Shown here piece by piece: positions 1 to 64,000 of a stretch of DNA of 64,000 bases (position 1 is its first letter; each line of letters begins with the position of its first letter). Below the pieces are notes generated by a model. The model did no database searches. It worked only from the letters and a program-made list of their open reading frames with translations, and had not been told where the DNA came from. The stretch spans positions 1 to 64,000 of the forward strand of contig JAKAGV010000020.1 of the NCBI GenBank assembly GCA_021815405.1, read 5' to 3'. This stretch comes from Bacteroidota bacterium (lineage in GTDB: Bacteria; Bacteroidota; Ignavibacteria; Ignavibacteriales; Ignavibacteriaceae). Position numbers and translations under genes: made by a program.

Positions 1-207
1 TCTTATAGTCGGCACTCTTCTCTGCCTTTTATTGCTATTAGTATGACAAATTACTAAAAATATCCCTTTATTTTATCATTTTACAAACTTTTTCCACGAA
101 TTCTTATTTTGGCAGAAGTCAGGAAAAATATTTAGAACATATTAAAAATCACACACCGGATGCCTGGTTACGATTATGTTTAATCTAAAATAATTTAAGG
201 AGTTGCT
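1..207. other. Upstream region of the CHRD gene
   Basis: AT-rich leader with no gene that I can support. It ends in a strong Shine-Dalgarno sequence (AAGGAG at 197-202), five bases before the ATG of the CHRD gene. I see no recognisable RNA gene or repeat here. Confidence 0.5.
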
Positions 208-672
208 ATGAAAAGACTATTTGTATCTTTTATCGCAGTCGTAATTATACTCTTCCTTGCCGGGAATTCTAACCTTTTGGCAAAAGGAAAGAAAGTTAAA
301 AATGTTTATCGGGCTGAGCTTGCTTCCAAAATGCTCTCCTCTTCAGGCAAAACAAAAGCAAAGGGACATGCTATCTTTACATTCAGTAAAGACGGCAAGA
401 AATTATTTTACAAACTTTACGTTTATGATATAGACAGCGTATCAATGGCGCATATTCATCACGGTCCGTTCGGTAAAGAAGGTCCGATTGTCGTCTGGCT
501 TTACAAAGGAAAAATTACCGGCAAGTTTAACGGACTCCTCTCCAAAGGAACTATAACCGATAAGGATACCAATCTTGATTCTTTACGCACCTGGATGAAC
601 AATGGTGATACTTATGTTTTAGTTCATACTCAAAAATATCCTAACGGCGAAATCGGCGGGAAGATCCACTAA
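208..672 (+). CDS. CHRD domain secreted protein
   Basis: A 154-residue exported protein. Residues 1-25 form a signal peptide (KR, then a hydrophobic stretch ending near LLAKG). The rest is a single CHRD domain: the family signature is visible as AHIHHGP at 81-87 followed by IVVWLY, and the C-terminal NGEIGGKI closes the domain. CHRD domains occur in chordin and in many bacterial exported proteins, where their molecular role is unknown. The start is fixed by AAGGAG five bases upstream. The gene is alone on the plus strand and converges with the hydrolase gene, with a hairpin between them. Family assignment is firm; function is not known. Confidence 0.85.
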   Translation: MKRLFVSFIAVVIILFLAGNSNLLAKGKKVKNVYRAELASKMLSSSGKTKAKGHAIFTFSKDGKKLFYKLYVYDIDSVSMAHIHHGPFGKEGPIVVWLYKGKITGKFNGLLSKGTITDKDTNLDSLRTWMNNGDTYVLVHTQKYPNGEIGGKIH

Positions 673-685
673 CTAGATACTGGTT

Positions 686-736
686 GCTAGATGCTGGATA
701 CTAGATATCAAGTATCCAGCATCCAAGGCATCTAGC
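686..736. terminator. Hairpin between convergent genes
   Basis: A 12-bp perfect stem (691-702 with 711-722, arms ATGCTGGATACT/AGTATCCAGCAT) with an 8-base loop. Outer words GCTAGATGC (686-694) and GCATCTAGC (728-736) could pair in an alternative fold. There is no long T-run, so it is either a weak bidirectional terminator or one of the palindromic intergenic repeats common in this window. Confidence 0.55.
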
Positions 737-741
737 TTTCA

Positions 742-2184
742 TTACTTCTTTGTCATCTTCAAAATCCAATCGCCCATTATTTTAAGTGCAACCGGAGATA
801 TTGTTTCTTCAATTCTTCCATACTCGGTTGGCAAGCCTGTTTCTGCTGTTTGGAAGATATGATTTAATCCCGGCAGTTCTTTCACTTCAAAATTTTTATT
901 GCCGCCTGCTTGCAGAGCTTTTTTTATTGCAGCAAGATTTTGTTCTGGAAGTACCTGCAGGTCTTTTGAACCGTCAATTGCCAGCACAGGGCATTTAACT
1001 TTTTCTAGTACTGAAACAGGATTATAAGCAACGAAATATCTGAACCAGGGGCTCATCAATCTTTTCCGTACCATATCAAAAGCAGCTTTAGGATCGCCGG
1101 CTTGCTTTTTCTGCTCATCACTTAAGCTGTTATAACCATCATCAAATATTTTTTGAAGCTCATCAACAATCTGTGTACTGTCTTTATCCTGCTTAATTAC
1201 ATCATACATCTTCTTGTCGGTAGTCAGACCTTTTTTAATTTGATCTTCAGGAACGCCGCTTAATTTTTGGATCGCTTCTGTTTGTGTAAGTAAAATTTGT
1301 TCTCCATTAATTCCGGGTCCAGCCATTAAAACTATAAATGCAACATCATTAGTTTCATCAGCTACCATCGGAGCTATCATACCGCCTTCGCTGTGCCCGA
1401 TCAGTCCGATCTCTTTAGGATTTATTTCTTTCCTGCTTTTAAGATATTCAACTCCGGTAAGGACATCGGAAGCAAAATCTTTTGAAGTAGAAGCGGCAAA
1501 GTTTCCGGTTGATTCACCGATGCCTCTGTCATCAACACGTAGAACAGCGATACCGTGACGTGTTAAATAATCTGCAATTACTAAAAACGGCTTATGACCG
1601 AATAACTCCTCATCCCTATTCTGCTGACCTGAACCGGTTATTAAAAGTACTGCCGGGAAAGGTCCGCCGGATTCGGGCATTGTTAATGTGCCGCCTAATT
1701 TTATACCGGCAGATTTATTTTCATAAACCACATCTTCAACTTTATAAGGGAAAGGCGGCTTAGGTTCCTGCGGACGATTTACTGCTTCTTCCTTTTCAAT
1801 TTTATGAAGAACAAGAGTAAGGCTTTGTCCCATCTGGTTCCAGGTGCCGGTAAAAGAAACGCTGTCTGCATTATAAATGCCCTGATAAAATCCATGAGCA
1901 ACATTAATAACCAGCTTCAACCTGCCATCATTAAAAAAAACAGAGTCAACAGGAATATCTTTTGCGCCTTGGTCCGGGCTGTCCATTGTTGCTTTAAAAT
2001 TTCCCTTTTCATCCCGGGAAATATGAAATACAATTCTTAATTGAACGCTTGAAATTTTTAACGTCCCCTGCCAGATGCCATTGATATCCGGATTAGAACT
2101 ATTAAAAGAATTAAATGGAGTAGATGAGAAAGCAAAGCACTGCGATAAGAGAGCGAAGAAAAGAACAATAAAAAAAATTTTCAT
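742..2184 (-). CDS. Alpha/beta hydrolase, exported
   Basis: A 480-residue serine hydrolase. I start it at 2184 rather than the upstream in-frame ATG at 2220, because the 2184 start gives a clean signal peptide (MKIFFIVLFFALLSQ) and has AAAGGG eight bases upstream. Residues about 35-130 form an N-terminal beta-rich domain seen in many exported hydrolases of this type. Residues about 150-480 form the alpha/beta-hydrolase fold, with nucleophile elbow GHSEGG (Ser265), a preceding DDRGIGES segment, the acid in AIDGSKD (Asp408) and the His in GLNHIF (His442). The catalytic triad is therefore complete. Substrate unknown; an esterase or peptidase of the dienelactone-hydrolase-like type is likely. It converges with the CHRD gene and stands alone. 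Confidence 0.85.
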   Translation of the reverse strand: MKIFFIVLFFALLSQCFAFSSTPFNSFNSSNPDINGIWQGTLKISSVQLRIVFHISRDEKGNFKATMDSPDQGAKDIPVDSVFFNDGRLKLVINVAHGFYQGIYNADSVSFTGTWNQMGQSLTLVLHKIEKEEAVNRPQEPKPPFPYKVEDVVYENKSAGIKLGGTLTMPESGGPFPAVLLITGSGQQNRDEELFGHKPFLVIADYLTRHGIAVLRVDDRGIGESTGNFAASTSKDFASDVLTGVEYLKSRKEINPKEIGLIGHSEGGMIAPMVADETNDVAFIVLMAGPGINGEQILLTQTEAIQKLSGVPEDQIKKGLTTDKKMYDVIKQDKDSTQIVDELQKIFDDGYNSLSDEQKKQAGDPKAAFDMVRKRLMSPWFRYFVAYNPVSVLEKVKCPVLAIDGSKDLQVLPEQNLAAIKKALQAGGNKNFEVKELPGLNHIFQTAETGLPTEYGRIEETISPVALKIMGDWILKMTKK

Positions 2185-2315
2185 AACATAATCCCTTTCG
2201 ATTAGCTGACAAAGCTTCAAATAATCTTTAATCTTAAGAAGCTTAAAAATATCTCCACAGTAAAATTAAATGTTTTCCGGCAGATAAGTATTTTAAATTT
2301 AAAATATTTTGTTGA

Positions 2316-2588
2316 ACGGTAGTCTTAACCTTTTGAACGGCTTGTTTATCTTTTAAAACGACCAGATTAAAAAGATGAATGATCCGTTCTAATCGAAAAA
2401 GGGATGAGTTTAATTTTAAATTGACTGGATTAAATTTTTAAATGATTGGTTTATCTTTTAAAATGACTGGTTCTGATTTTCAAATGACAGGATCAAATCT
2501 GAAAATGATTGGTTCTAATTTTAAAATGGCTGGATCTAGTTTTCAAATGACTGGTTTTATTCTGAAAATGACCAATCTAAATCCAATA
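2316..2588. repeat. Tandem array of 13 units of exactly 21 bp
   Basis: Thirteen consecutive 21-bp units start at 2316, 2337, 2358, 2379, 2400, 2421, 2442, 2463, 2484, 2505, 2526, 2547 and 2568, with no phase change. The approximate consensus is ATGACTGGTTCTAATTTTAAA. Units 2421-2567 are the best conserved; the outer ones are degenerate (2337 and 2442 share GTTTATCTTTTAAA). One plus frame is open from 2442 to 2663 and would encode a heptad KMTGSNF-like repeat. In the same frame, units 2316, 2358 and 2421 end in stop codons and there is no ribosome-binding site, so I do not call it coding. Confidence 0.85.
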
Positions 2589-2761
2589 TTGGCTTTTTTA
2601 AGCAAAAAACAAGCTTTTCCAAATATTTACATTTACTATTTATTGCAAGGGGTTTATAATTAATGATTATCAACTAAAAGATGCGAGGGAAATAAGAATT
2701 ATTTACTCTTAAAATCATTTTTAATATGAAAAATTCTTAGCTTAAATAAGCACAATGCTTT
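2589..2761. other. AT-rich spacer
   Basis: Between the 21-bp array and the end of the next minus-strand gene. I see no gene, hairpin or promoter that I can support. Confidence 0.4.
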
Positions 2762-3406
2762 TCATTCCGTCGGAAAGTAATCAACTCTTCTATAAAATTC
2801 TTGCCTGGCTGTTCTGTTATCTCTTAACATCAGACGGTTCACTTTTATAAAGAACATCCTTTTTTCTATGTCCCTCGGTTTGTTGGAGTATTTAAAGAAT
2901 ATGTTATTGTTATAGACGCTGTAGATGCCTTTAATTGTCTGAAGCGGCAGTCTAAAGAGCCACTTTTTATCTTTTGTAAATTCGGTAAATGCAGTTCTGC
3001 CGTCCGGGTATTTCCATTTGTAGCTGCCGGTAATGCTTCTGCCTCTGTGCCCGGTTCCTTTAATTCTTTCCATAGAAATTATTTTATCTTTTCCATTCTG
3101 CGTGAAGGTTATTGTTAAAGAATTTCTTTTTAGTTTGAAGAATGAAGTATCAATAATTTTTTGTGAAGAATCTTTTGTAATGAGAGTTCTAATAATCTTA
3201 TTACCGGTTATTTTAAAAGAATAATCCGCAGCAAGATCAGTCTGCATTAAGAATGTACTATCGGGATTTATCTTTAAAATAATTAAGCGGGAATCCTGTA
3301 TACTCTCCGATTCCCAGTTTCCGATAAGCCGGGTTGAATTTTTCTTTTGAGCATAAGTAAGGAAAGAAACGCATATAATAAAAAAGAGGAAAAGATTTTG
3401 TCTCAT
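2762..3406 (-). CDS. Exported lipocalin-like hypothetical protein
   Basis: A 214-residue protein with a signal peptide (residues 1-19, ending TYAQ). The mature part appears to contain two similar beta-rich halves: about 25-113, opening with LIGNWESESI, and about 120-212, opening with GSYKW. Each runs through strands with a DSTF or KKWLF turn, as in lipocalin-like proteins of Bacteroidota that begin with a GxW motif. I cannot name a function. It is the last of a same-strand run (DinB, GT39, HAD, transporter, this gene) and lies 42 bp after the transporter, so cotranscription is possible. Confidence 0.6.
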   Translation of the reverse strand: MRQNLFLFFIICVSFLTYAQKKNSTRLIGNWESESIQDSRLIILKINPDSTFLMQTDLAADYSFKITGNKIIRTLITKDSSQKIIDTSFFKLKRNSLTITFTQNGKDKIISMERIKGTGHRGRSITGSYKWKYPDGRTAFTEFTKDKKWLFRLPLQTIKGIYSVYNNNIFFKYSNKPRDIEKRMFFIKVNRLMLRDNRTARQEFYRRVDYFPTE

Positions 3407-3448
3407 ATGATGCTTTTTATATTTAGATACTTTTAATTCAAAAATAAT

Positions 3449-4366
3449 CTATTTTGACTTATTATCCTTTAGCCTCCACCATCCTGCCAGCAGCGAAGCG
3501 GAGACATTCTGCCAGACGCTGAAAATAGCGCCCGGAAGCGCTGCTAAGGCAGAGAAATATTTTATAGCCAGTGCAACACTCAAACCGGAATTCTGCATGC
3601 CTACTTCAATACCGATTGTACGGCAAACTTTTTTATCCCACTTAAACATCTTAGGTATAAAATAACCCAGCAAGTAACCAGCGGAGTTTATTATTACAAC
3701 CGAAGCAACAGTAACTAAATCGACATTAAAAATTTTATTCTTATTCAATGCAACAATTACGGCAATAATAATTACGATGGCAAGCATAGAAAGGACTGGA
3801 AATATTTTTCTTACCTTATCAATTTTGTTTCCAAAGAAAGAATTTACAGCAGTACCGATTAAAACAGGTATCAGAACAATTTGAAGGATGCTAATCATCA
3901 TTCCAACAAAGGGCACCGGGACTATTTGATGCAGGAATAAATATGAAAACGCAGGCGTGGCAATTACTGCCGCAAATGTATTTGTCGCTGTAAGCGTTAC
4001 TGATAAAGCTACATCTGCATTGCCGAGATAGCACATTACATTCGAAGCTGTACCACCGGGGCTGCACCCCACAAGCACAGTACCGGCTAAAAGTCCGGCT
4101 GAAAAGCCAAATACTTTTGCGACTAAAAATGCAGCAAACGGCATAATCAGATATTGAAGGAAGACTCCGAAAGCAATTACGCGAGGAGATTTAAAAACAT
4201 CTTTGAAATTTTCCCATGTCAATGTCATCCCCATACCGAACATTACTGCCATTAGCAAGGGAACGATGGCGCCGGGAAAGCCTGAAAATATTTTAGGGAA
4301 CTGGAATGCAATTAAGGCAAAGAGTACAGCCCAGAGAGGAAAGAGCCTGGTAAGTTTTTCAATCAT
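3449..4366 (-). CDS. Bile acid:sodium symporter family transporter
   Basis: A 305-residue integral membrane protein with about 8-10 hydrophobic segments. It carries the two broken-helix signatures of the BASS/SBF family: GCSPGGTASNVM at 100-111 and GIEVGMQNSGLSVALA at about 253-268. These form the sodium- and substrate-binding crossover in the family structures. Bacterial members often carry organic anions such as pantoate, pyruvate or sulfur-containing acids rather than bile acids, so the substrate here is unknown. Length is typical of the family. It lies 49 bp downstream of the HAD gene on the same strand. Confidence 0.85.
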   Translation of the reverse strand: MIEKLTRLFPLWAVLFALIAFQFPKIFSGFPGAIVPLLMAVMFGMGMTLTWENFKDVFKSPRVIAFGVFLQYLIMPFAAFLVAKVFGFSAGLLAGTVLVGCSPGGTASNVMCYLGNADVALSVTLTATNTFAAVIATPAFSYLFLHQIVPVPFVGMMISILQIVLIPVLIGTAVNSFFGNKIDKVRKIFPVLSMLAIVIIIAVIVALNKNKIFNVDLVTVASVVIINSAGYLLGYFIPKMFKWDKKVCRTIGIEVGMQNSGLSVALAIKYFSALAALPGAIFSVWQNVSASLLAGWWRLKDNKSK

Positions 4367-4415
4367 GCAGTTTCTATTTCCGTAAATAAATTTTATTCAT
4401 AGGCAAAAATAATAT

Positions 4416-5051
4416 TCATATTATATATTGCGGAACTTCTCTTATATCAGACAGAATTTTTTCTGCGCCGGTAAAATTGCTGTGAATGGTAAGACCAGTA
4501 GGAATAACGAAGCACTTAATACCCGCAGCCAGAGCAGCTCTGAGCCCTCTTTCCGAATCTTCAACGATGACGCATTCATCCTTTTTGCAGCCGCTTATTT
4601 CCAAAGCCTTAAGATAAGGATCAGGTGCGGGCTTGGCATTTTCATAATCTTCGCCGGTTAAAATAAAATCAAAATATTTAAGAAGCCCGGAATTTTTATG
4701 AATGATTTCAAAATGATCTTTCTTTGAACTGGTTACAATTCCCATTTTATATTTTCCATAAAGACTTTTCAAAGTCTCTTCTACTCCATCGATAACATTT
4801 TTTCCCTTCATAAGAAGCCCGCTGTAAAGTTCATCTCTTTCATTTCTGAATTTAGAAATTTCTTCCGCGCTGAATCCTTTAGCCTCGGCAAGATGCCAGG
4901 TTCCGTTGGACCGTCTTAAGAAATATTCCACATAAACTTCTTTGGTAAGATCAATCCCGATTTTTGCGAAGGTTTCTTTATTAGCTTTGTAATATAATTT
5001 TTCGGTATCGACGAGAACGCCGTCGTTATCCCAGAATAATGCTTTTATCAT
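4416..5051 (-). CDS. HAD-superfamily phosphatase, beta-phosphoglucomutase-like
   Basis: A 211-residue cytoplasmic HAD subclass I enzyme. Motif I is FWDNDGVLVD: nucleophile Asp8, with DxDG read as D-N-D-G. Motif II is the VTSSKK serine/threonine loop near 107. The motif III lysine sits in ENAKPAPDPY and motif IV is VIVEDSERGLRAA. The AKPAPDPYL segment and small helical cap (residues about 15-85) place it with beta-phosphoglucomutase and phosphoglycolate-phosphatase-like proteins. The exact substrate cannot be read from sequence. Only 9 bp separate it from the upstream GT39 gene, so the two are probably cotranscribed. Confidence 0.82.
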   Translation of the reverse strand: MIKALFWDNDGVLVDTEKLYYKANKETFAKIGIDLTKEVYVEYFLRRSNGTWHLAEAKGFSAEEISKFRNERDELYSGLLMKGKNVIDGVEETLKSLYGKYKMGIVTSSKKDHFEIIHKNSGLLKYFDFILTGEDYENAKPAPDPYLKALEISGCKKDECVIVEDSERGLRAALAAGIKCFVIPTGLTIHSNFTGAEKILSDIREVPQYII

Positions 5052-5060
5052 AATATTAAA

Positions 5061-6635
5061 TTAAATGAAGAATCTAACTCGCTTCCAAATTTCTGAAACC
5101 GGAAGCTTCAAACCTCTGCAGATAAAAATCGGCAGATTATTTTCATAAGGTATTGCGTATCTGCTATGAGTCATTCCGGCATCAGTAACTGATGCACAAG
5201 TTTTTAAGTTATCTTCTTTACTGCCGCCAATTACAATTACCGTAGTAAAGGTTGTATCGCCCGGACCCCAGTACCAATAATTATTATGTCCGCAGAGAAC
5301 TCTCGGCAGCGGAAAATCTTTTCTGAAAAAATCAATCGCACCGGCTTCACCATAGTTTTGTGCAAATATAATTGTTTTCTTTCTTTCATCAGGTGATAAA
5401 GAAAGGTAAACCTTTGAAACCGAATTAGCCATGGATTTCCAGCCGAACATATCAGCATAAAACTGCGGAAGATTATTCAGATGCTGTCCTTCAGCAGAAG
5501 AAGGAGACATGCCGACAGACCTTGAATAATGTATAAAAGTTTGAACCGGCAGAATAGGGAGCGCGAAAGGTAAAAGCATAATTCCAAATAATACAATTAC
5601 TACGGGTAAGGCTATTCGAATCCAAGCAAGCATTTTTCGAATTGTAATCTTCTCCAGCATTACGCTGCCTGCAGCAAACAACATTGGGAATGCAGGAGCA
5701 ATGTATTCGGCTTTAGAATGCCAGTTAAAAATCAAAATTAAAAATGAAACCAGGTAAATGTATCCGATAATTTTGTAAGCTTTGCCTTCTTCATTAAAGA
5801 AAAAGAAATAAATTCCTGCAAGCCAGACAGGAATAGTCAGTGGATTCATAACAAGCATCATGTCTGAAATAAAAGTTACAGGATTCTGAGATGCATATTT
5901 TATCGATGCTGCGCGATGCATGAATTCAAGTGTAGCAAAGTTATGAGTGATATTCCAGATTATATAAGGTAGAAATATTATGAAAGCGATAACTCCTGCA
6001 ATGTAGGGCAGTGATGTTTTAAAATATTTTCTTTGAAGAGTCAAAATTAAGCCGGCAAATAAACCGGCTCCAAACCAGAGAAGATCAATTTTATTTAGAA
6101 GTCCGAACCCGAGAATAATACCAAGCCATATCCAGAGTTTCTTAATTTCTTTTTCATCACCTTTATGATCAGCAAGAATAATTAAGATAACAACATAAGC
6201 TGCCAACACCCAGAACAGCCAGTCAAAAGGATTCATCGAAAAGATTGTACACGTTCCAAGAAATTGAGGTGCAAGGGCAGTTGATAAGCATGCAAGAGTA
6301 ATTGCAAAATATCCGCCGTTTAGTTTTCTGGTCATCAATCCGGTTATAAAAACTGTAACAGCAGCAGCAATTGCAGGCAGAAGTCTTAATGCGAAAATTG
6401 AATCGCCGAAAAGCTTAATGCTTGCAAAAAGAATAAAGCTTGCAAGAGGCGGCTGATCGACATAACCTGCGGCAAGATGTCTGCTACAAGCTATATAATA
6501 AAGCTCATCACGGAAATATCCGTAACTTGCAAAAGCATTTGTATAAAAATGAATTAACAACTCGATCAAGGCGAAAGTGGAAATTAAATACAAACTTTTC
6601 CGCTGAATGTTTTCGAAGTTAACTTCTTTATTCAT
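5061..6635 (-). CDS. Glycosyltransferase family 39 (ArnT/PMT-like) membrane protein
   Basis: A 524-residue protein with about 11-12 transmembrane segments and a C-terminal periplasmic part from about 375. The PMT/ArnT signature follows the first membrane helix: YFRDELYYIAC with the catalytic-type acidic pair at 43-44, then AGYVDQPPL at 57-64. Such enzymes transfer a sugar from a polyprenyl-phosphate donor to a lipid or protein on the outer face of the inner membrane. Acceptor and donor are unknown. It sits between the DinB gene (26 bp upstream) and the HAD phosphatase (9 bp downstream). Those partners do not reveal the glycan involved. Confidence 0.83.
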   Translation of the reverse strand: MNKEVNFENIQRKSLYLISTFALIELLIHFYTNAFASYGYFRDELYYIACSRHLAAGYVDQPPLASFILFASIKLFGDSIFALRLLPAIAAAVTVFITGLMTRKLNGGYFAITLACLSTALAPQFLGTCTIFSMNPFDWLFWVLAAYVVILIILADHKGDEKEIKKLWIWLGIILGFGLLNKIDLLWFGAGLFAGLILTLQRKYFKTSLPYIAGVIAFIIFLPYIIWNITHNFATLEFMHRAASIKYASQNPVTFISDMMLVMNPLTIPVWLAGIYFFFFNEEGKAYKIIGYIYLVSFLILIFNWHSKAEYIAPAFPMLFAAGSVMLEKITIRKMLAWIRIALPVVIVLFGIMLLPFALPILPVQTFIHYSRSVGMSPSSAEGQHLNNLPQFYADMFGWKSMANSVSKVYLSLSPDERKKTIIFAQNYGEAGAIDFFRKDFPLPRVLCGHNNYWYWGPGDTTFTTVIVIGGSKEDNLKTCASVTDAGMTHSRYAIPYENNLPIFICRGLKLPVSEIWKRVRFFI

Positions 6636-6661
6636 TTAATTTCCTCAAGAATAATGGAATA

Positions 6662-7123
6662 TCATTTTAATATTTTTTTCAGCAAAGCAATTTGACCTGC
6701 ATGATAGATATCGTGCTGAATCAAACCGTGAAGCATGCAATAATTAGAGTAATTTTGCCCAGCGGCTTTTTCTATTAGCTTTGATTGATCAAGCTCTTCA
6801 ACAATACCTATTAACTTATCCATGCTTTCTCTCAATTGGATTAAATCCTTTCCCCAAGCATCTTCCGAAACATTCATTATTGGCTGCCAATCTTCTTCAT
6901 CCGTAATATTTGCAGATTCCCCCAAGAGCCTTCTCCTTACAACATTTTGCCATACAGAAATATGCAGAACAATTTCCCAAATACAATGAGCATCAGCAAT
7001 TGGTTTAGCAATAGCTTTCTCTGAAGAAACGCCATTTAAGGTTTCCATTACTGAGTGACCATGCCAGGCTCCTCCATAAAAAGCTTTTTCAAGCTGGTCT
7101 TTAATTCGAATAATCTCATTCAT
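6662..7123 (-). CDS. DinB-family metal-binding protein
   Basis: A 153-residue four-helix-bundle protein of the DinB/YfiT type. The three expected metal-ligand histidines are present: His54 in VLHISVWQ and the pair His137/His141 in HDIYHAGQIALLKK. Family members include thiol transferases such as bacillithiol or mycothiol S-transferases, but most are uncharacterised. The start ATG is followed by a normal amphipathic helix, and an AGGAGG-type sequence lies just upstream. It is first in a same-strand run leading to the GT39 gene. Confidence 0.85.
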   Translation of the reverse strand: MNEIIRIKDQLEKAFYGGAWHGHSVMETLNGVSSEKAIAKPIADAHCIWEIVLHISVWQNVVRRRLLGESANITDEEDWQPIMNVSEDAWGKDLIQLRESMDKLIGIVEELDQSKLIEKAAGQNYSNYCMLHGLIQHDIYHAGQIALLKKILK

Positions 7124-7296
7124 TTCAAAACCTCCTGAATTGGTAATTGAAAAATAACCCGCAAATCAGATTCATTTCGAAATATTTGATAGCAGGTTTA
7201 ATTATATTATCACTGGATAGATTATTTGTTCAAATCCAAATACTACGTTAAGATTTGTTTTAATAGGAATGCTATTTATTTTATAAATAATCTATG

Positions 7297-7410
7297 AGTC
7301 CATTCTAAAAAGCCGATAACACAAAAAGTTATTCCCATGAAAGTGAAAATCTATTCTATAACACAAACTTCCAGATTCCCGTTTTCATGGGAATGACCTT
7401 TTTAGAGAGA
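7297..7410. repeat. Palindromic dispersed element, copy 1
   Basis: About 114 bp with outer words AGTCCATTCTAAAAAG at the left and CTTTTTAGAGAG at the right, as imperfect terminal inverted repeats. Two long inner arms (TTATTCCCATGAAAG and TTTTCATGGGAATGAC) can pair. The same arrangement recurs at 17581-17692. It carries no coding capacity. It may be a MITE/REP-like element that doubles as a terminator for the kinase or DinB region. Confidence 0.75.
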
Positions 7411-7422
7411 ATTCATCTATTA

Positions 7423-8505
7423 TTAACGATTTGTTAAAGCCACAATAAACTTGGCACCATTATTTAATTCACTTTCGCACCAGACTTTGCCATTCATAGC
7501 TTCTACAAACTTTTTTACAAGGAATAATCCAATACCGGTAGAATGTTCGTTCCCTGTCGGCTTTGCCGATAATTTTGCAAACCTGCCGAACAATTTCTTT
7601 TTATCTTCATCGGAAATTCCAGGACCCTCGTCGAGGATCTCAATTTTAACATTTAGTCCGCCATTTAAAATTTCTTCCGGCTGTAATTTCTTTGCCCGGA
7701 TCCATACATTCTTACCCTTAGGAGAAAATTTAAGAGCATTGGAAAGAAGATTATCAACTACCTGCGACATTAAATTAATATCGGCATAAACGAATAAAGA
7801 TTTATCCGAAGAATTGAAGTTAACTGAAATCTCTTTAGCAGCAGCCGCACTTTTATTTTGATCTATTATGTCCTCAATTATAGGAATCAAATCAAACTGC
7901 TCTAAATTAACACGCAGTTTCTCAAGTTCGATTTCTCTATTCATCAGAAGATTATTTACAACCCTAATCATACGCTCCGAAGAAGAATATATCCTTCTAC
8001 TTAATTCTTTAATTTCACCTTTTTTAAGGTTCTCTTCTTCGTTAATAATGCCTGATAAACCAATAATGTTAGAAAGAGGATTCTTTAAATCATGAACCGC
8101 AAGCTCAATAAATTCATTTTTAATCTCGTTCGATTTCTTTAGTTCTTCGTTGGATATTTGAACTTCATCCAATGCTGCACGTAGTTTCCACAATATTAAT
8201 ACATATGCAGCAAAAATGCCGAAAGTAACAAATCCATCAACATAGAAGAATATAAAATGTGTATGCTCAAAGCCATGCTTAATTTTAATAATTACTTCTA
8301 AAATTGAGCATAACAATGTTAAAATGAGTCCTGGGCGAACTCCGGCATACCAGGTGATTAAAGAAAGCGGGATCAGATATAAAATTCTAAAATTTAGCTC
8401 TTTACCCACCACATAATTTATCACTGCAACGACAATGAGCAGAAACGTTCCTAAGAAGAGTATAAAATATTTTGACCGGTTTGCGAATAAATTAAAAATA
8501 TCCAT
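7423..8505 (-). CDS. Orphan membrane sensor histidine kinase
   Basis: A 360-residue kinase. Four hydrophobic segments at about 13-34, 40-55, 58-76 and 84-106 form an integral-membrane sensor with almost no periplasmic domain. A short coiled linker (110-130) leads to the HisKA helix, with phospho-acceptor His138 in ELAVHDLKNPL. The ATPase domain has an N-box NLLSNALKFSPKG, a G1 box DEGPGIS and a G2 box GIGLFLVKKF. No response-regulator gene is adjacent, so it is an orphan. The signal may be sensed within the membrane. A palindromic repeat lies immediately downstream. Confidence 0.88.
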   Translation of the reverse strand: MDIFNLFANRSKYFILFLGTFLLIVVAVINYVVGKELNFRILYLIPLSLITWYAGVRPGLILTLLCSILEVIIKIKHGFEHTHFIFFYVDGFVTFGIFAAYVLILWKLRAALDEVQISNEELKKSNEIKNEFIELAVHDLKNPLSNIIGLSGIINEEENLKKGEIKELSRRIYSSSERMIRVVNNLLMNREIELEKLRVNLEQFDLIPIIEDIIDQNKSAAAAKEISVNFNSSDKSLFVYADINLMSQVVDNLLSNALKFSPKGKNVWIRAKKLQPEEILNGGLNVKIEILDEGPGISDEDKKKLFGRFAKLSAKPTGNEHSTGIGLFLVKKFVEAMNGKVWCESELNNGAKFIVALTNR

Positions 8506-8732
8506 AATTATTTTCCGGTTCTTTTTTTAATATAGTTTAATAAATCTATTGCAGTTCAAGCTGTTTTTTTCATCAATAAAATCTAAGTGTTATAATACTC
8601 AAAAAAAATTAAGAACAATTATGTCGAAGGCGGGCTTTCTGATTTGTTACTGCTTATTTATGCCCTAAACCAGTATTTCTATTAGAACAATTAAAGCAAA
8701 AATTTTTCTTAATTCAAGCAAATAAGAAATTT

Positions 8733-9593
8733 TCATTCATTTTCAAGCGCTTGTTTATAGATAGCCAGCTTTTTTTCCTGGTCTTTACTTAATTGAGGAT
8801 AATTTACCGGCATTTTCTCCATAGTCTCTATTATTATTTGAGAGACAGCTAAACGCATAAACCATTTTTTATCAGCAGGTATAATATACCAAGGAGCATG
8901 CTTCTTGCTTGTTTCCGATATAGCTTCCTGATAACATTTCTGATATTCATCCCAGAACTTTCTTTCTTTTAAATCAGCTTCGGAAAATTTCCAGTTTTTA
9001 GATTTTTTTTCAATACGCTGTAAAAATCTATTCTTCTGTTCTTCTTTAGAGATGTGTAAGAAAAATTTTAAAATTACGGTACCGTTCTCATAAAGATGTT
9101 TTTCAAAATCATTTATTTCTCTAAAGCGCTGCTGCCAGATCTTATCTGTAATTAATTCCTTAGGAATTTTTTCCTTGTCAACAAGATTGTGTACTCTTAC
9201 AACAAGAACCTCTTCATAATATGATCTATTAAAAATGCCTATCCTTCCGCGCTCCGGCAGGCATCTATTTATCCGCCAGAGATAATCATGATTTAGTTCT
9301 TCAGCCGAAGGCTGCTTAAAGCTGAAGACCTGCGTTCCCTGAGGATTAAGCCCGCTCATAACGTGCTTTATTGTTCCGTCTTTACCAGCGGCATCCATTG
9401 CCTGGAAAATTAAAAGCAAAGAGTATTTGTCTTCAGCATAAAGCTTATCTTGAAGTCCGCTCATTTTTTTGATATTCTTTTTCAGATCTGCTTTTGCGTC
9501 AGACTTGGATTTGTAATCCCCGGTATAATCGGATTTAATTTTTGTAAGCTCAACTATTGAATTTGGCTTTGCAATAAAATATGAAACATCCAT
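8733..9593 (-). CDS. Polyphosphate kinase 2 family (polyphosphate:nucleotide phosphotransferase)
   Basis: A 286-residue soluble PPK2-family enzyme. The Walker A motif is MDAAGKDGT (66-74), followed by the family lid and Walker B region PERGRIGIFNRSYYEEVL (114-130). These enzymes transfer phosphate between inorganic polyphosphate and nucleotides. Length and the LNPQGTQVFSFK segment fit the short single-domain form that phosphorylates NMP or NDP from polyphosphate. The nucleotide preference cannot be read directly. It lies 7 bp after the acid phosphatase lipoprotein gene on the same strand, so the two are likely one transcript linking extracytoplasmic phosphate release to polyphosphate use. Confidence 0.9.
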   Translation of the reverse strand: MDVSYFIAKPNSIVELTKIKSDYTGDYKSKSDAKADLKKNIKKMSGLQDKLYAEDKYSLLLIFQAMDAAGKDGTIKHVMSGLNPQGTQVFSFKQPSAEELNHDYLWRINRCLPERGRIGIFNRSYYEEVLVVRVHNLVDKEKIPKELITDKIWQQRFREINDFEKHLYENGTVILKFFLHISKEEQKNRFLQRIEKKSKNWKFSEADLKERKFWDEYQKCYQEAISETSKKHAPWYIIPADKKWFMRLAVSQIIIETMEKMPVNYPQLSKDQEKKLAIYKQALENE

Positions 9594-9600
9594 AATTATT

Positions 9601-10254
9601 TTACTTTAAGATATACATATAATTTGGAATTTTTACTTGATATCCGTGATCAGGTCCATCAAGGTCGGAATACTGATCACCAACATCGCAAATAATTTGA
9701 TATCCCTTTTTTGTTAAGGCGGTTCTTTTCTCTGATTTAAATTCAAGTGCGGTCAAATTATATTCATCAGGATGTCTTACAATTAAAGTATCAAATTTGG
9801 TATAACCCGCCGACAAGAGATTTTTATAAGTTGAATTATACTGGTTATCGTTTCTTCCGGTAATAAAAATTACGTTAAAGTTTTTAGAGACAAAAAAATC
9901 ATACAGCTTCTTTACGCCTTCTATAGGCTGCGCCTTTTCCTCCTTAACCCATTTATCCCACAATCCGCTATAGTAACCAAAGTCAAGTTCTTTTTCGAAC
10001 TTATAATTTGATAAAACTGTTTCGTCAACATCAAAAACTACCGCATCGTTTTTGACAGGAGAAAAGTTTTCAAATTTATTTATTGTCTTGTCGACAACCG
10101 AATTAACATCTTTATCATACTGCCCGGACTTATAATATTTTACCACATTTTCTTTAGCAGTGCTTAAGTTTTCAAGTCCCGCTGAGCATGCTGCAAAAAT
10201 AAATACGGCTGTCAAAAGGAGGACGATATTTATTGTCTTCAACTTATTTTTCAT
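9601..10254 (-). CDS. HAD acid phosphatase lipoprotein (class C/e(P4)-like)
   Basis: A 217-residue lipoprotein. The signal sequence ends in the lipobox FAAC (Cys23). The catalytic HAD motif is VVFDVDETVLSN (Asp75, Asp77), followed by ITGRND (motif II, about 131-136), the EFKSEKR lysine region near 171-177 and the DVGDQYSD acidic motif at 190-197. This is the subclass IIIB arrangement typical of e(P4)/class C acid phosphatases, which remove phosphate from nucleotides or other monoesters outside the cytoplasm. It is first of a two-gene unit with the PPK2 gene. Confidence 0.85.
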   Translation of the reverse strand: MKNKLKTINIVLLLTAVFIFAACSAGLENLSTAKENVVKYYKSGQYDKDVNSVVDKTINKFENFSPVKNDAVVFDVDETVLSNYKFEKELDFGYYSGLWDKWVKEEKAQPIEGVKKLYDFFVSKNFNVIFITGRNDNQYNSTYKNLLSAGYTKFDTLIVRHPDEYNLTALEFKSEKRTALTKKGYQIICDVGDQYSDLDGPDHGYQVKIPNYMYILK

Positions 10255-10325
10255 TATACTCCCTTATATTTTATCTTTTAACAAGGCAATAATGCCAAAA
10301 AAGAAAATATAATGCAAACCGATGA

Positions 10326-10355
10326 GAAAGCATGATTGCATGCAGTCATGCTTTC
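10326..10355. repeat. Palindrome in the phosphatase/msrAB divergent region
   Basis: A 30-base inverted repeat: arms GAAAGCATGA (10326-10335) and TCATGCTTTC (10346-10355) around TTGCATGCAG, which is itself nearly palindromic. It lies between divergent genes. It could be an operator, a cruciform-forming site or one of the intergenic palindromes of this genome. CATGC-rich sequence recurs after msrAB at 11641-11702. Confidence 0.6.
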
Positions 10356-10520
10356 ATGCATTCATACATTTGATATTTGATCCTAATTTTTTCAGTTCAT
10401 TATCTACCTGGCGATTGATTTCAAACATGCCATGACGTAGCCGTGATAGTTTTGTTACAATTACTTTTTATATTGAATATGAACAATCACCAAGCTTTTT
10501 GCACGATGAAAGGTAATAAA

Positions 10521-11627
10521 ATGAACATTAACATTTTAGCCGTACTTTTTAGCGGCTTATTAATCGCAGGATGTACAAACATGAGCTCAAAAGAAATTTC
10601 CTCAGAAAATTCCGGTTCATTAATCCCAGCCGGAGCTAAGCTTGATACCGCAACTTTTGCGGGCGGCTGTTTTTGGTGCATGGATGCGCCATTCGAAAAG
10701 CTTCAAGGCGTAAAGGATGTTATTTCCGGATACGCAGGCGGACATGTAAAAGATCCAACTTACGAAGAAGTCTGCACCGGCTCTACGGGCGCTGTTGAAG
10801 CAGTACAGGTTATTTACGACCCCCAAATAATCAGCTATGCTGAGCTAATAGAAGTTTATTGGAGACAGTTTGATCCGACTGATTCGGGCGGTTCATTTTA
10901 TGATAGAGGCTCGCAATACAAGTCGGCAATCTTTTATACTAATGAGATGGAGAAAAAAGTTGCCGAAACTTCTAAAGAAAGATTAAACTTGTCCGGTATT
11001 TTTAAGAAGCCGATAGTAACGAAGATAGTACCGTTTACGAATTTCTATCGTGCTGAAGAATATCATCAGCATTTTTATAAGAAGAATCCGGCAAGATATT
11101 ATGCTTACCGTGAGGCTTCAGGCAGAGACAGCTTTATTATGGCAGTCTGGGGTGACGACAGTGTAAATAGTTATATAAAGAATGCGGAGAAAGAAATGAA
11201 ACAACCAGAGAATCAATTAAAGAAGAAATTGACGCCAATTCAATATGCAGTAACGCAGCAGTGCGAAACCGAACCGGCTTTTAACAATAAATACTGGAAC
11301 AACCACCGTGAAGGAATTTATGTGGACGTTGTTTCTGGAGAGCCGTTGTTTAGTTCTACAGATAAATATGATTCCGGTAGCGGCTGGCCCAGCTTTACAA
11401 AACCGATCGATCCCAGATTTATTGTAAAGGATAAAGATACCTCATTCGGAATGAACCGCATTGAAGTACGAAGCAAAATCGGCGATTCGCATCTCGGTCA
11501 TCTTTTTGATGATGGACCCGCGCCGACTAATCTACGATATTGCATAAACTCTGCATCGCTCCGGTTCATACCAAAAGATGATATGGCAAAGGAAGGATAC
11601 GGAGAATATCTCTATCTCTTCAAATAA
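10521..11627 (+). CDS. msrAB: Methionine sulfoxide reductase MsrA-MsrB fusion lipoprotein
   Basis: A 368-residue fusion when started at 10521. That start has AAAGG seven bases upstream and gives a proper lipoprotein signal with lipobox IAGC (Cys18); earlier in-frame codons would bury the signal. MsrA occupies about 40-200, with catalytic GGCFWC (Cys50, plus Cys53). MsrB occupies about 225-368, with SGSGWPSF and the catalytic [11 protein letters not shown] (Cys341). The zinc CxxC pair of many MsrB proteins is absent ([13 protein letters not shown]). An extra Cys lies in VTQQCETEP. Anchored outside the cytoplasm, it probably repairs both epimers of methionine sulfoxide in envelope proteins. Confidence 0.93.
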
Positions 11628-11640
11628 AAAAACGTATGAG

Positions 11641-11702
11641 TGCATGGCTGCATGAATTAAACATGCATCCTTGCAATTCCATGCTTTCATGCAATCCTGC
11701 TT
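11641..11702. repeat. CATGC-rich short repeats after msrAB
   Basis: The sequence contains GCATG or CATGC several times, including TCCATGCTTTCATGCAA, which nearly repeats TCATGCTTTCATGCAT before msrAB at 10346-10361. It can fold into imperfect hairpins. It may be a terminator or a degenerate repeat; no T-run follows directly. Confidence 0.4.
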
Positions 11703-11861
11703 TTTAAATTACCTTTCTATGAAATTGTATCTGATATTCGTCTGGCAGTCAATCACAGTTGCTGAAATTCTTTTTTCTTAAAATTGCACTCTTTGAATGG
11801 ATTCTTGTTTAGATTTTGTGGATTTTTGTAGTGTCAATATTTACATGGAGATAACATTCTA

Positions 11862-13109
11862 ATGGCAATAATCAAACCATTCAAAGCATTAAGACCATCA
11901 AAAGAAACAGCAGCAAAAGTTGCAAGCGTTCCATACGATGTAGTAAATACAGAAGAAGCAAAGCATGCTGCTGAAGGGAACTCACTGAGCTTTTTAAGAG
12001 TTACACGATCCGAAATAGAACTTGATCCGAATATCGACCCTTATTCTCCAAAAGTCTATCAAAAGGCTAAAGAAAATTTACAAAGATTAATTTCTCAAGC
12101 TCCTCTTAAGATCGAAGAAAATGAGTATTTTTATCTTTACAAATTGGAGATGGATGGCAGAACTCAAACCGGTATTGCCGCAACATTTTCGGTGGATGAC
12201 TACGACAACGATGTAATCTTGAAGCATGAGAAGACAAGGAAAGTCAAGGAAGACGACAGAACAAACCACATTGTAACTACAGGTGCACAAACCGGTCCGG
12301 TCTTCTTAACTTATAAACCAATTAAAGCAGTTGATAAAATTGTAGATGAAACTATGAGGGATAATCCCCCAGTTTATGATTTTATCTCAACTGATGGAAT
12401 AAAGCATACAATATGGATATTGCCGGATAAGTTCAATCAATCAATTATCGATGAGATTGGAAGGGTAAAAAATTTGTATATTGCTGATGGTCATCATCGT
12501 GCAGCAAGTGCAGGTCGCGCAAGAAAAACAAAACAAGAATCTAATCCCAATCATACAGGCAAAGAAGAGTATAATTACTTCCTTGCCGTACTTTTTCCAG
12601 CAGATCAATTAAAGATTTTACCGTATAACCGGATAATTCTAGATTTAAACGGAAAATCGAATAATGAATTTCTGGATGAGATAAGTGAAAAATTTCAAAT
12701 TGAAAAATCAAACTTACCTCAGCCTAATAAACAAAAAACATTTGGAATGTATTTGGACGGAACATGGTATATGCTGAAGCCTAGAGATTCAATACTTGCA
12801 AGCAATAGTCTTTCTAAATCCATTGCTGATACACTTGACGTGAGTATTCTTCAAGACTTTTTACTTAATCCGATTTTAGGAATTGATGATCCTAGAACAA
12901 ACAAGCGAATTGATTTTGTCGGTGGAATCAGAGGAGCAAAGGAACTGGAAAAGTTAGTAAATAACGGAAAGGCTGCAGTTGCTTTTTCATTATATCCTGT
13001 TTCCGTAAATGATTTGATGAGTATCTCCGATTCAGGCGAAATAATGCCTCCGAAATCAACTTGGTTTGAGCCGAAGCTGAGAGATGGCTTACTGGTGCAT
13101 TTGATTTAA
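11862..13109 (+). CDS. DUF1015 family protein
   Basis: A 415-residue soluble protein of the DUF1015 family. The family opening is clear (IIKPFKALRPSKETAAKVASVPYDVV), as are the conserved internal YIADGHHRAASA and the C-terminal MPPKSTWFEPKLRDGLLVHLI. The role is not established. DUF1015 genes are often found near serine biosynthesis genes, and here serC follows 570 bp downstream on the same strand, separated only by a decayed toxin-antitoxin pair. Full length, with no sign of damage. Confidence 0.88.
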   Translation: MAIIKPFKALRPSKETAAKVASVPYDVVNTEEAKHAAEGNSLSFLRVTRSEIELDPNIDPYSPKVYQKAKENLQRLISQAPLKIEENEYFYLYKLEMDGRTQTGIAATFSVDDYDNDVILKHEKTRKVKEDDRTNHIVTTGAQTGPVFLTYKPIKAVDKIVDETMRDNPPVYDFISTDGIKHTIWILPDKFNQSIIDEIGRVKNLYIADGHHRAASAGRARKTKQESNPNHTGKEEYNYFLAVLFPADQLKILPYNRIILDLNGKSNNEFLDEISEKFQIEKSNLPQPNKQKTFGMYLDGTWYMLKPRDSILASNSLSKSIADTLDVSILQDFLLNPILGIDDPRTNKRIDFVGGIRGAKELEKLVNNGKAAVAFSLYPVSVNDLMSISDSGEIMPPKSTWFEPKLRDGLLVHLI

Positions 13110-13170
13110 GCTCGTGAAAAAATTAATGTTGTAAAATCAACTAAAACAATGATTGAAATACGAGAATGAT

Positions 13171-13388
13171 ATGAATAATAAAGTTGAAGCTACGGCAGAA
13201 GTATTTATGACTGCTTTTAACGCGTTGCCTGCAAAGGAAAAGTACTCGTTTATAGAAAAATTGTTGCGAGATAAAATTTTAAGGAAGACTTAATCGATTT
13301 TGTAACTATCGAACAAAGAAGACATGAGCCTTCAATTCCTCTAGAAGAATATCTTTCTAAGAGAAAAAGAAAAAAGAGTGCAATATAA
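13171..13388 (+). pseudogene. Frameshifted antitoxin of a RelBE-type pair
   Basis: The first frame runs from ATG 13171 to TAA 13291 (40 codons, helical; contains AFNALPAKEKYSFIEKLL). The second frame continues seamlessly from GAAGACTTAATCGATTTT near 13283 to TAA 13386, reading EDLIDFVTIEQRR then EPSIPLEEYLSKRK, a typical antitoxin C-terminus. Adding one G at the AGGAAG junction (about 13281-13284) would rejoin the two parts into about 73 codons. I therefore call a one-base deletion. A sequencing error is the alternative, but the partner toxin also carries a stop. Confidence 0.8.
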
Positions 13389-13632
13389 TATTTATATAAA
13401 ACGTTCTGCTGAAAAAGAATTAGACATTCTTCCTAATGAAGTTCATGATAGAATCATGGACAAAATAGTTTTACTTTAAAATGAACCCAAACCACATGGA
13501 ATAAAAAAGTTGAAGAATAAATATGGTTATAGGCTAAGGGTCGGAAATTATAGAGTACTTTATACAATTGAAGAACAAAAGAAAGAGATTGAAATCTATT
13601 CTGTAGCTCACAGAAATGATGCTTATAAATAA
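13378..13632 (+). pseudogene. RelE/ParE-type toxin with an internal stop
   Basis: The frame starts at GTG 13378, overlapping the antitoxin end as is usual in these pairs, and runs 84 codons to TAA 13630. It reads YIKRSAEKELDILPNEVHDRI, then a TAA at 13477-13479 (codon 34), then NEPKPHGIKKLKNKYGYRLR, VGNYRVLYTIEE and SVAHRNDAYK. This is a complete RelE/ParE fold except for the nonsense codon, which by family comparison stands where a Lys, Gln or Glu codon would. No functional toxin is expected unless translation restarts downstream. Confidence 0.83.
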
Positions 13633-13676
13633 ATTCTACTTATTTAATCTTAACTTTACAAGAAAGAAAGGTAACA

Positions 13677-14765
13677 ATGGAAAAAAGAATATATAACTTT
13701 AGTGCAGGTCCGGCAGTATTACCGGAGGATGTGCTTAAAGAAGCACAGGAAAATTTATTCACACTTCCCGGCGTGGGAATGTCTATTTTGGAAATCAGCC
13801 ACCGTTCCAAAGCGTTTGACAAAATAATCGACGAAGCAAAGTCAGATTTACGTTCTCTACTTAATATTAACAACAACTATGAAATTTTATTTCTCCAAGG
13901 CGGTGCGAGCCTTCAGTTTTCAATGGTTCCGTTAAATTTAATGCCGCCTAAAAATAAAGCGGATTATATTCTTACCGGAAGCTGGTCAAAGAAAGCTCTG
14001 AAAGAAGCAAAGCGCGTCGGAACTGTTAACGTAGCTGCTTCAACTGAAGCTGAAACATTTAACAGAATACCAGATCAATCGGAATTGAAATTGGATCCGG
14101 ATGCTGCTTATGTTCACTTTACCTCTAACAATACAATCTACGGTACAGAATGGCAGAATGAACCAGAAGTTGGAAATGTTCCTCTAGTATGCGATGCTTC
14201 ATCTGATATTTTGAGCAAGAAGATTGATGTAAACAAATACGGACTTATTTATGCCGGTGCCCAGAAAAATATGGGACCATCCGGAGTTACTTTGGTTATC
14301 ATCAGAAAAGATCTTGTTGAAAGAAGTTCCGATTCACTGCATACAATGTTGAATTATAAAATTCAAGTTGAAAATGCTTCGTTGTATAATACTCCAAATA
14401 CATTTGGTATTTATATTATCGGACTTGTTGCAAAGTGGCTAATCAAGAACGGCGGACTCGATGCAATGCATAAGACAAACAAAGAGAAAGCTGCTCTTCT
14501 TTACAAGTGCATTGACGACAGCAAAGGTTTTTATAAAGGTCATGCCGTACCGGATAGCCGCTCGCTTATGAATGTTACATTTAGATTAGCTACCGAAGAA
14601 CTCGAGAAGAAGCTGATTTTGGAAGCAACCGCTGCAGGCTTTGATGGATTGAAAGGGCACCGCTCAGTCGGTGGATTAAGAGCATCAATTTATAATGCTT
14701 TCCCGAAGAAGGGTGTTGAAGAGCTTGTTAAATTTATGAAAGAATTTCAAGCTAAGAATAGTTAA
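13677..14765 (+). CDS. serC: Phosphoserine aminotransferase
   Basis: A 362-residue fold type I PLP enzyme. The N-terminus YNFSAGPAVLP is the family signature. GGAS (75-78) and W103 lie at the cofactor phosphate and ring site, and the PLP-binding Lys197 is in GAQKNMGPSG. The C-terminus GLKGHRSVGGLRASIYNA binds the substrate phosphate. It converts 3-phosphohydroxypyruvate and glutamate to phosphoserine and 2-oxoglutarate in serine biosynthesis, and may also serve pyridoxal phosphate synthesis. An AAAGG sequence precedes the start. A strong terminator follows at 14780. Confidence 0.95.
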   Translation: MEKRIYNFSAGPAVLPEDVLKEAQENLFTLPGVGMSILEISHRSKAFDKIIDEAKSDLRSLLNINNNYEILFLQGGASLQFSMVPLNLMPPKNKADYILTGSWSKKALKEAKRVGTVNVAASTEAETFNRIPDQSELKLDPDAAYVHFTSNNTIYGTEWQNEPEVGNVPLVCDASSDILSKKIDVNKYGLIYAGAQKNMGPSGVTLVIIRKDLVERSSDSLHTMLNYKIQVENASLYNTPNTFGIYIIGLVAKWLIKNGGLDAMHKTNKEKAALLYKCIDDSKGFYKGHAVPDSRSLMNVTFRLATEELEKKLILEATAAGFDGLKGHRSVGGLRASIYNAFPKKGVEELVKFMKEFQAKNS

Positions 14766-14779
14766 TAAAAATTTTACTG

Positions 14780-14812
14780 CGCCTGCTTTAGCTCAAAAGC
14801 AGGCGTTTTTCA
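14780..14812 (+). terminator. Rho-independent terminator of serC
   Basis: A perfect 10-bp stem, CGCCTGCTTT (14780-14789) with AAAGCAGGCG (14796-14805), a 6-base loop and a run of five T directly after. It lies 15 bases after the serC stop codon. Confidence 0.93.
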
Positions 14813-14832
14813 ATTTTAATTAAGAGGTCTAA

Positions 14833-15261
14833 ATGAAGATTGCCGTATTTGTTTCTTTTTCTTTAATGATTTTATTTTCAGCTTGTTCAAAAAAACAAGA
14901 AGATGTTAAATTAACAGCCTTCAGCACCGAAGCATTTGCTTACGGAATGGGTGACAGTTCAGAAGTCGACGGAACAACCCAAGTAAAAGGTTTTCAGCAG
15001 GACCAAAAGAACGGCTTTTACATGGCAACTCTTTCTTATAATATTGATCTAGTTACCCCGCAAGGCGACACCGTAAAATCAATTTCTTCTCGTGTTGTAG
15101 ATAAAAGACAAAAGGAGAAAATGAGCGATACCCAATTAGATACTCAATTCGATTTAGGACCGACTTATAAGAAAGGTAAATACAAATTAATTTATAGGAT
15201 TACAGACAAGCTTTCCGGCAAAACTGCTGTGGCTTCGGCAGATTTTGATTTGGGAGATTAG
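14833..15261 (+). CDS. Small lipoprotein, unknown function
   Basis: A 142-residue lipoprotein: the signal sequence ends in lipobox FSAC (Cys18), followed by SKKQED. The mature part is a beta-rich domain (about 25-142) with the ending KYKLIYRITDKLSGKTAVASADFDL, which resembles a small immunoglobulin-like or transthyretin-like fold. I do not recognise a named family. It follows the serC terminator closely, with an AAGAGG-type ribosome-binding site before its ATG, so it is probably transcribed on its own. It converges with the DUF2203 gene, with only 10 bp between the stops. Confidence 0.65.
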   Translation: MKIAVFVSFSLMILFSACSKKQEDVKLTAFSTEAFAYGMGDSSEVDGTTQVKGFQQDQKNGFYMATLSYNIDLVTPQGDTVKSISSRVVDKRQKEKMSDTQLDTQFDLGPTYKKGKYKLIYRITDKLSGKTAVASADFDLGD

Positions 15262-15271
15262 AATGAATCTT

Positions 15272-15652
15272 TTATTCCGAAAAATATTTTTCAGGAATTG
15301 GTTTTCTTCCGGCGTAGCCTTCATCGATTTCGTGATAAAATCTTATATCATCTTCGTCGCTTCGCCAGCAGAGATAAACTTCCTCGTCATCAATGATTGA
15401 TGGAAAATCAACTAAGCCGATGGAAAAATTCCAATCTTTATAATAACAGCCAATTTCTTCCAGCTCACGGATAAAGCCGTTTACATCAGTAGCCATCTTC
15501 TTCATTTGCGGATTATCTTCAATTACTCCATCAAGGTCTTCTGCAAGCAAACGGATTTCTCTTGTTGTATCAAGAATATCTTTTACAATTTTTCTAACGA
15601 GCGGCAAAGTCAATTTGGCTTCCGCCGGTGTAAAGTATTTGGTTTCAGTCAT
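15272..15652 (-). CDS. DUF2203 family protein
   Basis: A 126-residue acidic soluble protein. The family pattern is visible: an N-terminal KYFTPAEAKLTLPLVRKIV, a helical middle, and the conserved C-terminal half with LEEIGCYYKDWNFSIGLVDFPS, EVYLCWRSDEDDIRFYHE and GYAGRKPIPEKYF. DUF2203 proteins are small and uncharacterised. Full length. It lies downstream of pruA on the same strand, but a hairpin at 15746-15773 separates them. Confidence 0.85.
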   Translation of the reverse strand: MTETKYFTPAEAKLTLPLVRKIVKDILDTTREIRLLAEDLDGVIEDNPQMKKMATDVNGFIRELEEIGCYYKDWNFSIGLVDFPSIIDDEEVYLCWRSDEDDIRFYHEIDEGYAGRKPIPEKYFSE

Positions 15653-15745
15653 TTAATTTTCCAATTAAATTGAATAATATACTTGATCGAATATAATAAA
15701 AAAGACTTCTTCCAAGAAACCGTTAATCATAAAAACGTGATACCA

Positions 15746-15773
15746 AAAACCCGGTAACTTGATACCGGGTTTT
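15746..15773 (-). terminator. Terminator after pruA
   Basis: An 11-bp perfect stem, AAAACCCGGTA (15746-15756) with TACCGGGTTTT (15763-15773), around a 6-base loop. Read on the minus strand it lies 12 bases after the pruA stop and ends in a short T-run. It is symmetrical and could work in both directions. Confidence 0.85.
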
Positions 15774-15784
15774 GTTGATATATA

Positions 15785-17416
15785 TTATTTTTCCGCCATG
15801 AACGGATAACGCCAGTCTTTCGGCGGATCAAAAGTTTCCTTGATTGCACGTGCAGTCATCCAGCGCATAATGTTCATTGCACTGCCGGCTTTATCATTCG
15901 TACCGGATGCACGTCCACCGCCAAACGGCTGCTGCCCTACAACTGCAGCAGTTGGTTTATCATTAATATAAAAATTTCCTGCGGCGTTGCGAAGCTTGTT
16001 TGACATCTTGTTAATTACTTCTCTATCCTTCGACCAAATGCATCCGGTTAATGCATAAGGAGAAGTAGTGTCGCAAAGTTCAAGTGTTTCATCAAACTTA
16101 TTATCGTCATAGACATAAATAGTAAGCACAGGTCCGAAAATTTCTTCCTGCATAGTTTTAAATTTAGGATTTGAAGTTAATATTGTTGTGGGCTCAATAA
16201 AATAACCTTTAGATTCATCACAATTGCCGCCAGTTATTATCTCGGCTTCTTTTGATTCTTTTGCATAATCAATATAACTTTTAATGCTGTTGAACGCAGC
16301 TTTATCAATTACCGCAGACATGAAATTTGTAAAATCTTCCGGATCTCCCATTTTGATTTTGCTGACTTCATCAACATATTTCTTCTTAAAATCTTTCCAG
16401 ATGGATTGAGGCACATACATTCTGGATGCAGCAGAGCATTTCTGACCTTGATACTCAAATGCACCTCGGATGGCTGCTGTAACCAGCGCATCGACATCGG
16501 CAGTATTGTGTGCAAATATAAAATCCTTTCCGCCGGTTTCACCAACGATGCGAGGATAGTATTTCCCTTTGTGAATATTTTCTCCGACAGTTTTCCACAT
16601 CCCTTGAAATACTGCAGTTGAACCGGTGAAATGAATTCCTGCTAAGTCCGTACTTGCAAGTACAGGATCGCCGACTTCACCACCGGAACCCGGGATAAAA
16701 TTTATCACTCCGGCAGGAAGCCCGGCTTCTTCCCACAGCTTCATTAAATGATAGGCAGAATAAACTGCGCTTGATGCCGGCTTCCACAAGGCAACATTGC
16801 CAACAATAACAGGAGCGGTCGGTAAGTTTCCAGCAATCGAAGTAAAGTTGAAAGGAGTTACGGCAAAAATAAATCCTTCAAGCGGACGATATTCTTCGCG
16901 GTTCCACATTCCTTTTGGTGAGTAAGGCTGCTCGCCCATTAATTGGGTTAAATAATAACAATTGAATCTGTAGAAGTCGATCAATTCGCAGGCAGAGTCA
17001 ATTTCGGCTTGATAAGCTGACTTAGATTGCCCTAGCATCGTTGCTGCATTTAAAGTTGTTCGCCACGAACCCGAAAGAAGTTCAGCGGCTTTTAAGAACA
17101 CGGAAACTCGGTGTTCCCATGGCATCTCAGCCCACTTCTTACGTGCTTCGAGGGCGGCTTCAATAGCCATATTTACTTCTTTTGCAGAAGCTTTATGATA
17201 AACTCCAAGTTTTTTTGAATGATCGTGCGGCGCCCTTATCTCAGAAGTCTTGCCTGTCTTTATTTCTTTTCCTCCGATGATTAAGGGAATTTCAATTTCT
17301 TTTGATTGAAGCTCTTTTAATTTTTTCTTCAGAGCCTCCTTTTCCGGTGTTCCCGGTGCATACGAAAGTACCGGCTCGTTCACCGGCGCAGGTGTTTTAA
17401 AGTATGCGTTTGACAT
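15785..17416 (-). CDS. pruA: L-glutamate gamma-semialdehyde (P5C) dehydrogenase
   Basis: A 543-residue NAD-dependent aldehyde dehydrogenase. Landmarks are TPFNFTS (187-193, oxyanion-hole Asn190), FTGSTAVF (263-270, cofactor phosphate loop), GETGGKDF (general base Glu293) and GQKCSAAS (catalytic Cys327). The long N-terminus and overall length match the group 1 P5C dehydrogenases shared with eukaryotes, not the C-terminal half of a PutA fusion. It oxidises P5C/glutamate semialdehyde to glutamate, the second step of proline breakdown. Proline dehydrogenase is not in the window. Confidence 0.93.
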   Translation of the reverse strand: MSNAYFKTPAPVNEPVLSYAPGTPEKEALKKKLKELQSKEIEIPLIIGGKEIKTGKTSEIRAPHDHSKKLGVYHKASAKEVNMAIEAALEARKKWAEMPWEHRVSVFLKAAELLSGSWRTTLNAATMLGQSKSAYQAEIDSACELIDFYRFNCYYLTQLMGEQPYSPKGMWNREEYRPLEGFIFAVTPFNFTSIAGNLPTAPVIVGNVALWKPASSAVYSAYHLMKLWEEAGLPAGVINFIPGSGGEVGDPVLASTDLAGIHFTGSTAVFQGMWKTVGENIHKGKYYPRIVGETGGKDFIFAHNTADVDALVTAAIRGAFEYQGQKCSAASRMYVPQSIWKDFKKKYVDEVSKIKMGDPEDFTNFMSAVIDKAAFNSIKSYIDYAKESKEAEIITGGNCDESKGYFIEPTTILTSNPKFKTMQEEIFGPVLTIYVYDDNKFDETLELCDTTSPYALTGCIWSKDREVINKMSNKLRNAAGNFYINDKPTAAVVGQQPFGGGRASGTNDKAGSAMNIMRWMTARAIKETFDPPKDWRYPFMAEK

Positions 17417-17580
17417 AAAAATCTTCTCCGTTAATTTTATATGGACTAAATATTATTGCTTCAAACTTAATAAATTCTCCACTAAGTTTTCAGTCGTGGG
17501 TGAGTGAAATAACAAAGTAATTCTTAAAAGCAATTGTTTATTTGTTTAATTGTCATTAGCATTTTAACATTTTAGAAATT

Positions 17581-17692
17581 AGTCCACTCTAAAAAGTTAC
17601 AAAGACGAAATATCATTCCCATGAAAATGGGAATCTATACGATAATCTAAACTTTTTAGATTCCCATTTTCACGGGTATGACATTTTTAGAA
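17581..17692. repeat. Palindromic dispersed element, copy 2
   Basis: About 112 bp, the better-preserved copy. The inner arms at 17613-17637 and 17657-17681 are 25 bases long with two mismatches (core ATTCCCATGAAAATGGGAAT). The outer ends AGTCCACTCTAAAAAG and TTTTTAGAACGGTCT form imperfect inverted repeats. Organisation and words match 7297-7410. No coding capacity. It ends 12 bases before the ychF stop, so transcripts of ychF would form this hairpin. Confidence 0.82.
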
Positions 17693-17704
17693 CGGTCTCA
17701 GAAA

Positions 17705-18805
17705 TTAAACATTAAATAAAAAGTGCATTACATCCCCGTCTTGAACAACATAATCCTTTCCTTCAACACGAAGCACACCAGCGGCTCTGCAAGCTGCTTC
17801 CGAACCATGCTTAATGTAATCTTCATAACTAATCACTTCAGCACGGATAAATCCTTTTTCAAAATCAGTATGAATAACTCCGGCTGCTTGCGGAGCTTTC
17901 CAGCCTTTGCGGATTGTCCATGCACGAACTTCCTTTGGACCGGCAGTAAAGTAGCTGCTTAATCCCAATGTATGAAAGCCGGTACGTATTATTTTTTCAA
18001 GACCGCCTTCTTTAACACCATAAGACTCAAGGAATTCTTCTCTTTCTTTATCTTCAAGACCGACGAGTTCTTCTTCAACTTTAGCAGATATTTTTACAAC
18101 ATCCGCACCCTTCGACTCGCCGTAATTCCTAACTGCTTTTACATATTCATTATCTTCCGACAAACCATTCTCATCAACATTTGCGCAGTAAATAATTTTT
18201 TTGGAAGTCATCAGTCTTAGTTCATTAAAAAGCTCTTGCAAAGTTTCTTTATCTTTATCATGAAAAGATAAAGCGACATTTCCTTCATTCATGAATTTTA
18301 AAAGAGCTTCGGCATCATCTAGTAAAAGCTTTGCTGTTTTGTCTCCCTTCGCAGCTTTCTGGAGACGATCAATTTTTTTCTCAAGAGTTTGAACGTCCGC
18401 CAATATCAATTCTGTTTCAATTACTTCTATATCGCGAAGCGGATTTATGCTTCCGTCAACATGAACTATATCGCCGTTGTCAAAACAGCGGACAACTTCA
18501 AGTATAGCATCAGTCTCTCTTATATTCGAAAGGAACTGATTACCCAATCCTTCGCCTTTGCTTGCGCCTTTAACGAGTCCGGCGATATCAACAAAATCAA
18601 CTGTTGAGTTCACAAGTCTTGCCGGGTTAACAAGCTTTGCAAGTTTGTTTATTCTTTCATCCGGCACAGGCACAATTGCTTTGTTTGGTTCAATTGTACA
18701 GAAAGGGTAGTTCGCTGCCTCAGCATTTTGAGCCTTTGTAAGCGCATTAAATAAAGTTGATTTTCCAACGTTCGGCAGTCCAACAATTCCGATGCTTAAT
18801 CCCAT
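17705..18805 (-). CDS. ychF: Ribosome-binding ATPase YchF (Obg family)
   Basis: A 366-residue TRAFAC-class P-loop NTPase. G1 is GLPNVGKST (9-17), the switch region is NYPFCTIEPN (32-41) and G3 is DIAGLVKGASKGEGLGN. The G4 position reads NVDE instead of NKxD, which explains the family preference for ATP over GTP. A coiled helical domain follows the G3 region and the C-terminal TGS domain ends in YVVQDGDVMHFLFNV. YchF binds the ribosome and affects translation and oxidative stress responses. Full length and canonical. Confidence 0.96.
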   Translation of the reverse strand: MGLSIGIVGLPNVGKSTLFNALTKAQNAEAANYPFCTIEPNKAIVPVPDERINKLAKLVNPARLVNSTVDFVDIAGLVKGASKGEGLGNQFLSNIRETDAILEVVRCFDNGDIVHVDGSINPLRDIEVIETELILADVQTLEKKIDRLQKAAKGDKTAKLLLDDAEALLKFMNEGNVALSFHDKDKETLQELFNELRLMTSKKIIYCANVDENGLSEDNEYVKAVRNYGESKGADVVKISAKVEEELVGLEDKEREEFLESYGVKEGGLEKIIRTGFHTLGLSSYFTAGPKEVRAWTIRKGWKAPQAAGVIHTDFEKGFIRAEVISYEDYIKHGSEAACRAAGVLRVEGKDYVVQDGDVMHFLFNV

Positions 18806-18889
18806 CTAAATTTTCAATCCAAATTATAATTTCAAAAAATGTCTGCAAATATAAGGATTCTTATCGAAGTTTAGAGGAATAAACTAATA

Positions 18890-20854
18890 CTAATTTTCTA
18901 TTGAGAGAAAAGAATAATTATCTGAGTAATAAAGCATCTGTTCGGTAAAGTCATCTGGATACTCAATCAAAACATCTTTGATCTTTCCATCTTCCATAAC
19001 TGGCTTTAGCAAAGGATTAATAAAGCCTTTATATGGTGGAATATTAAGCCTATCGTATCTCTGTTTCACTTCTTTATGAAGTTCGATTTCAATTTTTACT
19101 CCGTAAGTTTCAACAATGTTTTTCGCTGCTTCAAAATCACCGGTAGAAGTTATCCGCTGAATTTGTTTCAGTAATTCTCCGAACAAAATTCTAAGTTTTT
19201 GATAATCATTAATGACAAAAAAAGTTTTTCCGTCTCTAATTTTTCTTTCAATTATGTTTTGATCTTTACCAAACTCATAAGCCCACTTAGAAATTAATTG
19301 GCGATTGCGCATGTGCGACTCTTCCAGGTTGTCGCCAATCTCAATCCTTGCAAGCTGCACAAGCATCCCATTCCTAATGTACTTATCATAGCCGGCTTTT
19401 GCTGCTTCAAGATTTGGCAGCACACCAATATCAACTAATTTTTCATCAGGCAAATAATAAAGAGCCACTAAGTCCGCTCGTGCTTCTTCAATAGTCGAAG
19501 CATAATTCTTTAGTGTTTGTTTTGGAGCTCCAACACCAGGCATAATTTGTCCGGAACCATGTCCAATTACTTCATGTAAATCTGTGTGAAGCACATCCGC
19601 TATAGCAGAATATTTTTTTGCCAGCTCAACTTCCTTTTCAGAAAAAGAAAATTCTCGAAGCAGCTCTTCGGATTCAGCCATTTTATAAGCGTAAACAATG
19701 TTCTCTAAATTCACTGACTTTGAACCGTACTTTTCTCTTATCCATGTTGCATTCGGCAAATTGATTCCGATTGGAGTTGAAGGCGAAGAGTCGCCGGACT
19801 CGACAACCACAGTAATTGCTTTTGCAGTTATTCCGGTAACATTTTTCTTCTTGAATTTGATATCGATAGGAGAATTATCTTCAAACCATTTAGCTTGATC
19901 GCTGATGGATTTGATTCTTTTTGTTGCTTCAAGATCTTTTATGGAAACTATCCCTTCGAAAGAACCGCGGTAGCCAAGCGGATCGCCATACACTTCTATG
20001 AATCCATTTACAGTGTCAATTCGGGATTCCGTATCTTGAAGCCATAAGATATTATATTCGTCAAAAAGTTTTAGGTCGCCGGTTTTATAAAATTCAACTA
20101 ACTTTTGGAAAGCTGATTTTTGAATTTCATTCTCAGCAGCAGCAGCGGCTTTCTCGAGCCAGTAAATTATTTTTTTAATAGCCGGAGAATACATTCCACC
20201 TGATCTCCAGACTTTTTCTTTAATCTTTCCATTTTCTTTTATCAATTTCGAATTAAGCCCATAAGAAACCGGTGTAGGATCATCCTTCTCAATTATTCCT
20301 TTATAATACTCTTCAACTTCTTTCTGAGTTAAACCTTCATAAAAATTTGTTGATGAACTTTTGATGACATCGGTATTAGGATCTAGGCAAACTCGCTGAG
20401 CCGCAATATCAGCATTAAAAATCAAAGGAATCAATTCTTCTATAAAATGATTAATTGAATCATTTACCGGAAAAAATTTATAATCTGAATTACGAGCAAG
20501 CTCCTTAAAATAATCTATTGAAAATTCAGGCATTATCTTTTTGGTAGAATAATGATGGTGAATTCCGTTGGAAAACCAGATTCGCTTTGTATATATCAAA
20601 AACTTTTTGAAATCATCTGATTCCCTATTCCCTTTGTAAGATTTTACAATCGTTTCAAGTGTCTTCCGAATCTTAAGATTGTATTTATAATGCTGGTCGT
20701 AAAGGATATCTCTTCCGGATAGGGCAGCCTCATAAAGATAATAAGCAAGTTCCTTCTGCTTCAAAGATAATTCTTCAAATCCGCGAACTTGGTAACGAAG
20801 AATTTCTATGTCGGCAAACTTTTCGGATTGATAACTAAAGTTGTCTTTTCCCAT
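18890..20854 (-). CDS. Dipeptidyl peptidase III-type metallopeptidase (M49)
   Basis: A 654-residue zinc peptidase. The diagnostic M49 hexapeptide HExxGH-type motif with an extra residue is HEVIGH (His427, Glu428, His432). The second zinc motif EEARAD (456-461) lies about 25 residues later and supplies the third ligand Glu. There is no signal peptide, so it is cytoplasmic. Family enzymes release dipeptides from the N-terminus of short peptides. The N-terminal third is divergent and the length is slightly below that of eukaryotic DPP III. It is a single gene between hairpin-rich spacers. Confidence 0.9.
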   Translation of the reverse strand: MGKDNFSYQSEKFADIEILRYQVRGFEELSLKQKELAYYLYEAALSGRDILYDQHYKYNLKIRKTLETIVKSYKGNRESDDFKKFLIYTKRIWFSNGIHHHYSTKKIMPEFSIDYFKELARNSDYKFFPVNDSINHFIEELIPLIFNADIAAQRVCLDPNTDVIKSSSTNFYEGLTQKEVEEYYKGIIEKDDPTPVSYGLNSKLIKENGKIKEKVWRSGGMYSPAIKKIIYWLEKAAAAAENEIQKSAFQKLVEFYKTGDLKLFDEYNILWLQDTESRIDTVNGFIEVYGDPLGYRGSFEGIVSIKDLEATKRIKSISDQAKWFEDNSPIDIKFKKKNVTGITAKAITVVVESGDSSPSTPIGINLPNATWIREKYGSKSVNLENIVYAYKMAESEELLREFSFSEKEVELAKKYSAIADVLHTDLHEVIGHGSGQIMPGVGAPKQTLKNYASTIEEARADLVALYYLPDEKLVDIGVLPNLEAAKAGYDKYIRNGMLVQLARIEIGDNLEESHMRNRQLISKWAYEFGKDQNIIERKIRDGKTFFVINDYQKLRILFGELLKQIQRITSTGDFEAAKNIVETYGVKIEIELHKEVKQRYDRLNIPPYKGFINPLLKPVMEDGKIKDVLIEYPDDFTEQMLYYSDNYSFLSIEN

Positions 20855-20903
20855 CGTACTTTAAAAATTTATTTTTTTAAATATTATAGGTAGTAATAAG
20901 ATT

Positions 20904-20989
20904 ATGGTATAAGGTTATAGAGGTATAAATTTGTAAACTTTATTTACTCCGTATACCTTATAACGATATATCCTATACTTTTATACCAT
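20904..20989. repeat. AT-rich inverted repeat between the HAD and M49 genes
   Basis: Outer arms ATGGTATAA (20904-20912) and TTATACCAT (20981-20989) match perfectly. Inner words GGTATAAGGTTATA and GTATACCTTATAAC (20951-20964) also pair. It lies directly after the HAD stop codon and before the M49 start. It may act as a terminator or belong to the intergenic palindrome population. Confidence 0.5.
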
Positions 20990-20990
20990 C

Positions 20991-21605
20991 TTATAAAATA
21001 CCTCTTCGTTTAAAATCATTTACCAGTTTTTCATATCCGGTAAACTGGACAGCATCCCAACCCACATATTTAGCGCCTTCAACGTACTCTGCTATATCAT
21101 CTATAAAAATATGCTCGGCAGGCGGTTTTTTCGTAAATACTTCAACCGCTTTGTAAATTTTCTGTTCAGGCTTAACCGCATTCACTTTATGGGAGAGAAT
21201 CAATTTATCAAAATATTTTAGGAAGTTATTGTTTTTCCAGCCGTACTCTTCATGTATTGAATTTGTGTTTGAAAGAAGTACTAATATATATTTCTTCTTC
21301 AATTCCGGCAACAGTTCAGCAACCTCTTTATTTACCGTGAAAACTTTCGAAAAGTCGTTGCAGAATTTTTCTTTACCAATTTTATGTCCAAGTAAGTTAA
21401 GCATCTTTTCTAAAAATTCTTCTTCAGTTATATCTCCGCGTTCAAACGAACGGTGGATTTGATAATTATTCCGGTAACTTTCCACAAATTTATCGCCTAA
21501 ACCAGTACTTACTTTGTTAAATTTTTCAACTACAACATCGTAATTAAATGGAAGAAGTACATTACCTAAATCAAATACTATTACCGAATATTTTCTTATT
21601 GCCAT
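20991..21605 (-). CDS. HAD-superfamily hydrolase, YihX-like
   Basis: A 204-residue HAD enzyme with motif I VIVFDLGNVLLPF (nucleophile Asp12; the second position is Gly, as DLGNV). Motif II is LLSNTN, the motif III Lys is in NAVKPEQKIYKAV and motif IV is HIFIDDIAEYVEGAKYVGW. The DxGNV motif I and EQKIY segment are typical of the YihX/epoxide-hydrolase N-terminal subfamily, which are sugar-phosphate or related phosphatases. Substrate unknown. Separate from its neighbours by AT-rich spacers. Confidence 0.85.
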   Translation of the reverse strand: MAIRKYSVIVFDLGNVLLPFNYDVVVEKFNKVSTGLGDKFVESYRNNYQIHRSFERGDITEEEFLEKMLNLLGHKIGKEKFCNDFSKVFTVNKEVAELLPELKKKYILVLLSNTNSIHEEYGWKNNNFLKYFDKLILSHKVNAVKPEQKIYKAVEVFTKKPPAEHIFIDDIAEYVEGAKYVGWDAVQFTGYEKLVNDFKRRGIL

Positions 21606-21666
21606 TATTTCTTTTAATAAAATTTTAATGTTCTTATTGCAAAATTGTTGTCAGAACCCAACCGGA

Positions 21667-22455
21667 TTATTTTTTTATAAACAAATCGTCAATCAAACCG
21701 GTATTTACCTTTATTGATTCGACTTCGAAGTTAATATGCTGAGGTCCGACATTTTGTTTTAATGTGAACGGATATTTTATTCCATCAACATCTTTATAAT
21801 CTGAATAATAATTATTCTGCACAAAAGTTCCTTGCTGTACTACTATATTTTTAGATTCTTTAACTTTCAGCCAGGTTTGAGGATCGTAATATTGAATCCA
21901 CTTGTCACCCGAAGGAAGAATCATCGTCACTTTATAGGCTTCTTTATCATTTACTAAAGATGTTCCATCAAACTGCAATTTAATACCAAGCGAATCTAGG
22001 CTGACAAGGAAATGCAGCATCGACTCGTACTTCAGCTTTTCCAGTTCATTTCCTTTTACATCAATTGTCTTTCCAGCTACTACCATTTCTCCTTTTCGGT
22101 CAGCGAAATAAACATTCTGTTTAAATGTTCCAAGGTCTATTATTTCTCTCATCTTATCGGGAGCTTTCTGATAGATTGTTATTGTAAGATATTTGTTATT
22201 GACTTTACTTTTCATGACAGTTGTTCTATCAATAACTTTTTCAATATTTTCCTTTCCACCAATTGCGATAATATAATTATCGATTACCTTCGCAGCAGTC
22301 AATCCATTTGGTATAGCAAATGAAGAGGTATCTGATCCTGGAATTCTTTGCACAATACTATCTTTTGACACGTATAACAAACTAGATTTTTCTGCAGCCA
22401 TGCTTGCTGCAATGAAAACAGCTAATAAAAAGGTTACAGCTAATAATTTTTTCAT
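21667..22455 (-). CDS. Exported LolA-like (outer-membrane lipoprotein-sorting-like) protein
   Basis: A 262-residue secreted protein with a signal peptide (1-20, ending SMAAE). From about 45, the segment AAKVIDNYIIAIGGKENIEKV introduces a domain common in Bacteroidota exported proteins annotated as outer-membrane lipoprotein-sorting-like: a half-barrel with a YYDPQTWLKVKES strand and a YSDYKDVDGIKYPFTLKQ motif near 200-230. The same domain is sometimes appended to M16 peptidases. It probably binds a lipid or lipoprotein in the periplasm. It is divergent from the DUF5686 gene, which is itself an outer-membrane protein. Confidence 0.7.
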   Translation of the reverse strand: MKKLLAVTFLLAVFIAASMAAEKSSLLYVSKDSIVQRIPGSDTSSFAIPNGLTAAKVIDNYIIAIGGKENIEKVIDRTTVMKSKVNNKYLTITIYQKAPDKMREIIDLGTFKQNVYFADRKGEMVVAGKTIDVKGNELEKLKYESMLHFLVSLDSLGIKLQFDGTSLVNDKEAYKVTMILPSGDKWIQYYDPQTWLKVKESKNIVVQQGTFVQNNYYSDYKDVDGIKYPFTLKQNVGPQHINFEVESIKVNTGLIDDLFIKK

Positions 22456-22668
22456 CTAAATACTATTAAAAATCAATCTCAAATATAAACTGGAATATTA
22501 TTAATAATATATGTTTAATTATATGAAAATTTATTCTTATGTTGTACATTACACTGGATGTAATTCACCTTTCATTTAGGACTTCGACCTTCTGAAATTT
22601 TTTCTTTAATAATTTTAAAATGTTACCTAAGTTTCCATTGTATATTTTCAAGTTCAGGGAAAATCCGA

Positions 22669-25074
22669 ATGAAGTTTATTTTGTTCCTGTTTTTTATCTT
22701 CAATTTATACCAATACTGTTATTCACAGCAGTATTCGGTTACCGGAACAGTGCGGGACAAAAAAACCGGCGCTGTAATAAGCTATACTAACATACGTGTT
22801 TTAGATTCATCTAACGGAACTGCAGCAAACATAAACGGTGAATATGAACTTCGGCTCTCGAAAGGCAATTATAAATTAATTTCTTCTTGTATTGGCTTTA
22901 TGTCGGATACAATTTCAATCAGTTTGAATCAAAACCTTGCTGGGATAAACTTTGATATGACTGAAACAAATATTAACCTTCCTGCAATAACTGTTTTACC
23001 GGGAGAAAATCCTGCTATCCCAATCATCAAAAAAGCAATTGAGAAAAAGAAAGAGCGAGATGCAAAACTTTTTAGTTACGAGTTTGATGCTTACACTAAA
23101 GGAATTATTAAAACACAAAAAGATATTTCAGCAAAAGATAACAGTGTCGGCTTAGGACTTGGAGTTGATACTTCCGCTTTAAGAATTACAGGAATAATTG
23201 AGAATGAAAGCAAAGGATTTTTCAAAAAGCCGAATGATTATAAGGAAGAAATAATTGCAAGAAGGCAAAGCGCTAACTTCCCTTCTTCAATTAATATTCT
23301 TACTGGAGGAAGAATTCTTCAAAATTTTTACAACGATAAAATAAATTTCCTTGGCAGAGATTTACCGGGACCGCTTGCTGACGATGCTTTAAGCTATTAT
23401 TATTTCTCAATTAGAAAAACTCTGGCGATAGATAATAACCCTGTTTATGAGATTCATATGGAGCCGGATAATCAGCACGATCCCGGATTTGTTGGAAACA
23501 TTTTTATTACCGATAGCACTTACAATTTAATTAAAGTCGAGCTCGGATTGAACCGCGCGGCAAATACCGGCGGGCTTTTTGACAGCGTGAAAGTCTTCCA
23601 GCAATTTTCCGAATTCAAAGGTTCAATTTATATGCCGGTTGATTATAGAATTTTTGTAACCGCAAATTATTTAAGCCTTGTCAAGTTCGGCTTTGAATTG
23701 AATACAATTCTTTATGACTACAAAATCAATCCGCTACTTAGCAGCAGCCTTTTTTCAAAAGCTATTTTAACAGTTCTTCCAAATGCTGATAAAAAAGATT
23801 CAACGTATTGGAAGAATGCGGTAACAATCCCAAATACCCAAAACGAAATTGCCGCATACAAACGAATCGATAGCCTGGAGAGCATTACCCGTACTTTCTG
23901 GGATAATTTTAATATTCTTTCAAATCGGATAAATTTTACGAATGACTTTTCCGTTAGTGCCCCTCTTGCGATGTATCATTTCAACCGCATAGAAGGGCAT
24001 GCTTTTGACTTCGGCTTATTCCTAAATGATGCCGACAACAAGAGGCTAAATTCCTCGCTTCTGTTTGATTATGGTTTCTCTGATAAAAAATTTAAAACAG
24101 ATTTTAAGGTTTCTTATCTACTTGGAGATTACCGGACTTATAAAATTTCTTTGGGTGCATTTAACAAATTGAATGTTCTTTTCGGAACTTCCGACAACTA
24201 TAATGATTTGACTTCAACTCTTCTTGCGCTTCTTTCAAAATATGAATTTAGAGATTACTATTATTCGAAAGGATTTAATTTTGAAGCTTCCGGTGACGTG
24301 TTCCCGGTGCTGAACTTGAGTTTGGGATTTGAAAACCACACCGACAACAGCGCATTTAATAACAGTAATTTTTCTTTTTTCGACAAAGAAAGGAGCTACT
24401 CGCTGAATCCTTCGATCTATGAGACAAAAATTAATTCTATCAGCGCCGGATTTAATTTTGATTTCAGAGATTATATCGAAGATGGATTTTTCAGGCGGCG
24501 AGTTTCTCTTGGAAATTCTTACGCTACTTTCGGAGGAAAGATTATTTATTCAAACTCCGGTTTGTTAAAAAGTAATGTTGATTTTACAACCTACGAATTT
24601 AACAGCCATGAAACTATCAATACCTTTAATTCAGCCCAATTACATTTTAGAATCTTCGGTGAATACACGAACGGTTCACTTCCTTATCAAATGCTTTATG
24701 CTTTACCCGGCAACATAGATTTAACAGCACAGGATTTTACTTTCAGAACGTTGAATGTAAATGAAATTCTCGGCGACCGTGTTGTAACAATTTACATCCA
24801 GCATAATTTTAACGACCAACTTTTTAGATTGATTCCATTTATTCAAGATATGGATTTGCAACTGAGTGGATTTTTAAACATTGCTTATTCAGATATTGGA
24901 AAAAGAAGTCAATTAATTTCACCTTATCCGTTAAAGACATTTAAGCATCCATTCTACGAAGTTGGCTTTGAACTCGGTCAAGCATTACTTCCGCTTAGCC
25001 TGGACTTTGCCTGGCGCTTGAATTACCGGGGTGAGAATAATTTTAGAATAGGAATAAATACTTTCGTCTACTAA
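22669..25074 (+). CDS. DUF5686/carboxypeptidase-regulatory-like outer-membrane protein
   Basis: An 801-residue protein with a signal peptide (1-19). Residues 21-105 form a CarboxypepD_reg-like domain (VTGTVRDKKTGAVISYTNI, then GTAANINGEYELRL). The remainder is a beta-rich region with the spacing of membrane strands and ends in an aromatic residue (FRIGINTFVY), as outer-membrane barrels do. It has no plug domain, so it is not a TonB-dependent transporter. The overall layout matches DUF5686 proteins of Bacteroidota, whose role is unknown. It is divergently transcribed from the LolA-like gene, with about 210 bp between them. Confidence 0.75.
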   Translation: MKFILFLFFIFNLYQYCYSQQYSVTGTVRDKKTGAVISYTNIRVLDSSNGTAANINGEYELRLSKGNYKLISSCIGFMSDTISISLNQNLAGINFDMTETNINLPAITVLPGENPAIPIIKKAIEKKKERDAKLFSYEFDAYTKGIIKTQKDISAKDNSVGLGLGVDTSALRITGIIENESKGFFKKPNDYKEEIIARRQSANFPSSINILTGGRILQNFYNDKINFLGRDLPGPLADDALSYYYFSIRKTLAIDNNPVYEIHMEPDNQHDPGFVGNIFITDSTYNLIKVELGLNRAANTGGLFDSVKVFQQFSEFKGSIYMPVDYRIFVTANYLSLVKFGFELNTILYDYKINPLLSSSLFSKAILTVLPNADKKDSTYWKNAVTIPNTQNEIAAYKRIDSLESITRTFWDNFNILSNRINFTNDFSVSAPLAMYHFNRIEGHAFDFGLFLNDADNKRLNSSLLFDYGFSDKKFKTDFKVSYLLGDYRTYKISLGAFNKLNVLFGTSDNYNDLTSTLLALLSKYEFRDYYYSKGFNFEASGDVFPVLNLSLGFENHTDNSAFNNSNFSFFDKERSYSLNPSIYETKINSISAGFNFDFRDYIEDGFFRRRVSLGNSYATFGGKIIYSNSGLLKSNVDFTTYEFNSHETINTFNSAQLHFRIFGEYTNGSLPYQMLYALPGNIDLTAQDFTFRTLNVNEILGDRVVTIYIQHNFNDQLFRLIPFIQDMDLQLSGFLNIAYSDIGKRSQLISPYPLKTFKHPFYEVGFELGQALLPLSLDFAWRLNYRGENNFRIGINTFVY

Positions 25075-25115
25075 TATAAAATTAGCCGAAATGAGTAAGA
25101 AAGTTATGGAGTTAA

Positions 25116-25164
25116 GTGCAAAGCATTTGGTGAACGCTATGCACTCAGCCCTTAGCGCTTTGCG
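25116..25164. repeat. GCAAAGC/GCTATGC palindromic repeat overlapping a gene end
   Basis: GTGCAAAGC (25116-25124) pairs with GCTATGCAC (25136-25144) with one mismatch. GCGCTTTGC (25155-25163) adds a further copy and lies inside the last codons of the small-subunit gene. A related word, GGCTTTGCGCTATGCAT, occurs at 50877-50893. It sits between convergent genes and may end transcription from both sides. Confidence 0.5.
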
Positions 25165-25913
25165 GATAAATAATCCAGCAGTGCATGAATGAATGTTAGC
25201 GGATGTGGCGGACAGCCAGGTATAAATAAATCGACTGGAACTTCATCAAAAAATTTCCTATTAATTTGATTTGAGTCTGCAAACATTCCTCCGCTGATTG
25301 CACATGCACCGACAGCGATTACAATCTTTGGCTCACTAATGCTGTCGTAAGCATCTCTTAATGCCGGTGCCATGTTTGAAGAAATCGGACCAGTAATAAC
25401 AACTCCGTCTGCGTGTCTCGGTGAGGCAACAAAATCAATCCCGAACCTTCCCATATCAAAATTAACATTGGATGCGGCATTCAGTTCAAGTTCGCAGCCG
25501 TTGCATCCGCCGGCAGAAACCTGCCGCAGCTTAAGTGAACGCCCGAACAGCTTGTGAATTTCCTTCTTCGCTTCGATTGCTGTATTGTTGAACTCTTCAA
25601 AAGTCTCTGATGAAGCAATTACCAGAGATTCTCGCCTTGAACTTCCAAGTCTATATTGATTTGAAAACTTTATTGTACCGTCTGAGATATTTTCACATTC
25701 TCCGCAGAATATACATTTGCCTAAATCTATTCTTAAAGGATTTATCTCAATTGCGCCGGTTGGGCAAACTTCTTTACAGCCTGCACCTCCGTTCCAGCTT
25801 TTTGTTTCGTCAATAACAGGGAACCCACGAAAGGTTTCCATCACTTCAGCTTTGCAGATATCCGGTATTGCTTGTCTGCCGTGTCTAATCCTTAATTTCA
25901 ATAAATCAAACAT
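25152..25913 (-). CDS. Ehr/group 4 hydrogenase-type small subunit with N-terminal ferredoxin domain
   Basis: A 253-residue iron-sulfur protein related to NuoB/HyfI with a NuoI-like N-terminal part. The C-terminal domain has all four ligands of the proximal N2-type cluster: Cys137 and Cys140 (GGCNGCE), Cys204 (GACAISGG) and Cys234 (PGCPPHP). The ferredoxin part has Cys46 and Cys50 (GCKEVCP) and Cys67, Cys70 and Cys73 (CIFCGEC). This is enough for one [4Fe-4S] cluster (50, 67, 70, 73) rather than the usual two. It is the last gene of the operon, 20 bp after the large subunit. It would carry electrons between an unknown donor and the large subunit. Confidence 0.88.
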   Translation of the reverse strand: MFDLLKLRIRHGRQAIPDICKAEVMETFRGFPVIDETKSWNGGAGCKEVCPTGAIEINPLRIDLGKCIFCGECENISDGTIKFSNQYRLGSSRRESLVIASSETFEEFNNTAIEAKKEIHKLFGRSLKLRQVSAGGCNGCELELNAASNVNFDMGRFGIDFVASPRHADGVVITGPISSNMAPALRDAYDSISEPKIVIAVGACAISGGMFADSNQINRKFFDEVPVDLFIPGCPPHPLTFIHALLDYLSAKR

Positions 25914-25933
25914 TTCAAATCTTAAATTGAATT

Positions 25934-27421
25934 TTACAAATCAAACCCGCTGTAAGAAAGATTAAAGCTCTTATTGCAAAGCGGGAAATCGGAAATGCCG
26001 TTGTTTTTAACTGCCAATGCAACCGCAATCCAGTTGTTGAATGACGGATCTTTAATTTTATATCTTTTCAGTTGCCCGCTTTCATCAGTAATTGCGGTGT
26101 GAACTATTTCGCCGCGCCATCCTTCAGACATCGAAACTACAAATTGATTTGGAGATAAATTATTTAATGGTTTTTTATTTTCACCATCTATCGGAGACTC
26201 AAGCAGTTCTCTAATAATTTTTATAGATTGGATAATTTCGACGTAACGGATATAAGCCCGCGCAAAAACATCTCCGGATTTTAAAGTAAATTTATGAACG
26301 GGAAAAAGAGTAAATCCGTCGTAAGGATGATCTGTACGGACATCAAGCGCAGCTCCGCATGCTCGAGCAGCAGGTCCGACAAGCCCAATATCCTTTGCTG
26401 TTTCAAGAGAAACCACTCCGGTTTTCTCAAATCTTGCTAACACAGATGCTGATGAAAATAAAACTTCTGCAGCCAGTTCAACATCTTCTTCAAGCTTGTT
26501 CAAAGTCTGAGTTAATTTTTCTTTTAGCTCATCATTGATATCGTAATTAACACCGCCAATTGCAATTAATCCGTGTCCAAACCTGCTTCCGCTAATTGCC
26601 ATAGTTGAATTTATTATTTTGGTTCTCATAGCGCCGAATGCAGCGTTGCCGGTAAGATAAGCTACATCTCCTGCTAATGCAGAAAGGTCTCCAAGATGAA
26701 TTCCGATTCGTTCAAGCTCAAGCGCAATTGTTCTTATAATTATTGCACGGCGCGATACATCAATATTGCCGAGCGATTCTATTGCTCTGGCAAAAGTTCC
26801 CGCATGACCGATGACTGTATCTCCTGCAATCGACTCCGAAAGTTTTAAAAGAAACTCCAGTTTGTTTTTATTCTTTAAAAATAATTCTTCTATTCCGCGG
26901 TGCTGAAAACCATGTTCAATTTCAAGATGATGGATTTGTTCGCCATGACAAGAAAATCTGAAATGTCCGGGCTCGATTATACCGGCATGAATAGGTCCTA
27001 CGCCGACTTCATGAACCTCTTCGCCTTCCATCTTAAAAAATTCATATTGATTTTCTTCGCTGGAAATTCCGGCAATACCTTTACGAACCGGTTTAAGCCA
27101 TGGATGACCTTCGGGCTTAATTCCATACTGCTCAAAGAATTCTCTTTCAAAAAGATGAAATGATTTCACTTCCGGTGTAATTGATTCAAAAGAATTTACC
27201 CCGCTGAAAATTGAAGATGCGGTAAACAGCTTTGACTGCTCATCATCTGCAAGAACGACATAAAGAATAACCTCATTGCCAATTTTGTCTCCGAAGAATT
27301 GAACCACCCTGCATCCTTCGGAAATCTTCTCAATAATCTGTCTCTTCAATGTTAAAAATTCCAGGCAGGGAATTTCCTTTTGCGCGGCAGACTGAAGATT
27401 TTTTATTTCATACCAGCTCAA
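25934..27421 (-). CDS. Ehr/group 4 hydrogenase-like large subunit lacking nickel ligands
   Basis: A 495-residue fusion of a NuoC-like domain (1-115, FEREFFEQYGIKPEGHPWL) and a NuoD/HyfG-like domain. The conserved opening HFRFSCHGEQ and GFQHRGIEELF is present (153-180). The N-terminal nickel motif, CGxC in hydrogenases, is replaced by SIAGDTVIGH at about 197-206. The C-terminal CxxC is also absent, the protein ending DFPLCNKSFNLSYSGFDL. So it should not bind a NiFe centre. This fits the energy-converting hydrogenase-related (Ehr) group, whose electron donor and acceptor are unresolved. It lies 13 bp after the HyfF-like gene. Confidence 0.88.
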   Translation of the reverse strand: MSWYEIKNLQSAAQKEIPCLEFLTLKRQIIEKISEGCRVVQFFGDKIGNEVILYVVLADDEQSKLFTASSIFSGVNSFESITPEVKSFHLFEREFFEQYGIKPEGHPWLKPVRKGIAGISSEENQYEFFKMEGEEVHEVGVGPIHAGIIEPGHFRFSCHGEQIHHLEIEHGFQHRGIEELFLKNKNKLEFLLKLSESIAGDTVIGHAGTFARAIESLGNIDVSRRAIIIRTIALELERIGIHLGDLSALAGDVAYLTGNAAFGAMRTKIINSTMAISGSRFGHGLIAIGGVNYDINDELKEKLTQTLNKLEEDVELAAEVLFSSASVLARFEKTGVVSLETAKDIGLVGPAARACGAALDVRTDHPYDGFTLFPVHKFTLKSGDVFARAYIRYVEIIQSIKIIRELLESPIDGENKKPLNNLSPNQFVVSMSEGWRGEIVHTAITDESGQLKRYKIKDPSFNNWIAVALAVKNNGISDFPLCNKSFNLSYSGFDL

Positions 27422-27434
27422 TCAACAACTCCAT

Positions 27435-28865
27435 CTAATTTAGAAAGCTCGCGGCATTCTTCAATAAATTCAAAACTGTTTCGGGAATATTCGTTCCAAT
27501 TGCTATCAGAAGCAGCAGCATTAATACCTGCCCGGTGTATGCAGAAAAGTTTAATCGCTTCGATTCAATTATTTCAGATTTATTTTCACCGAAAGACATT
27601 TTGAAAACAGCATTTCCCATTCCATAAATTATTACAGCAAGTAAAATGAAAAACGGAATTGACAGCCAACCGAGACCTGCCGCAAAAAAAGCTTTTGCAA
27701 TTAAGAACTTTGCAATGAAAGCCGGAAACGGAGGTATGCCTGAAATCGACAATAAAGAAATAATCCATATCCAACCTGTAATCGAATCTCTTTTTAACAG
27801 GCTGTGTACACTTTCAATCTTTTTAGTTTTAAAATGATGAAGGATGTTTCCGGAAGTAAGGAACAAAGATGTTTTGGAAAATGAATGAGCTGCCAGCAAA
27901 ATCATCGCGGCAAAAATTCCCGGCTTACCGAGCGCAATGCCGATGAAAAGTATTCCCATATTTTCAATTGAAGAATACGCAAGCATCCTTTTATAATTTT
28001 TTATCTGAAGCATAAACACCGCACTGATAAGCAGCGAAAGAAAGCCGGTTACGAGCAGCAGAAAATTTGAGAATTCCTCGCGGTGCGCATCAATCATTAT
28101 CTCTTGCACACGAATGAGCCCTAAAAATGCTGTGTTGAGCAAGGTTCCTGAAAGCATTGCGGAAACAGGCGAAGGAGCTTCGGAATGGGCATCGGGCAGC
28201 CAGGCATGAATAGGGGCAACTCCTACTTTAGTACCGAATCCTACGAGAATAAAAGCAAAGCTTATCTGCAGCCAGAAAGGATTTATCTCCGACGAATGTG
28301 AATACAAATCAGAAAAGAAAAGTGAATTGAATGAACGACTTCCGATTGAGAGAATAATTATTCCGACAAACGCCAGTGTAATTCCAATCGAGCAGATGTA
28401 AATATATTTCCAGGCAGCTTCGAGCGAAGATTTTTTCTTTTCAAAATAAATTAAAAGGGCGCTGGTTAAAGTTGTAGCTTCAACAAAAACCCACATAAGT
28501 GCAAGATGAGTTGAAAGCAGCACGCCTGTCATCGCAGCAACAAAAAGAAACATTGTTGCAGTATAAACAGCTTCCTGCTGCACTGAGCAATTGTGCTCGT
28601 CAAAATAAAAAATGCTGTAAATTGAAGAGGCTAAAAAAACGACCGACATTACAGCAAGAAACAAAATTCCAATGGGATCGAACTTGAAAAATATATTCAG
28701 CCATCCCGGAAGAATTATCCAGTTCAATCCGGACCAGGCTGAGATAGTTACCGCAATATAAACCATTGGAAGCAGTATTAAAGAAGTTCTTGTAATAATC
28801 CTGCTTTTTGAAAGAAGAACGATCGCACCAAGAAGTACCGGCAAGAATAATAAAATGAAAATCAT
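27435..28865 (-). CDS. HyfF-like antiporter-type membrane subunit
   Basis: A 476-residue polytopic protein of the NuoL/M/N-Mrp family (about 14 helices). The conserved proton-path residues are present: Glu129 in WVFVEATTL and Lys213 in GFGTKVGVAPIHAWLPDAHSEAPSPVSAMLSG, the family hallmark. In the Hyf/Ehr complex it is the second antiporter-like subunit and is expected to move H+ or Na+. It overlaps nothing and starts one base after the HyfE-like stop, indicating tight cotranscription. Confidence 0.88.
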   Translation of the reverse strand: MIFILLFLPVLLGAIVLLSKSRIITRTSLILLPMVYIAVTISAWSGLNWIILPGWLNIFFKFDPIGILFLAVMSVVFLASSIYSIFYFDEHNCSVQQEAVYTATMFLFVAAMTGVLLSTHLALMWVFVEATTLTSALLIYFEKKKSSLEAAWKYIYICSIGITLAFVGIIILSIGSRSFNSLFFSDLYSHSSEINPFWLQISFAFILVGFGTKVGVAPIHAWLPDAHSEAPSPVSAMLSGTLLNTAFLGLIRVQEIMIDAHREEFSNFLLLVTGFLSLLISAVFMLQIKNYKRMLAYSSIENMGILFIGIALGKPGIFAAMILLAAHSFSKTSLFLTSGNILHHFKTKKIESVHSLLKRDSITGWIWIISLLSISGIPPFPAFIAKFLIAKAFFAAGLGWLSIPFFILLAVIIYGMGNAVFKMSFGENKSEIIESKRLNFSAYTGQVLMLLLLIAIGTNIPETVLNLLKNAASFLN

Positions 28866-28866
28866 T

Positions 28867-29502
28867 TTAATCTTTCAACTCCGTAAGAATATCGATATGA
28901 TTTCCGTCGAACATCTCCTGAATCTTGTTGAAGAAAATTACGAAGAGATAAATACCGACAAATAAATCAAGCAGAACGCCGAGGTTCACAAGCATCGGCA
29001 TTTCGTTAGCGACTGACAGCGACAAAAGGAATATCCCGTTCTCAAGAATCATATAACATAAAATGTGGGTGATAATTCTTTTTCGATTTACAATTAAGAA
29101 CAAACTGGCAATTATCAAAACTATTGAGACACCGAAGTAAAGCGGCTTTACGCCGGCTCCAACTTTAGCAGACCAGAACGCCGCAACAAAGCCGAGGATA
29201 AAAATTCCGCTTGCGATCAACATCGAGTAGAACTGCGAAATATAAGGCTCAACCTCTCTTCCTATTTCATTTTTCCGGATTACGCGCAAAAGGAAGAGAG
29301 GAATAATAATTGCCTTAACCAACAAAGTTTCAATCGCAAGAAATGCAATGTTCAGCCAGTTTATTTCTTTGAGATCAAAAATAACAAGGAAGAAAAGAGC
29401 CAGCCCTTGAAATGCTAAGGTTTTAACATAAGATTCAATTCTGCTTGCGGCAAAAATGTAAAGTATGCTTGTGCCGAGAAGAATAATTAAAATATTGCTC
29501 AT
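28867..29502 (-). CDS. HyfE-like membrane subunit
   Basis: A 211-residue protein with about seven hydrophobic helices. Its second half (about 110-200) resembles NuoK, with a buried acidic residue in ITHILCYMILENGIFLLSLSV. Its length matches HyfE and the corresponding Ehr subunit. It connects the antiporter-like subunits to the hydrophilic arm in related complexes. Its ATG follows directly after the stop of the HyfC-like gene with no spacer, and one base separates it from the next gene. Confidence 0.85.
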   Translation of the reverse strand: MSNILIILLGTSILYIFAASRIESYVKTLAFQGLALFFLVIFDLKEINWLNIAFLAIETLLVKAIIIPLFLLRVIRKNEIGREVEPYISQFYSMLIASGIFILGFVAAFWSAKVGAGVKPLYFGVSIVLIIASLFLIVNRKRIITHILCYMILENGIFLLSLSVANEMPMLVNLGVLLDLFVGIYLFVIFFNKIQEMFDGNHIDILTELKD

Positions 29503-30420
29503 CTACATTCTTCCTCGCAAATAGAAAACGACAACGGCAAAAGCAATAAGTGAAAGTGCCGTCATAAGAAAAATGAATTGCGGAACATGCGACATCCTTG
29601 CCCGCGCAATCAGCGACTCAATCAAACCGATTAGTACTGCCGACAACATTATAATTCCTATCAGCAAAACTGTCGCAATTACGGGTTGAATATTTCCGGG
29701 GATTAAAAGATTAGCCGCTAAAACCGATAGTAAAACCATCTTCATACTGGCAGAATAAAATATGAAAGCAAAGTCCGGACCCGAATTATCCAGCACCATC
29801 ACTTCATGGATCATAGTAAGTTCAAGATGAGTATTTGGATCGTCAACGGGAACGCGCGAGCCTTCAGTTAATATCATAATAAATAAAGCTGCTGTAAAAA
29901 GAATTTCAATTAAAACGGAGTAACCGGCGCTTGAATTCAACAAATGAAAAATTGAAGCGAAGGAGGTCTGTCCGGTAAGCATAGCAAGAGTTCCGATCAA
30001 AATAAAAAATGCAGGCTCAACAATCGTTGAAAATGTTACTTCTCTGCTTGCACCCATTCCTTCGAAGCTGCTGCCTGTATCGAGAGCCGCAAGCACAGTT
30101 AAGAATTTTGAAAGTCCGAGGACATAAGCGAACAAAACAAAATCGCCTTCAAAGCTGAATGCTGAACCAAACGATGGAATCGGTATTAAAAGGAAAGCAA
30201 AGATTACAGCGGCGATGTTAAACGTCGGCGCTATTTGAAAAACAAATGAAGTTGTTTTACTAATTACTTCTCCCTTCTTTAACAGTCTGATGAAATCATA
30301 CAACGGCTGAAGCAGCGGAGAGCCTTTTCTTCCAGCCCAGAGTGCTTTCACCCGGTTAATTATTCCGATGAATAAAAACGGCGCAACAAGTAATAAACAA
30401 ATTTGAATTACCGGCAGCAT
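29503..30420 (-). CDS. HyfC/NuoH-like membrane subunit
   Basis: A 305-residue protein of the NuoH/HyfC family with about eight helices. The family signatures are LLQPLYDFIRLLKKG near 38-52 and the loop EGSRVPVDDPNTHLELTMIHEVMVLD near 178-203, which in complex I borders the quinone site and contacts the large subunit. It anchors the hydrophilic arm to the membrane. The ATG lies immediately after the TAG of the HyfB-like gene, so the two are translationally linked. Confidence 0.9.
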   Translation of the reverse strand: MLPVIQICLLLVAPFLFIGIINRVKALWAGRKGSPLLQPLYDFIRLLKKGEVISKTTSFVFQIAPTFNIAAVIFAFLLIPIPSFGSAFSFEGDFVLFAYVLGLSKFLTVLAALDTGSSFEGMGASREVTFSTIVEPAFFILIGTLAMLTGQTSFASIFHLLNSSAGYSVLIEILFTAALFIMILTEGSRVPVDDPNTHLELTMIHEVMVLDNSGPDFAFIFYSASMKMVLLSVLAANLLIPGNIQPVIATVLLIGIIMLSAVLIGLIESLIARARMSHVPQFIFLMTALSLIAFAVVVFYLRGRM

Positions 30421-32406
30421 CTACATTACTCCGATAACGTAAATAAGAATTAAGACGAGAAAGATGAGACCATAAAGAATGTATTGCTGCATCCTTCCGC
30501 TTTGAATCCATACAAATAAGTTTAAGAAAGAACGAATATATTTTAGCAGAGGCTGAATGAAAATTCTTTCTAACAAATCATGCTGGGAAGTTTTTAACTT
30601 TGCTTCTGCAGGAAAGATTTCCTTTTCAGTTTCAACAATTGTCTTCTGAGGAACAACAGCCGCAACGAGCTCTAAAAAAGGGAGTGAAAAAGAACTGCCA
30701 GTATATTGGACACGGCTGTTAGCCGTTTGATAACCGCAGTCCCAAGTTTTAAAAATCCTAACGTGCTTCCTTCGAAGAAGTAAATACCTGACTATAAAAA
30801 AGAATAAAAGTATAGCAACAAAGATTGAGATTGCTTTTGCTAATGAAGTGTAAACTGAAATAATCGAACTAAGTTCCGACAAATAATTTGTCTGTGAAAA
30901 CTGATTAACTGCTCCTGAAATCAAATGTATAATTACAGCAGGGAAAAATCCTACAAAGAAAATTACCGTTAAACAAATTATCATGGGGAACAAAAGCATT
31001 GGTGAAGCTTCCGATGGCTGATGATGGAACTTCGAACGCGATGTTCCAAGAAAAGTAATTCCGAAAAGTTTTGTAAAGCCAAGTACCGCCATAACTCCGA
31101 CTAATGCCAAACCGGAAAATCCAACAATCATCAAAATATTAAATGAAGCGCTGTCGAATGAAAAGCTTTTTGCAATACCAAGGTAAATTGCAAATTCGCT
31201 TATGAATCCGCTAAGAATAGGCAGCCCGCTTATAGCCATTGCCCCGATTAAAAATACCGCTGCAGTAAGCGGCATGTACTTTATCAGTCCACCGAGATTT
31301 TCCAAATTTCTTGTTCCGGTTTTTTGATAGACAATTCCGGCACCGTAAAATAGAATGCTCTTAAAAGTAAAATGATTTAAAGTATGAAGCAGCGCTCCTA
31401 AAAATCCAAGCCAGGTAATCAGCGGAAGGTTATAGGAAAGCCCAAGCATACCAAGCCCGATGCCCATGCCTATTATACCGATGTTTTCTATACTTGAATA
31501 TGCGAGAAGCTTTTTAATATCTTTCTGTGAAATTCCGTTTAGGATTCCGGTAATTGCAGTAACAAGTGAAATAATAAATACTCCGTATGCAAGGTGTATC
31601 TCTGGAATTCCGCATAACAAAATAATCCTAAGAATTCCGTAGATGCCTGTCTTAATCATTATGCCTGACATTATCGCAGAAACTCCGGTTGGGGCTGCAG
31701 GATGAGCGCGCGGAAGCCATGTATGGAAAGGAACAAATCCAGCCTTAGTTCCAAATCCTATAAAAAATAGAATAAACAAAATTATTGAAATGCTGCCTTG
31801 TGCACTTAATATATTTTTGAACGAATTGAAATCGTAACTTCCGGTAACGCTGCTTATCCATGCAAATGCTGCAATCAAAAATGAAGCTCCAATCTGCATC
31901 GCGATTAAATAATAGACTCCAGCTTTTCTTACTTCCTCCTTATCGCTTTCAAAGATGACGAGGAAAAAAGATGAGGTAGACATCAGCTCCCACACAATTA
32001 AAAATAAAATTGAATTCTGGACAACGACAACAAGCAGCATTGAAGAGATTAAAAGTCCGAAGAAAAAATAAAAAGAAGACAGTGAATATTTTTTTTCATC
32101 ATAGTGTTTCAAATATTCCATCGAATAAATTGAAGCAAGCAGTGAGCCGGCTGAAATGATGATTACAAAAAAAACGGCGAGCGGATCTAGCCTAATCGCA
32201 GAGCTGCCGATCGGATCAGAAAAATACAAAATCTTCTCAAGATTCCCTCCGCCTAACAAAACAGAAACGGCTGAAGGAAGTATCATGAACTGAGCGGCAA
32301 TGCCGAAGAGTAAAAATAAATATCCCTTCGCTTTACCTCTTACAAAAATTGCAGAGGTTCCGCCTGCAAAAAAAAGAATGCAGCCTAAAAGAAATTCATC
32401 AAACAA
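30421..32406 (-). CDS. HyfB-like antiporter-type membrane subunit
   Basis: A 661-residue polytopic NuoL/Mrp-type protein. Key residues are Glu140 in LIVWELMSTSS and Lys221 in FGTKAGFVPFHTWLPRAHPAAPTGVSAIMSG, plus a second lysine in LNHFTFKSILFYGAG. The long C-terminal extension (from about 540) contains RKHVRIFKTWDCGYQ, as in HyfB. The reading frame begins with TTG at 32406, six bases after the regulator stop, and no ATG is close; the overlapping GGAAAGG is in the preceding gene. It should translocate ions as the first membrane subunit of the complex. Confidence 0.87.
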   Translation of the reverse strand: MFDEFLLGCILFFAGGTSAIFVRGKAKGYLFLLFGIAAQFMILPSAVSVLLGGGNLEKILYFSDPIGSSAIRLDPLAVFFVIIISAGSLLASIYSMEYLKHYDEKKYSLSSFYFFFGLLISSMLLVVVVQNSILFLIVWELMSTSSFFLVIFESDKEEVRKAGVYYLIAMQIGASFLIAAFAWISSVTGSYDFNSFKNILSAQGSISIILFILFFIGFGTKAGFVPFHTWLPRAHPAAPTGVSAIMSGIMIKTGIYGILRIILLCGIPEIHLAYGVFIISLVTAITGILNGISQKDIKKLLAYSSIENIGIIGMGIGLGMLGLSYNLPLITWLGFLGALLHTLNHFTFKSILFYGAGIVYQKTGTRNLENLGGLIKYMPLTAAVFLIGAMAISGLPILSGFISEFAIYLGIAKSFSFDSASFNILMIVGFSGLALVGVMAVLGFTKLFGITFLGTSRSKFHHQPSEASPMLLFPMIICLTVIFFVGFFPAVIIHLISGAVNQFSQTNYLSELSSIISVYTSLAKAISIFVAILLFFFIVRYLLLRRKHVRIFKTWDCGYQTANSRVQYTGSSFSLPFLELVAAVVPQKTIVETEKEIFPAEAKLKTSQHDLLERIFIQPLLKYIRSFLNLFVWIQSGRMQQYILYGLIFLVLILIYVIGVM

Positions 32407-32412
32407 CTTTTG

Positions 32413-33087
32413 CTAATTACCTTTCCACTCAATTTCTTTTTCTTCAACAAATCCTAAAATATTTTCTTTAGATTCTCTTCTTGTTAACATTTCAATAAAC
32501 TTGTCCATCCGGCATAAGTAAGAAATTTTAGAGAGAGTTTCGAGATGCTTCTTTGGACTATTGGACAAAACAATAAATAAAGTGTGTACCAGTTCCCCGT
32601 CCAGCGCTTTAAAGTCGGTTGGATTTTTCAGATAACAAATTGAAACGCTTGAATCGCCTGCCTCGGTTATAATGGGATTACGGGGATGCGGAATAGCAAT
32701 TCCTTTTCCAATCGCAGTAGTCATCAATTCTTCTCGGCTTAATAGAGCTGAAAGAATTTCAACCTTTGAAATGTTAGCCGGAGTAGAAATCATTTCAATT
32801 GCATACTTTAAAATATCTGCAACCGAATTGCCGGGAATGTTTTGATAAACTCCGCCTGCGTTCAGAAGCGCATAAAAGCTTGATAATTTGGCTTCCGAAG
32901 TTAGGTTTAGAACATTCGGGGTAAGTTCAATTTTGCTGCTTAGAATCCACTCATTTATTTCGGAACGGTTGAATCTATATTGATGATTTATCCTGTAACA
33001 TGGAATCTTCTTATCTTTAATCCATCTGTAAACCGTTTTTTCCGAAACATTAAGAAGCTCTACAATATCCTTAATCTTTAAATCCAC
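32413..33087 (-). CDS. Helix-turn-helix/PTS EIIA fusion regulator
   Basis: A 224-residue protein when started at GTG 33087; an in-frame TTG at 33141 would add 18 residues and no ATG is available. Residues 2-52 form an excisionase-type helix-turn-helix (KIKDIVELLNVSEKTVYRWI, then RINHQYRFNRSEINEWI). Residues about 75-220 form a PTS EIIA domain of the fructose/PtsN type, with the phosphorylatable His134 in IAIPHPRNP. No EIIB or EIIC is nearby, so the EIIA domain is probably sensory. The gene ends six bases before the first subunit of the Ehr-type complex, so it likely regulates that operon, perhaps in response to the PEP:pyruvate ratio or nitrogen-PTS state. This last point is inference. Confidence 0.85.
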   Translation of the reverse strand: MDLKIKDIVELLNVSEKTVYRWIKDKKIPCYRINHQYRFNRSEINEWILSSKIELTPNVLNLTSEAKLSSFYALLNAGGVYQNIPGNSVADILKYAIEMISTPANISKVEILSALLSREELMTTAIGKGIAIPHPRNPIITEAGDSSVSICYLKNPTDFKALDGELVHTLFIVLSNSPKKHLETLSKISYLCRMDKFIEMLTRRESKENILGFVEEKEIEWKGN

Positions 33088-33180
33088 AAAGTCCGAAAAA
33101 ATTTTGGCGGGAAATGTAAATCTTTTTCCGGCAATGTGCAAAGATTTCCAAGAAAAAGTTTACTTGTCCCAAAATGTCCT

Positions 33181-36100
33181 TTAACGGCTTAAATATTCCA
33201 ATACTGCTTTCATAACTTCATCTCTTACTTTCTGACCAAGAATCGTTTCAAAAGGGAAACCAAATGCAATTACATTGTAACTGCCGGAATAAGCTGTTGC
33301 CGCAGGAAAACTATTTTCTGAATATCGAAGAATTATTTTTCCGCCATTCACTCCTTGAATAGCATCCGGTGCTGTCACCGCATAAAGGTTATCATTCAAT
33401 TCTGTATTGAATTTCAAAGTAAAAGATTTAGGCAAAAATGAATCATTGATTGATTTAACTTCCCCGTTTGCAGATGCATGATCTGCATCCAGTTTATATT
33501 TTAAAATTTGTGTTGCAAAGCTTTTATCTATACTGTCAGGTTTTGCTTGATTAAATAAATCACTTGCGATATAAGATCCGGAAATAAAAATATTTCCACC
33601 GGAATTGCAGTAGGCAGTTATCTGCTTTTGTAATTTAGCAGGAAATGTTTTAAAGCGCATTCCTCGCTTTAAATCTTGTGAAGTTCTTTCCCAAGGTGTG
33701 GATTTTTGGGCTCCTAAAATCAAATCAATATATTTATATGGTGTAAGATTAACGAGACTATCTTCCACGGCTTGGGCACTTACAGACATAAATGAATGAC
33801 CGCATTCTTTAATTGCCTCACCATGAATATAGGGGTAGTTAAAAGTATTTCCTGCAATAACATCTGTTTCATAATTTGCGTGGCTTGCGCCCCATCCTGG
33901 CTCATCATTTGAAATCCAAGCTGAGGTAGAATCAAAATTGTACTGCGAACCAGTATAGCTTAAATCGTAATGATCAGGAACTCCGGGATCAATCGCATTT
34001 ACGAAACCGGTAAACTTCGAGCTTTCTACAGCTGCGGGTCCCGCAACCCGGTAGAATCCGTTTATTATTAAGACCGGCTTTTTATCATTATCCATTCTGC
34101 AGACAGAAAGAATTTCTGACGGAAAGCTTTCACCACCGTTATTTACTGCCGTAACCTTGAAACTGTATATTAAGCCTGGCTTTGCATTCCTGAATTCAAA
34201 ATAAGGATGAGAAGTAACAACTCCATTATCAAAGCCACCGCTGTTGATTCTTGTATAAACAATATATTTATCCGGTGTAGCAGTTGGCTCAAGCGAATCG
34301 GGTGTCGGTTTCCATGTTAACAGTACATTTCCATCCTGCTCAAGAATTGAAGTAAAACATTTCACCGGGAGCGGCTCAACAATGTATTTGAAATTATCTT
34401 GAACCGAGAGAAAACGCAGAATGCCCTTGTAAATGGCTCTTGCGACTGTAAATCTAAATTCAGGATCGTGAGCAAATTTCATATCAAGATAATTTTGATG
34501 CGAGAGAATCTCCAGCAGCATTGAAGGTATATTCGGGCGTACTGCTTCGCTGTAATCCGAATCCTCAAGCGCCCTGCGGTTCCAGGTAGAATCATATTCG
34601 GATCGAACGTCATTCACAATTTGTGATTGAACCAGATCCGCAAAATCTCTGTTTGCCATCCGAGACATTCCTCCGGGAAAATCATTTTTATTTTTCTCAT
34701 CCAAAGTACTATAAATGGCAAGTGTGCCGACGGTTGTATCGCTGTGTGTTATCCCTGCATCTGTATGAATTGCAAGTGAAGCATCAATTGGAATTCCAAG
34801 TCCTTTTGCTGCTCTATCTCCATTAGGTCCATCAGGTGCACCATTCAAATAATTAGCATATTCCGGTCGGCTCTTATAATCATCGTTATAATCATTCTTA
34901 CTTTTATTTAAGTCATAGACCAGAGTATCCGGCATACCGGCATACTGAAGATAATATCTTGCCGCTTCGAATATTTTTGGTCTGCCGCTGGTTCTGCCGC
35001 CTCTTTCAATAATTCCCATACCACCGCCAAAGCGAACAGCATCAGCAGAAATTATTTTACCGCTACTCTTGCTTTGATTAGTCAGAACAACTTTATCTTC
35101 ATCCGGATTGTATCCCTTTTCAAACTTAAATTCACCGAGATATATCCATGTGTTTCCGCCAATTTGCTGATTAACTTTGAATTTAGTCTGGATACCATCG
35201 TGATAAACAGTGTAATGAGCATCCGAAGCGTTCCCGGCTGATGCATGATACGAAATATAAACAGCATAAGATCCTGTTTCCGGAATCTCCGGTATCCAGC
35301 TAACTGATGCAGTTGAATCTAAGCTTGATTCTATAAACCGGCTTGTACCTTTTTTAAATGGATTGTAATCTGTGGGATAAGGAGGATTACCAACAGCAAA
35401 GCCGGGGTTTTTGCTTGTTGTCCATTTATCATTATTGCTAGTATATTTTTCAATATAATATTTTGATTTTATATCAGAAGGAGAATCATTATCTACCACA
35501 ACAGAATTACTCTGCATGTCTCTTTCACGGGGATCAAAAACATTTGCGCCGGCATTTTGAAGCATCGGGATCAAGTAGGGGACTACAAAAGATAAAGTCA
35601 ATTTATCTTCAACAGATTGGAACAACCTTGGACGCTGCCATTCCCAGCGGTTTTCCTCATTGTTGTAATACCATCCATGGCTTGGCCATACAACAATATT
35701 TCTATTAAACAATCCGTTTGATGGTACAAATTTCTTGCTGACATTTTGAACCACCGGTGCCGGTCTTTTTTCAATTTTTGATGGAAGGCGTTTTAAATCG
35801 TAATCGTTTTTATTGTCTCTATAATAATTCGGAACGAAATATTGAATCGGATGATTCTGTGTCTCAAGTGTATATTTATAATCCTCAAATCCGCTGCCGA
35901 AATATTTTTTTACTTCCGAATATATTTCCTTAACACTATTCTCTCTGAAAGGACGAAAGCCGAAATTCCTGTTGAACTTTATGACGATGGTTTTTGTATT
36001 TGTGTTTATTAGAAAATCATCTATTTTAGATCCATCCGGGATTTTGAATTTAAACATTCGTTTCGCAAAGTCGATTCTAAATTCATTTGCTTTTGCATCA

Positions 36101-36210
36101 AACGTCGGGCTGTATTTTTTGGAAACTACGTTTACTGTTTCGGGCGTAGAACTACAGCCAAAATAAATAATCGAAAGTATAAAAATAGATAAGAGTAAAG
36201 GGCGTTTCAT
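33181..36210 (-). CDS. Amidase lipoprotein with golvesin-like insertion and Fn3 domain
   Basis: A 1009-residue lipoprotein (lipobox YFGC, Cys19). An N-acetylmuramoyl-L-alanine-amidase-like domain is split: its first half (about 170-230) gives VWPSHGW (His178) and SVEDKL (Glu201), and its second half (about 400-600) gives LAIHTDAG (His483) and SMLLEILSH (Glu568), the usual zinc and catalytic set. Between them, 295-398 is a golvesin-like domain (SWIPEIPETGSYAVYISY, ending DAVRFGG). A fibronectin type III domain (about 612-706) and a C-terminal domain with a YCNSGGNIFISGSYI segment, probably amidotransferase-like, follow. Likely acts on peptidoglycan or another envelope polymer. Such proteins are often annotated as xanthan lyase. 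Confidence 0.82.
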   Translation of the reverse strand: MKRPLLLSIFILSIIYFGCSSTPETVNVVSKKYSPTFDAKANEFRIDFAKRMFKFKIPDGSKIDDFLINTNTKTIVIKFNRNFGFRPFRENSVKEIYSEVKKYFGSGFEDYKYTLETQNHPIQYFVPNYYRDNKNDYDLKRLPSKIEKRPAPVVQNVSKKFVPSNGLFNRNIVVWPSHGWYYNNEENRWEWQRPRLFQSVEDKLTLSFVVPYLIPMLQNAGANVFDPRERDMQSNSVVVDNDSPSDIKSKYYIEKYTSNNDKWTTSKNPGFAVGNPPYPTDYNPFKKGTSRFIESSLDSTASVSWIPEIPETGSYAVYISYHASAGNASDAHYTVYHDGIQTKFKVNQQIGGNTWIYLGEFKFEKGYNPDEDKVVLTNQSKSSGKIISADAVRFGGGMGIIERGGRTSGRPKIFEAARYYLQYAGMPDTLVYDLNKSKNDYNDDYKSRPEYANYLNGAPDGPNGDRAAKGLGIPIDASLAIHTDAGITHSDTTVGTLAIYSTLDEKNKNDFPGGMSRMANRDFADLVQSQIVNDVRSEYDSTWNRRALEDSDYSEAVRPNIPSMLLEILSHQNYLDMKFAHDPEFRFTVARAIYKGILRFLSVQDNFKYIVEPLPVKCFTSILEQDGNVLLTWKPTPDSLEPTATPDKYIVYTRINSGGFDNGVVTSHPYFEFRNAKPGLIYSFKVTAVNNGGESFPSEILSVCRMDNDKKPVLIINGFYRVAGPAAVESSKFTGFVNAIDPGVPDHYDLSYTGSQYNFDSTSAWISNDEPGWGASHANYETDVIAGNTFNYPYIHGEAIKECGHSFMSVSAQAVEDSLVNLTPYKYIDLILGAQKSTPWERTSQDLKRGMRFKTFPAKLQKQITAYCNSGGNIFISGSYIASDLFNQAKPDSIDKSFATQILKYKLDADHASANGEVKSINDSFLPKSFTLKFNTELNDNLYAVTAPDAIQGVNGGKIILRYSENSFPAATAYSGSYNVIAFGFPFETILGQKVRDEVMKAVLEYLSR

Positions 36211-36480
36211 ATTTTAGTCCCGGTTATATAATAAAATGTTCAAATGATAATTGAAAAAATAATTAATAATAGTCTTGATTTCATAAAATATTTTTAAGAG
36301 GTGATGTTCTTAATATAAGTTATTAAAAGGAAGCAAACTTCGATTGGTTTGACGTTTTGAAACTGGTATTTGTTTTATAAAAACGTTGCCAAATCTATCT
36401 ACGATCAATACAAGGAGAACCAAGTCACTCTTAACTTAACTCGATTTTTGTATTATGCAAAGACGAAATAAAAAATTTTT
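36211..36480. other. Divergent promoter region, amidase/ppc
   Basis: A 270-bp AT-rich spacer between divergent genes. It contains no gene-sized frame. A nine-codon frame (ATG 36454) overlaps the ppc start as ATGA, and may be chance. No convincing Shine-Dalgarno sequence lies right before ppc, so its initiation is not explained by sequence. Confidence 0.4.
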
Positions 36481-39258
36481 ATGAGCACCAGACCCACAAA
36501 TTTACTTGAAGATCAGCAGCAGGATACCCCGCTAAAAAAAGATATAAAGGAACTAGGTATTATCCTGGGAAATGTCCTAAAAGAACAAGCCGGAGAAAAC
36601 ATTTATGAAATTGTAGAAAAGCTGCGGGCACTTACAAAACAGCTTCGTAATCAGTTTAGCGAAAAGACTAGATCCGATATCATTTCCGTTATCAACTCAT
36701 TGAGTGTTGATATGGCTTACAAAGTAGTAAAAGCCTTTTCAATTTATTTTATTCTTGTTAATGCTGCGGATGAAGTCCATAGGATACGAATTCAAAGGAA
36801 CAATGAACTAAAAGATCGTCCATATCAGACAGGCTCTCTTGCCAATGCGTTGGTTTGTCTAAAGGAAATGAAAATCAAATCCAACTTAATAGAAGACTCA
36901 CTGAAGAAAATTGAGATTATTCCGGTATTTACAGCTCATCCAACTGAGGCTACTCGGCAAACCATCTTAAGAAAAATTTTACGTATTAGCAAGTTGATGC
37001 TTAAAAGAGAAACCGCAATTAACACAAAAGAAGAAATTGAAAACATAAACCTAAAACTACAAACAGAAATTACTCTACTCTGGCAATCAAATGAAATCAG
37101 GTTTCACAAAGTTACCGTAAAGGACGAAATTCAGAACGGTCTTTTTTTCTTTAAGGAAGTTCTATATGATTTAATTCCGGAATTTTATTCAACCTTTAAC
37201 AAGCATCTCAAATCCATTTATGAAATACAGCACCAATCTCCGTCGCTAATAAAATTCGGCTCCTGGATGGGCGGCGATAGAGATGGACATCCATTTGTAA
37301 CCCCGGAAATATCAAAAGAAACTCTTGTAAACAATAAACGCCAAATCATTGGCTTGTATCAAGGTGATCTTGATACTCTTTACTCGCAAATTAGTTCTTC
37401 CAATAATATTATTTCTGTCAGCAAGGAACTGGAAAAATCTGTTGCCCTTGAAAGCAGCCTCTTTAACCTGGAAATAAAAGATACAATGCTTCGGGATCCT
37501 ACTGAAATTTATCGATCAAAGATTTTGCTCATCTCACTCAAGCTCGAAGAAACCAAACAGAACAGCGCTCACAGATACCGTAACATGTATGAATTTCTTG
37601 ATGACTTGTATCTGATCTATAATAGTTTGTCAGCCAATAAAGGGAAAATTATCGGCGATGTAAACCTGCTTCCCTTTATCTACAAAGTAGAGACATTTGG
37701 ATTTCGCTTTGCAGCTCTGGATATAAGGCAAAATGCATTTCAGCTAAGAGATGCAATAAATGAAATTTTTAATTTTACCGAAGTGTGCCTGAACTTTAAT
37801 TCAATTGATGAAAAAAGTAAAATTAAAATTTTAACTGATGAGATCTTAAGAGCCAGACCATTAAAAAATAATTTTACAAAGTTTAGTGATTCTTCACTAA
37901 GGATTATCGAAGAGTTCGGAGTAATTAAATGGGGCAAAGAAAATGTTGCCCCGAATGCCTGCAACGATTATATAATAAGTAACTGCGCTTCGGTCAGCGA
38001 TATACTTACTGCCGTACTGCTGGCAAAAGAAGCAGGATTAATTACAGTCGCTCAAGGGAAAATACTCAACACGCAAATTGATATTCTTCCGCTATTCGAA
38101 ACTATCTTTGATCTTCGTGAATCTGATTCAGTAATGAAAGAACTTTTCGAAAATAAAGCTTACTCGCAGCATTTGAAAATTAGAAACAATATCCAGAAGA
38201 TTATGATCGGATATTCTGACAGCAACAAAGACGGAGGTATAATTACTTCAAACTTTGAATTGTACAAAGCTCAAACTAATTTGAAAAAGCTCTGCGATGA
38301 AAAAGGAATTGAGCTTACTCTTTTCCATGGAAGAGGCGGCAGCACATCCCGCGGAGGCGGTCCGGCTAATTCTTCAATCCTTGCTCAGCCAAAAGGTACT
38401 ATCGAAGGGAAAATAAAGATAACTGAACAAGGAGAAATGATCTCTTCTAAATACCTAATTCCGGAGATAGCAAAAAGGAGCCTGGAACTTATGGCTTCCG
38501 CAGTGCTCATTACAACTGTAAACTCAAATATTCAGAAAGCTGACGACAAGTTCGAACAATACAAAAATATTTTCGAAAACATTTCATCTAACGCATTTGC
38601 CGCATATAGAGCACTTATAAATCATCCGGACTTTTTCGAATACTTCCGGACAGTAACGCCTATCGATATTATCGAGCATATTGAAATAGGCTCTCGTCCC
38701 TCATCCAGAAAGAAAAGCAAAGACATTCGTAATCTGAGAGCTATTCCATGGGTATTTGCCTGGACTCAGAATAGACAGACTATTTCCGGCTGGTATGGCT
38801 TCGGATCTGCTGTTGTGAAAAGCATTGAAAACAACCAAGCTACCTGGGATGAAATGAGAAAGATGTATTCCGAGTGGGAATTTTTCCAGGTTCTCGTCTC
38901 CAACCTCGAAATGGTGCTCGTAAAAACCGACATGATAATTGGAGAAGAATATCTTTCACTGCTTCCAAGGAAAAGCCGGACTTATAAAATCTTCGACCTA
39001 ATAAAAAATGAATATGAGCTTTCACGCAGTGCAATATTAAAAATTACCTTAGAAGAAAATCTACTTGACCATGACAAATCTTTGCAGAAATCTCTTTTCC
39101 TGCGAAATCCATATATAGATCCAATCAGTTTTATTCAAATCAAGTTTATTAAAAAATTTCGACAGAAGAATCTGCCTAAAGCAGAAAAGGAAAAATTACT
39201 TTCACTTCTGCGGTTAACTGTTAATGGAATAGCAGCGGGAGTTAGAAATACAGGATAA
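36481..39258 (+). CDS. ppc: Phosphoenolpyruvate carboxylase
   Basis: A 925-residue bacterial-type PEPC. Signatures, in order, are VFTAHPTEATRQ (catalytic His153), SWMGGDRDGHPFVT, MIGYSDSNKDGGI, the mobile loop FHGRGGSTSRGGGP, and the C-terminus VNGIAAGVRNTG, which is the conserved effector-binding end. It carboxylates PEP with bicarbonate to oxaloacetate, an anaplerotic step. Full length with nothing missing. It stands alone on the plus strand, divergent from the amidase lipoprotein. Confidence 0.96.
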   Translation: MSTRPTNLLEDQQQDTPLKKDIKELGIILGNVLKEQAGENIYEIVEKLRALTKQLRNQFSEKTRSDIISVINSLSVDMAYKVVKAFSIYFILVNAADEVHRIRIQRNNELKDRPYQTGSLANALVCLKEMKIKSNLIEDSLKKIEIIPVFTAHPTEATRQTILRKILRISKLMLKRETAINTKEEIENINLKLQTEITLLWQSNEIRFHKVTVKDEIQNGLFFFKEVLYDLIPEFYSTFNKHLKSIYEIQHQSPSLIKFGSWMGGDRDGHPFVTPEISKETLVNNKRQIIGLYQGDLDTLYSQISSSNNIISVSKELEKSVALESSLFNLEIKDTMLRDPTEIYRSKILLISLKLEETKQNSAHRYRNMYEFLDDLYLIYNSLSANKGKIIGDVNLLPFIYKVETFGFRFAALDIRQNAFQLRDAINEIFNFTEVCLNFNSIDEKSKIKILTDEILRARPLKNNFTKFSDSSLRIIEEFGVIKWGKENVAPNACNDYIISNCASVSDILTAVLLAKEAGLITVAQGKILNTQIDILPLFETIFDLRESDSVMKELFENKAYSQHLKIRNNIQKIMIGYSDSNKDGGIITSNFELYKAQTNLKKLCDEKGIELTLFHGRGGSTSRGGGPANSSILAQPKGTIEGKIKITEQGEMISSKYLIPEIAKRSLELMASAVLITTVNSNIQKADDKFEQYKNIFENISSNAFAAYRALINHPDFFEYFRTVTPIDIIEHIEIGSRPSSRKKSKDIRNLRAIPWVFAWTQNRQTISGWYGFGSAVVKSIENNQATWDEMRKMYSEWEFFQVLVSNLEMVLVKTDMIIGEEYLSLLPRKSRTYKIFDLIKNEYELSRSAILKITLEENLLDHDKSLQKSLFLRNPYIDPISFIQIKFIKKFRQKNLPKAEKEKLLSLLRLTVNGIAAGVRNTG

Positions 39259-39551
39259 TTCGGGGTTGAAAATCTTTCCGAACTCTTGACGAAATAGAAA
39301 TGCGATAGAACGCAACAGGAAAGGTTCCCGCAGGCTTAGGGCGACTTTCATTTGATTCAGAATGTAACTCCCTCGCATCATTAAAAATTTCCGCCACTCC
39401 GAAAATAATTTTCTACCAAAGATTGTGTTTTTCCCTATCTCTGGTAAGAACATCCTCATAAAAAAGTTATGCTTCTCACGCACATATAAAATTTTCTATC
39501 CGGCGAAGTATTGGCATAGGTGAGATTGTCGTTAGTGTTTTATAATATATT
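39259..39551. other. Intergenic segment, relatively GC-rich, no clear gene
   Basis: After ppc. The segment 39265-39370 is richer in G and C than the surrounding spacers and holds several short pairings, such as GCGATAGAACGC and CGCAGGCTTAGGGCG. A minus-strand frame (39214-39483) spans it and overlaps the end of ppc, but it has no ribosome-binding site or recognisable domain. It may be a structured RNA or a dispersed repeat; I cannot decide from one copy. Confidence 0.35.
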
Positions 39552-39587
39552 AAAAAAACCTCACCACTGCCCTTAGGTGGTGAGGTT
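39552..39587 (-). terminator. Terminator of cluster A
   Basis: A perfect 11-bp stem, AACCTCACCAC (39557-39567) with GTGGTGAGGTT (39577-39587), around a 9-base loop. In the minus-strand direction it is followed by a run of seven T (plus-strand A 39552-39558). It closes the receptor/cargo/PorV operon, 70 bases after the PorV-like stop. Confidence 0.92.
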
Positions 39588-39593
39588 ATATAT

Positions 39594-39616
39594 ACCGTGC
39601 AGTTAAACTGCACGGT
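39594..39616. repeat. Perfect palindrome beside the cluster A terminator
   Basis: ACCGTGCAGTT and AACTGCACGGT (39594-39604 and 39606-39616) pair perfectly around one base. The word CCGTGCA recurs in the terminator of cluster B at 50968-50974. Possibly part of a tandem terminator or RNA 3' end structure. Confidence 0.7.
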
Positions 39617-39658
39617 CAGTAATAAGTAACAATCAACTATATACTATGTACATGTTAC

Positions 39659-40714
39659 TTAGAAGCCTAAAGAAACCGAGAAGATATGATTACCGCTGAA
39701 GTACTTAGTAGCTCTGTAAGCGTAATCAACATTTAAATCAACAGTTCCTAAATTATAATTTATTCCGGCACCGAGAGAAAGTCCATAAATATAATTTGGA
39801 TCTTGATTTGAAGGCGACATTGAATAACCTGCTCTTAAGAAGAAAGTTTTATTGTAGCCATATTCTGCGCCAACATTATAAACGTCACCAGAGAAATTGT
39901 TATTCTGATAATCAGCAGAAATACGCAATGAGTTTGTCTCATTCAATTGAGGCTGATAACCAAAACCAAGTTCAAATGATGATGGCAAATCAAATGCAGC
40001 AGAATTTATTGAATAATAACCCGGTGCACGATCAAATGCCTGAGTAGGATCTGATGTAGAACCAGTCGGCGATGCTTGAACTAATAAGCCCGGACCAGAG
40101 TATTGCATTTGAGGTCCGATGTTTTTTATTACTAATCCGAAACTTAAGCCGTTGATATCTGCAAGGTCTTGATATTCCAAGCCGGCATTAAAAGCAACAC
40201 CGGTTGCACTAACCTGATCGATAGTCTCAGAAATAAAGTTTGCAGTTAAACCAATCGAGATCCTATCTGTTAACGCACGTGAATAAGTACCTCCGAATAC
40301 AAGGAACTGAGGTGTATATGTTTGTCCTGTTCCATCCGGCTGCTCATTAGTAGTAACCGGAATAGATCCGATACTTAATGATTTAAGAGCAAGTGAAACA
40401 ACTCCGAAGCCGGAAAAGTTAGCCGAAACAGCTCCGTATTCGATGCCAATGTTTGCTATATAATTCATATGAGAAAATAGAGCAGTAACCGAGTTTGTCA
40501 TATTGGCTGCGCCGGCTGGATTCCAGTACAACGCATCGATACCGGAAATATTAGAGATATTGGCGCCCGATAGAGCAATACTTGTGGCACCAACCGGTAT
40601 CAGTAACTCGGTTGCACCGCCGGTACCATTTCTGGTACCGCCGCCGGCAAAAGTGCTACTGAAACCTAATAAGGATATAGCAGCTATTACTAAAATTTTT
40701 ATTGCAATTTTCAT
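39659..40714 (-). CDS. PorV-like outer-membrane protein, cluster A
   Basis: A 351-residue PorV/PorQ-family (UPF0164-type) protein. The start is 40714, set by AAGGAG five bases upstream; the in-frame ATG at 40741 overlaps the preceding gene and lacks such a site. It has a signal peptide (1-23, ending STFAGG). The conserved N-terminal motif is ELLIPVGATSIALSGANISNISGIDALYWNPAGAANM, as in PorV/PorQ and FadL-like barrels. The C-terminus VDYAYRATKYFSGNHIFSVSLGF ends with an aromatic residue, typical of a barrel. In the type IX system PorV binds cargo C-terminal domains and shuttles them to the attachment complex. Here it follows a sorting-domain cargo in the same operon. Paralogue of 51037-52077. 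Confidence 0.85.
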   Translation of the reverse strand: MKIAIKILVIAAISLLGFSSTFAGGGTRNGTGGATELLIPVGATSIALSGANISNISGIDALYWNPAGAANMTNSVTALFSHMNYIANIGIEYGAVSANFSGFGVVSLALKSLSIGSIPVTTNEQPDGTGQTYTPQFLVFGGTYSRALTDRISIGLTANFISETIDQVSATGVAFNAGLEYQDLADINGLSFGLVIKNIGPQMQYSGPGLLVQASPTGSTSDPTQAFDRAPGYYSINSAAFDLPSSFELGFGYQPQLNETNSLRISADYQNNNFSGDVYNVGAEYGYNKTFFLRAGYSMSPSNQDPNYIYGLSLGAGINYNLGTVDLNVDYAYRATKYFSGNHIFSVSLGF

Positions 40715-40740
40715 TTTTACTCCTTGAGTTTTAAACTTCA

Positions 40741-43700
40741 TTAAAAATGATCTGGAATTTGCTGTTCTTGAATGATAGCGAATTTAAGTATTTTGGTTGT
40801 GCCAAGCTGCGGCATATCTATATATGCTATATACAAGCCGCTTGCTACAGGTAAGTTCGCTTCATTTGTCAAATCCCATTGCTCGAAAGTACCGCCAGTA
40901 TGATTTATAGTTTTTATCATAGTACCGGCAAGGTTGAATATTCTAATAGTCGCCGAAGTAGGCAGATGACTAAAGGTTACAAATCTGCTATACTTGGTAG
41001 TCTCGAGATAATTTACACCGTAATATGGATTCGGGAATACATTTATTTGATTAACATCCAGCTTAGCCTGAGCCAATGATGTATCAGTCTTTTGCGTATT
41101 GAATGTAAATGTATCCTTGCCCATCTGGATCGGATTGTTATAGTAAATCTTGATATCATCACCAGTATGGAACACTGACGAGAAGAACGCCCAGTTCCAT
41201 GTTGCGCTATCTTTTACTATAGCCGATGTCGGATCAATTACGGAATAAGCATATTTTGTGTTTACAACCCAAGTGTAAACTCTATCATTTTCGTTCCAGG
41301 CTTCAAATCCATCTTTTGTAGGATCGTTTGTCTTGCCGTAGTTTCTATCGTACATCAATAGATTAACCTGTTCGCCTTTATCAATATTCCATACTTCAAA
41401 TGGAATTCTGATAAGGAACGGTTTGCTGCTTCCCGGATTCGGGTTCAATGGATTATTAGCTAATTTGTAGTTACTTGCACCAAATATGGTTGCATAAGAA
41501 CCGCCGGACTTAGTAATCAATACTGTGTGTCCGTTAATTGTGGTATCACCGGTAACTCCAGTCCATCTTAAATCATAATCCTGCTGCAAATCATTTATAT
41601 CTGATAAAGCTACACCGCCAGCACCACCATAGAGAGGAAGTGAAGTAGCAGCAGTACCATCAGCATATCCGAAATCTGTAAAATCTGTAATTGAGAAATT
41701 AGAATTCGGATCAACATTTTGTACAATCTTACCAATAGTTGTAGGAGCTTGATAACTTCCGTTAATAGCAACCTGCAAACCGCTAAATATTACGTTAGCG
41801 CTTGCACCAACATTCTCTGTAGCGCTGCCGGAAGAACCGCCAGGTCCGTTAAATCTATGAGTCGGGAAGAATGCTTCAGGAGCATAAATATCTTGCCCGC
41901 CGATTATAGTTTGGTTAGCAAGAACTGTAGTTCCAGTTGTTACATCTTTAACATCCCATTGCTTTTGAGTAACAATTTTGTTAGCAACTGTAACTAAAGT
42001 ATCGGTACCTGAAACATCAATTAGACCGCCATAATAACCATTGTTATCACCCCAGTTATCATCGTACATGGTGTACTTAGTTATTATTGGCAAAGTAGCC
42101 GGATGAACAGTTATAGCAATGTCTTCACCACCGGCAAAAATACCATTCGTACTTCTGTAAGCAGTATCTGGTCCCATCAAGGAATCCGGATTTAAAGTAC
42201 TAAAGAATATCGTGTTTGTTGCTTTATCATAAGTATAAGGTATAAGAGAACCATCATTGTTACTGGTAGGTTCGTAAATCGTATCTACAGTTAAGCCTGC
42301 AGGTAAAATTATTTTAACTCCATCGCAGTAATCATAGTTAGGAGAGACAACATTAACCAGATAATGCAGATCAAGAGTTCCTTTTGCCTCACCCCATGAT
42401 CCTGTAGACGTTAATGATGAACCAGTAAGATCCTTAATCTTAGCCATCCGCTTGCTTGCTGCGGTTATATCTGTCCATTCAGCATTAGAGCCTAGTGAAT
42501 AAGTTTCGGTATGGAAAAGCACCTGGTATTTATCACCGGTAACTTGATAAGGATTTACAATATTGACACTAGCTGATGCATTTGCAAGTCCGCTATGGAC
42601 AACATTTGAATTTGCAACAGCACCTTGCTTGGATTGAGAAACTCCAGGAGGCGTTCCTTGAGGAACTACTGTCATAATCGAGATTGGATTTTCAAGTGAT
42701 TGTGGAACTCCAATAGGATTATAGCTATAAGCAGTTACAGCAAAGTAATAAGGCGTTCCGTTATTAAGAGGCTTATTACCGTTAAATACATCAATAGAAT
42801 CTACAAAGTATCTTTGAACACCGGAGTCAGTACCACTTTGTATTGTAATGCTAGGTTCAACTGTTCTTGTTACAGGATCTGTATAAGGTATTGAAGTGAT
42901 TCCGTCAATAACATCAAAAGTAGCAACTAACTTTGCCTGATCTTTTGAAGCTCCATAATATGGAAGCTGGTAAACATTGTATCCCTCAAACTTATAACTA
43001 CCGCCATCCAATGCGTCGGGAATAATAGTTGTTTCCGTAGCTTTTATTTTTGCTGCATTATTGCCCCAGTTAAGAATTACTTTGTTGCTTAATGCAGTAG
43101 CCGTAACAGAAGGAGCTGACGGAGCTGCAGGCAAATTGAAGAAATGGTTGTAAGCACTTTGCGCAGTCTGATCATATTCCTTCAAAAGTGTAATTGCCTG
43201 TAAATAGTTAACGCTTGGTACAGCACCAGCACTTATCTCAGCAACAACAACTTCCTGAGTATCGCCGGGAGCCATTGTAAATGGACCAGAAGCCATACCG
43301 CCTCTTCTATCGCCTGGCGGTAATGTAACACCATCAATCCAGCCTTTACCGGTTACAGGATCGCCCGGGAAGGCAAATTTTGTAACTTGACCGGTAGTAG
43401 GATCTGTAAATGGTAAGCCGGATAATCCGTATTCACCATTAAAGAAATGATAGAATTGAGTTGATCCCGAAGGAGTACCTTGCGGAGGATCTCCAAAATT
43501 TGCATCTCCGTTAACAAAGAAGTATGATGCAGTCATCGGAAGATTTTTATACCCATAAATAACTTGTCCGTTGAATATAGCGGAATCCGAAGGGGAAGCC
43601 GGGACTTTTGGACCTTCAAAGAAGTCAAATCCGATTGCCGGAGGAGGAAGAGGTGCATAAACTGCATCGGTTGGTTGACCATTATAAAAATAGCACATAC

Positions 43701-44637
43701 TTAAAGTTGTATCGCTTCCATAAAGATCATCACCGGCAAAACCTAAATCAACGTCAGTCCAGTACGAAACGAACATACTATCGATAGTATAATGCTGGTA
43801 ACCTTTGTTGAAGATTTGCCATTTCTTAAAATACATATCTCCCAATGCACCGGTTTGAGCATAAGCCCACATTGTTACATGTATTTCAATACCAAGCGGC
43901 TGAGTACCGTATAGACCATTGGTTAAGCTTGGGTTTTCATCATTAGCTACATAAAATATAGTCTGATCTGCACCAGGAACACCAGGAATATCAATACCGG
44001 GCTCATATTTACCATCATGGTTAACATCTGTAAATGGGGCACCTAAATCAGGAACACCTGGAGTTGGATTTCCGTGGGCTGGCCAGTATGTCCAGTCATG
44101 CTCATATTGCTGTCTTATCTGATCAGCAGTTAACGGAGCGGAAGGATTCCAGTAATTTGTAGAAGCAGCATCGCCGCTGAGATCGACAGCAGGACCACCT
44201 GGATAAACATCCGGACGGACTCTATATATTGACCAGCTAGGATCACTTGGATCTGCAGGCTGTCCGTTTGACTGAATAGGTCCGGGCTGCAAGCCGGAAA
44301 TGTAAGCGGAGCCGCCTACTCTTACCTGAGGATCGTTAGGAACAAAACCGCCCCATAAAAATCCTCCTTCAAACACATCGTTCTTACCGGTTCCTTTGGG
44401 GAACTCAGTACCTTCGAGGTTTGAGTTTGGGTTATAATCACTGTAGCCCACATTGGACTGCAGTGCATTAATATTATTTATATCCATCGTGGCAGTACCT
44501 ACTTGTCCTGCCGCTGTTTTAGATAATGCTCGTTTATTATTCCCATTCCCTCTTGCACTGATAGCTGCAGGCAAAAAGAATAGAATGACAACGCTCAGTA
44601 TCAATATATATTTAGATTTATTGTTTTTGAACTTCAT
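40741..44637 (-). CDS. Large secreted protein with type IX-like sorting domain, cluster A
   Basis: A 1298-residue protein with a signal peptide (1-29). The body repeats beta-rich modules: Ca-binding-like FTDVNHDGKYEPGIDIPGVPG near 205-225, and a fibronectin-like domain with ILNWGNNAAK and YYFAVTAYSY at about 510-660. The last about 85 residues form a type A sorting-domain-like end: INVFPNPYYG, then ATIRIFNLAGTMIKT, ASGLYIAYIDM and TTKILKFAII. Such domains direct proteins through the Por secretion system to the cell surface. Function of the body is unknown. It follows the receptor gene and precedes the PorV-like gene. Paralogue of 52146-56015 along the whole length. Confidence 0.82.
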   Translation of the reverse strand: MKFKNNKSKYILILSVVILFFLPAAISARGNGNNKRALSKTAAGQVGTATMDINNINALQSNVGYSDYNPNSNLEGTEFPKGTGKNDVFEGGFLWGGFVPNDPQVRVGGSAYISGLQPGPIQSNGQPADPSDPSWSIYRVRPDVYPGGPAVDLSGDAASTNYWNPSAPLTADQIRQQYEHDWTYWPAHGNPTPGVPDLGAPFTDVNHDGKYEPGIDIPGVPGADQTIFYVANDENPSLTNGLYGTQPLGIEIHVTMWAYAQTGALGDMYFKKWQIFNKGYQHYTIDSMFVSYWTDVDLGFAGDDLYGSDTTLSMCYFYNGQPTDAVYAPLPPPAIGFDFFEGPKVPASPSDSAIFNGQVIYGYKNLPMTASYFFVNGDANFGDPPQGTPSGSTQFYHFFNGEYGLSGLPFTDPTTGQVTKFAFPGDPVTGKGWIDGVTLPPGDRRGGMASGPFTMAPGDTQEVVVAEISAGAVPSVNYLQAITLLKEYDQTAQSAYNHFFNLPAAPSAPSVTATALSNKVILNWGNNAAKIKATETTIIPDALDGGSYKFEGYNVYQLPYYGASKDQAKLVATFDVIDGITSIPYTDPVTRTVEPSITIQSGTDSGVQRYFVDSIDVFNGNKPLNNGTPYYFAVTAYSYNPIGVPQSLENPISIMTVVPQGTPPGVSQSKQGAVANSNVVHSGLANASASVNIVNPYQVTGDKYQVLFHTETYSLGSNAEWTDITAASKRMAKIKDLTGSSLTSTGSWGEAKGTLDLHYLVNVVSPNYDYCDGVKIILPAGLTVDTIYEPTSNNDGSLIPYTYDKATNTIFFSTLNPDSLMGPDTAYRSTNGIFAGGEDIAITVHPATLPIITKYTMYDDNWGDNNGYYGGLIDVSGTDTLVTVANKIVTQKQWDVKDVTTGTTVLANQTIIGGQDIYAPEAFFPTHRFNGPGGSSGSATENVGASANVIFSGLQVAINGSYQAPTTIGKIVQNVDPNSNFSITDFTDFGYADGTAATSLPLYGGAGGVALSDINDLQQDYDLRWTGVTGDTTINGHTVLITKSGGSYATIFGASNYKLANNPLNPNPGSSKPFLIRIPFEVWNIDKGEQVNLLMYDRNYGKTNDPTKDGFEAWNENDRVYTWVVNTKYAYSVIDPTSAIVKDSATWNWAFFSSVFHTGDDIKIYYNNPIQMGKDTFTFNTQKTDTSLAQAKLDVNQINVFPNPYYGVNYLETTKYSRFVTFSHLPTSATIRIFNLAGTMIKTINHTGGTFEQWDLTNEANLPVASGLYIAYIDMPQLGTTKILKFAIIQEQQIPDHF

Positions 44638-44680
44638 TTTAAACTCCTAAATTTTATTTATATTCTTGCCAAATCATCTA

Positions 44681-47680
44681 TCAGTATTCTAAACGAATTC
44701 CAAGCCTAATTTGACGAGGAGCACCGTACAAACCCGAATACTCGTAGCTGAGAGCTTGATAAACCTGTGCATATTCAGGACCGTACTTTTGTATTTGCTT
44801 ATAACCAGTAAGGTTTGGATTTGTTAAGTAAGCATTAGTAGAAGCAGAACCAGTATTTGAAAATACATCTTCTACATTTTGAGTATTAAAGAGATTGATA
44901 ACCTGGACAAAAATATCCGCCGAGAATTTATCTGTAATGTCTACAGCCTTATCAATATTTAAGTCCACATCGAAGTTTGAAGGTGTAACGGATGAATTAA
45001 GCGGCTCAATTGCAAATCTATTCCTGGTATCAATAGTAGTAGTATTAGGATTGCTTGTTCCAGGAGTTGTAAGAGAACCAAGCGTATAAGGATGTCCGCT
45101 CGAGAAAGTCAACAGTAATGATGCACCAAACTGATGAAGTATAGAAGGACCGTCATCCTTACCGAATCTGTAATCTATGTTCAGATTTCCGGTTAATGAA
45201 TGATTATATGATAGCGGAACAATATATTGAGGAATGTAAATTACATTCTGAACTGCTGCGCCAAATTCACCAGCATCAGAATAAGGATTATCTCCGGTAC
45301 CTCTAGCATTTGAGTAAGAAACCGATCCGTTAACCATAAATCTATCGGTTCTTCTCATATTAAATGCTATTTCGACACCCTGAGTAGTTGCATAATCACC
45401 GTTTGTTAATATCTGATATGGTCTCCAACCGGTAGATGCATCAACACCCTGCTGACCGAATACAACCTGGTTTGAAATATCTTTATAATATGCTGTAATA
45501 TCAACCGAAGCTATATCGCCAATCTGCTGTGTGAATCCGATTTCATACTGGGTTGTTCTTGTTGGTCTTAAGTTTAAGCCAGTAGGAGTTAGGTTGAAAA
45601 ATCCTGTGTTAGGATTTATAAAGAAAGCGATCAAGTATGGACTTGCATATAAATCATTTAAACTCGGCTGCTGAACAAATTTTCCGTATTGCGCATGGAA
45701 AACTGTTGCATCAGTAATCGGGAATGAAAATCCGAGTCTAGGACTTAATGAACTAAATGCAGGATCTTTTACCAAACCGTTTGGATTTGTTACCATTAAA
45801 GTAGTAGCATTATAAACTAAGTTTGGATGTAAAGGATCTGCAAATGTATAATTATCAGTGTTGATATAGTCATATCTTAAACCTGCATTAACAATCAGGT
45901 TTCTGTATTCTAATCTATCCTGAACGTAAACACCTGCAAAAACCGGTCTATGCGGTGCAATTGATCCGTTGGTATAATCTGAAGAGCCGCTGTAAGTATC
46001 ACCGGTTGGAGTATAACCGTAATTATTAACACCATCTTTTATTAAAATCTGAGTTAAAGTTTCACCCGGATTTGAAGCTATCTGCTGTGCAATATTTTGA
46101 CCGGCTGCAACAGGGGTATAGCTTCTAATTGTCATAAGCTGGAGTTCACCTCCAACCTTAAAAGAGTTTGCTTTATTTAATTGATCAGTGAAATCAGCAC
46201 TTAAGTCCAAATTGGTATTTTGAAATTTGCTGTAAGTAGCTAAAACCTGATTTGGTGCAGCGAAAGAAAAAGTAGAGAACAATTGATATGGTACAGGAGT
46301 AATATAACGACCATATTGTTTTTCCAATGCTCTTCTATACCAAGGGACACCGGCTTGAGTGTTTGCAACGCTGTCGCCGTAAGCAACAAAATTATCTCCT
46401 AACTGAGGATCATAATTTTTGCCCTGGTTGAAAACGTAACTTGCATTAGCTTCAATAAACGAATTAGCACTTAACAGTTGAGTTAGTTTTAATCCAAAGA
46501 CACCGTTTTGATTATCTTGAATCGGAACGCGATTATTATCGAACATGGTATATATACCACCGCCTACTCTTGCTACGCTTGAAGTATAAGTACCAAATGC
46601 TCTAACAATTGTAGGATTGTAATCGAACGTTAAAGTTGCTACGCCGGTATATTGGTTAGAACCGTTGCCCGGAACAGGTCCGCCAGGGAATTTAAGATTT
46701 AATTTATCACCTGGAGTAATACTGTCTGCAACAGTACCGAGGTTGAATCCATTAAATCCCCACACTGGATTTGCATCCAGTTGAGATAAATTTTCAAACA
46801 AGCCATAAAGCTTAATATGATTTCCCGCTAATGGACCGCTGAGTGATGCAACTAAATCATTGTATCCGTAAGAATAAGTTCCAAGATTCTGAGCTCCATT
46901 ATATCTGTTTTTGCTATTCTTGAATGTCCAGTTATCAGTAATATATTGCAATGTACCCTTTAACTGTGTACCGCCCGTTTTCAGATCGGACTTAACTATA
47001 CCGGCATTAGCACCGCCATATTCAGCCGTATAACCTCCAGCCTGTACTTGAATTTCTTCAAGAGCATCCTGGGGGATATATGTTAGCTGCGCACTATGAT
47101 GCATTCCATTATTAAGGCTTGCCATCGGGTTTGTAATATTTGCACCCTCCAAATAGTATCCAACTTCATCCTGGCGACCGCCTCTTATATAGATTACGTT
47201 ATCTTGTTTTACTACGCCGGGCGTTAGTGCTACGATGTTATCAACACCTCGGACAGGTAAAGATTGAATTTCTTCATTTGTTGTTGTTCTAATTGCGTTT
47301 GTGTTGCTAGGATTTACCAGGGCTCTTTGTGCGACTACTTGAACTTCGCCTACCGATACGCCTTGAGAAGGCAATCTAAAATTAGCTTGAGATGCTAATG
47401 CAGCATTGACACGCAAATTTGTAAGGGTAACCGATTTGTAACCAACATAAGAAGCCTTTAGGGAGTATACTCCGGGATCTAAGTGGCTAATCGTGTAATC
47501 TCCATTAACATCTGTAGCAGCACCGAAAGTGGTTCCAACCACTAGAATGTTGGCTCCAACTAATGGCTCACCTGTCTGCAGATCAACAACCTTACCAGTG
47601 ATTCTACCGGTTGTTTGGGCAACAGTAAAAGGAACAACCAGTAAGGCGCAAATTATTAAGGTAAAAAATTTTCGGAACAT
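44681..47680 (-). CDS. TonB-dependent receptor, cluster A
   Basis: A 999-residue outer-membrane receptor. Signal peptide 1-21, carboxypeptidase-regulatory-like domain 23-108 (GRITGKVVDLQTGEPLVGAN), plug domain about 110-230 (NAIRTTTNEEIQSLPVRGVDNIVALTPGV, then YIRGGRQDEVGYYLEG), and a barrel to the C-terminus, ending IRLGIRLEY with an aromatic residue. No SusD-like partner is nearby, so it is not a standard starch-utilisation pair; the partner is the 1298-residue cargo. The substrate is unknown. Start supported by GGAG eight bases upstream. Paralogue of 56074-59061. Confidence 0.9.
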   Translation of the reverse strand: MFRKFFTLIICALLVVPFTVAQTTGRITGKVVDLQTGEPLVGANILVVGTTFGAATDVNGDYTISHLDPGVYSLKASYVGYKSVTLTNLRVNAALASQANFRLPSQGVSVGEVQVVAQRALVNPSNTNAIRTTTNEEIQSLPVRGVDNIVALTPGVVKQDNVIYIRGGRQDEVGYYLEGANITNPMASLNNGMHHSAQLTYIPQDALEEIQVQAGGYTAEYGGANAGIVKSDLKTGGTQLKGTLQYITDNWTFKNSKNRYNGAQNLGTYSYGYNDLVASLSGPLAGNHIKLYGLFENLSQLDANPVWGFNGFNLGTVADSITPGDKLNLKFPGGPVPGNGSNQYTGVATLTFDYNPTIVRAFGTYTSSVARVGGGIYTMFDNNRVPIQDNQNGVFGLKLTQLLSANSFIEANASYVFNQGKNYDPQLGDNFVAYGDSVANTQAGVPWYRRALEKQYGRYITPVPYQLFSTFSFAAPNQVLATYSKFQNTNLDLSADFTDQLNKANSFKVGGELQLMTIRSYTPVAAGQNIAQQIASNPGETLTQILIKDGVNNYGYTPTGDTYSGSSDYTNGSIAPHRPVFAGVYVQDRLEYRNLIVNAGLRYDYINTDNYTFADPLHPNLVYNATTLMVTNPNGLVKDPAFSSLSPRLGFSFPITDATVFHAQYGKFVQQPSLNDLYASPYLIAFFINPNTGFFNLTPTGLNLRPTRTTQYEIGFTQQIGDIASVDITAYYKDISNQVVFGQQGVDASTGWRPYQILTNGDYATTQGVEIAFNMRRTDRFMVNGSVSYSNARGTGDNPYSDAGEFGAAVQNVIYIPQYIVPLSYNHSLTGNLNIDYRFGKDDGPSILHQFGASLLLTFSSGHPYTLGSLTTPGTSNPNTTTIDTRNRFAIEPLNSSVTPSNFDVDLNIDKAVDITDKFSADIFVQVINLFNTQNVEDVFSNTGSASTNAYLTNPNLTGYKQIQKYGPEYAQVYQALSYEYSGLYGAPRQIRLGIRLEY

Positions 47681-47699
47681 GATTTTTCTCCATTAATTA

Positions 47700-47789
47700 T
47701 TAAACTTTATTAAAATCTTCGGTGAGTTTTTTAATCAGATGAATACCGGCTGAAGGGAATTTTAATCCGGTATATCTATTGTAGTTCAT
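47700..47789 (-). pseudogene. 29-codon ORF in the DUF4397 slot (possible deletion scar)
   Basis: The frame has a strong Shine-Dalgarno (AAGGAGGTTAT) directly before ATG 47789 and stops at 47700, 19 bases before the receptor start. In cluster B the same 14 bases AAGGAGGTTATATG start a 243-codon DUF4397 lipoprotein gene. The 3' end also aligns: CTCACCGAAGAT here against TTAACCGACGAT at the end of that gene, followed by the shared AAAGTTTAA spacer. An internal deletion that left this small frame is the simplest reading; a bona fide leader peptide is the alternative. Confidence 0.5.
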
Positions 47790-47867
47790 ATAACCTCCTT
47801 AAGTGAATTAATTTAAAATGGTTTAATCTGCCGAGTACGACAATTATTTAAAAGGTTTTTAAATTTC

Positions 47868-47930
47868 TTAGTTACTTAAAAAGGAGAGGTATTTTAAAAA
47901 GGAATTAAAGGCTGTATAATTTTTTTTCAT
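47868..47930 (-). CDS. Possible 20-codon leader ORF, cluster A
   Basis: A frame of 20 codons (MKKNYTAFNSFLKYLSFLSN) behind GATTGGAGAGAGAGA, 78 bases upstream of the next start. Cluster B has a frame of the same length behind CTTGGAGAGAGT at 59913-59975. The peptides share only an outline: basic N-terminus, aromatic plus Thr, Leu-Lys-aromatic, hydrophobic end. A translated leader that controls the receptor operon is possible, but coding is not proven. Confidence 0.35.
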   Translation of the reverse strand: MKKNYTAFNSFLKYLSFLSN

Positions 47931-48327
47931 TCTCTCTCTCCAATCTTAGCGCAGTTTTTTTTGCTCTCAGTAAAGTTATTACATGATGTAAAACGGTTAA
48001 CTGTTGTTTTGCACCAAATACCGGTTTTATTTGAAAAGTTTTCCTTTTCTACGTTCAAATTATTTTTACCTAATCGATCTTTTGTTTTTGACAAAATTGA
48101 CTATTTAGTTTTAATCTGTGCGAAAAAAATAGAAAGTAATTGATTTCCCAGTGTCATTACAACGTAATGAGTTGTAAAAAATTGTCACGGCATGATTTTA
48201 GTTGATTTGGAAGACAAATGGGCAGAATATATTCTACTGTGCGGAAGAATCAGTGCTGGAGGTTAGACATTCATTAAGAAGTCAAGTTGAAAATATTTTT
48301 AAAAAAATTAAAGAGGCATTGACATAG
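47931..48327. other. Promoter region of cluster A
   Basis: About 400 bp before the cluster A leader. AT-rich, with a plus-strand frame (47961-48143) that has no ribosome-binding site or domain and is probably chance. Short palindromes occur, such as TTACATGATGTAA near 47978. No promoter can be assigned with confidence. Confidence 0.35.
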
Positions 48328-48371
48328 ATGGAGTATTGGAATAATGGGATATTGTAAATCCAATATTCCAT
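48328..48371 (-). terminator. Hairpin after the response regulator gene
   Basis: ATGGAGTATTGGA (48328-48340) pairs with TCCAATATTCCAT (48359-48371) with one G-T mismatch. It lies 22 bases after the response-regulator stop (minus strand). Similar words form another hairpin at 60460-60513 after a different gene. Confidence 0.6.
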
Positions 48372-48393
48372 TTCCCAAATTAGTCATTCATGT

Positions 48394-49083
48394 TTAGCCT
48401 ATTAGCTTGTACCCAATTCCATGTACAGTTAAAATAGTCTGTGGTTTATTAGGATTAGTTTCTATCTTTTGTCTAAGCTTAACAATAAAATTATCTACCG
48501 TTCTTGTCGTAGGGCTTTCTTCAAAGCCCCAGATTATTCTTAATATCTCATCGCGGCTGACAGTTGTGTTACGTTTACTCCAAAGAAAATTTAGTATCTC
48601 AAATTCCTTATGCGACATCTCCACTTGACCGGAATTATCGAACGCATTGTACGCTGAAAAATTCACTTCAAGTTTACCAATAGTTACAGATTTAGATTTG
48701 CTTTTAAATAATTCAGAATCTTCTCTGCGCCGCAAAACAGCTTTAATACGAGCAATGAGTTCCCTAATACTAAAAGGTTTTGTTATGTAGTCATCTGCAC
48801 CGAGTTCAAGACCGAGCACTTTATCAATCTCTTCACCGCGTGCAGTAAGAAGAATAATCGGAGTGCTGTCTCCTTTTTTTCTTACCGTTTTACAAACCTC
48901 AAAGCCGGAAAGATTCGGAAGCATTACGTCAAGGATAACCATATCGTAATTTCCATCAAGAATTTTTTTCAATCCGGATTCACCATCTTTGGCTACATCA
49001 ACTTGATAGCCTTCAATCTCAAAATTATCTTTTAAGCCGGTAACCATTTGCGGCTCATCTTCAACTATTAATATTCGAATCAT
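48394..49083 (-). CDS. OmpR-family response regulator
   Basis: A 229-residue regulator. The receiver domain (1-118) has acidic pocket residues Glu8-Asp9, phospho-acceptor Asp52 in VILDVMLPNLSG, Thr80 in LLTARG and Lys102 in ITKPFSIREL. The OmpR/PhoB winged-helix domain (about 130-229) ends TVDNFIVKLRQKIETNP and ILTVHGIGYKL. Its ATG follows directly on the kinase stop (TAA then ATG), so the two are translationally coupled. It sits between the paralogous receptor clusters and may regulate one or both. Confidence 0.95.
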   Translation of the reverse strand: MIRILIVEDEPQMVTGLKDNFEIEGYQVDVAKDGESGLKKILDGNYDMVILDVMLPNLSGFEVCKTVRKKGDSTPIILLTARGEEIDKVLGLELGADDYITKPFSIRELIARIKAVLRRREDSELFKSKSKSVTIGKLEVNFSAYNAFDNSGQVEMSHKEFEILNFLWSKRNTTVSRDEILRIIWGFEESPTTRTVDNFIVKLRQKIETNPNKPQTILTVHGIGYKLIG

Positions 49084-50652
49084 TTATATTCCTTTAAATT
49101 TTAATTCAAAGCAGCTTCCTTCGCCTTCAGTGCTCTGAACATTTATTTCGCCTTTATGGGCATCGACAATACTTTTAACAATTGACAGCCCTAAGCCTGC
49201 ACCTTTAGTTTCATGAACAAGTCCATTTTGAACGCGGTAAAATTTATCAAATATTTTTTTCAGACTTTGTGCTGACATTCCTATTCCGAAGTCTTTTACT
49301 TTTATAAAAACCAAATTGCCGGTTGAGCCGGTCTCAATTTCAACTTCTTTTTTATCTTTACTGTACTTCATAGAATTATCAACCAGGTTTATCAGAGCCT
49401 CCGTTAACGATTCACCATCGCCGTTTATCTTGGGAATGTTCTCACACAGCTTCAATTTACAAGTGAAGCCGGCATTTTCTAATTGATAATTATAATTATC
49501 CATAACTTTCATAGCAATTGAATTTAAATCTGTCGGTTTAAAATTATAGCCTTTCTTGTGCCCTTCTATTTCATAGAAGCTTAAAATTTTATTTACAATT
49601 CTGCTCAGCCTTCCAGTTTCTTCTAATATAATTTTCTGATACTCTTTTTGTTTTTCAGATGTCGGCGCTCTGCCAAGCACCAGGGTTTCAGCAAACAGAC
49701 TAATTAACGAAAGCGGCGTTCTTAGTTCATGAGAAACGTTTGCTATGAATTCTGCTTTAATCCTGGTAAGCTCCATTTCCGTTTTGATATTTTTAATAGC
49801 GTACCATAATCCGATCAAAAGTAATAAATCAACAAGAAAGATTAGTATTAAAGTTCTATTCGTCCGCTGCTTAACTAGATTGGAAATAGTTTGTCCTTTA
49901 AGCACTATTCCTATTGAATACCGCGGCAGTAATAATAATTTTTGCTTTTGATGAATTTCAGTATAACCATTAGAGCCGGTAGAGTAAATATTTTCCCCGG
50001 TTTTATTTTTTATAATACTAACGATAAAATCTTTCTGTACAGCTAAATCAATTTGAGGCTCCAGTATTTTTATCAAGAATAATTTCGGATTTATTACAAT
50101 GCCGCAAAAATCATTATCGTCGCTTGTATAGTTAATCGGAAATAAAATCACTCCGGCGGCATCATCAAAGCTTGCCTCAAGGCTTTCAGAAATTGTCAAT
50201 TCTGTCTGATCTGAAGCTAAGAGTTTTTTGATTTTTAGATCATTTGTCTTTATAACTTTTAATATAGAATCTCTTACGAATTTACCCAGCGGTTTTTTAT
50301 CAGGCGCATAAAAAAATATATCCGGATGATTCGAAAGACGCCCGGTGAAAATAAAACTGATATTTGAGTTTACATTTACATATTGCTGCAGCGCTTTATT
50401 TTTACTAAGTCTATTATCCGGCTCTTCTTCCGCAATTAAAATATTTATCCTCTGCATCCAACTATTAACCACATCAAGAGAGTACCTGTTTATTGAACGG
50501 AGTGTTGATTTAAGCTGATTATTATATAAGCTGTCAATTGCCTTTTCATTTTCATTTAACGAGCTTATCTCGTAAGCTGAAAATATTATTGCAGGTAATA
50601 AAACTATTATTATTAATATGATGAAAATTTTTGAGATCGGCTTTCTCATCAC
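49084..50652 (-). CDS. Membrane sensor histidine kinase partnered with the response regulator
   Basis: A 522-residue kinase. One membrane helix (8-26), a large periplasmic sensor (27-266) of unknown type, a second helix (267-285), the HisKA domain with His308 in FIANVSHELRTPLSL, and an ATPase domain with NLVDNSMKYSKD, DFGIGM and GAGLGLSIVKSIV boxes. The extracytoplasmic domain is large enough to bind a ligand or a protein partner. It is the first gene of the pair, just upstream of the response regulator. The genes of cluster B end 385 bp upstream. Confidence 0.93.
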   Translation of the reverse strand: MMRKPISKIFIILIIIVLLPAIIFSAYEISSLNENEKAIDSLYNNQLKSTLRSINRYSLDVVNSWMQRINILIAEEEPDNRLSKNKALQQYVNVNSNISFIFTGRLSNHPDIFFYAPDKKPLGKFVRDSILKVIKTNDLKIKKLLASDQTELTISESLEASFDDAAGVILFPINYTSDDNDFCGIVINPKLFLIKILEPQIDLAVQKDFIVSIIKNKTGENIYSTGSNGYTEIHQKQKLLLLPRYSIGIVLKGQTISNLVKQRTNRTLILIFLVDLLLLIGLWYAIKNIKTEMELTRIKAEFIANVSHELRTPLSLISLFAETLVLGRAPTSEKQKEYQKIILEETGRLSRIVNKILSFYEIEGHKKGYNFKPTDLNSIAMKVMDNYNYQLENAGFTCKLKLCENIPKINGDGESLTEALINLVDNSMKYSKDKKEVEIETGSTGNLVFIKVKDFGIGMSAQSLKKIFDKFYRVQNGLVHETKGAGLGLSIVKSIVDAHKGEINVQSTEGEGSCFELKFKGI

Positions 50653-50960
50653 TTACTTTTATTTTTAAATTTAATTAAGATATTATCAAAGAAAAATTAA
50701 GCGAGCAGGATTAGATATTCAAGAGGAAGGAAAGGGCAAATACAATATATCTGCAAATATTAATCTAGGAAACTACCAGTTAAGATATAAACGTTTCTAA
50801 ACATTTTATACTTCATAAACTTAAGCCAATTAGTAAACAACTAAGATAGAACGCTGGATAAAGTCGGATGGCATGGCTTTGCGCTATGCATAGAAATTTC
50901 TTTTCCATTTTGCATTCAATCTAATTACAAAGATTTCAAACTAAGGTTATTTTAATGACA
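50653..50960. other. Spacer between cluster B terminator and kinase gene
   Basis: AT-rich promoter region for the kinase/response-regulator pair. No gene visible. It contains GGCTTTGCGCTATGCAT near 50877-50893, a word related to the palindrome at 25116-25164. Confidence 0.4.
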
Positions 50961-51014
50961 AAAAAAACCGTGCACCGACTTCTTATGCACAAGCATAAAA
51001 AGATGAATGCACGG
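50961..51014 (-). terminator. Terminator of cluster B
   Basis: CCGTGCA (50968-50974) pairs with TGCACGG (51008-51014), and an inner TTATGC/GCATAA stem is also possible. The plus-strand A7 at 50961-50967 reads as seven T after the stem on the minus strand. It lies 22 bases after the PorV-like stop. Confidence 0.85.
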
Positions 51015-51036
51015 CTCCAGGGATGAACTTGGCTAC

Positions 51037-52077
51037 TTAAAAACCGATTCTAATAGTAAATGAATTATCTGCAGTAAAATATTTAACCGGAACGTATGCA
51101 TAATCAAAATTTATATCCATTCCACTAAACTTACTGAGATTTAATCCAATACCAGCAGCGAAGCCCTGATAAATATTCGGATTATTGGTGGTAGACTGTG
51201 GAGTAAATAAATAACCGCCTCGTAGATACAATATATCTTTATATGAATACTCCAAGCCGAAATTGTAATTATCATAAGTATAATTATTATTTACGAAAGT
51301 ACCTGAAACAGCTAGCTTATTATCTTCATTTAAAGTCCTTGTATATGATAATCCAAGAGAAATTTGAGAAGGAAGTTCAGATGCTTGAGGACCAATTTCT
51401 AAATATGTCGGTCCCCTATCACTTGCTGGATCGTTCGCTTTTACCCATAGACCGTTCCCTCCGTACTTCATTGAGGCTCCCAGGTTTTTCACTACAACTC
51501 CTAATGCTAAGGTTGGAACTTCGAGTAAGCCAGTATATTCAACACCGGCATCAAATGAAAAACCGGTTGCGCTTACTCTTGCCCAACTTTCACTAATAAG
51601 ATTTGCATTAACACCAATGGATATGCGGTCTGTTAGCTGCTTTGAATAAGTAAGGCCCATAACAAAATATGAAGGTGAAATAATTTCACCGGTACCATCA
51701 GGTTGATCTAAGGTTGTTACATTTATAGTCCCGATATTTAAGGATCTGAAAGATAAACCTACTGACCCTATTTCACCCAGTCTGCCGCTTACTGCAACAT
51801 AGCTCATGCTCATATCTGCGAAATAATTTCTGTAAGAAAATAGAGCATTTGCATTAGAAGTACTAAGATCGACTCCTGCAGGATTCCAGTAAATTGCTTC
51901 CAGACCATATACTGTAGCTACATTCGAACTGCCCATAGCTAAGTATCTACTTCCAACAGGTATCATTAATTCTGGTGCGGCATTTGTTCCCGCACGGTTT
52001 TGACCACCACCAAATGCTTCCATCGCAATGCAGGCAGATATTATAATGGTCAGTAAAAGTTTTTTAATTTGAATCAT
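51037..52077 (-). CDS. PorV-like outer-membrane protein, cluster B
   Basis: A 346-residue PorV/PorQ-family protein, a paralogue of the cluster A protein. Signal peptide 1-23 (ending EAFGGG), then APELMIPVGSRYLAMGSSNVATVYGLEAIYWNPAGVDLS. The C-terminus FDYAYVPVKYFTADNSFTIRIGF is a barrel end with a terminal aromatic. The start at 52077 has GGAGG four bases upstream. Family role: outer-membrane carrier for type IX cargo. Both copies lie directly after a cargo gene with a sorting domain, suggesting dedicated partners. Confidence 0.85.
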   Translation of the reverse strand: MIQIKKLLLTIIISACIAMEAFGGGQNRAGTNAAPELMIPVGSRYLAMGSSNVATVYGLEAIYWNPAGVDLSTSNANALFSYRNYFADMSMSYVAVSGRLGEIGSVGLSFRSLNIGTINVTTLDQPDGTGEIISPSYFVMGLTYSKQLTDRISIGVNANLISESWARVSATGFSFDAGVEYTGLLEVPTLALGVVVKNLGASMKYGGNGLWVKANDPASDRGPTYLEIGPQASELPSQISLGLSYTRTLNEDNKLAVSGTFVNNNYTYDNYNFGLEYSYKDILYLRGGYLFTPQSTTNNPNIYQGFAAGIGLNLSKFSGMDINFDYAYVPVKYFTADNSFTIRIGF

Positions 52078-52145
52078 AATTTCCTCCGATATAAAATTTT
52101 ATTTTATAAGAGGCACCCCGAAAAACCGGGATGCCCAAACAAATG

Positions 52146-55100
52146 CTAATACACATTTAATATCTGCTCTTCCATAAGTACCGCCAACTTCAAGATTTTA
52201 GTCGTACCTAAATCAGGCATATCGATGTACACGACATAAATTCCACTTGCAACCGGATAATTATTATCATTCTGTAAATTCCATGTTACAAACTGTGAAG
52301 TGTTATCGTTTTTATTAATGGTTCTTACCAAAACACCTGATAAGTCAAATATCCTGATAATTGCTCTGTTTGGAAGATGACTAAATGTAACATATTTGCC
52401 CGCTCTCGAAGTTTCTCTGTCTTGATATCCATAATATGGATTTGGGAAAACATTTATTTTTGTTACATCTTGCTGCGCTTTATTACTTGAATATTGCGAC
52501 TTTGGAATTGTAAATGCAAATGTATCTTTTCCTACTTGAAGTGGATTGTTGTAAGTTATCTTTACTACATCACCAGTAGTGAATGTTGATTGATAAAATA
52601 CCCAATTCCATGTTGCACTATCGGCAACAACTTTAGATGCAGGATTAATAACAGTTGTACTATATTTAGTATTAACCGCCCAGACATATGTTCTGCTTTT
52701 TGTATTCCATACCATAAATCCAGGATTTGCCGGATTGCTGGAACGATCCCAAACCAATAGATTAATTTGTTCGTTCTTATCAATATTCCATACTTCAAAC
52801 GGAATTCTAATCAAGAAAGGTGCGTTTGAACCTGGATTCGGATTTAATGGATGATTAGCAAGTTTATAACCACTAGCTCCAAATAAGGTTGCATATGAGC
52901 CACCTGATTTTGTAATTTGAATTTGCGAACCATTAACAACAGTATCCCCTAATACTCCTGTCCATCTTATTTCATAGTCTTGCTGTAATTGGCTAACATC
53001 GGTAGTTCCGCCTGCCCCACCGTATGCTGCAATTGAACCTCCAGCAGCTGTACCATCGGCATATCCAAAATAGGTAAAGTCCGTTACAATGTAATTACTA
53101 TTGTAATAGTAACCTGAGGAGGAGTGAGTCAATTTTGAACCATTCACATAAACTGCACCTAAGGTTGTAGGTGCGACGTAACTGCCGTTGACGGCTACTT
53201 GAATTCCATCAAATATAGCATTTGCACCAACCCCTACATTTTGATTACTATTTCCCGTTGACCCGCCAGGACCATATAGTCCGGTTTGCGAGAAATATAA
53301 TTCAGGAGCATATAAATCTATCCCATTGTAAATCGTTTGATTTTGGAGGACGTTGTTACCGGTTGTTAAATCCTTCACATTCCACTGGTGTTGCACAATG
53401 ATTTTATTTGCAATGCTCTTTAATGTATCAGAACCAGCTATATCGACAAGCTGCCCAGTTGGAAATCCATTAGCTGAATCCACGTAAGTTGCACCCCAGT
53501 TATCATCATACATATGATACTTGGTAATAAATGGTAAGCCAATATTGTGCGCAATAATTAAAATATCTTCTCCACCGGCAAAAACACCGCCACCAGTTCG
53601 ATTTGTAGAATCACCGCTTATCAATGAATCCTTATTGACAACACTATAAAATAATGTATTTGTTGTTGGATCATATGTATATGGAATGCTAGAACCATCC
53701 ATGTTGCTTATCGGTTCATAAGCAGAATCAATTACAACTCCTGCCGGTAATTGAATTTCAACTCCATCGCAATAATCATAATTAGGAGAAACTACATCTA
53801 CAGTATAATGTAAATCCACCGAACCTTTTTTCTCACTCCAGGCAGCAGCGGAAGTTAATGAGGATCCGGTAAGATCTCTTACCTTTCCCATTCTCTTACT
53901 TGCTGCGGTCACGTCAGTCCATTTACCATCCGAACCAAGTGAATAAGTTTCATTATGGAAAGAGATTTGATATTGATTTCCCGTTACTTTCGATGGATCA
54001 ATTACTTGTACATTAACCGAGGCATCGGCAGTTCCAATATGTTGAACTAATTTACTTGAGACATTTCCGATTTCCGGACTTATAACTCCAGGGTCGGCTG
54101 AATGTGGTATAACACTAAGAATCGTTGGTTGAGATTCCAATGCATGAAAAGCTACTCCCGGTGCATCAGAATATGCATATGCTGTAACGGCATAGTAGTA
54201 ATATTGTCCATTTCTTAGCGGGGTACCTTTTAAATAATCCTGAGTTATAGTAATAGATCTTTTTATACCAAAGTCGCCTCCGAAAATAACAGGCTTATTA
54301 ACAACAAATCCAGTGCTTGGGTCGAAGACATTATCGAAAATTACCTTAACCAGATCTACTTTATCATATGTAGCTACCAAATAACCATCCGATAAAGATG
54401 AAGATGCAGTAGGTAACTGATAAACGTTATATCCTTCAAACGAATAACCAGCATGATCTTGATTTTCAAGTTCATTAATTCTTGTACTATTTTCTCCCCA
54501 ATCCAATACAATCTTATTATCTGACGCAACCGCTTGTGCATCAACCTTCTGAATTTGAGGTATACTGAACAATCGGTCAAATGCAAACTGTGCAAATGAA
54601 TCATTATATTTTAGAACGGCAACGCTGGAGATATTATTACTACCTTCACCACCTACTAATGCAACAACAACTTCTACAGTATCGCCAAGCTTCATAGTAA
54701 ATGGACCGTTATTAACCATAATTCTTCTATCCCCTGATGCATCCACAGAACCGTCAAGTTTTCCGGTACCTTGAACAGGATCACCATCTACTAGAAAAGT
54801 TCCATCTGGTGTATAGTCTGCAACATTTGACGGGAAAGCAGTAAATGTTGGATATGTTGGTCTTGGTAATGATCCTCTTTGTAAATTATACCACTGAAGT
54901 GAACCATTATAAACACTTAAATCAGGGTCTTCCCACGTACCGCCGGCAGCAAAATACTCGAAGCCGCTCATGGGTTTGGCATTGACATATTTGTAACCTT
55001 TTCTCCATTGCAGATTGAACATTGCACTATCACTTTGATTTCCTGTATATTGAGAAACCCCTTGCAAGAAATCGTATCCTACCGCAGGTACTGCTAAACC

Positions 55101-56015
55101 CAACGCAGCATAATCTACATCAGTTGCTGTAGAATTATATGCATATCCTAAATTTAAAGCTGTATCGCAGCCTGCATAATCATCCGTAGAATTTCCAACA
55201 TCAGGATCAGCCCATTGTGTAATATACATGCTGTCTATAGTAGAATTTGGAATAGAATTCGCAGTTCCTGTATAAATCAAGTCAACTTTCCTAAATGTAA
55301 CACTTGCCAATGGACCGGAAACGGCATATCCCCATAAGGTTTCGATGACTTTCATTCCAATTGGTTGAGATCCGTAAATATCAACTGAATTACGGTCGTC
55401 AAAGGAAAGCCAGATAGTTTGAGATGCCCCTGGGATTCCAGGAATATCAACATTAGGATCATATTTGCCGTCATTATTTACATCCTGATACGGTGCACCT
55501 AAGTTAGCAGGCCATTCCTGCCAATCTTTAGCATATTGAGCTCTGATTTCATCAATTTGTGCTGAAGTAACCTGCGCTAATGGTTCCATAAAAAAGTTGG
55601 ACGCGTCATCTGTAAGATCACCATTAGCATAATCTGGTCTAACTCTAAAAATTCTTGTAATGCCGGTTGTACCATTAGAATAAGTATTACCTCCAACTCT
55701 AACGATTTGAGCACCACCATCATGCACTAAGCCACCCCATACGATTCCTTCTTGATAAATCACCCCATCTGTACCTTTGGGAAATGTTCCATTCCAAGAA
55801 GAACCGACTAGTGGCTGCATGAAGCCTGCGCTACTGATCCAGCTTGTAATATTACTAATATCCAGAATAGTGTTGTCGGGATCGGCTGTTACTTTCCGGA
55901 TGTTTGTATTTTTTGAACTCTTATTTTTACCATTTCCTTTTGCCATTATATTAGCAGGCACGATTAAAAGAAACGACAGAAATAAAAGTGTACTTACTAT
56001 ATAAAATTTTCTCAT
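52146..56015 (-). CDS. Large secreted protein with type IX-like sorting domain, cluster B
   Basis: A 1289-residue protein when started at 56015; GGAGG lies nine bases upstream of that ATG, while the earlier ATG at 56048 lacks such a site and would precede the signal peptide. It is a full-length paralogue of the cluster A cargo: shared DVNNDGKYDPNVDIPGIPG motif, WGENSTRI and YYYAVTAYAYS segments, PNYDYCDGVEIQLPAG, and the C-terminal sorting region INVFPNPYYG with RIFDLSGVLVRTI and TTKILKLAVL. Its body differs by many substitutions and small indels, so the duplication is not recent. Confidence 0.82.
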   Translation of the reverse strand: MRKFYIVSTLLFLSFLLIVPANIMAKGNGKNKSSKNTNIRKVTADPDNTILDISNITSWISSAGFMQPLVGSSWNGTFPKGTDGVIYQEGIVWGGLVHDGGAQIVRVGGNTYSNGTTGITRIFRVRPDYANGDLTDDASNFFMEPLAQVTSAQIDEIRAQYAKDWQEWPANLGAPYQDVNNDGKYDPNVDIPGIPGASQTIWLSFDDRNSVDIYGSQPIGMKVIETLWGYAVSGPLASVTFRKVDLIYTGTANSIPNSTIDSMYITQWADPDVGNSTDDYAGCDTALNLGYAYNSTATDVDYAALGLAVPAVGYDFLQGVSQYTGNQSDSAMFNLQWRKGYKYVNAKPMSGFEYFAAGGTWEDPDLSVYNGSLQWYNLQRGSLPRPTYPTFTAFPSNVADYTPDGTFLVDGDPVQGTGKLDGSVDASGDRRIMVNNGPFTMKLGDTVEVVVALVGGEGSNNISSVAVLKYNDSFAQFAFDRLFSIPQIQKVDAQAVASDNKIVLDWGENSTRINELENQDHAGYSFEGYNVYQLPTASSSLSDGYLVATYDKVDLVKVIFDNVFDPSTGFVVNKPVIFGGDFGIKRSITITQDYLKGTPLRNGQYYYYAVTAYAYSDAPGVAFHALESQPTILSVIPHSADPGVISPEIGNVSSKLVQHIGTADASVNVQVIDPSKVTGNQYQISFHNETYSLGSDGKWTDVTAASKRMGKVRDLTGSSLTSAAAWSEKKGSVDLHYTVDVVSPNYDYCDGVEIQLPAGVVIDSAYEPISNMDGSSIPYTYDPTTNTLFYSVVNKDSLISGDSTNRTGGGVFAGGEDILIIAHNIGLPFITKYHMYDDNWGATYVDSANGFPTGQLVDIAGSDTLKSIANKIIVQHQWNVKDLTTGNNVLQNQTIYNGIDLYAPELYFSQTGLYGPGGSTGNSNQNVGVGANAIFDGIQVAVNGSYVAPTTLGAVYVNGSKLTHSSSGYYYNSNYIVTDFTYFGYADGTAAGGSIAAYGGAGGTTDVSQLQQDYEIRWTGVLGDTVVNGSQIQITKSGGSYATLFGASGYKLANHPLNPNPGSNAPFLIRIPFEVWNIDKNEQINLLVWDRSSNPANPGFMVWNTKSRTYVWAVNTKYSTTVINPASKVVADSATWNWVFYQSTFTTGDVVKITYNNPLQVGKDTFAFTIPKSQYSSNKAQQDVTKINVFPNPYYGYQDRETSRAGKYVTFSHLPNRAIIRIFDLSGVLVRTINKNDNTSQFVTWNLQNDNNYPVASGIYVVYIDMPDLGTTKILKLAVLMEEQILNVY

Positions 56016-56073
56016 ATTAAAAGACCTCCACAATATTTTATTTTTCATGAGGTAACCTTAAAATTCTTCCTAA

Positions 56074-59061
56074 TTAAAAATTAACCAAAACGCCGGCTCG
56101 CAGTTGCCTTGGTGTACCAAACATATCAAGACCTTTCTGATATTCTGCGGCTTGCCTGTTACCTAGATTTAGTGCTCTGTATAAATCAACAAATCGTTGA
56201 GTAAACCTCGGCTTGGAAATAATAGATTGTGCATCAGAAGAAGCCAAGAATGCATCGTCATAGGCATTTCCAGTTTTCTCATATACATTTATTATGTTCT
56301 TTGTATCAAGTAGATTTTGAACATAAACGTAGAAGTTAAAATCATAATTAAAGATTGTAACTATCTTATCGATGCGTAAGTCTAACTGGTAAACCCAAGG
56401 AGTTGTAGCTGAATTTACTGGACCATCGGGTCTTCTTTCCCTCGTATCTGCTCCAATTATACCGCCGGTCCAAGCTGAATTTTGTCCCAATCCTACAAAC
56501 TGTGCAAGCGTGAAGGGGTGACCACTGTTAAATGAAAATAATAGGTTCAATCCAAGTTGTTGAAGTATAGGACCACCATCATCTTTCCCGAATCTATAAT
56601 CTATCATAATTGAACCACGATGAGCCTGATCATAATCTAACGGAGATATAATGGTAGGAACTTCATTATTTACTTGTACTGATCCGAATCCACTGTTAAA
56701 AAATGAATTCGTACCTTTCGCATTAGAATATGTATAATTAATTTCAGCCCTTACTCTTTCTATCCTTCTAAGCCTAAGATTAAATTCAATTCCTGTGTTC
56801 GTTGAAAAATCCTGGTTAGCAAGGGTAGGATAATTAGGTGAAACAACTGATCCGGCAATTGTAGGCTGGAAATAATACTGCAATTGACCTTTTATATCTT
56901 TATAAAAAGCAGTAACATCTAATGCAGCAAAGTCAGTTACTTCCTGCGTAAAACCAACTTCGTATTGTGTTGTTCTCACTGGTTCCGGGTTGTAAGCAGT
57001 CGGATTAACAAATGCATAACTAGCTTTCAACTGGCTTACTATCGAAAGAATTCCTGCATAAGCATTGTCTAATGCTGGAGCCTGCACAAATTTACCGTAC
57101 TGTAAATGGAAAACAGTTTTATCTGTTACAGGGAATGAAAATCCAAGTCTAGGTGATACATAACTATAAGTATTTCCCTTCTCAATTGACGAACTTGGGA
57201 TTAATTTTGTGGTATTATTATAATTTGGATCAGCCGGATTTACAAATTTCCAACTATCCATATCGATATAATCAAAACGCAATCCTGCATTAATAATTAA
57301 ATCACTTACCTCAATCCTATCTTGTACATAACCGGATGCAAAGGTTGGATGTTTTGGTGCAAAAGGTGAACTATCTGTTTCATTACCAAATAAATCAAAG
57401 CCATAATTGTTGAATGAACGGAAATCCGAACTTTGTAAGTAATAAGATAATGAATCAGCATTAGCCGCAATTGCAGGATTATTCATAAGTCCATTTAACA
57501 TCGAGCCGGCATTTGCAACGCCGTAATTACGGATTGTCCAACGCTGGTAAGAACCACCAGCCTTGAGCTCATTTTTTCCTACTTGTGTAGTAAATGCTAA
57601 TGAAGCACCGATATTATTCCAATGGCTCTTAGCATAATCGGTTAATTGAGCACCTGGTCTGGAAAACGGAAACCCGTAAAAATCATAGCTAGAAGGACCC
57701 GATGTATAATTCTGATATTGCCAACCATATTTCGATGCAGCTAAACTGTCGCTGTAAGCTAGATAATTATCAGTAAAATAGGGATCGTAAGATTTAGCCC
57801 GTCTATCTAAGTAATTAATATTTGCTTCTATATAACTATTAGAAGCTAAAAAGTATGTTCCCTTCAAGTTCAACATCAAGTCATTGTTATCTAACATTTG
57901 AAGTCTTTGAAGATCAAACATATTTATAATATATGGACCATTTGACCTTTGTTTCTGAAAAGTAAAAGCACCGGCTAATCTTATAAGCAAAGGTTTCATA
58001 TCAAGTAATGCTGTACCGTTGAGTGTATACCGGTTTTGCATTCTTCCACCAATGTTTCCGCCTTCCCATGTTAGTATCTGAGAATCGTTTGTACTGCCGC
58101 CTAATGCTCCTGTGTCATATATTCTCGTAGTATCCAACAAGGCACCGTCTGAAAATGATGCCGGATTTCCATAGAAGAACATTGGGGTATAGTCTCTAAC
58201 AAAATAATTTTCACCGGACAAAAATAATTTCAGCTTATTCGTAACTACGGGACCACTGATCGTGAACACGTAATCGGAATAACCGTAGGAGTATGTACCT
58301 AAAAATTTATTACCAGGATAATTCCCGAAATTATCTGTTTCGGCTCTAAGTGAAAATTTATATTGATCGGTTCCAGTCTTAAAATCCTCCTGAACCAAAC
58401 CTGCATTTGCATTCCCAAATTCAGCAGTATAACCGCCTGCCTGTACAATAACTTCCTGCAAGGCATCCGGTGTTACGTTAACTATTGATCCACCATTACT
58501 GCTGATGAAGTTCTTTACGTCTGCTCCTTCCAATACATATCCGGTTTCATCTGCCCTGCTACCTCTTATGTAAGTAACTCCATTTTGGCGAACAACTCCG
58601 GGCTGTAAGGCAATTACATCATTTAAAGCTCTTACAGGTAGTGATTCCAAATCTTCAGAATTAACAACTCTGATTGCGTTCGTTGCACTCTTTTGAATTA
58701 ATGGTCTTTGAGAAACAACAACAACTTCTTTTGTTGCTATTGCAGAAGGTAATAAGTGAAAGGTTTCGGTTTGTGTCAAACCTGCAATAACATTAATACC
58801 TCTAATAAGAACATCTTGATATCCAATATATGTTGCACGTAAATTATATTGTCCTGGTGGAATCTGAGAAATTAAAAATTCTCCGCTAACATCGGTAGCA
58901 GCACCTAAAGAAGTACCTACGACAATAACGTTTGCGCCAATTAGTACTTCTCCGGTTTGCCCATCAACTACTTTTCCAATAATTCTACCGGTAGTTTGGG
59001 CAATAGCAATCGAACCGACCAGGGAGAATAAAACAATTATTGTAAATATTTTTCGAAACAT
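56074..59061 (-). CDS. TonB-dependent receptor, cluster B
   Basis: A 995-residue receptor with the same domain order as its cluster A paralogue: signal peptide 1-21, regulatory-like domain (GRIIGKVVDGQTGEVLIGAN), plug (NAIRVVNSEDLESLPVRALNDVIALQPGV, then YIRGSRADETGYVLEG) and barrel. Start supported by GGAGG six bases upstream. The TGR(I)xGKVVDxQTGE opening is almost identical between the copies, the barrel is not. No SusD-like gene nearby. Substrate unknown; it may instead aid assembly or export of the neighbouring large protein. Confidence 0.9.
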   Translation of the reverse strand: MFRKIFTIIVLFSLVGSIAIAQTTGRIIGKVVDGQTGEVLIGANVIVVGTSLGAATDVSGEFLISQIPPGQYNLRATYIGYQDVLIRGINVIAGLTQTETFHLLPSAIATKEVVVVSQRPLIQKSATNAIRVVNSEDLESLPVRALNDVIALQPGVVRQNGVTYIRGSRADETGYVLEGADVKNFISSNGGSIVNVTPDALQEVIVQAGGYTAEFGNANAGLVQEDFKTGTDQYKFSLRAETDNFGNYPGNKFLGTYSYGYSDYVFTISGPVVTNKLKLFLSGENYFVRDYTPMFFYGNPASFSDGALLDTTRIYDTGALGGSTNDSQILTWEGGNIGGRMQNRYTLNGTALLDMKPLLIRLAGAFTFQKQRSNGPYIINMFDLQRLQMLDNNDLMLNLKGTYFLASNSYIEANINYLDRRAKSYDPYFTDNYLAYSDSLAASKYGWQYQNYTSGPSSYDFYGFPFSRPGAQLTDYAKSHWNNIGASLAFTTQVGKNELKAGGSYQRWTIRNYGVANAGSMLNGLMNNPAIAANADSLSYYLQSSDFRSFNNYGFDLFGNETDSSPFAPKHPTFASGYVQDRIEVSDLIINAGLRFDYIDMDSWKFVNPADPNYNNTTKLIPSSSIEKGNTYSYVSPRLGFSFPVTDKTVFHLQYGKFVQAPALDNAYAGILSIVSQLKASYAFVNPTAYNPEPVRTTQYEVGFTQEVTDFAALDVTAFYKDIKGQLQYYFQPTIAGSVVSPNYPTLANQDFSTNTGIEFNLRLRRIERVRAEINYTYSNAKGTNSFFNSGFGSVQVNNEVPTIISPLDYDQAHRGSIMIDYRFGKDDGGPILQQLGLNLLFSFNSGHPFTLAQFVGLGQNSAWTGGIIGADTRERRPDGPVNSATTPWVYQLDLRIDKIVTIFNYDFNFYVYVQNLLDTKNIINVYEKTGNAYDDAFLASSDAQSIISKPRFTQRFVDLYRALNLGNRQAAEYQKGLDMFGTPRQLRAGVLVNF

Positions 59062-59090
59062 ATTTTTCCTCCGTAATTTTTAAACTTTTT

Positions 59091-59822
59091 TTAATCGTCG
59101 GTTAATACTGTACTCTTTAAACTGCCTAACTTATCATATACAATTACTGTATATCTGTTTTTTTCACTAAGATTTGCAGTTACGGTAGTCTTTGTCTCAG
59201 TGTTACCATCAGAGGCTGTTAGTATAAATGTATAATTACCCGGGTTTAGTTCTACAAATGAACTTGAACCCTCTCCTAATGCTAACGAAGATGCTAATGC
59301 AATTGCGGAAGTGTCACTCCCTGAAACTGCACTTACCGAAGTAAGTGAACCATCCGGAGAGCCGTTAAAAAAAGATATCTGGGCAATTCCCTTTTTATAA
59401 ATAGTTGTATCTCCCGCAGACTGAATATATCTACTCAAAGTTGGCACTATCGATCCTTTTTTCCCATCTGCTGAGATAAGAAAATAATTCATTTTATAAT
59501 ATGTCTGTGCCAAGACTTGAATTGTATCGGGACCGCCTGTTGTATAAGTGATATATAGTTTTGCCGAACCTGATGGTACTGTTGTCAACGAGCTCGTATT
59601 CCCAAATGCGATTGCACTGAACGAAATCGTTTTTTGGGATTCGGTTTTCATTGTAATATTAGCCGTACCCATTCCGGCTGCTAAATTTACTATCTTAACT
59701 TGGCTGGTAAAGTCTATTGTACTAGGAATAACCTGTACTCCAGTATCAACGCAACCGGCTAAGAAAAATAATAAGCTGATACCAACTATGATCCAAAGCT
59801 TATTTTTATCAGCTTTTCTCAT
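59091..59822 (-). CDS. DUF4397-type lipoprotein
   Basis: A 243-residue lipoprotein with lipobox LAGC (Cys24). Repeated beta-sandwich-like units follow, with VKIVNLAAGMGTANITMK, AFGNTSSLTTVPSGSAKLYI, AQISFFNGSPDGSLTSVSA and ASSLALGEGSSSFVELNPGNYTFILT, the pattern of DUF4397 domains that appear in exported proteins of Bacteroidota. Role unknown, possibly an adhesion or display accessory. AAGGAGG sits right before its ATG. It heads cluster B, 29 bp before the receptor. In cluster A the equivalent position holds only a 29-codon frame. Confidence 0.78.
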   Translation of the reverse strand: MRKADKNKLWIIVGISLLFFLAGCVDTGVQVIPSTIDFTSQVKIVNLAAGMGTANITMKTESQKTISFSAIAFGNTSSLTTVPSGSAKLYITYTTGGPDTIQVLAQTYYKMNYFLISADGKKGSIVPTLSRYIQSAGDTTIYKKGIAQISFFNGSPDGSLTSVSAVSGSDTSAIALASSLALGEGSSSFVELNPGNYTFILTASDGNTETKTTVTANLSEKNRYTVIVYDKLGSLKSTVLTDD

Positions 59823-59912
59823 ATAACCTCCTTGAATGATTAATTAATTTTAAATAGATAGGAAACCAATGATGCATAATAAAACATTACAGGTTTCGTT
59901 TAGTTTTATTAT

Positions 59913-59975
59913 TCAACTTTGTATAAATGCAAGAGGAAATTTCAAGACAAGTGAAATTGTAAAAGTTCTAATCAT
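59913..59975 (-). CDS. Possible 20-codon leader ORF, cluster B
   Basis: A frame of 20 codons (MIRTFTISLVLKFPLAFIQS) behind TTGGAGAGAGT, 90 bases before the DUF4397 start. Its position, length and Shine-Dalgarno sequence match the cluster A frame at 47868-47930. Coding is unproven. Confidence 0.35.
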   Translation of the reverse strand: MIRTFTISLVLKFPLAFIQS

Positions 59976-60459
59976 ACTCTCTCTCCAAGATTGTTATTTT
60001 AATTATTGTTTTAAACGAGATTAGAATCCTAATACTTCGAGGTAAAAATCAGCAGCGGGATTTCAATAATTTGAAAGCAACCTTGTGGATAAATGATTAT
60101 TTGATTTTAAGCATGGCTACCCTTTCCCTTTACTAATTTTTTTAACGACCTCTTATTAATAGATATTCTTAAAAGCATACTCCTATATAAGTATACCTTC
60201 CGGAAAACTCTTATTAATTTAAATTAGAGACTAATAAATAGTTCCGTTAAAAAAATTGCCCTATGCTTTTTCAAAAAACAATTTCTTGTTTATAGAGTGT
60301 AATTTCTAAAAAACCCATTTCTTTAAAATTACAGTGTTAACGTGCTAAAAAACTTATTTAAAGTCAATAACCTATTAAAATTTTTTTTAATTTTTTAGCT
60401 GTCAATTAACATTATTTTTTACAAAATCATTTGTTTGCATTACGCAGCTTTTGGGAAAA
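59976..60459. other. Promoter region of cluster B
   Basis: About 480 bp of very AT-rich sequence with long A and T runs. No gene visible; the promoter cannot be assigned by eye. Upstream of the cluster B leader. Confidence 0.35.
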
Positions 60460-60513
60460 ATGGAATAACAGAGTATTGAAATACTTTCATTTACTCTATT
60501 ACTCCAATATTCC
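60460..60513 (-). terminator. Hairpin after the OB-fold lipoprotein gene
   Basis: TGGAATAACAGAGT (60460-60473) pairs imperfectly with ACTCTATTACTCCAATATTCCA (60492-60513). It lies about 30 bases after the lipoprotein stop. It shares the words GAGTATTG and CCAATATTCCAT with the hairpin at 48328-48371. Confidence 0.55.
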
Positions 60514-60542
60514 ATGAATAAATATTGAGTAAGGTAAATTAC

Positions 60543-61238
60543 TTACTCGTTTTTAACTTTAGCGTTTTCCAGCATAACCGGATATGAATACCCTGCACCG
60601 AAATCCTTATTCAAAGCTACTATGCCTTGGACGGTTACAACCTTGCCAAGTTCTGTTGCATCATTACTTGTAACGAGCAAATCATAATTGCTGCCGGATT
60701 CGGTTCCATCCTGAATGTGAATCCAGTTCCTTCCCATAATGCCGGCATTATACTTTACTACCTTACCTCTTATTGTAACTGTCTTTCCTTCAAGTTTATT
60801 TTTCTGGGAATAAATCTCGGCAATTGTTTTTCCGCCTTTCAAAGGCTCAATTGTAATTTGCTCTTTTGGTGAATTTGCTGCCTGCTGGTGAACGCTTGAA
60901 AGCGACTCCGCCTGAGGACTTTGTGTAATACTTTGAACAAAATAAATAGTTGGAAAAGTCTTGTTCAATGTTTCGCTGTGAAAGTTTTTCATTTCCATTG
61001 CCTGAGAATAAAAAACAACTTCGCCGTCTTCAACTTTTACCTGCGGTCCGGCTATCCAAAATTCATTGCCGTTTTCGCTTACCTTAAGATAAGTATAGCT
61101 TGGAACATCCTTATGCTCTATTACTTTTACAGCATGAGTACCGGCGGGAAGATTTGCCGGTATTTTTGTCTCTTCCTTCTTCTTGCACGCGACAAGACCA
61201 AATACAATTAATAATATTAGAACTGATAATCTTTTCAT
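60543..61238 (-). CDS. OB-fold lipoprotein
   Basis: A 231-residue lipoprotein with lipobox LVAC (Cys18). Two parts are visible: about 35-110 with GTHAVKVIEHKDVPSYTYLKV and GNEFWIAGP, and a C-terminal nucleic-acid-binding-type OB-fold (about 135-230) with KLEGKTVTIRGKVVKYNAGIMGRNWIHIQDGTE and VVTVQGIVALNKDFGAGYSYPVMLENAKV. The layout matches lipoproteins of Bacteroidota/Chlorobi annotated as GW/OB-containing or nucleotide-binding-like; the function is unknown. Single gene with a hairpin after its stop. Confidence 0.7.
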   Translation of the reverse strand: MKRLSVLILLIVFGLVACKKKEETKIPANLPAGTHAVKVIEHKDVPSYTYLKVSENGNEFWIAGPQVKVEDGEVVFYSQAMEMKNFHSETLNKTFPTIYFVQSITQSPQAESLSSVHQQAANSPKEQITIEPLKGGKTIAEIYSQKNKLEGKTVTIRGKVVKYNAGIMGRNWIHIQDGTESGSNYDLLVTSNDATELGKVVTVQGIVALNKDFGAGYSYPVMLENAKVKNE

Positions 61239-61337
61239 TTAAATATCAACCTTTATAGAATAAAACATTTCTTTAATCTGACAAATATATGAATGAACTA
61301 TTAAATCTCCGAACCAAAAGCATTGGAATAGTTTATT
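61239..61337. other. Spacer after lipoprotein start
   Basis: Upstream region of the OB-fold lipoprotein; no gene visible. Confidence 0.35.
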
Positions 61338-61463
61338 AATTGAAGTTACGCAAGAACATTAAAATGTCATTCTGAACTTGTTTCAGCATCTAAAAACGGT
61401 GCAAAAAGGAGAATCTGGAACAAGTTCGGAATGACAAAAACATTATTTTTCGTAACTTCAGTT
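61338..61463. repeat. 126-bp inverted repeat element (MITE-like)
   Basis: The ends AATTGAAGTTACG (61338-61350) and CGTAACTTCAGTT (61451-61463) match as inverted repeats with one mismatch. Inside, GTCATTCTGAACTTGTTTCAG (about 61366-61386) pairs with TGGAACAAGTTCGGAATGAC (about 61416-61435). It has no coding capacity. The inner word is of a kind often dispersed in bacterial genomes. It is different in sequence from the elements at 7297 and 17581. Confidence 0.75.
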
Positions 61464-61606
61464 GGTTAAGATAAAATTTTTCCTTACTTAGATATTCAAA
61501 TCCAGTAATTGTAAAAATTTCTTTCCGATGGATTTGATTATTATCTTTCTAATCCTTTTACAAGAGAAGAATTGTTAAATTTATTTAATATCATTTTTAT
61601 TTCTTA

Positions 61607-62203
61607 ATGGAAACACTCCACCACCTAATAACACATTACGGCTATTTTGGAATTTTTACATTACTAATGTTTGGTATTGTTGGATTGCCTGTACCAGATG
61701 AGACTTTGCTTGCATTATCCGGTTTTCTTGTCTCCAGAGGCGAGCTGCATATCATCCCAACTTTTATTGCAGCGTACCTTGGGAGTATTACCGGCATCTC
61801 AATTAGTTATGCAATTGGAAGTACATTCGGTCATCATATTCTACTTAAGTACGGTCACTTTATTCACATAACAGAAGCAAGACTTCAGAAAGCGCATGAT
61901 TGGTTTGAGAAAATAGGCAGGTGGACACTATTACTCGGATACTTTATTCCTGGAGTAAGGCATGTCGTCGCAATACTCGCGGGTGCTTCTGAACTTCAAA
62001 TGTGGGAGTTTGCACTATTCTCTTATACTGGCGGATTTATATGGACTGCAACGTTTATCTTGCTCGGGTATTACTTTGGCATTCATTGGAAAAGTGTTCT
62101 TTACGCGGTTGATCATCGCGTAATCATTATTTCAATAGCAGCGATTCTAACTCTTCTAATTTTCTATTTTATAATAAAACATAAATCTAATTCGACTAAG
62201 TAA
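61607..62203 (+). CDS. DedA-family membrane protein
   Basis: A 198-residue integral membrane protein. It has the DedA/SNARE-associated pattern: LPVPDETLLALSGFLVSRG (near 27-45), a middle amphipathic part, YFIPGVRHVVAILAGAS (about 110-126) with the conserved Gly and Arg, and a final hydrophobic helix followed by a basic tail. DedA proteins are scramblase- or flippase-like, and some move undecaprenyl phosphate across the inner membrane. The acidic residue expected early is the Glu in PDET. The exact substrate is unknown. Confidence 0.88.
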   Translation: METLHHLITHYGYFGIFTLLMFGIVGLPVPDETLLALSGFLVSRGELHIIPTFIAAYLGSITGISISYAIGSTFGHHILLKYGHFIHITEARLQKAHDWFEKIGRWTLLLGYFIPGVRHVVAILAGASELQMWEFALFSYTGGFIWTATFILLGYYFGIHWKSVLYAVDHRVIIISIAAILTLLIFYFIIKHKSNSTK

Positions 62204-62325
62204 AATCTGTTTTGTACACCAATTACAATGTAAGCTCTCCGAATTTTACCTATTCAGAAGTCTTCTCTAAATTAAAAAATCTCCTAAGCAGATTTAGTTA
62301 ACAGATCGGGTTTAATTTATGAGAG
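62204..62325. other. Spacer between convergent genes
   Basis: A 122-bp convergent spacer between the DedA and acyl-CoA synthetase genes. No strong hairpin seen. Confidence 0.35.
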
Positions 62326-64000
62326 CTAGGCATCAATACCCGAACTATTAACAGGCGACTCAACCATGTACCTCTTAATTTTCTGCGTTGTCGTTTTCTC
62401 AAACTCTTTATCGCGCACATAATATTTTTTAATCTGCTTATAAACAGGCAGCTCTTTATTGACTTCCTTTATTACGTTCCCGACTATTTTATTAATCAGC
62501 TCATCCGTAATTTTCACGTTATTTACTTCAGAATATTCAATTAGTGATTCGGCATCTACGACTATTTGCGCCGCAATTATTTCATCATGCTTCTCGTGCT
62601 TTTCACCGTAAACAAGCGATTCAAGCACATAAGTACTACGGTTCAACAAATCTTCAATCTCTTCGGGGAAAACATTTTCACCATTCTTGGAAAGTATCAT
62701 GTTTTTTTGTCTGCCGCTAATGTGAAGAAAGCCGTCTTCATCAAAGAAGCCTAAGTCGCCGGTTTTGAACCAGCCGTTTTCAAAAGCATCTGTCGTAAGG
62801 TTTTCATTTTTAAAATAGCCAAGCATTACATTCGGTCCTTTAGCATAGATTTCTCCAACTCCATCAGAAGATGGATTGTTAATTTTAATTTCAACATTTG
62901 GGAGAGGAATACCTGCAGCGTTGTCTTTAAAATTTTCTAATTGATTCAATGCAAGGATAGGCGAAGTCTCCGTTAAACCATAGCCCTGGACAAAATTAAA
63001 ACCGAATTCCCTCAGTCCTTTAGCAACCTTAGGATCTGGAGCTGCGCCGCCGGCAATAAATATTCTTATTGAGCCGCCGAACTTTTCATGAAGCTCTTTG
63101 AAAACTTTTTTCTTAAAACTTTTCCATCCGACTGCTGATATAATATTTGTAATTTTAATAAGCGGAGGAACCACCTTGGATTTTATTTTATCTTCCTGAA
63201 TAGTTTTATAAATCCTCTTAAACATTTTATCAAATAACAGTGGAACTCCAAGAAGAATAGTTGCCTTTACATTTTGCAAATCGTCTACCACTGTTTTCAA
63301 TGAGCGGGCATAATGGGCAGATCCACCAGAATATAAAGGGCATAGCAATCCGCATGTGCATTCGTATTTATGATGGATTGGCAATACCGAAAGGAACTTA
63401 TCGCTTGGTCCGATTTCAATTAAGCTTGTCATCGCCATCAAATTAGAAGCTAAATTTTTCTGGCTTAGCATTACACCTTTTGCTCTGCCAAGCGAACCTG
63501 AAGTAAAGATGATTTCTGCTAAATTGTCCGGATGTATCTCCGGCAGTTCATTTAAATTCACACTGCCTGAAGAGTTAATCATCTCAACCATCGAATAAAC
63601 GCCATCTTTTGAAGAAGTCTGATCCATGCTGATGTAATATTTCAGCTTTTTAAGTGAGGTCATCCTATCTCTGAATGTGGATTCAAATGATTCCGAAAAA
63701 ACGATGGCTTCGGATTCAGATTCATGAATAATATTTAAAATTTCATTGATGTTAAGATTCTTATCTATCGGTACAATAACAAAGTTAAAAGCCATCGAAG
63801 TAAGGTAAGTTATTGCCCACTGAACCCTGTTCTCCCCAATAACAGCAATATGCGTTCGTTCTTTAATACCAAGCTGCTTTAAAGCATTGCCGAACTTCAA
63901 AATTTTTTCAAGAAGCTGGCTGTACGTAACCTTTTTTATAGGAGTATCTGCCAGGTCTTCAAGTGCAATTTTATTTTGGTACTTCGATGCTGATTGAATC
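62326..64000 (-). CDS. AMP-binding acyl-CoA synthetase, 5' end outside the window
   Basis: The minus-strand frame stays open to the right edge: codons before 63900 read LEDLADTPIKKVTYSQLLEKI, a normal AMP-binding N-terminus, and the TTG at 63900 is not a real start. Visible signatures: IIFTSGSLGRAKGVMLSQ (phosphate-binding loop), QGYGLTETSPI, GWFKTGDLGF, and a C-terminal GRQKNMILSKNGENVFPEEIE containing the hinge. It activates a carboxylic acid as acyl-AMP, probably a long-chain fatty acid, and transfers it to CoA. About 558 residues are in the window; the missing start is probably short. Confidence 0.92.
   Translation of the reverse strand, partial: IQSASKYQNKIALEDLADTPIKKVTYSQLLEKILKFGNALKQLGIKERTHIAVIGENRVQWAITYLTSMAFNFVIVPIDKNLNINEILNIIHESESEAIVFSESFESTFRDRMTSLKKLKYYISMDQTSSKDGVYSMVEMINSSGSVNLNELPEIHPDNLAEIIFTSGSLGRAKGVMLSQKNLASNLMAMTSLIEIGPSDKFLSVLPIHHKYECTCGLLCPLYSGGSAHYARSLKTVVDDLQNVKATILLGVPLLFDKMFKRIYKTIQEDKIKSKVVPPLIKITNIISAVGWKSFKKKVFKELHEKFGGSIRIFIAGGAAPDPKVAKGLREFGFNFVQGYGLTETSPILALNQLENFKDNAAGIPLPNVEIKINNPSSDGVGEIYAKGPNVMLGYFKNENLTTDAFENGWFKTGDLGFFDEDGFLHISGRQKNMILSKNGENVFPEEIEDLLNRSTYVLESLVYGEKHEKHDEIIAAQIVVDAESLIEYSEVNNVKITDELINKIVGNVIKEVNKELPVYKQIKKYYVRDKEFEKTTTQKIKRYMVESPVNSSGIDA

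Follow-up and report, generated by a model that had tools for sequence, protein, structure and literature searches.

An Ehr-type complex lacking nickel ligands, and the HTH-EIIA regulator gene beside it, in an Ignavibacteriaceae genome

What does a complex built like a group 4 hydrogenase do once its large subunit has lost every nickel ligand? The locus that raises this question lies in the window, the whole stretch of 64,000 nucleotides analysed here, from an Ignavibacteriaceae genome. An open reading frame check found a group 4 hydrogenase-like unit of six intact minus-strand ORFs at positions 25152–32406, with intergenic gaps, from the HyfB-like gene to the last, of 0, 0, 1, 13 and 20 bp, matching the 0–20 bp given in a preliminary description of this DNA. 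Using Pfam and NCBIfam to assign domains, we identified a HyfB-like antiporter subunit with a TTG start (30421–32406; Proton_antipo_M), a HyfC/NuoH-like membrane subunit (29503–30420; NADHdh), a HyfE-like (NuoK-like) membrane subunit (28867–29502; hydrogenase 4 membrane subunit, with Oxidored_q2 below its cut-off), a HyfF-like antiporter subunit (27435–28865; Proton_antipo_M), a large subunit in which 30-kDa and 49-kDa parts are fused (25934–27421), and a small subunit with Fer4 and Oxidored_q6 domains (25152–25913), all on the minus strand. The antiporter pairs Glu140/Lys221 in the B subunit and Glu129/Lys213 in the F subunit are intact, as previously described, and Lys349/Glu404 and Lys331/Lys386, respectively, are present as well.

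The extent and the six genes had thus been given correctly, but the unit has a seventh gene that was missed, encoding a regulator with HTH_17 and PTS_EIIA_2 domains (32413–33087, minus strand) six bases upstream of the HyfB-like gene. The HyfB-C-E-F-G-I order assigned earlier holds for the six ORFs, their place and their strand, except that the last subunit fuses a HyfH-like ferredoxin domain to the NuoB/HyfI-like domain. The resulting order, B-C-E-F-G-H-I, is that of hyf in hydrogenase 4 (hyfA-J, hyfR) with hyfD left out, but the window's regulator is of HTH-EIIA type rather than HyfR, and HyfA, HyfD and HyfJ are not among the seven genes. A scan for promoters and terminators gave counts near those of shuffles. 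A PEP carboxylase gene next door (36481–39258) was considered as a partner and dropped, its match occurring in 0 of 20 relatives' loci; genes in relatives' loci were called as stop-to-stop segments, since ORF calling missed some of them where G+C content is high.

To locate the nickel-ligand columns, we aligned the large subunit by HMMER to the RVCGIC and PCYSC motifs of HycE. The positions of CGxC are occupied by A199 and T202 and those of the C-terminal CxxC by S489 and G492, so that neither the RxCGxC nor the C-terminal CxxC of group 4 [NiFe] hydrogenases is present; this confirms the earlier observation that all nickel ligands are gone, with SIAGDTVIGH in place of CGxC and no final CxxC. 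A missed reading does not restore the cysteines, as the frame is open and both cysteines of either motif are kept in none of 113 aligned Ehr-type rows (six of them duplicates of other rows), all 113 of which have S..G at the C-terminal motif. True group 4 hydrogenases in relatives (L156–L160) keep both motifs. The large subunit stops three residues past the last motif and therefore has no tail for a maturation protease. HypD (PF01924), the one hyp gene used to check for Hyp maturation, had no match in the genome, with controls positive in 4 of 14 genomes, E. coli included, so a [NiFe] site should not be built. A Pfam scan of the window's large subunit gave no PF00374 match, and a profile search of the genome found none, but the large subunit of a paralogous complex (L054) reached 27.9 bits (cut-off 25.8) in a Pfam scan; we therefore do not claim that the genome lacks PF00374. 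Despite its match, that paralog has no CxxC.

The missing nickel ligands, together with the failure to find HypD, argue against H2 chemistry at the large-subunit site. This bears on the proposal, made for Geobacter Ehr, that the complex forms part of a formate-hydrogen system. In the available portions of PMC7894505, Ehr subunits of G. sulfurreducens are more abundant on formate, and this favours such a role; given that H2 chemistry is not expected here and that none of the seven genes encodes a formate dehydrogenase, we regard it as highly improbable for the window.

The name Ehr stands for Ech-hydrogenase-related or energy-converting hydrogenase-related. As described in the available parts of three papers, Ehr complexes (Geobacter ehr, Sulfobacillus, Margulisbacteria) are group 4 hydrogenase-like, with Hyf-type membrane subunits, no nickel ligands and a function that is not known (PMC4378227, PMC6349859, PMC7894505). 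The window has the corresponding parts in one operon, namely a group 4-related large subunit without nickel cysteines and Hyf/Ech-like membrane, antiporter-like and small subunits. In a large-subunit tree, one branch separated 109 Ehr-type rows (the window and 108 others) from true hydrogenases and Nuo (SH-aLRT 76; 99 for a branch with 107 of the rows), and Geobacteraceae and Pelobacter rows grouped with the window. The tree was built by a quick method, with long branches flagged, from a set of rows that has no record named Ehr and no MBS sequence; seven Ehr rows were left out as duplicates (L056, L100, L104, L108, L136, L137 and L141), of which L104 is actually no duplicate. Placement inside true hydrogenases, which would have spoken against the earlier assignment, did not occur. 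On the strength of the absent nickel ligands, the missing HypD match and this grouping, we file the predicted complex as an Ehr, a known kind whose substrate is not established. Unlike the Ehr complexes described, it has its ferredoxin domain joined to the small subunit in one chain, and one cluster of that domain is lost. The available part of the Melioribacter genome paper names no Ehr (PMC3534657). The fold prediction and the conservation of the large subunit, taken up below, carry the comparison further.

A Hyc-like cluster without nickel ligands is also present in Mycobacterium, in the hyc-like operon, which we mention as a lead only; none of the 15 open-access papers listed for Rv0087 and formate hydrogenlyase named Rv0087.

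Sixty-five columns of the large subunit are invariant over 56 diverse rows of many phyla, and many of these correspond by homology to the former pocket's loops (GPxHAGxIEPGHFRF, G200-D201, N483-K484 and L488-S489-Y490). A 2026 Geobacter paper, in the part available, terms Ehr non-functional (PMC13194489), and the locus could accordingly be read as a decaying relic; set against the invariant columns, the six intact ORFs and the regulator and operator that occur with the complex, such decay is barely credible.

The predicted fold of the large subunit comes nearest to HycE of E. coli formate hydrogenlyase (HycE/G, PDB 7z0s), with a Z of 42 over 481 residues; this is the closest solved fold, from a system unlike the window's in the matter of nickel ligands. 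The former [NiFe] pocket, for which structure prediction had been suggested, is less well served: loops 144–150 and 490–495 have pLDDT below 50, too low for the model to support any ligand. The model also resembles the 49-kDa subunit of complex I, with Z about 38, and the window shares with complex I (Nuo/Nqo) the N2 ligands, a NuoH-like subunit and antiporter subunits. The complex might then be a ferredoxin:menaquinone oxidoreductase that holds the quinone head group beside N2 in the large subunit, in the manner of complex I. A haem-copper oxidase (one strong match) and Nuo-type B and D genes elsewhere in the genome (L055) imply a quinone pool. However, the head-group ligands of T. thermophilus Nqo4, which we take to be His38 and Tyr87, fall on Ile149 and Gly200 here, both invariant over the 56 rows. 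The seven genes, unlike complex I, include no NADH module, and N2 has been lost at least three times in the family. We consider this quinone reading unlikely.

In hydrogenases and complex I, electrons pass to the active site from N2 as their final relay. In its small subunit the window keeps all four N2 ligands (C137, C140, C204 and C234) and all four of cluster II (C67, C70, C73 and C50), and has lost cluster I of the ferredoxin domain; the match list for the small-subunit model covers residues 117–253, so the lack of ferredoxin matches there is uninformative. Across the family, N2 ligands are intact in 99 of 113 aligned rows and cluster II in 103 of 106 tree rows, and electrons therefore probably move in most rows sampled. 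Cluster I has been lost many times (43/106 tree rows), the window's lineage included, and N2 by at least three events (13/105 tree rows) in which the pocket residues were kept. It follows that electron delivery to the former active site is not required of every Ehr machine, and the predicted electron chain of the family is oddly expendable.

Two further readings turn on these losses. MBS of Pyrococcus, a relative that reduces S0, has no nickel site and belongs with Mbx to the same superfamily (PDB 6u8y was matched). Its sulfur reduction is catalysed by iron-sulfur clusters, according to the available part of PMC7684303, and N2 itself could likewise be the catalytic site of an MBS-like sulfane sulfur reductase here; this is very unlikely, because at least three lineages do without N2. 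Alternatively, the complex could be a redox-silent or redox-gated ion translocator in which a ligand occupying the former pocket prompts cation movement and the clusters persist as relics with a structural or sensory role. The rows that lost N2 and kept the pocket favour this, as does the paralogous complex in the same genome, which has 0 of 4 N2 ligands and yet large and small subunits 81–86% identical in another species. Against it, the window retains every N2 and cluster II ligand, as do most rows for N2, and we find it a doubtful account of this locus.

The seventh gene offers a separate line of evidence. Its EIIA domain keeps the active-site histidine of GIAIPHPR (His152 if residues are counted from 33141, the start of the longer reading), invariant in 23 of 23 aligned regulators, and EI and HPr are encoded by neighbouring genes on contig C14 of the genome. 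From the sequence, the GTG at 33087 is the likelier start than the TTG at 33141, as relatives start at the same MDLKIKDI. The domain resembles EIIA-Ntr and fructose EIIA of the PTS in its phosphorylatable histidine; unlike them, it shares its chain with an excisionase-type HTH and is associated with a single complex I-like operon. The two-domain regulator was found 32 times in 116 relatives, adjoining Ehr genes each time. The phylum has 13 carriers among 395 genomes, all within the 17 Ehr genomes, leaving four Ehr genomes without it (G073, G128, G201 and G205). At the decidable loci of a wide set it is present in 35 of 58 (including five weak matches of 69–82 bits, at L097, L107, L109, L112 and L134, and a cut piece of 45 bits at L125), and it is absent at 24 of all 76 decidable Ehr loci, a count that excludes the window and 40 undecidable loci (2 near, 38 wide) and includes L100 and L108, repeats of L048 and L050. 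The PTS link is therefore not essential to every Ehr. The regulator recurs in about ten phyla among the matches listed; one of the searches covered the best 80 rows, and its distribution over phyla is no census. Judged by sequence, it is part of a unit common to Ehr operons of several phyla.

Upstream of the regulator lies a candidate operator, GGACATTTTGGGACAA, a direct repeat with a 10-bp period (33164–33179, minus strand) 76 bp before the GTG. The exact pattern GGACAW-N4-GGACAW occurs once in the 4.97-Mb genome, at this site. The repeat was found in 24 of 48 regulator upstreams (L100, L104, L108 and loci with fewer than 160 bases upstream left out) and in 9 of 5122 control windows. As these windows are mostly coding, a second control used upstreams of other genes: allowing one mismatch and leaving out the 11 defining loci, we found it in 13 of 38 regulator upstreams versus 0 of 529 others (L155 in G082, with two mismatches at best, is outside the 48 and inside the 38). 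It was seen at none of 25 Ehr operons without a detected regulator, one of which, L096, has too little upstream to be sure of that absence. By HTH type, it accompanies 22 of 27 regulators with YRW versus 1 of 20 without; the half of upstreams that lack it include all seven of a second Ignavibacteriales type (L045–L050 and L053). The regulator of Geomonas limicola (L119) likewise has another HTH type, and the 108 bases covered there contain no GGACA site. Within the window by itself, a pair of matches at one mismatch or fewer is not unusual (15/100 shuffles), and genome-wide one-mismatch matches number 56 versus 45 in a backwards control, so we claim no wider regulon. Neither regulator nor operator is mentioned in the available parts of PMC4378227, PMC6349859 and PMC7894505, and their link to Ehr was not found in the open-access literature, which lacks most subscription papers.

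What is established for the unit is that regulator and six subunits occur together across phyla, with the operator-like repeat in part of them. We infer, in line with the first suggestion, that it is an ion-pumping redox complex. The reading we prefer, plausible if somewhat short of probable, is a PTS-controlled cation pump that is driven by a low-potential donor and reduces an organic oxidant where the [NiFe] site used to be. A one-electron carrier such as ferredoxin, reduced by the genome's 2-oxoacid:ferredoxin oxidoreductases (four POR-domain matches), would deliver electrons to cluster II and thence through N2 to a small organic oxidant in the former cavity, which would be neither protons nor a quinone held in the manner of complex I. 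The energy released would be used to pump cations by way of the C/E and B/F subunits. HPr would phosphorylate the regulator when PEP is plentiful, and the regulator would switch this one operon through GGACAW-N4-GGACAW.

A broader and rather unlikely view is that Ehr and related complexes are ion machines of the complex I type, repeatedly uncoupled from electron transfer in evolution, whose core work is ligand-driven or ligand-gated ion movement; where the regulator is present, the PEP/pyruvate state would switch the operon by way of this private PTS-EIIA protein and a GGACA operator common across phyla. This view draws on the loss of cluster I in many lineages and of N2 in at least three, and on the paralog without N2 ligands, the ligand pocket and ion channels staying in place. 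Ehr complexes are widespread, and their function is not known in the available parts of the papers cited. The repeated loss of N2 is relevant to the question of what drives pumps of the complex I type, and the dedicated PTS regulator, with its operator-like site, offers a way to learn when an Ehr machine is needed by the cell: its inducer could be sought without knowing the reaction that the enzyme catalyses.

The six genes of the unit, described preliminarily as lying at 25152-32406 with gaps of 0-20 bp, are confirmed by the open reading frames and run on the minus strand, with domains in the order Proton_antipo_M, NADHdh, HyfE-like, Proton_antipo_M, 30-kDa plus 49-kDa, and Fer4 plus Oxidored_q6. 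The antiporter Glu and Lys residues previously named in the B and F membrane subunits are correct, and alignment to HycE bore out the claim that the nickel ligands are gone from the large subunit (25934-27421): CGIC of HycE aligns with A199-G-D-T202, and CYSC with S489-Y-S-G492. The protein ends 3 residues past this last motif and therefore has no tail for a maturation protease. PF00374 had no match in the large subunit scanned as a protein and none in the genome search; its cut-off was narrowly passed by a paralogous large subunit without CxxC when scanned as a protein. HypD had no match in the window genome (99.98% complete) and was positive in 4 of 14 control genomes, including E. coli. The genome should thus lack the means to build a [NiFe] site.

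Relatives were gathered in three samples: 116 related genomes, of which 37 have a large subunit 44-100% identical; a wide set comprising the best 80 loci among the matches listed from a scan of GTDB contigs; and 395 genomes of the phylum, with a large-subunit match at E ≤ 1e-60 in 17. Those best 80 loci come from Bacteroidota, Spirochaetota, Melainabacteria/Gastranaerophilales, Planctomycetota, Lentisphaerota, Verrucomicrobiota, Acidobacteriota, Myxococcota, Thermodesulfobacteriota and others. A large-subunit phylogeny of 132 rows set the Ehr-type rows apart from true hydrogenases and Nuo, with 109 of them on one side of a branch with support 76 and 107 with support 99; the tool flags the branches between groups as long, which makes the deep order untrustworthy. 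Outside the Ehr side lie HycE/HyfG, P. furiosus MbhL, Nuo, the paralog type of the window genome and, from related genomes, hydrogenases of the Mbh type with their full set of nickel ligands. Loci L156-L160, from related genomes, are true Mbh-type group 4 hydrogenases with every such ligand present. Because Geobacteraceae and Pelobacter rows fall within the Ehr-type group, Ehr, under which the complex had been filed, is the right name. Two distant Ehr-type rows of the same bacterial class (L150, L151) sit beside the main group with weak tree support, and at L112 the Ehr gene set is directly followed by another Ehr-like one that is more distant (L112:10251-17433).

The Ehr complex itself is of an already known kind, described by such traits in PMC4378227 and PMC6349859; PMC7894505 describes Geobacter Ehr as more abundant on formate, and PMC13194489 terms Ehr non-functional. 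To that kind the present loci add an HTH-EIIA regulator, a cross-phyla operator-like site and repeated loss of N2, the last FeS cluster before the old pocket. Our search of open-access literature found no dedicated HTH-EIIA regulator with an operator-like site common to several phyla.

The predicted large-subunit fold (pLDDT 91) is nearest to HycE of FHL (Z 42.0 and rmsd 2.5, from 481 residues), with complex I 49-kDa subunits next (Z about 38). At the CGxC position Ehr rows read [ACSTV]-G-D-[STA], with G200 and D201 invariant; in the Gastranaerophilales type (L060-L069, L072, L076, L084) the first cysteine is kept (CGD[ST]) and the second is not. His38 and Tyr87 of Nqo4, its two quinone-head ligands, align with Ile149 and Gly200, both invariant across 56 rows. 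We argue for no ligand, since pLDDT drops below 50 over runs of at least 3 residues only at 144-150 and 490-495, which homology places in loops of the pocket.

The regulator, an HTH_17 plus PTS_EIIA_2 protein (minus strand, 32413-33087, likely start GTG 33087), ends 6 bases upstream of the HyfB-like gene. Just upstream on the same strand lies a Golvesin_C/Amidase_3/fn3 protein (33181-36210); a plus-strand PEP carboxylase (36481-39258) also adjoins the unit and had no match in the loci of 20 related genomes. Among these 20, the regulator holds the same place in 17 loci; the remaining three are L040, truncated by its contig, and the N2-less L051 and L052. The 116 relatives hold 32 two-domain copies (245-319 bits), and the next-best matches (≤115 bits) consist of a lone EIIA domain; these explain why 115 of 116 genomes show some match. 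Thirty of the 32 copies share a contig with the Ehr large subunit and sit no more than a few kb upstream of its gene; G082 carries its copy on another contig, where the B, C, E and F genes adjoin it, and after the G001 copy comes the beginning of a HyfB-like gene, where the contig stops. Six Ehr genomes have no regulator: G007, G010 and G011, with operons cut by contig, and the N2-less G034, G054 and G073.

Across the phylum the regulator occurs in 13 of 395 genomes, all within the 17 Ehr carriers; the four carriers without it are G073 (N2-less), G128, G201 and G205. It is present in 35 of 58 decidable loci of the wide set, at the 5' end, between B and C in some Verrucomicrobiota, or downstream (L095). 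The 23 decidable loci without it comprise 11 of the Gastranaerophilales group (all of that type that are decidable), 5 N2-less Bacteroidota and 7 others (L075, L090, L094, L110, L129, L133, L135). By locus labels among the matches listed, carriers span about ten phyla. EIIA His152, His199, Gly147 and Pro151 (numbered from a longer reading starting at 33141) are invariant in 23 regulator rows. HPr and EI each have a single match in the window genome, next to each other. Part of a 560-aa protein at L172 resembles the EIIA domain.

The window and ten relatives of the same type share a repeat upstream of the regulator gene, GGACAW-N4-GGACAW, with its two halves spaced by one helical turn. In the 4.97-Mb genome the sole exact match is that of the window (33164-33179); one-mismatch matches number 56, close to the 45 of a backwards control. 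A pair of matches allowing one mismatch is not unusual for the window by itself, arising in 15 of 100 shuffles, so the case rests on comparison. Scanning 160 bp upstream of regulators on both strands gave the site with at most one mismatch in 24 of 48 upstreams versus 9 of 5122 windows from these loci, and exactly in 13 of 48 versus 0 of 5122, 11 of the 24 positives being loci from which the motif was read. Without those 11, and with one extra locus, it occurred in 13 of 38 regulator upstreams (Planctomycetota, Verrucomicrobiota, Myxococcota and Spirochaetota included) versus 0 of 529 such regions ahead of other ORFs in those loci (Fisher 6e-17, a P that is too small given the non-independence of related loci). 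It was absent from all 25 operons in which no regulator was detected. The site tracks the HTH recognition part, accompanying 22 of 27 regulators with [VI]YRW versus 1 of 20 without (11 of 16 versus 1 of 20 with the eleven defining loci left out, related loci again not being independent). In some lineages the site lies on the other strand, closer to the gene. We infer from these correlations that GGACAW-N4-GGACAW is the regulator's operator.

The small subunit (25152-25913) fuses a HyfH-like ferredoxin domain to a HyfI/NuoB-like domain. With cysteines assigned to clusters presumably as in 2[4Fe-4S] ferredoxins, the ligands of cluster II (C67, C70, C73, C50) and N2 (C137, C140, C204, C234) are complete and those of cluster I incomplete. 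Of 106 tree rows, 43 have lost cluster I, which takes at least 15 changes of state, and 3 have lost cluster II (L092, L095, L123; one change suffices). The window genome has four POR-domain matches, which mark ferredoxin-linked enzymes, as well as a single strong match to haem-copper oxidase. Most likely, the complex is a redox-driven cation pump whose synthesis is set by the PTS: a ferredoxin-type donor would reduce cluster II, electrons would pass through N2 and reduce a small organic oxidant sitting in the former cavity, and cations would be pumped via C/E/B/F. We infer the donor and the acceptor, the pumping itself and which way the PTS control works.

The chief rival reading is a redox-silent translocator gated by a ligand, and a paralog without N2 ligands in the window genome suggests that selection keeps such machines. 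This second complex I-like operon (L054; G000 contig C3:145000-164000, locus 5000-12319) encodes NuoH, HyfE-like and HyfF-like proteins, a large subunit of 438 aa that reads ICGNF and is without CxxC, a small subunit of 153 aa with 0 of 4 N2 cysteines, and a B-like protein of 627 aa; its large and small subunits are 81-86% identical to two copies in another species (L165, L166). Judged by sequence, it is apparently a complex I-like machine without redox centres. Loci L161-L164 hold another divergent type, its large subunit with PIVCRICVPEPDPNE and its small subunit with three N2-type cysteines, adjoining a protein of about 600 aa.

As for the redox-driven pump, N2 itself is lost in 13 of 105 tree rows, with a minimum of 3 changes. 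Ten of these rows form a Bacteroidota/Ignavibacteriales clade (support 91, signature D-x-D-N); the others are L070 from Planctomycetales and the Opitutae L097 and L099. These last three loci keep both ferredoxin clusters. The regulator is present at L070 and L097 and therefore does not need N2. Pocket residues are kept in the clade of ten, and 65 large-subunit columns are invariant over 56 rows that include 8 of those ten and one Opitutae. Repeated loss of N2 cuts against a single mechanism with N2-to-pocket electron transfer in all Ehr complexes.
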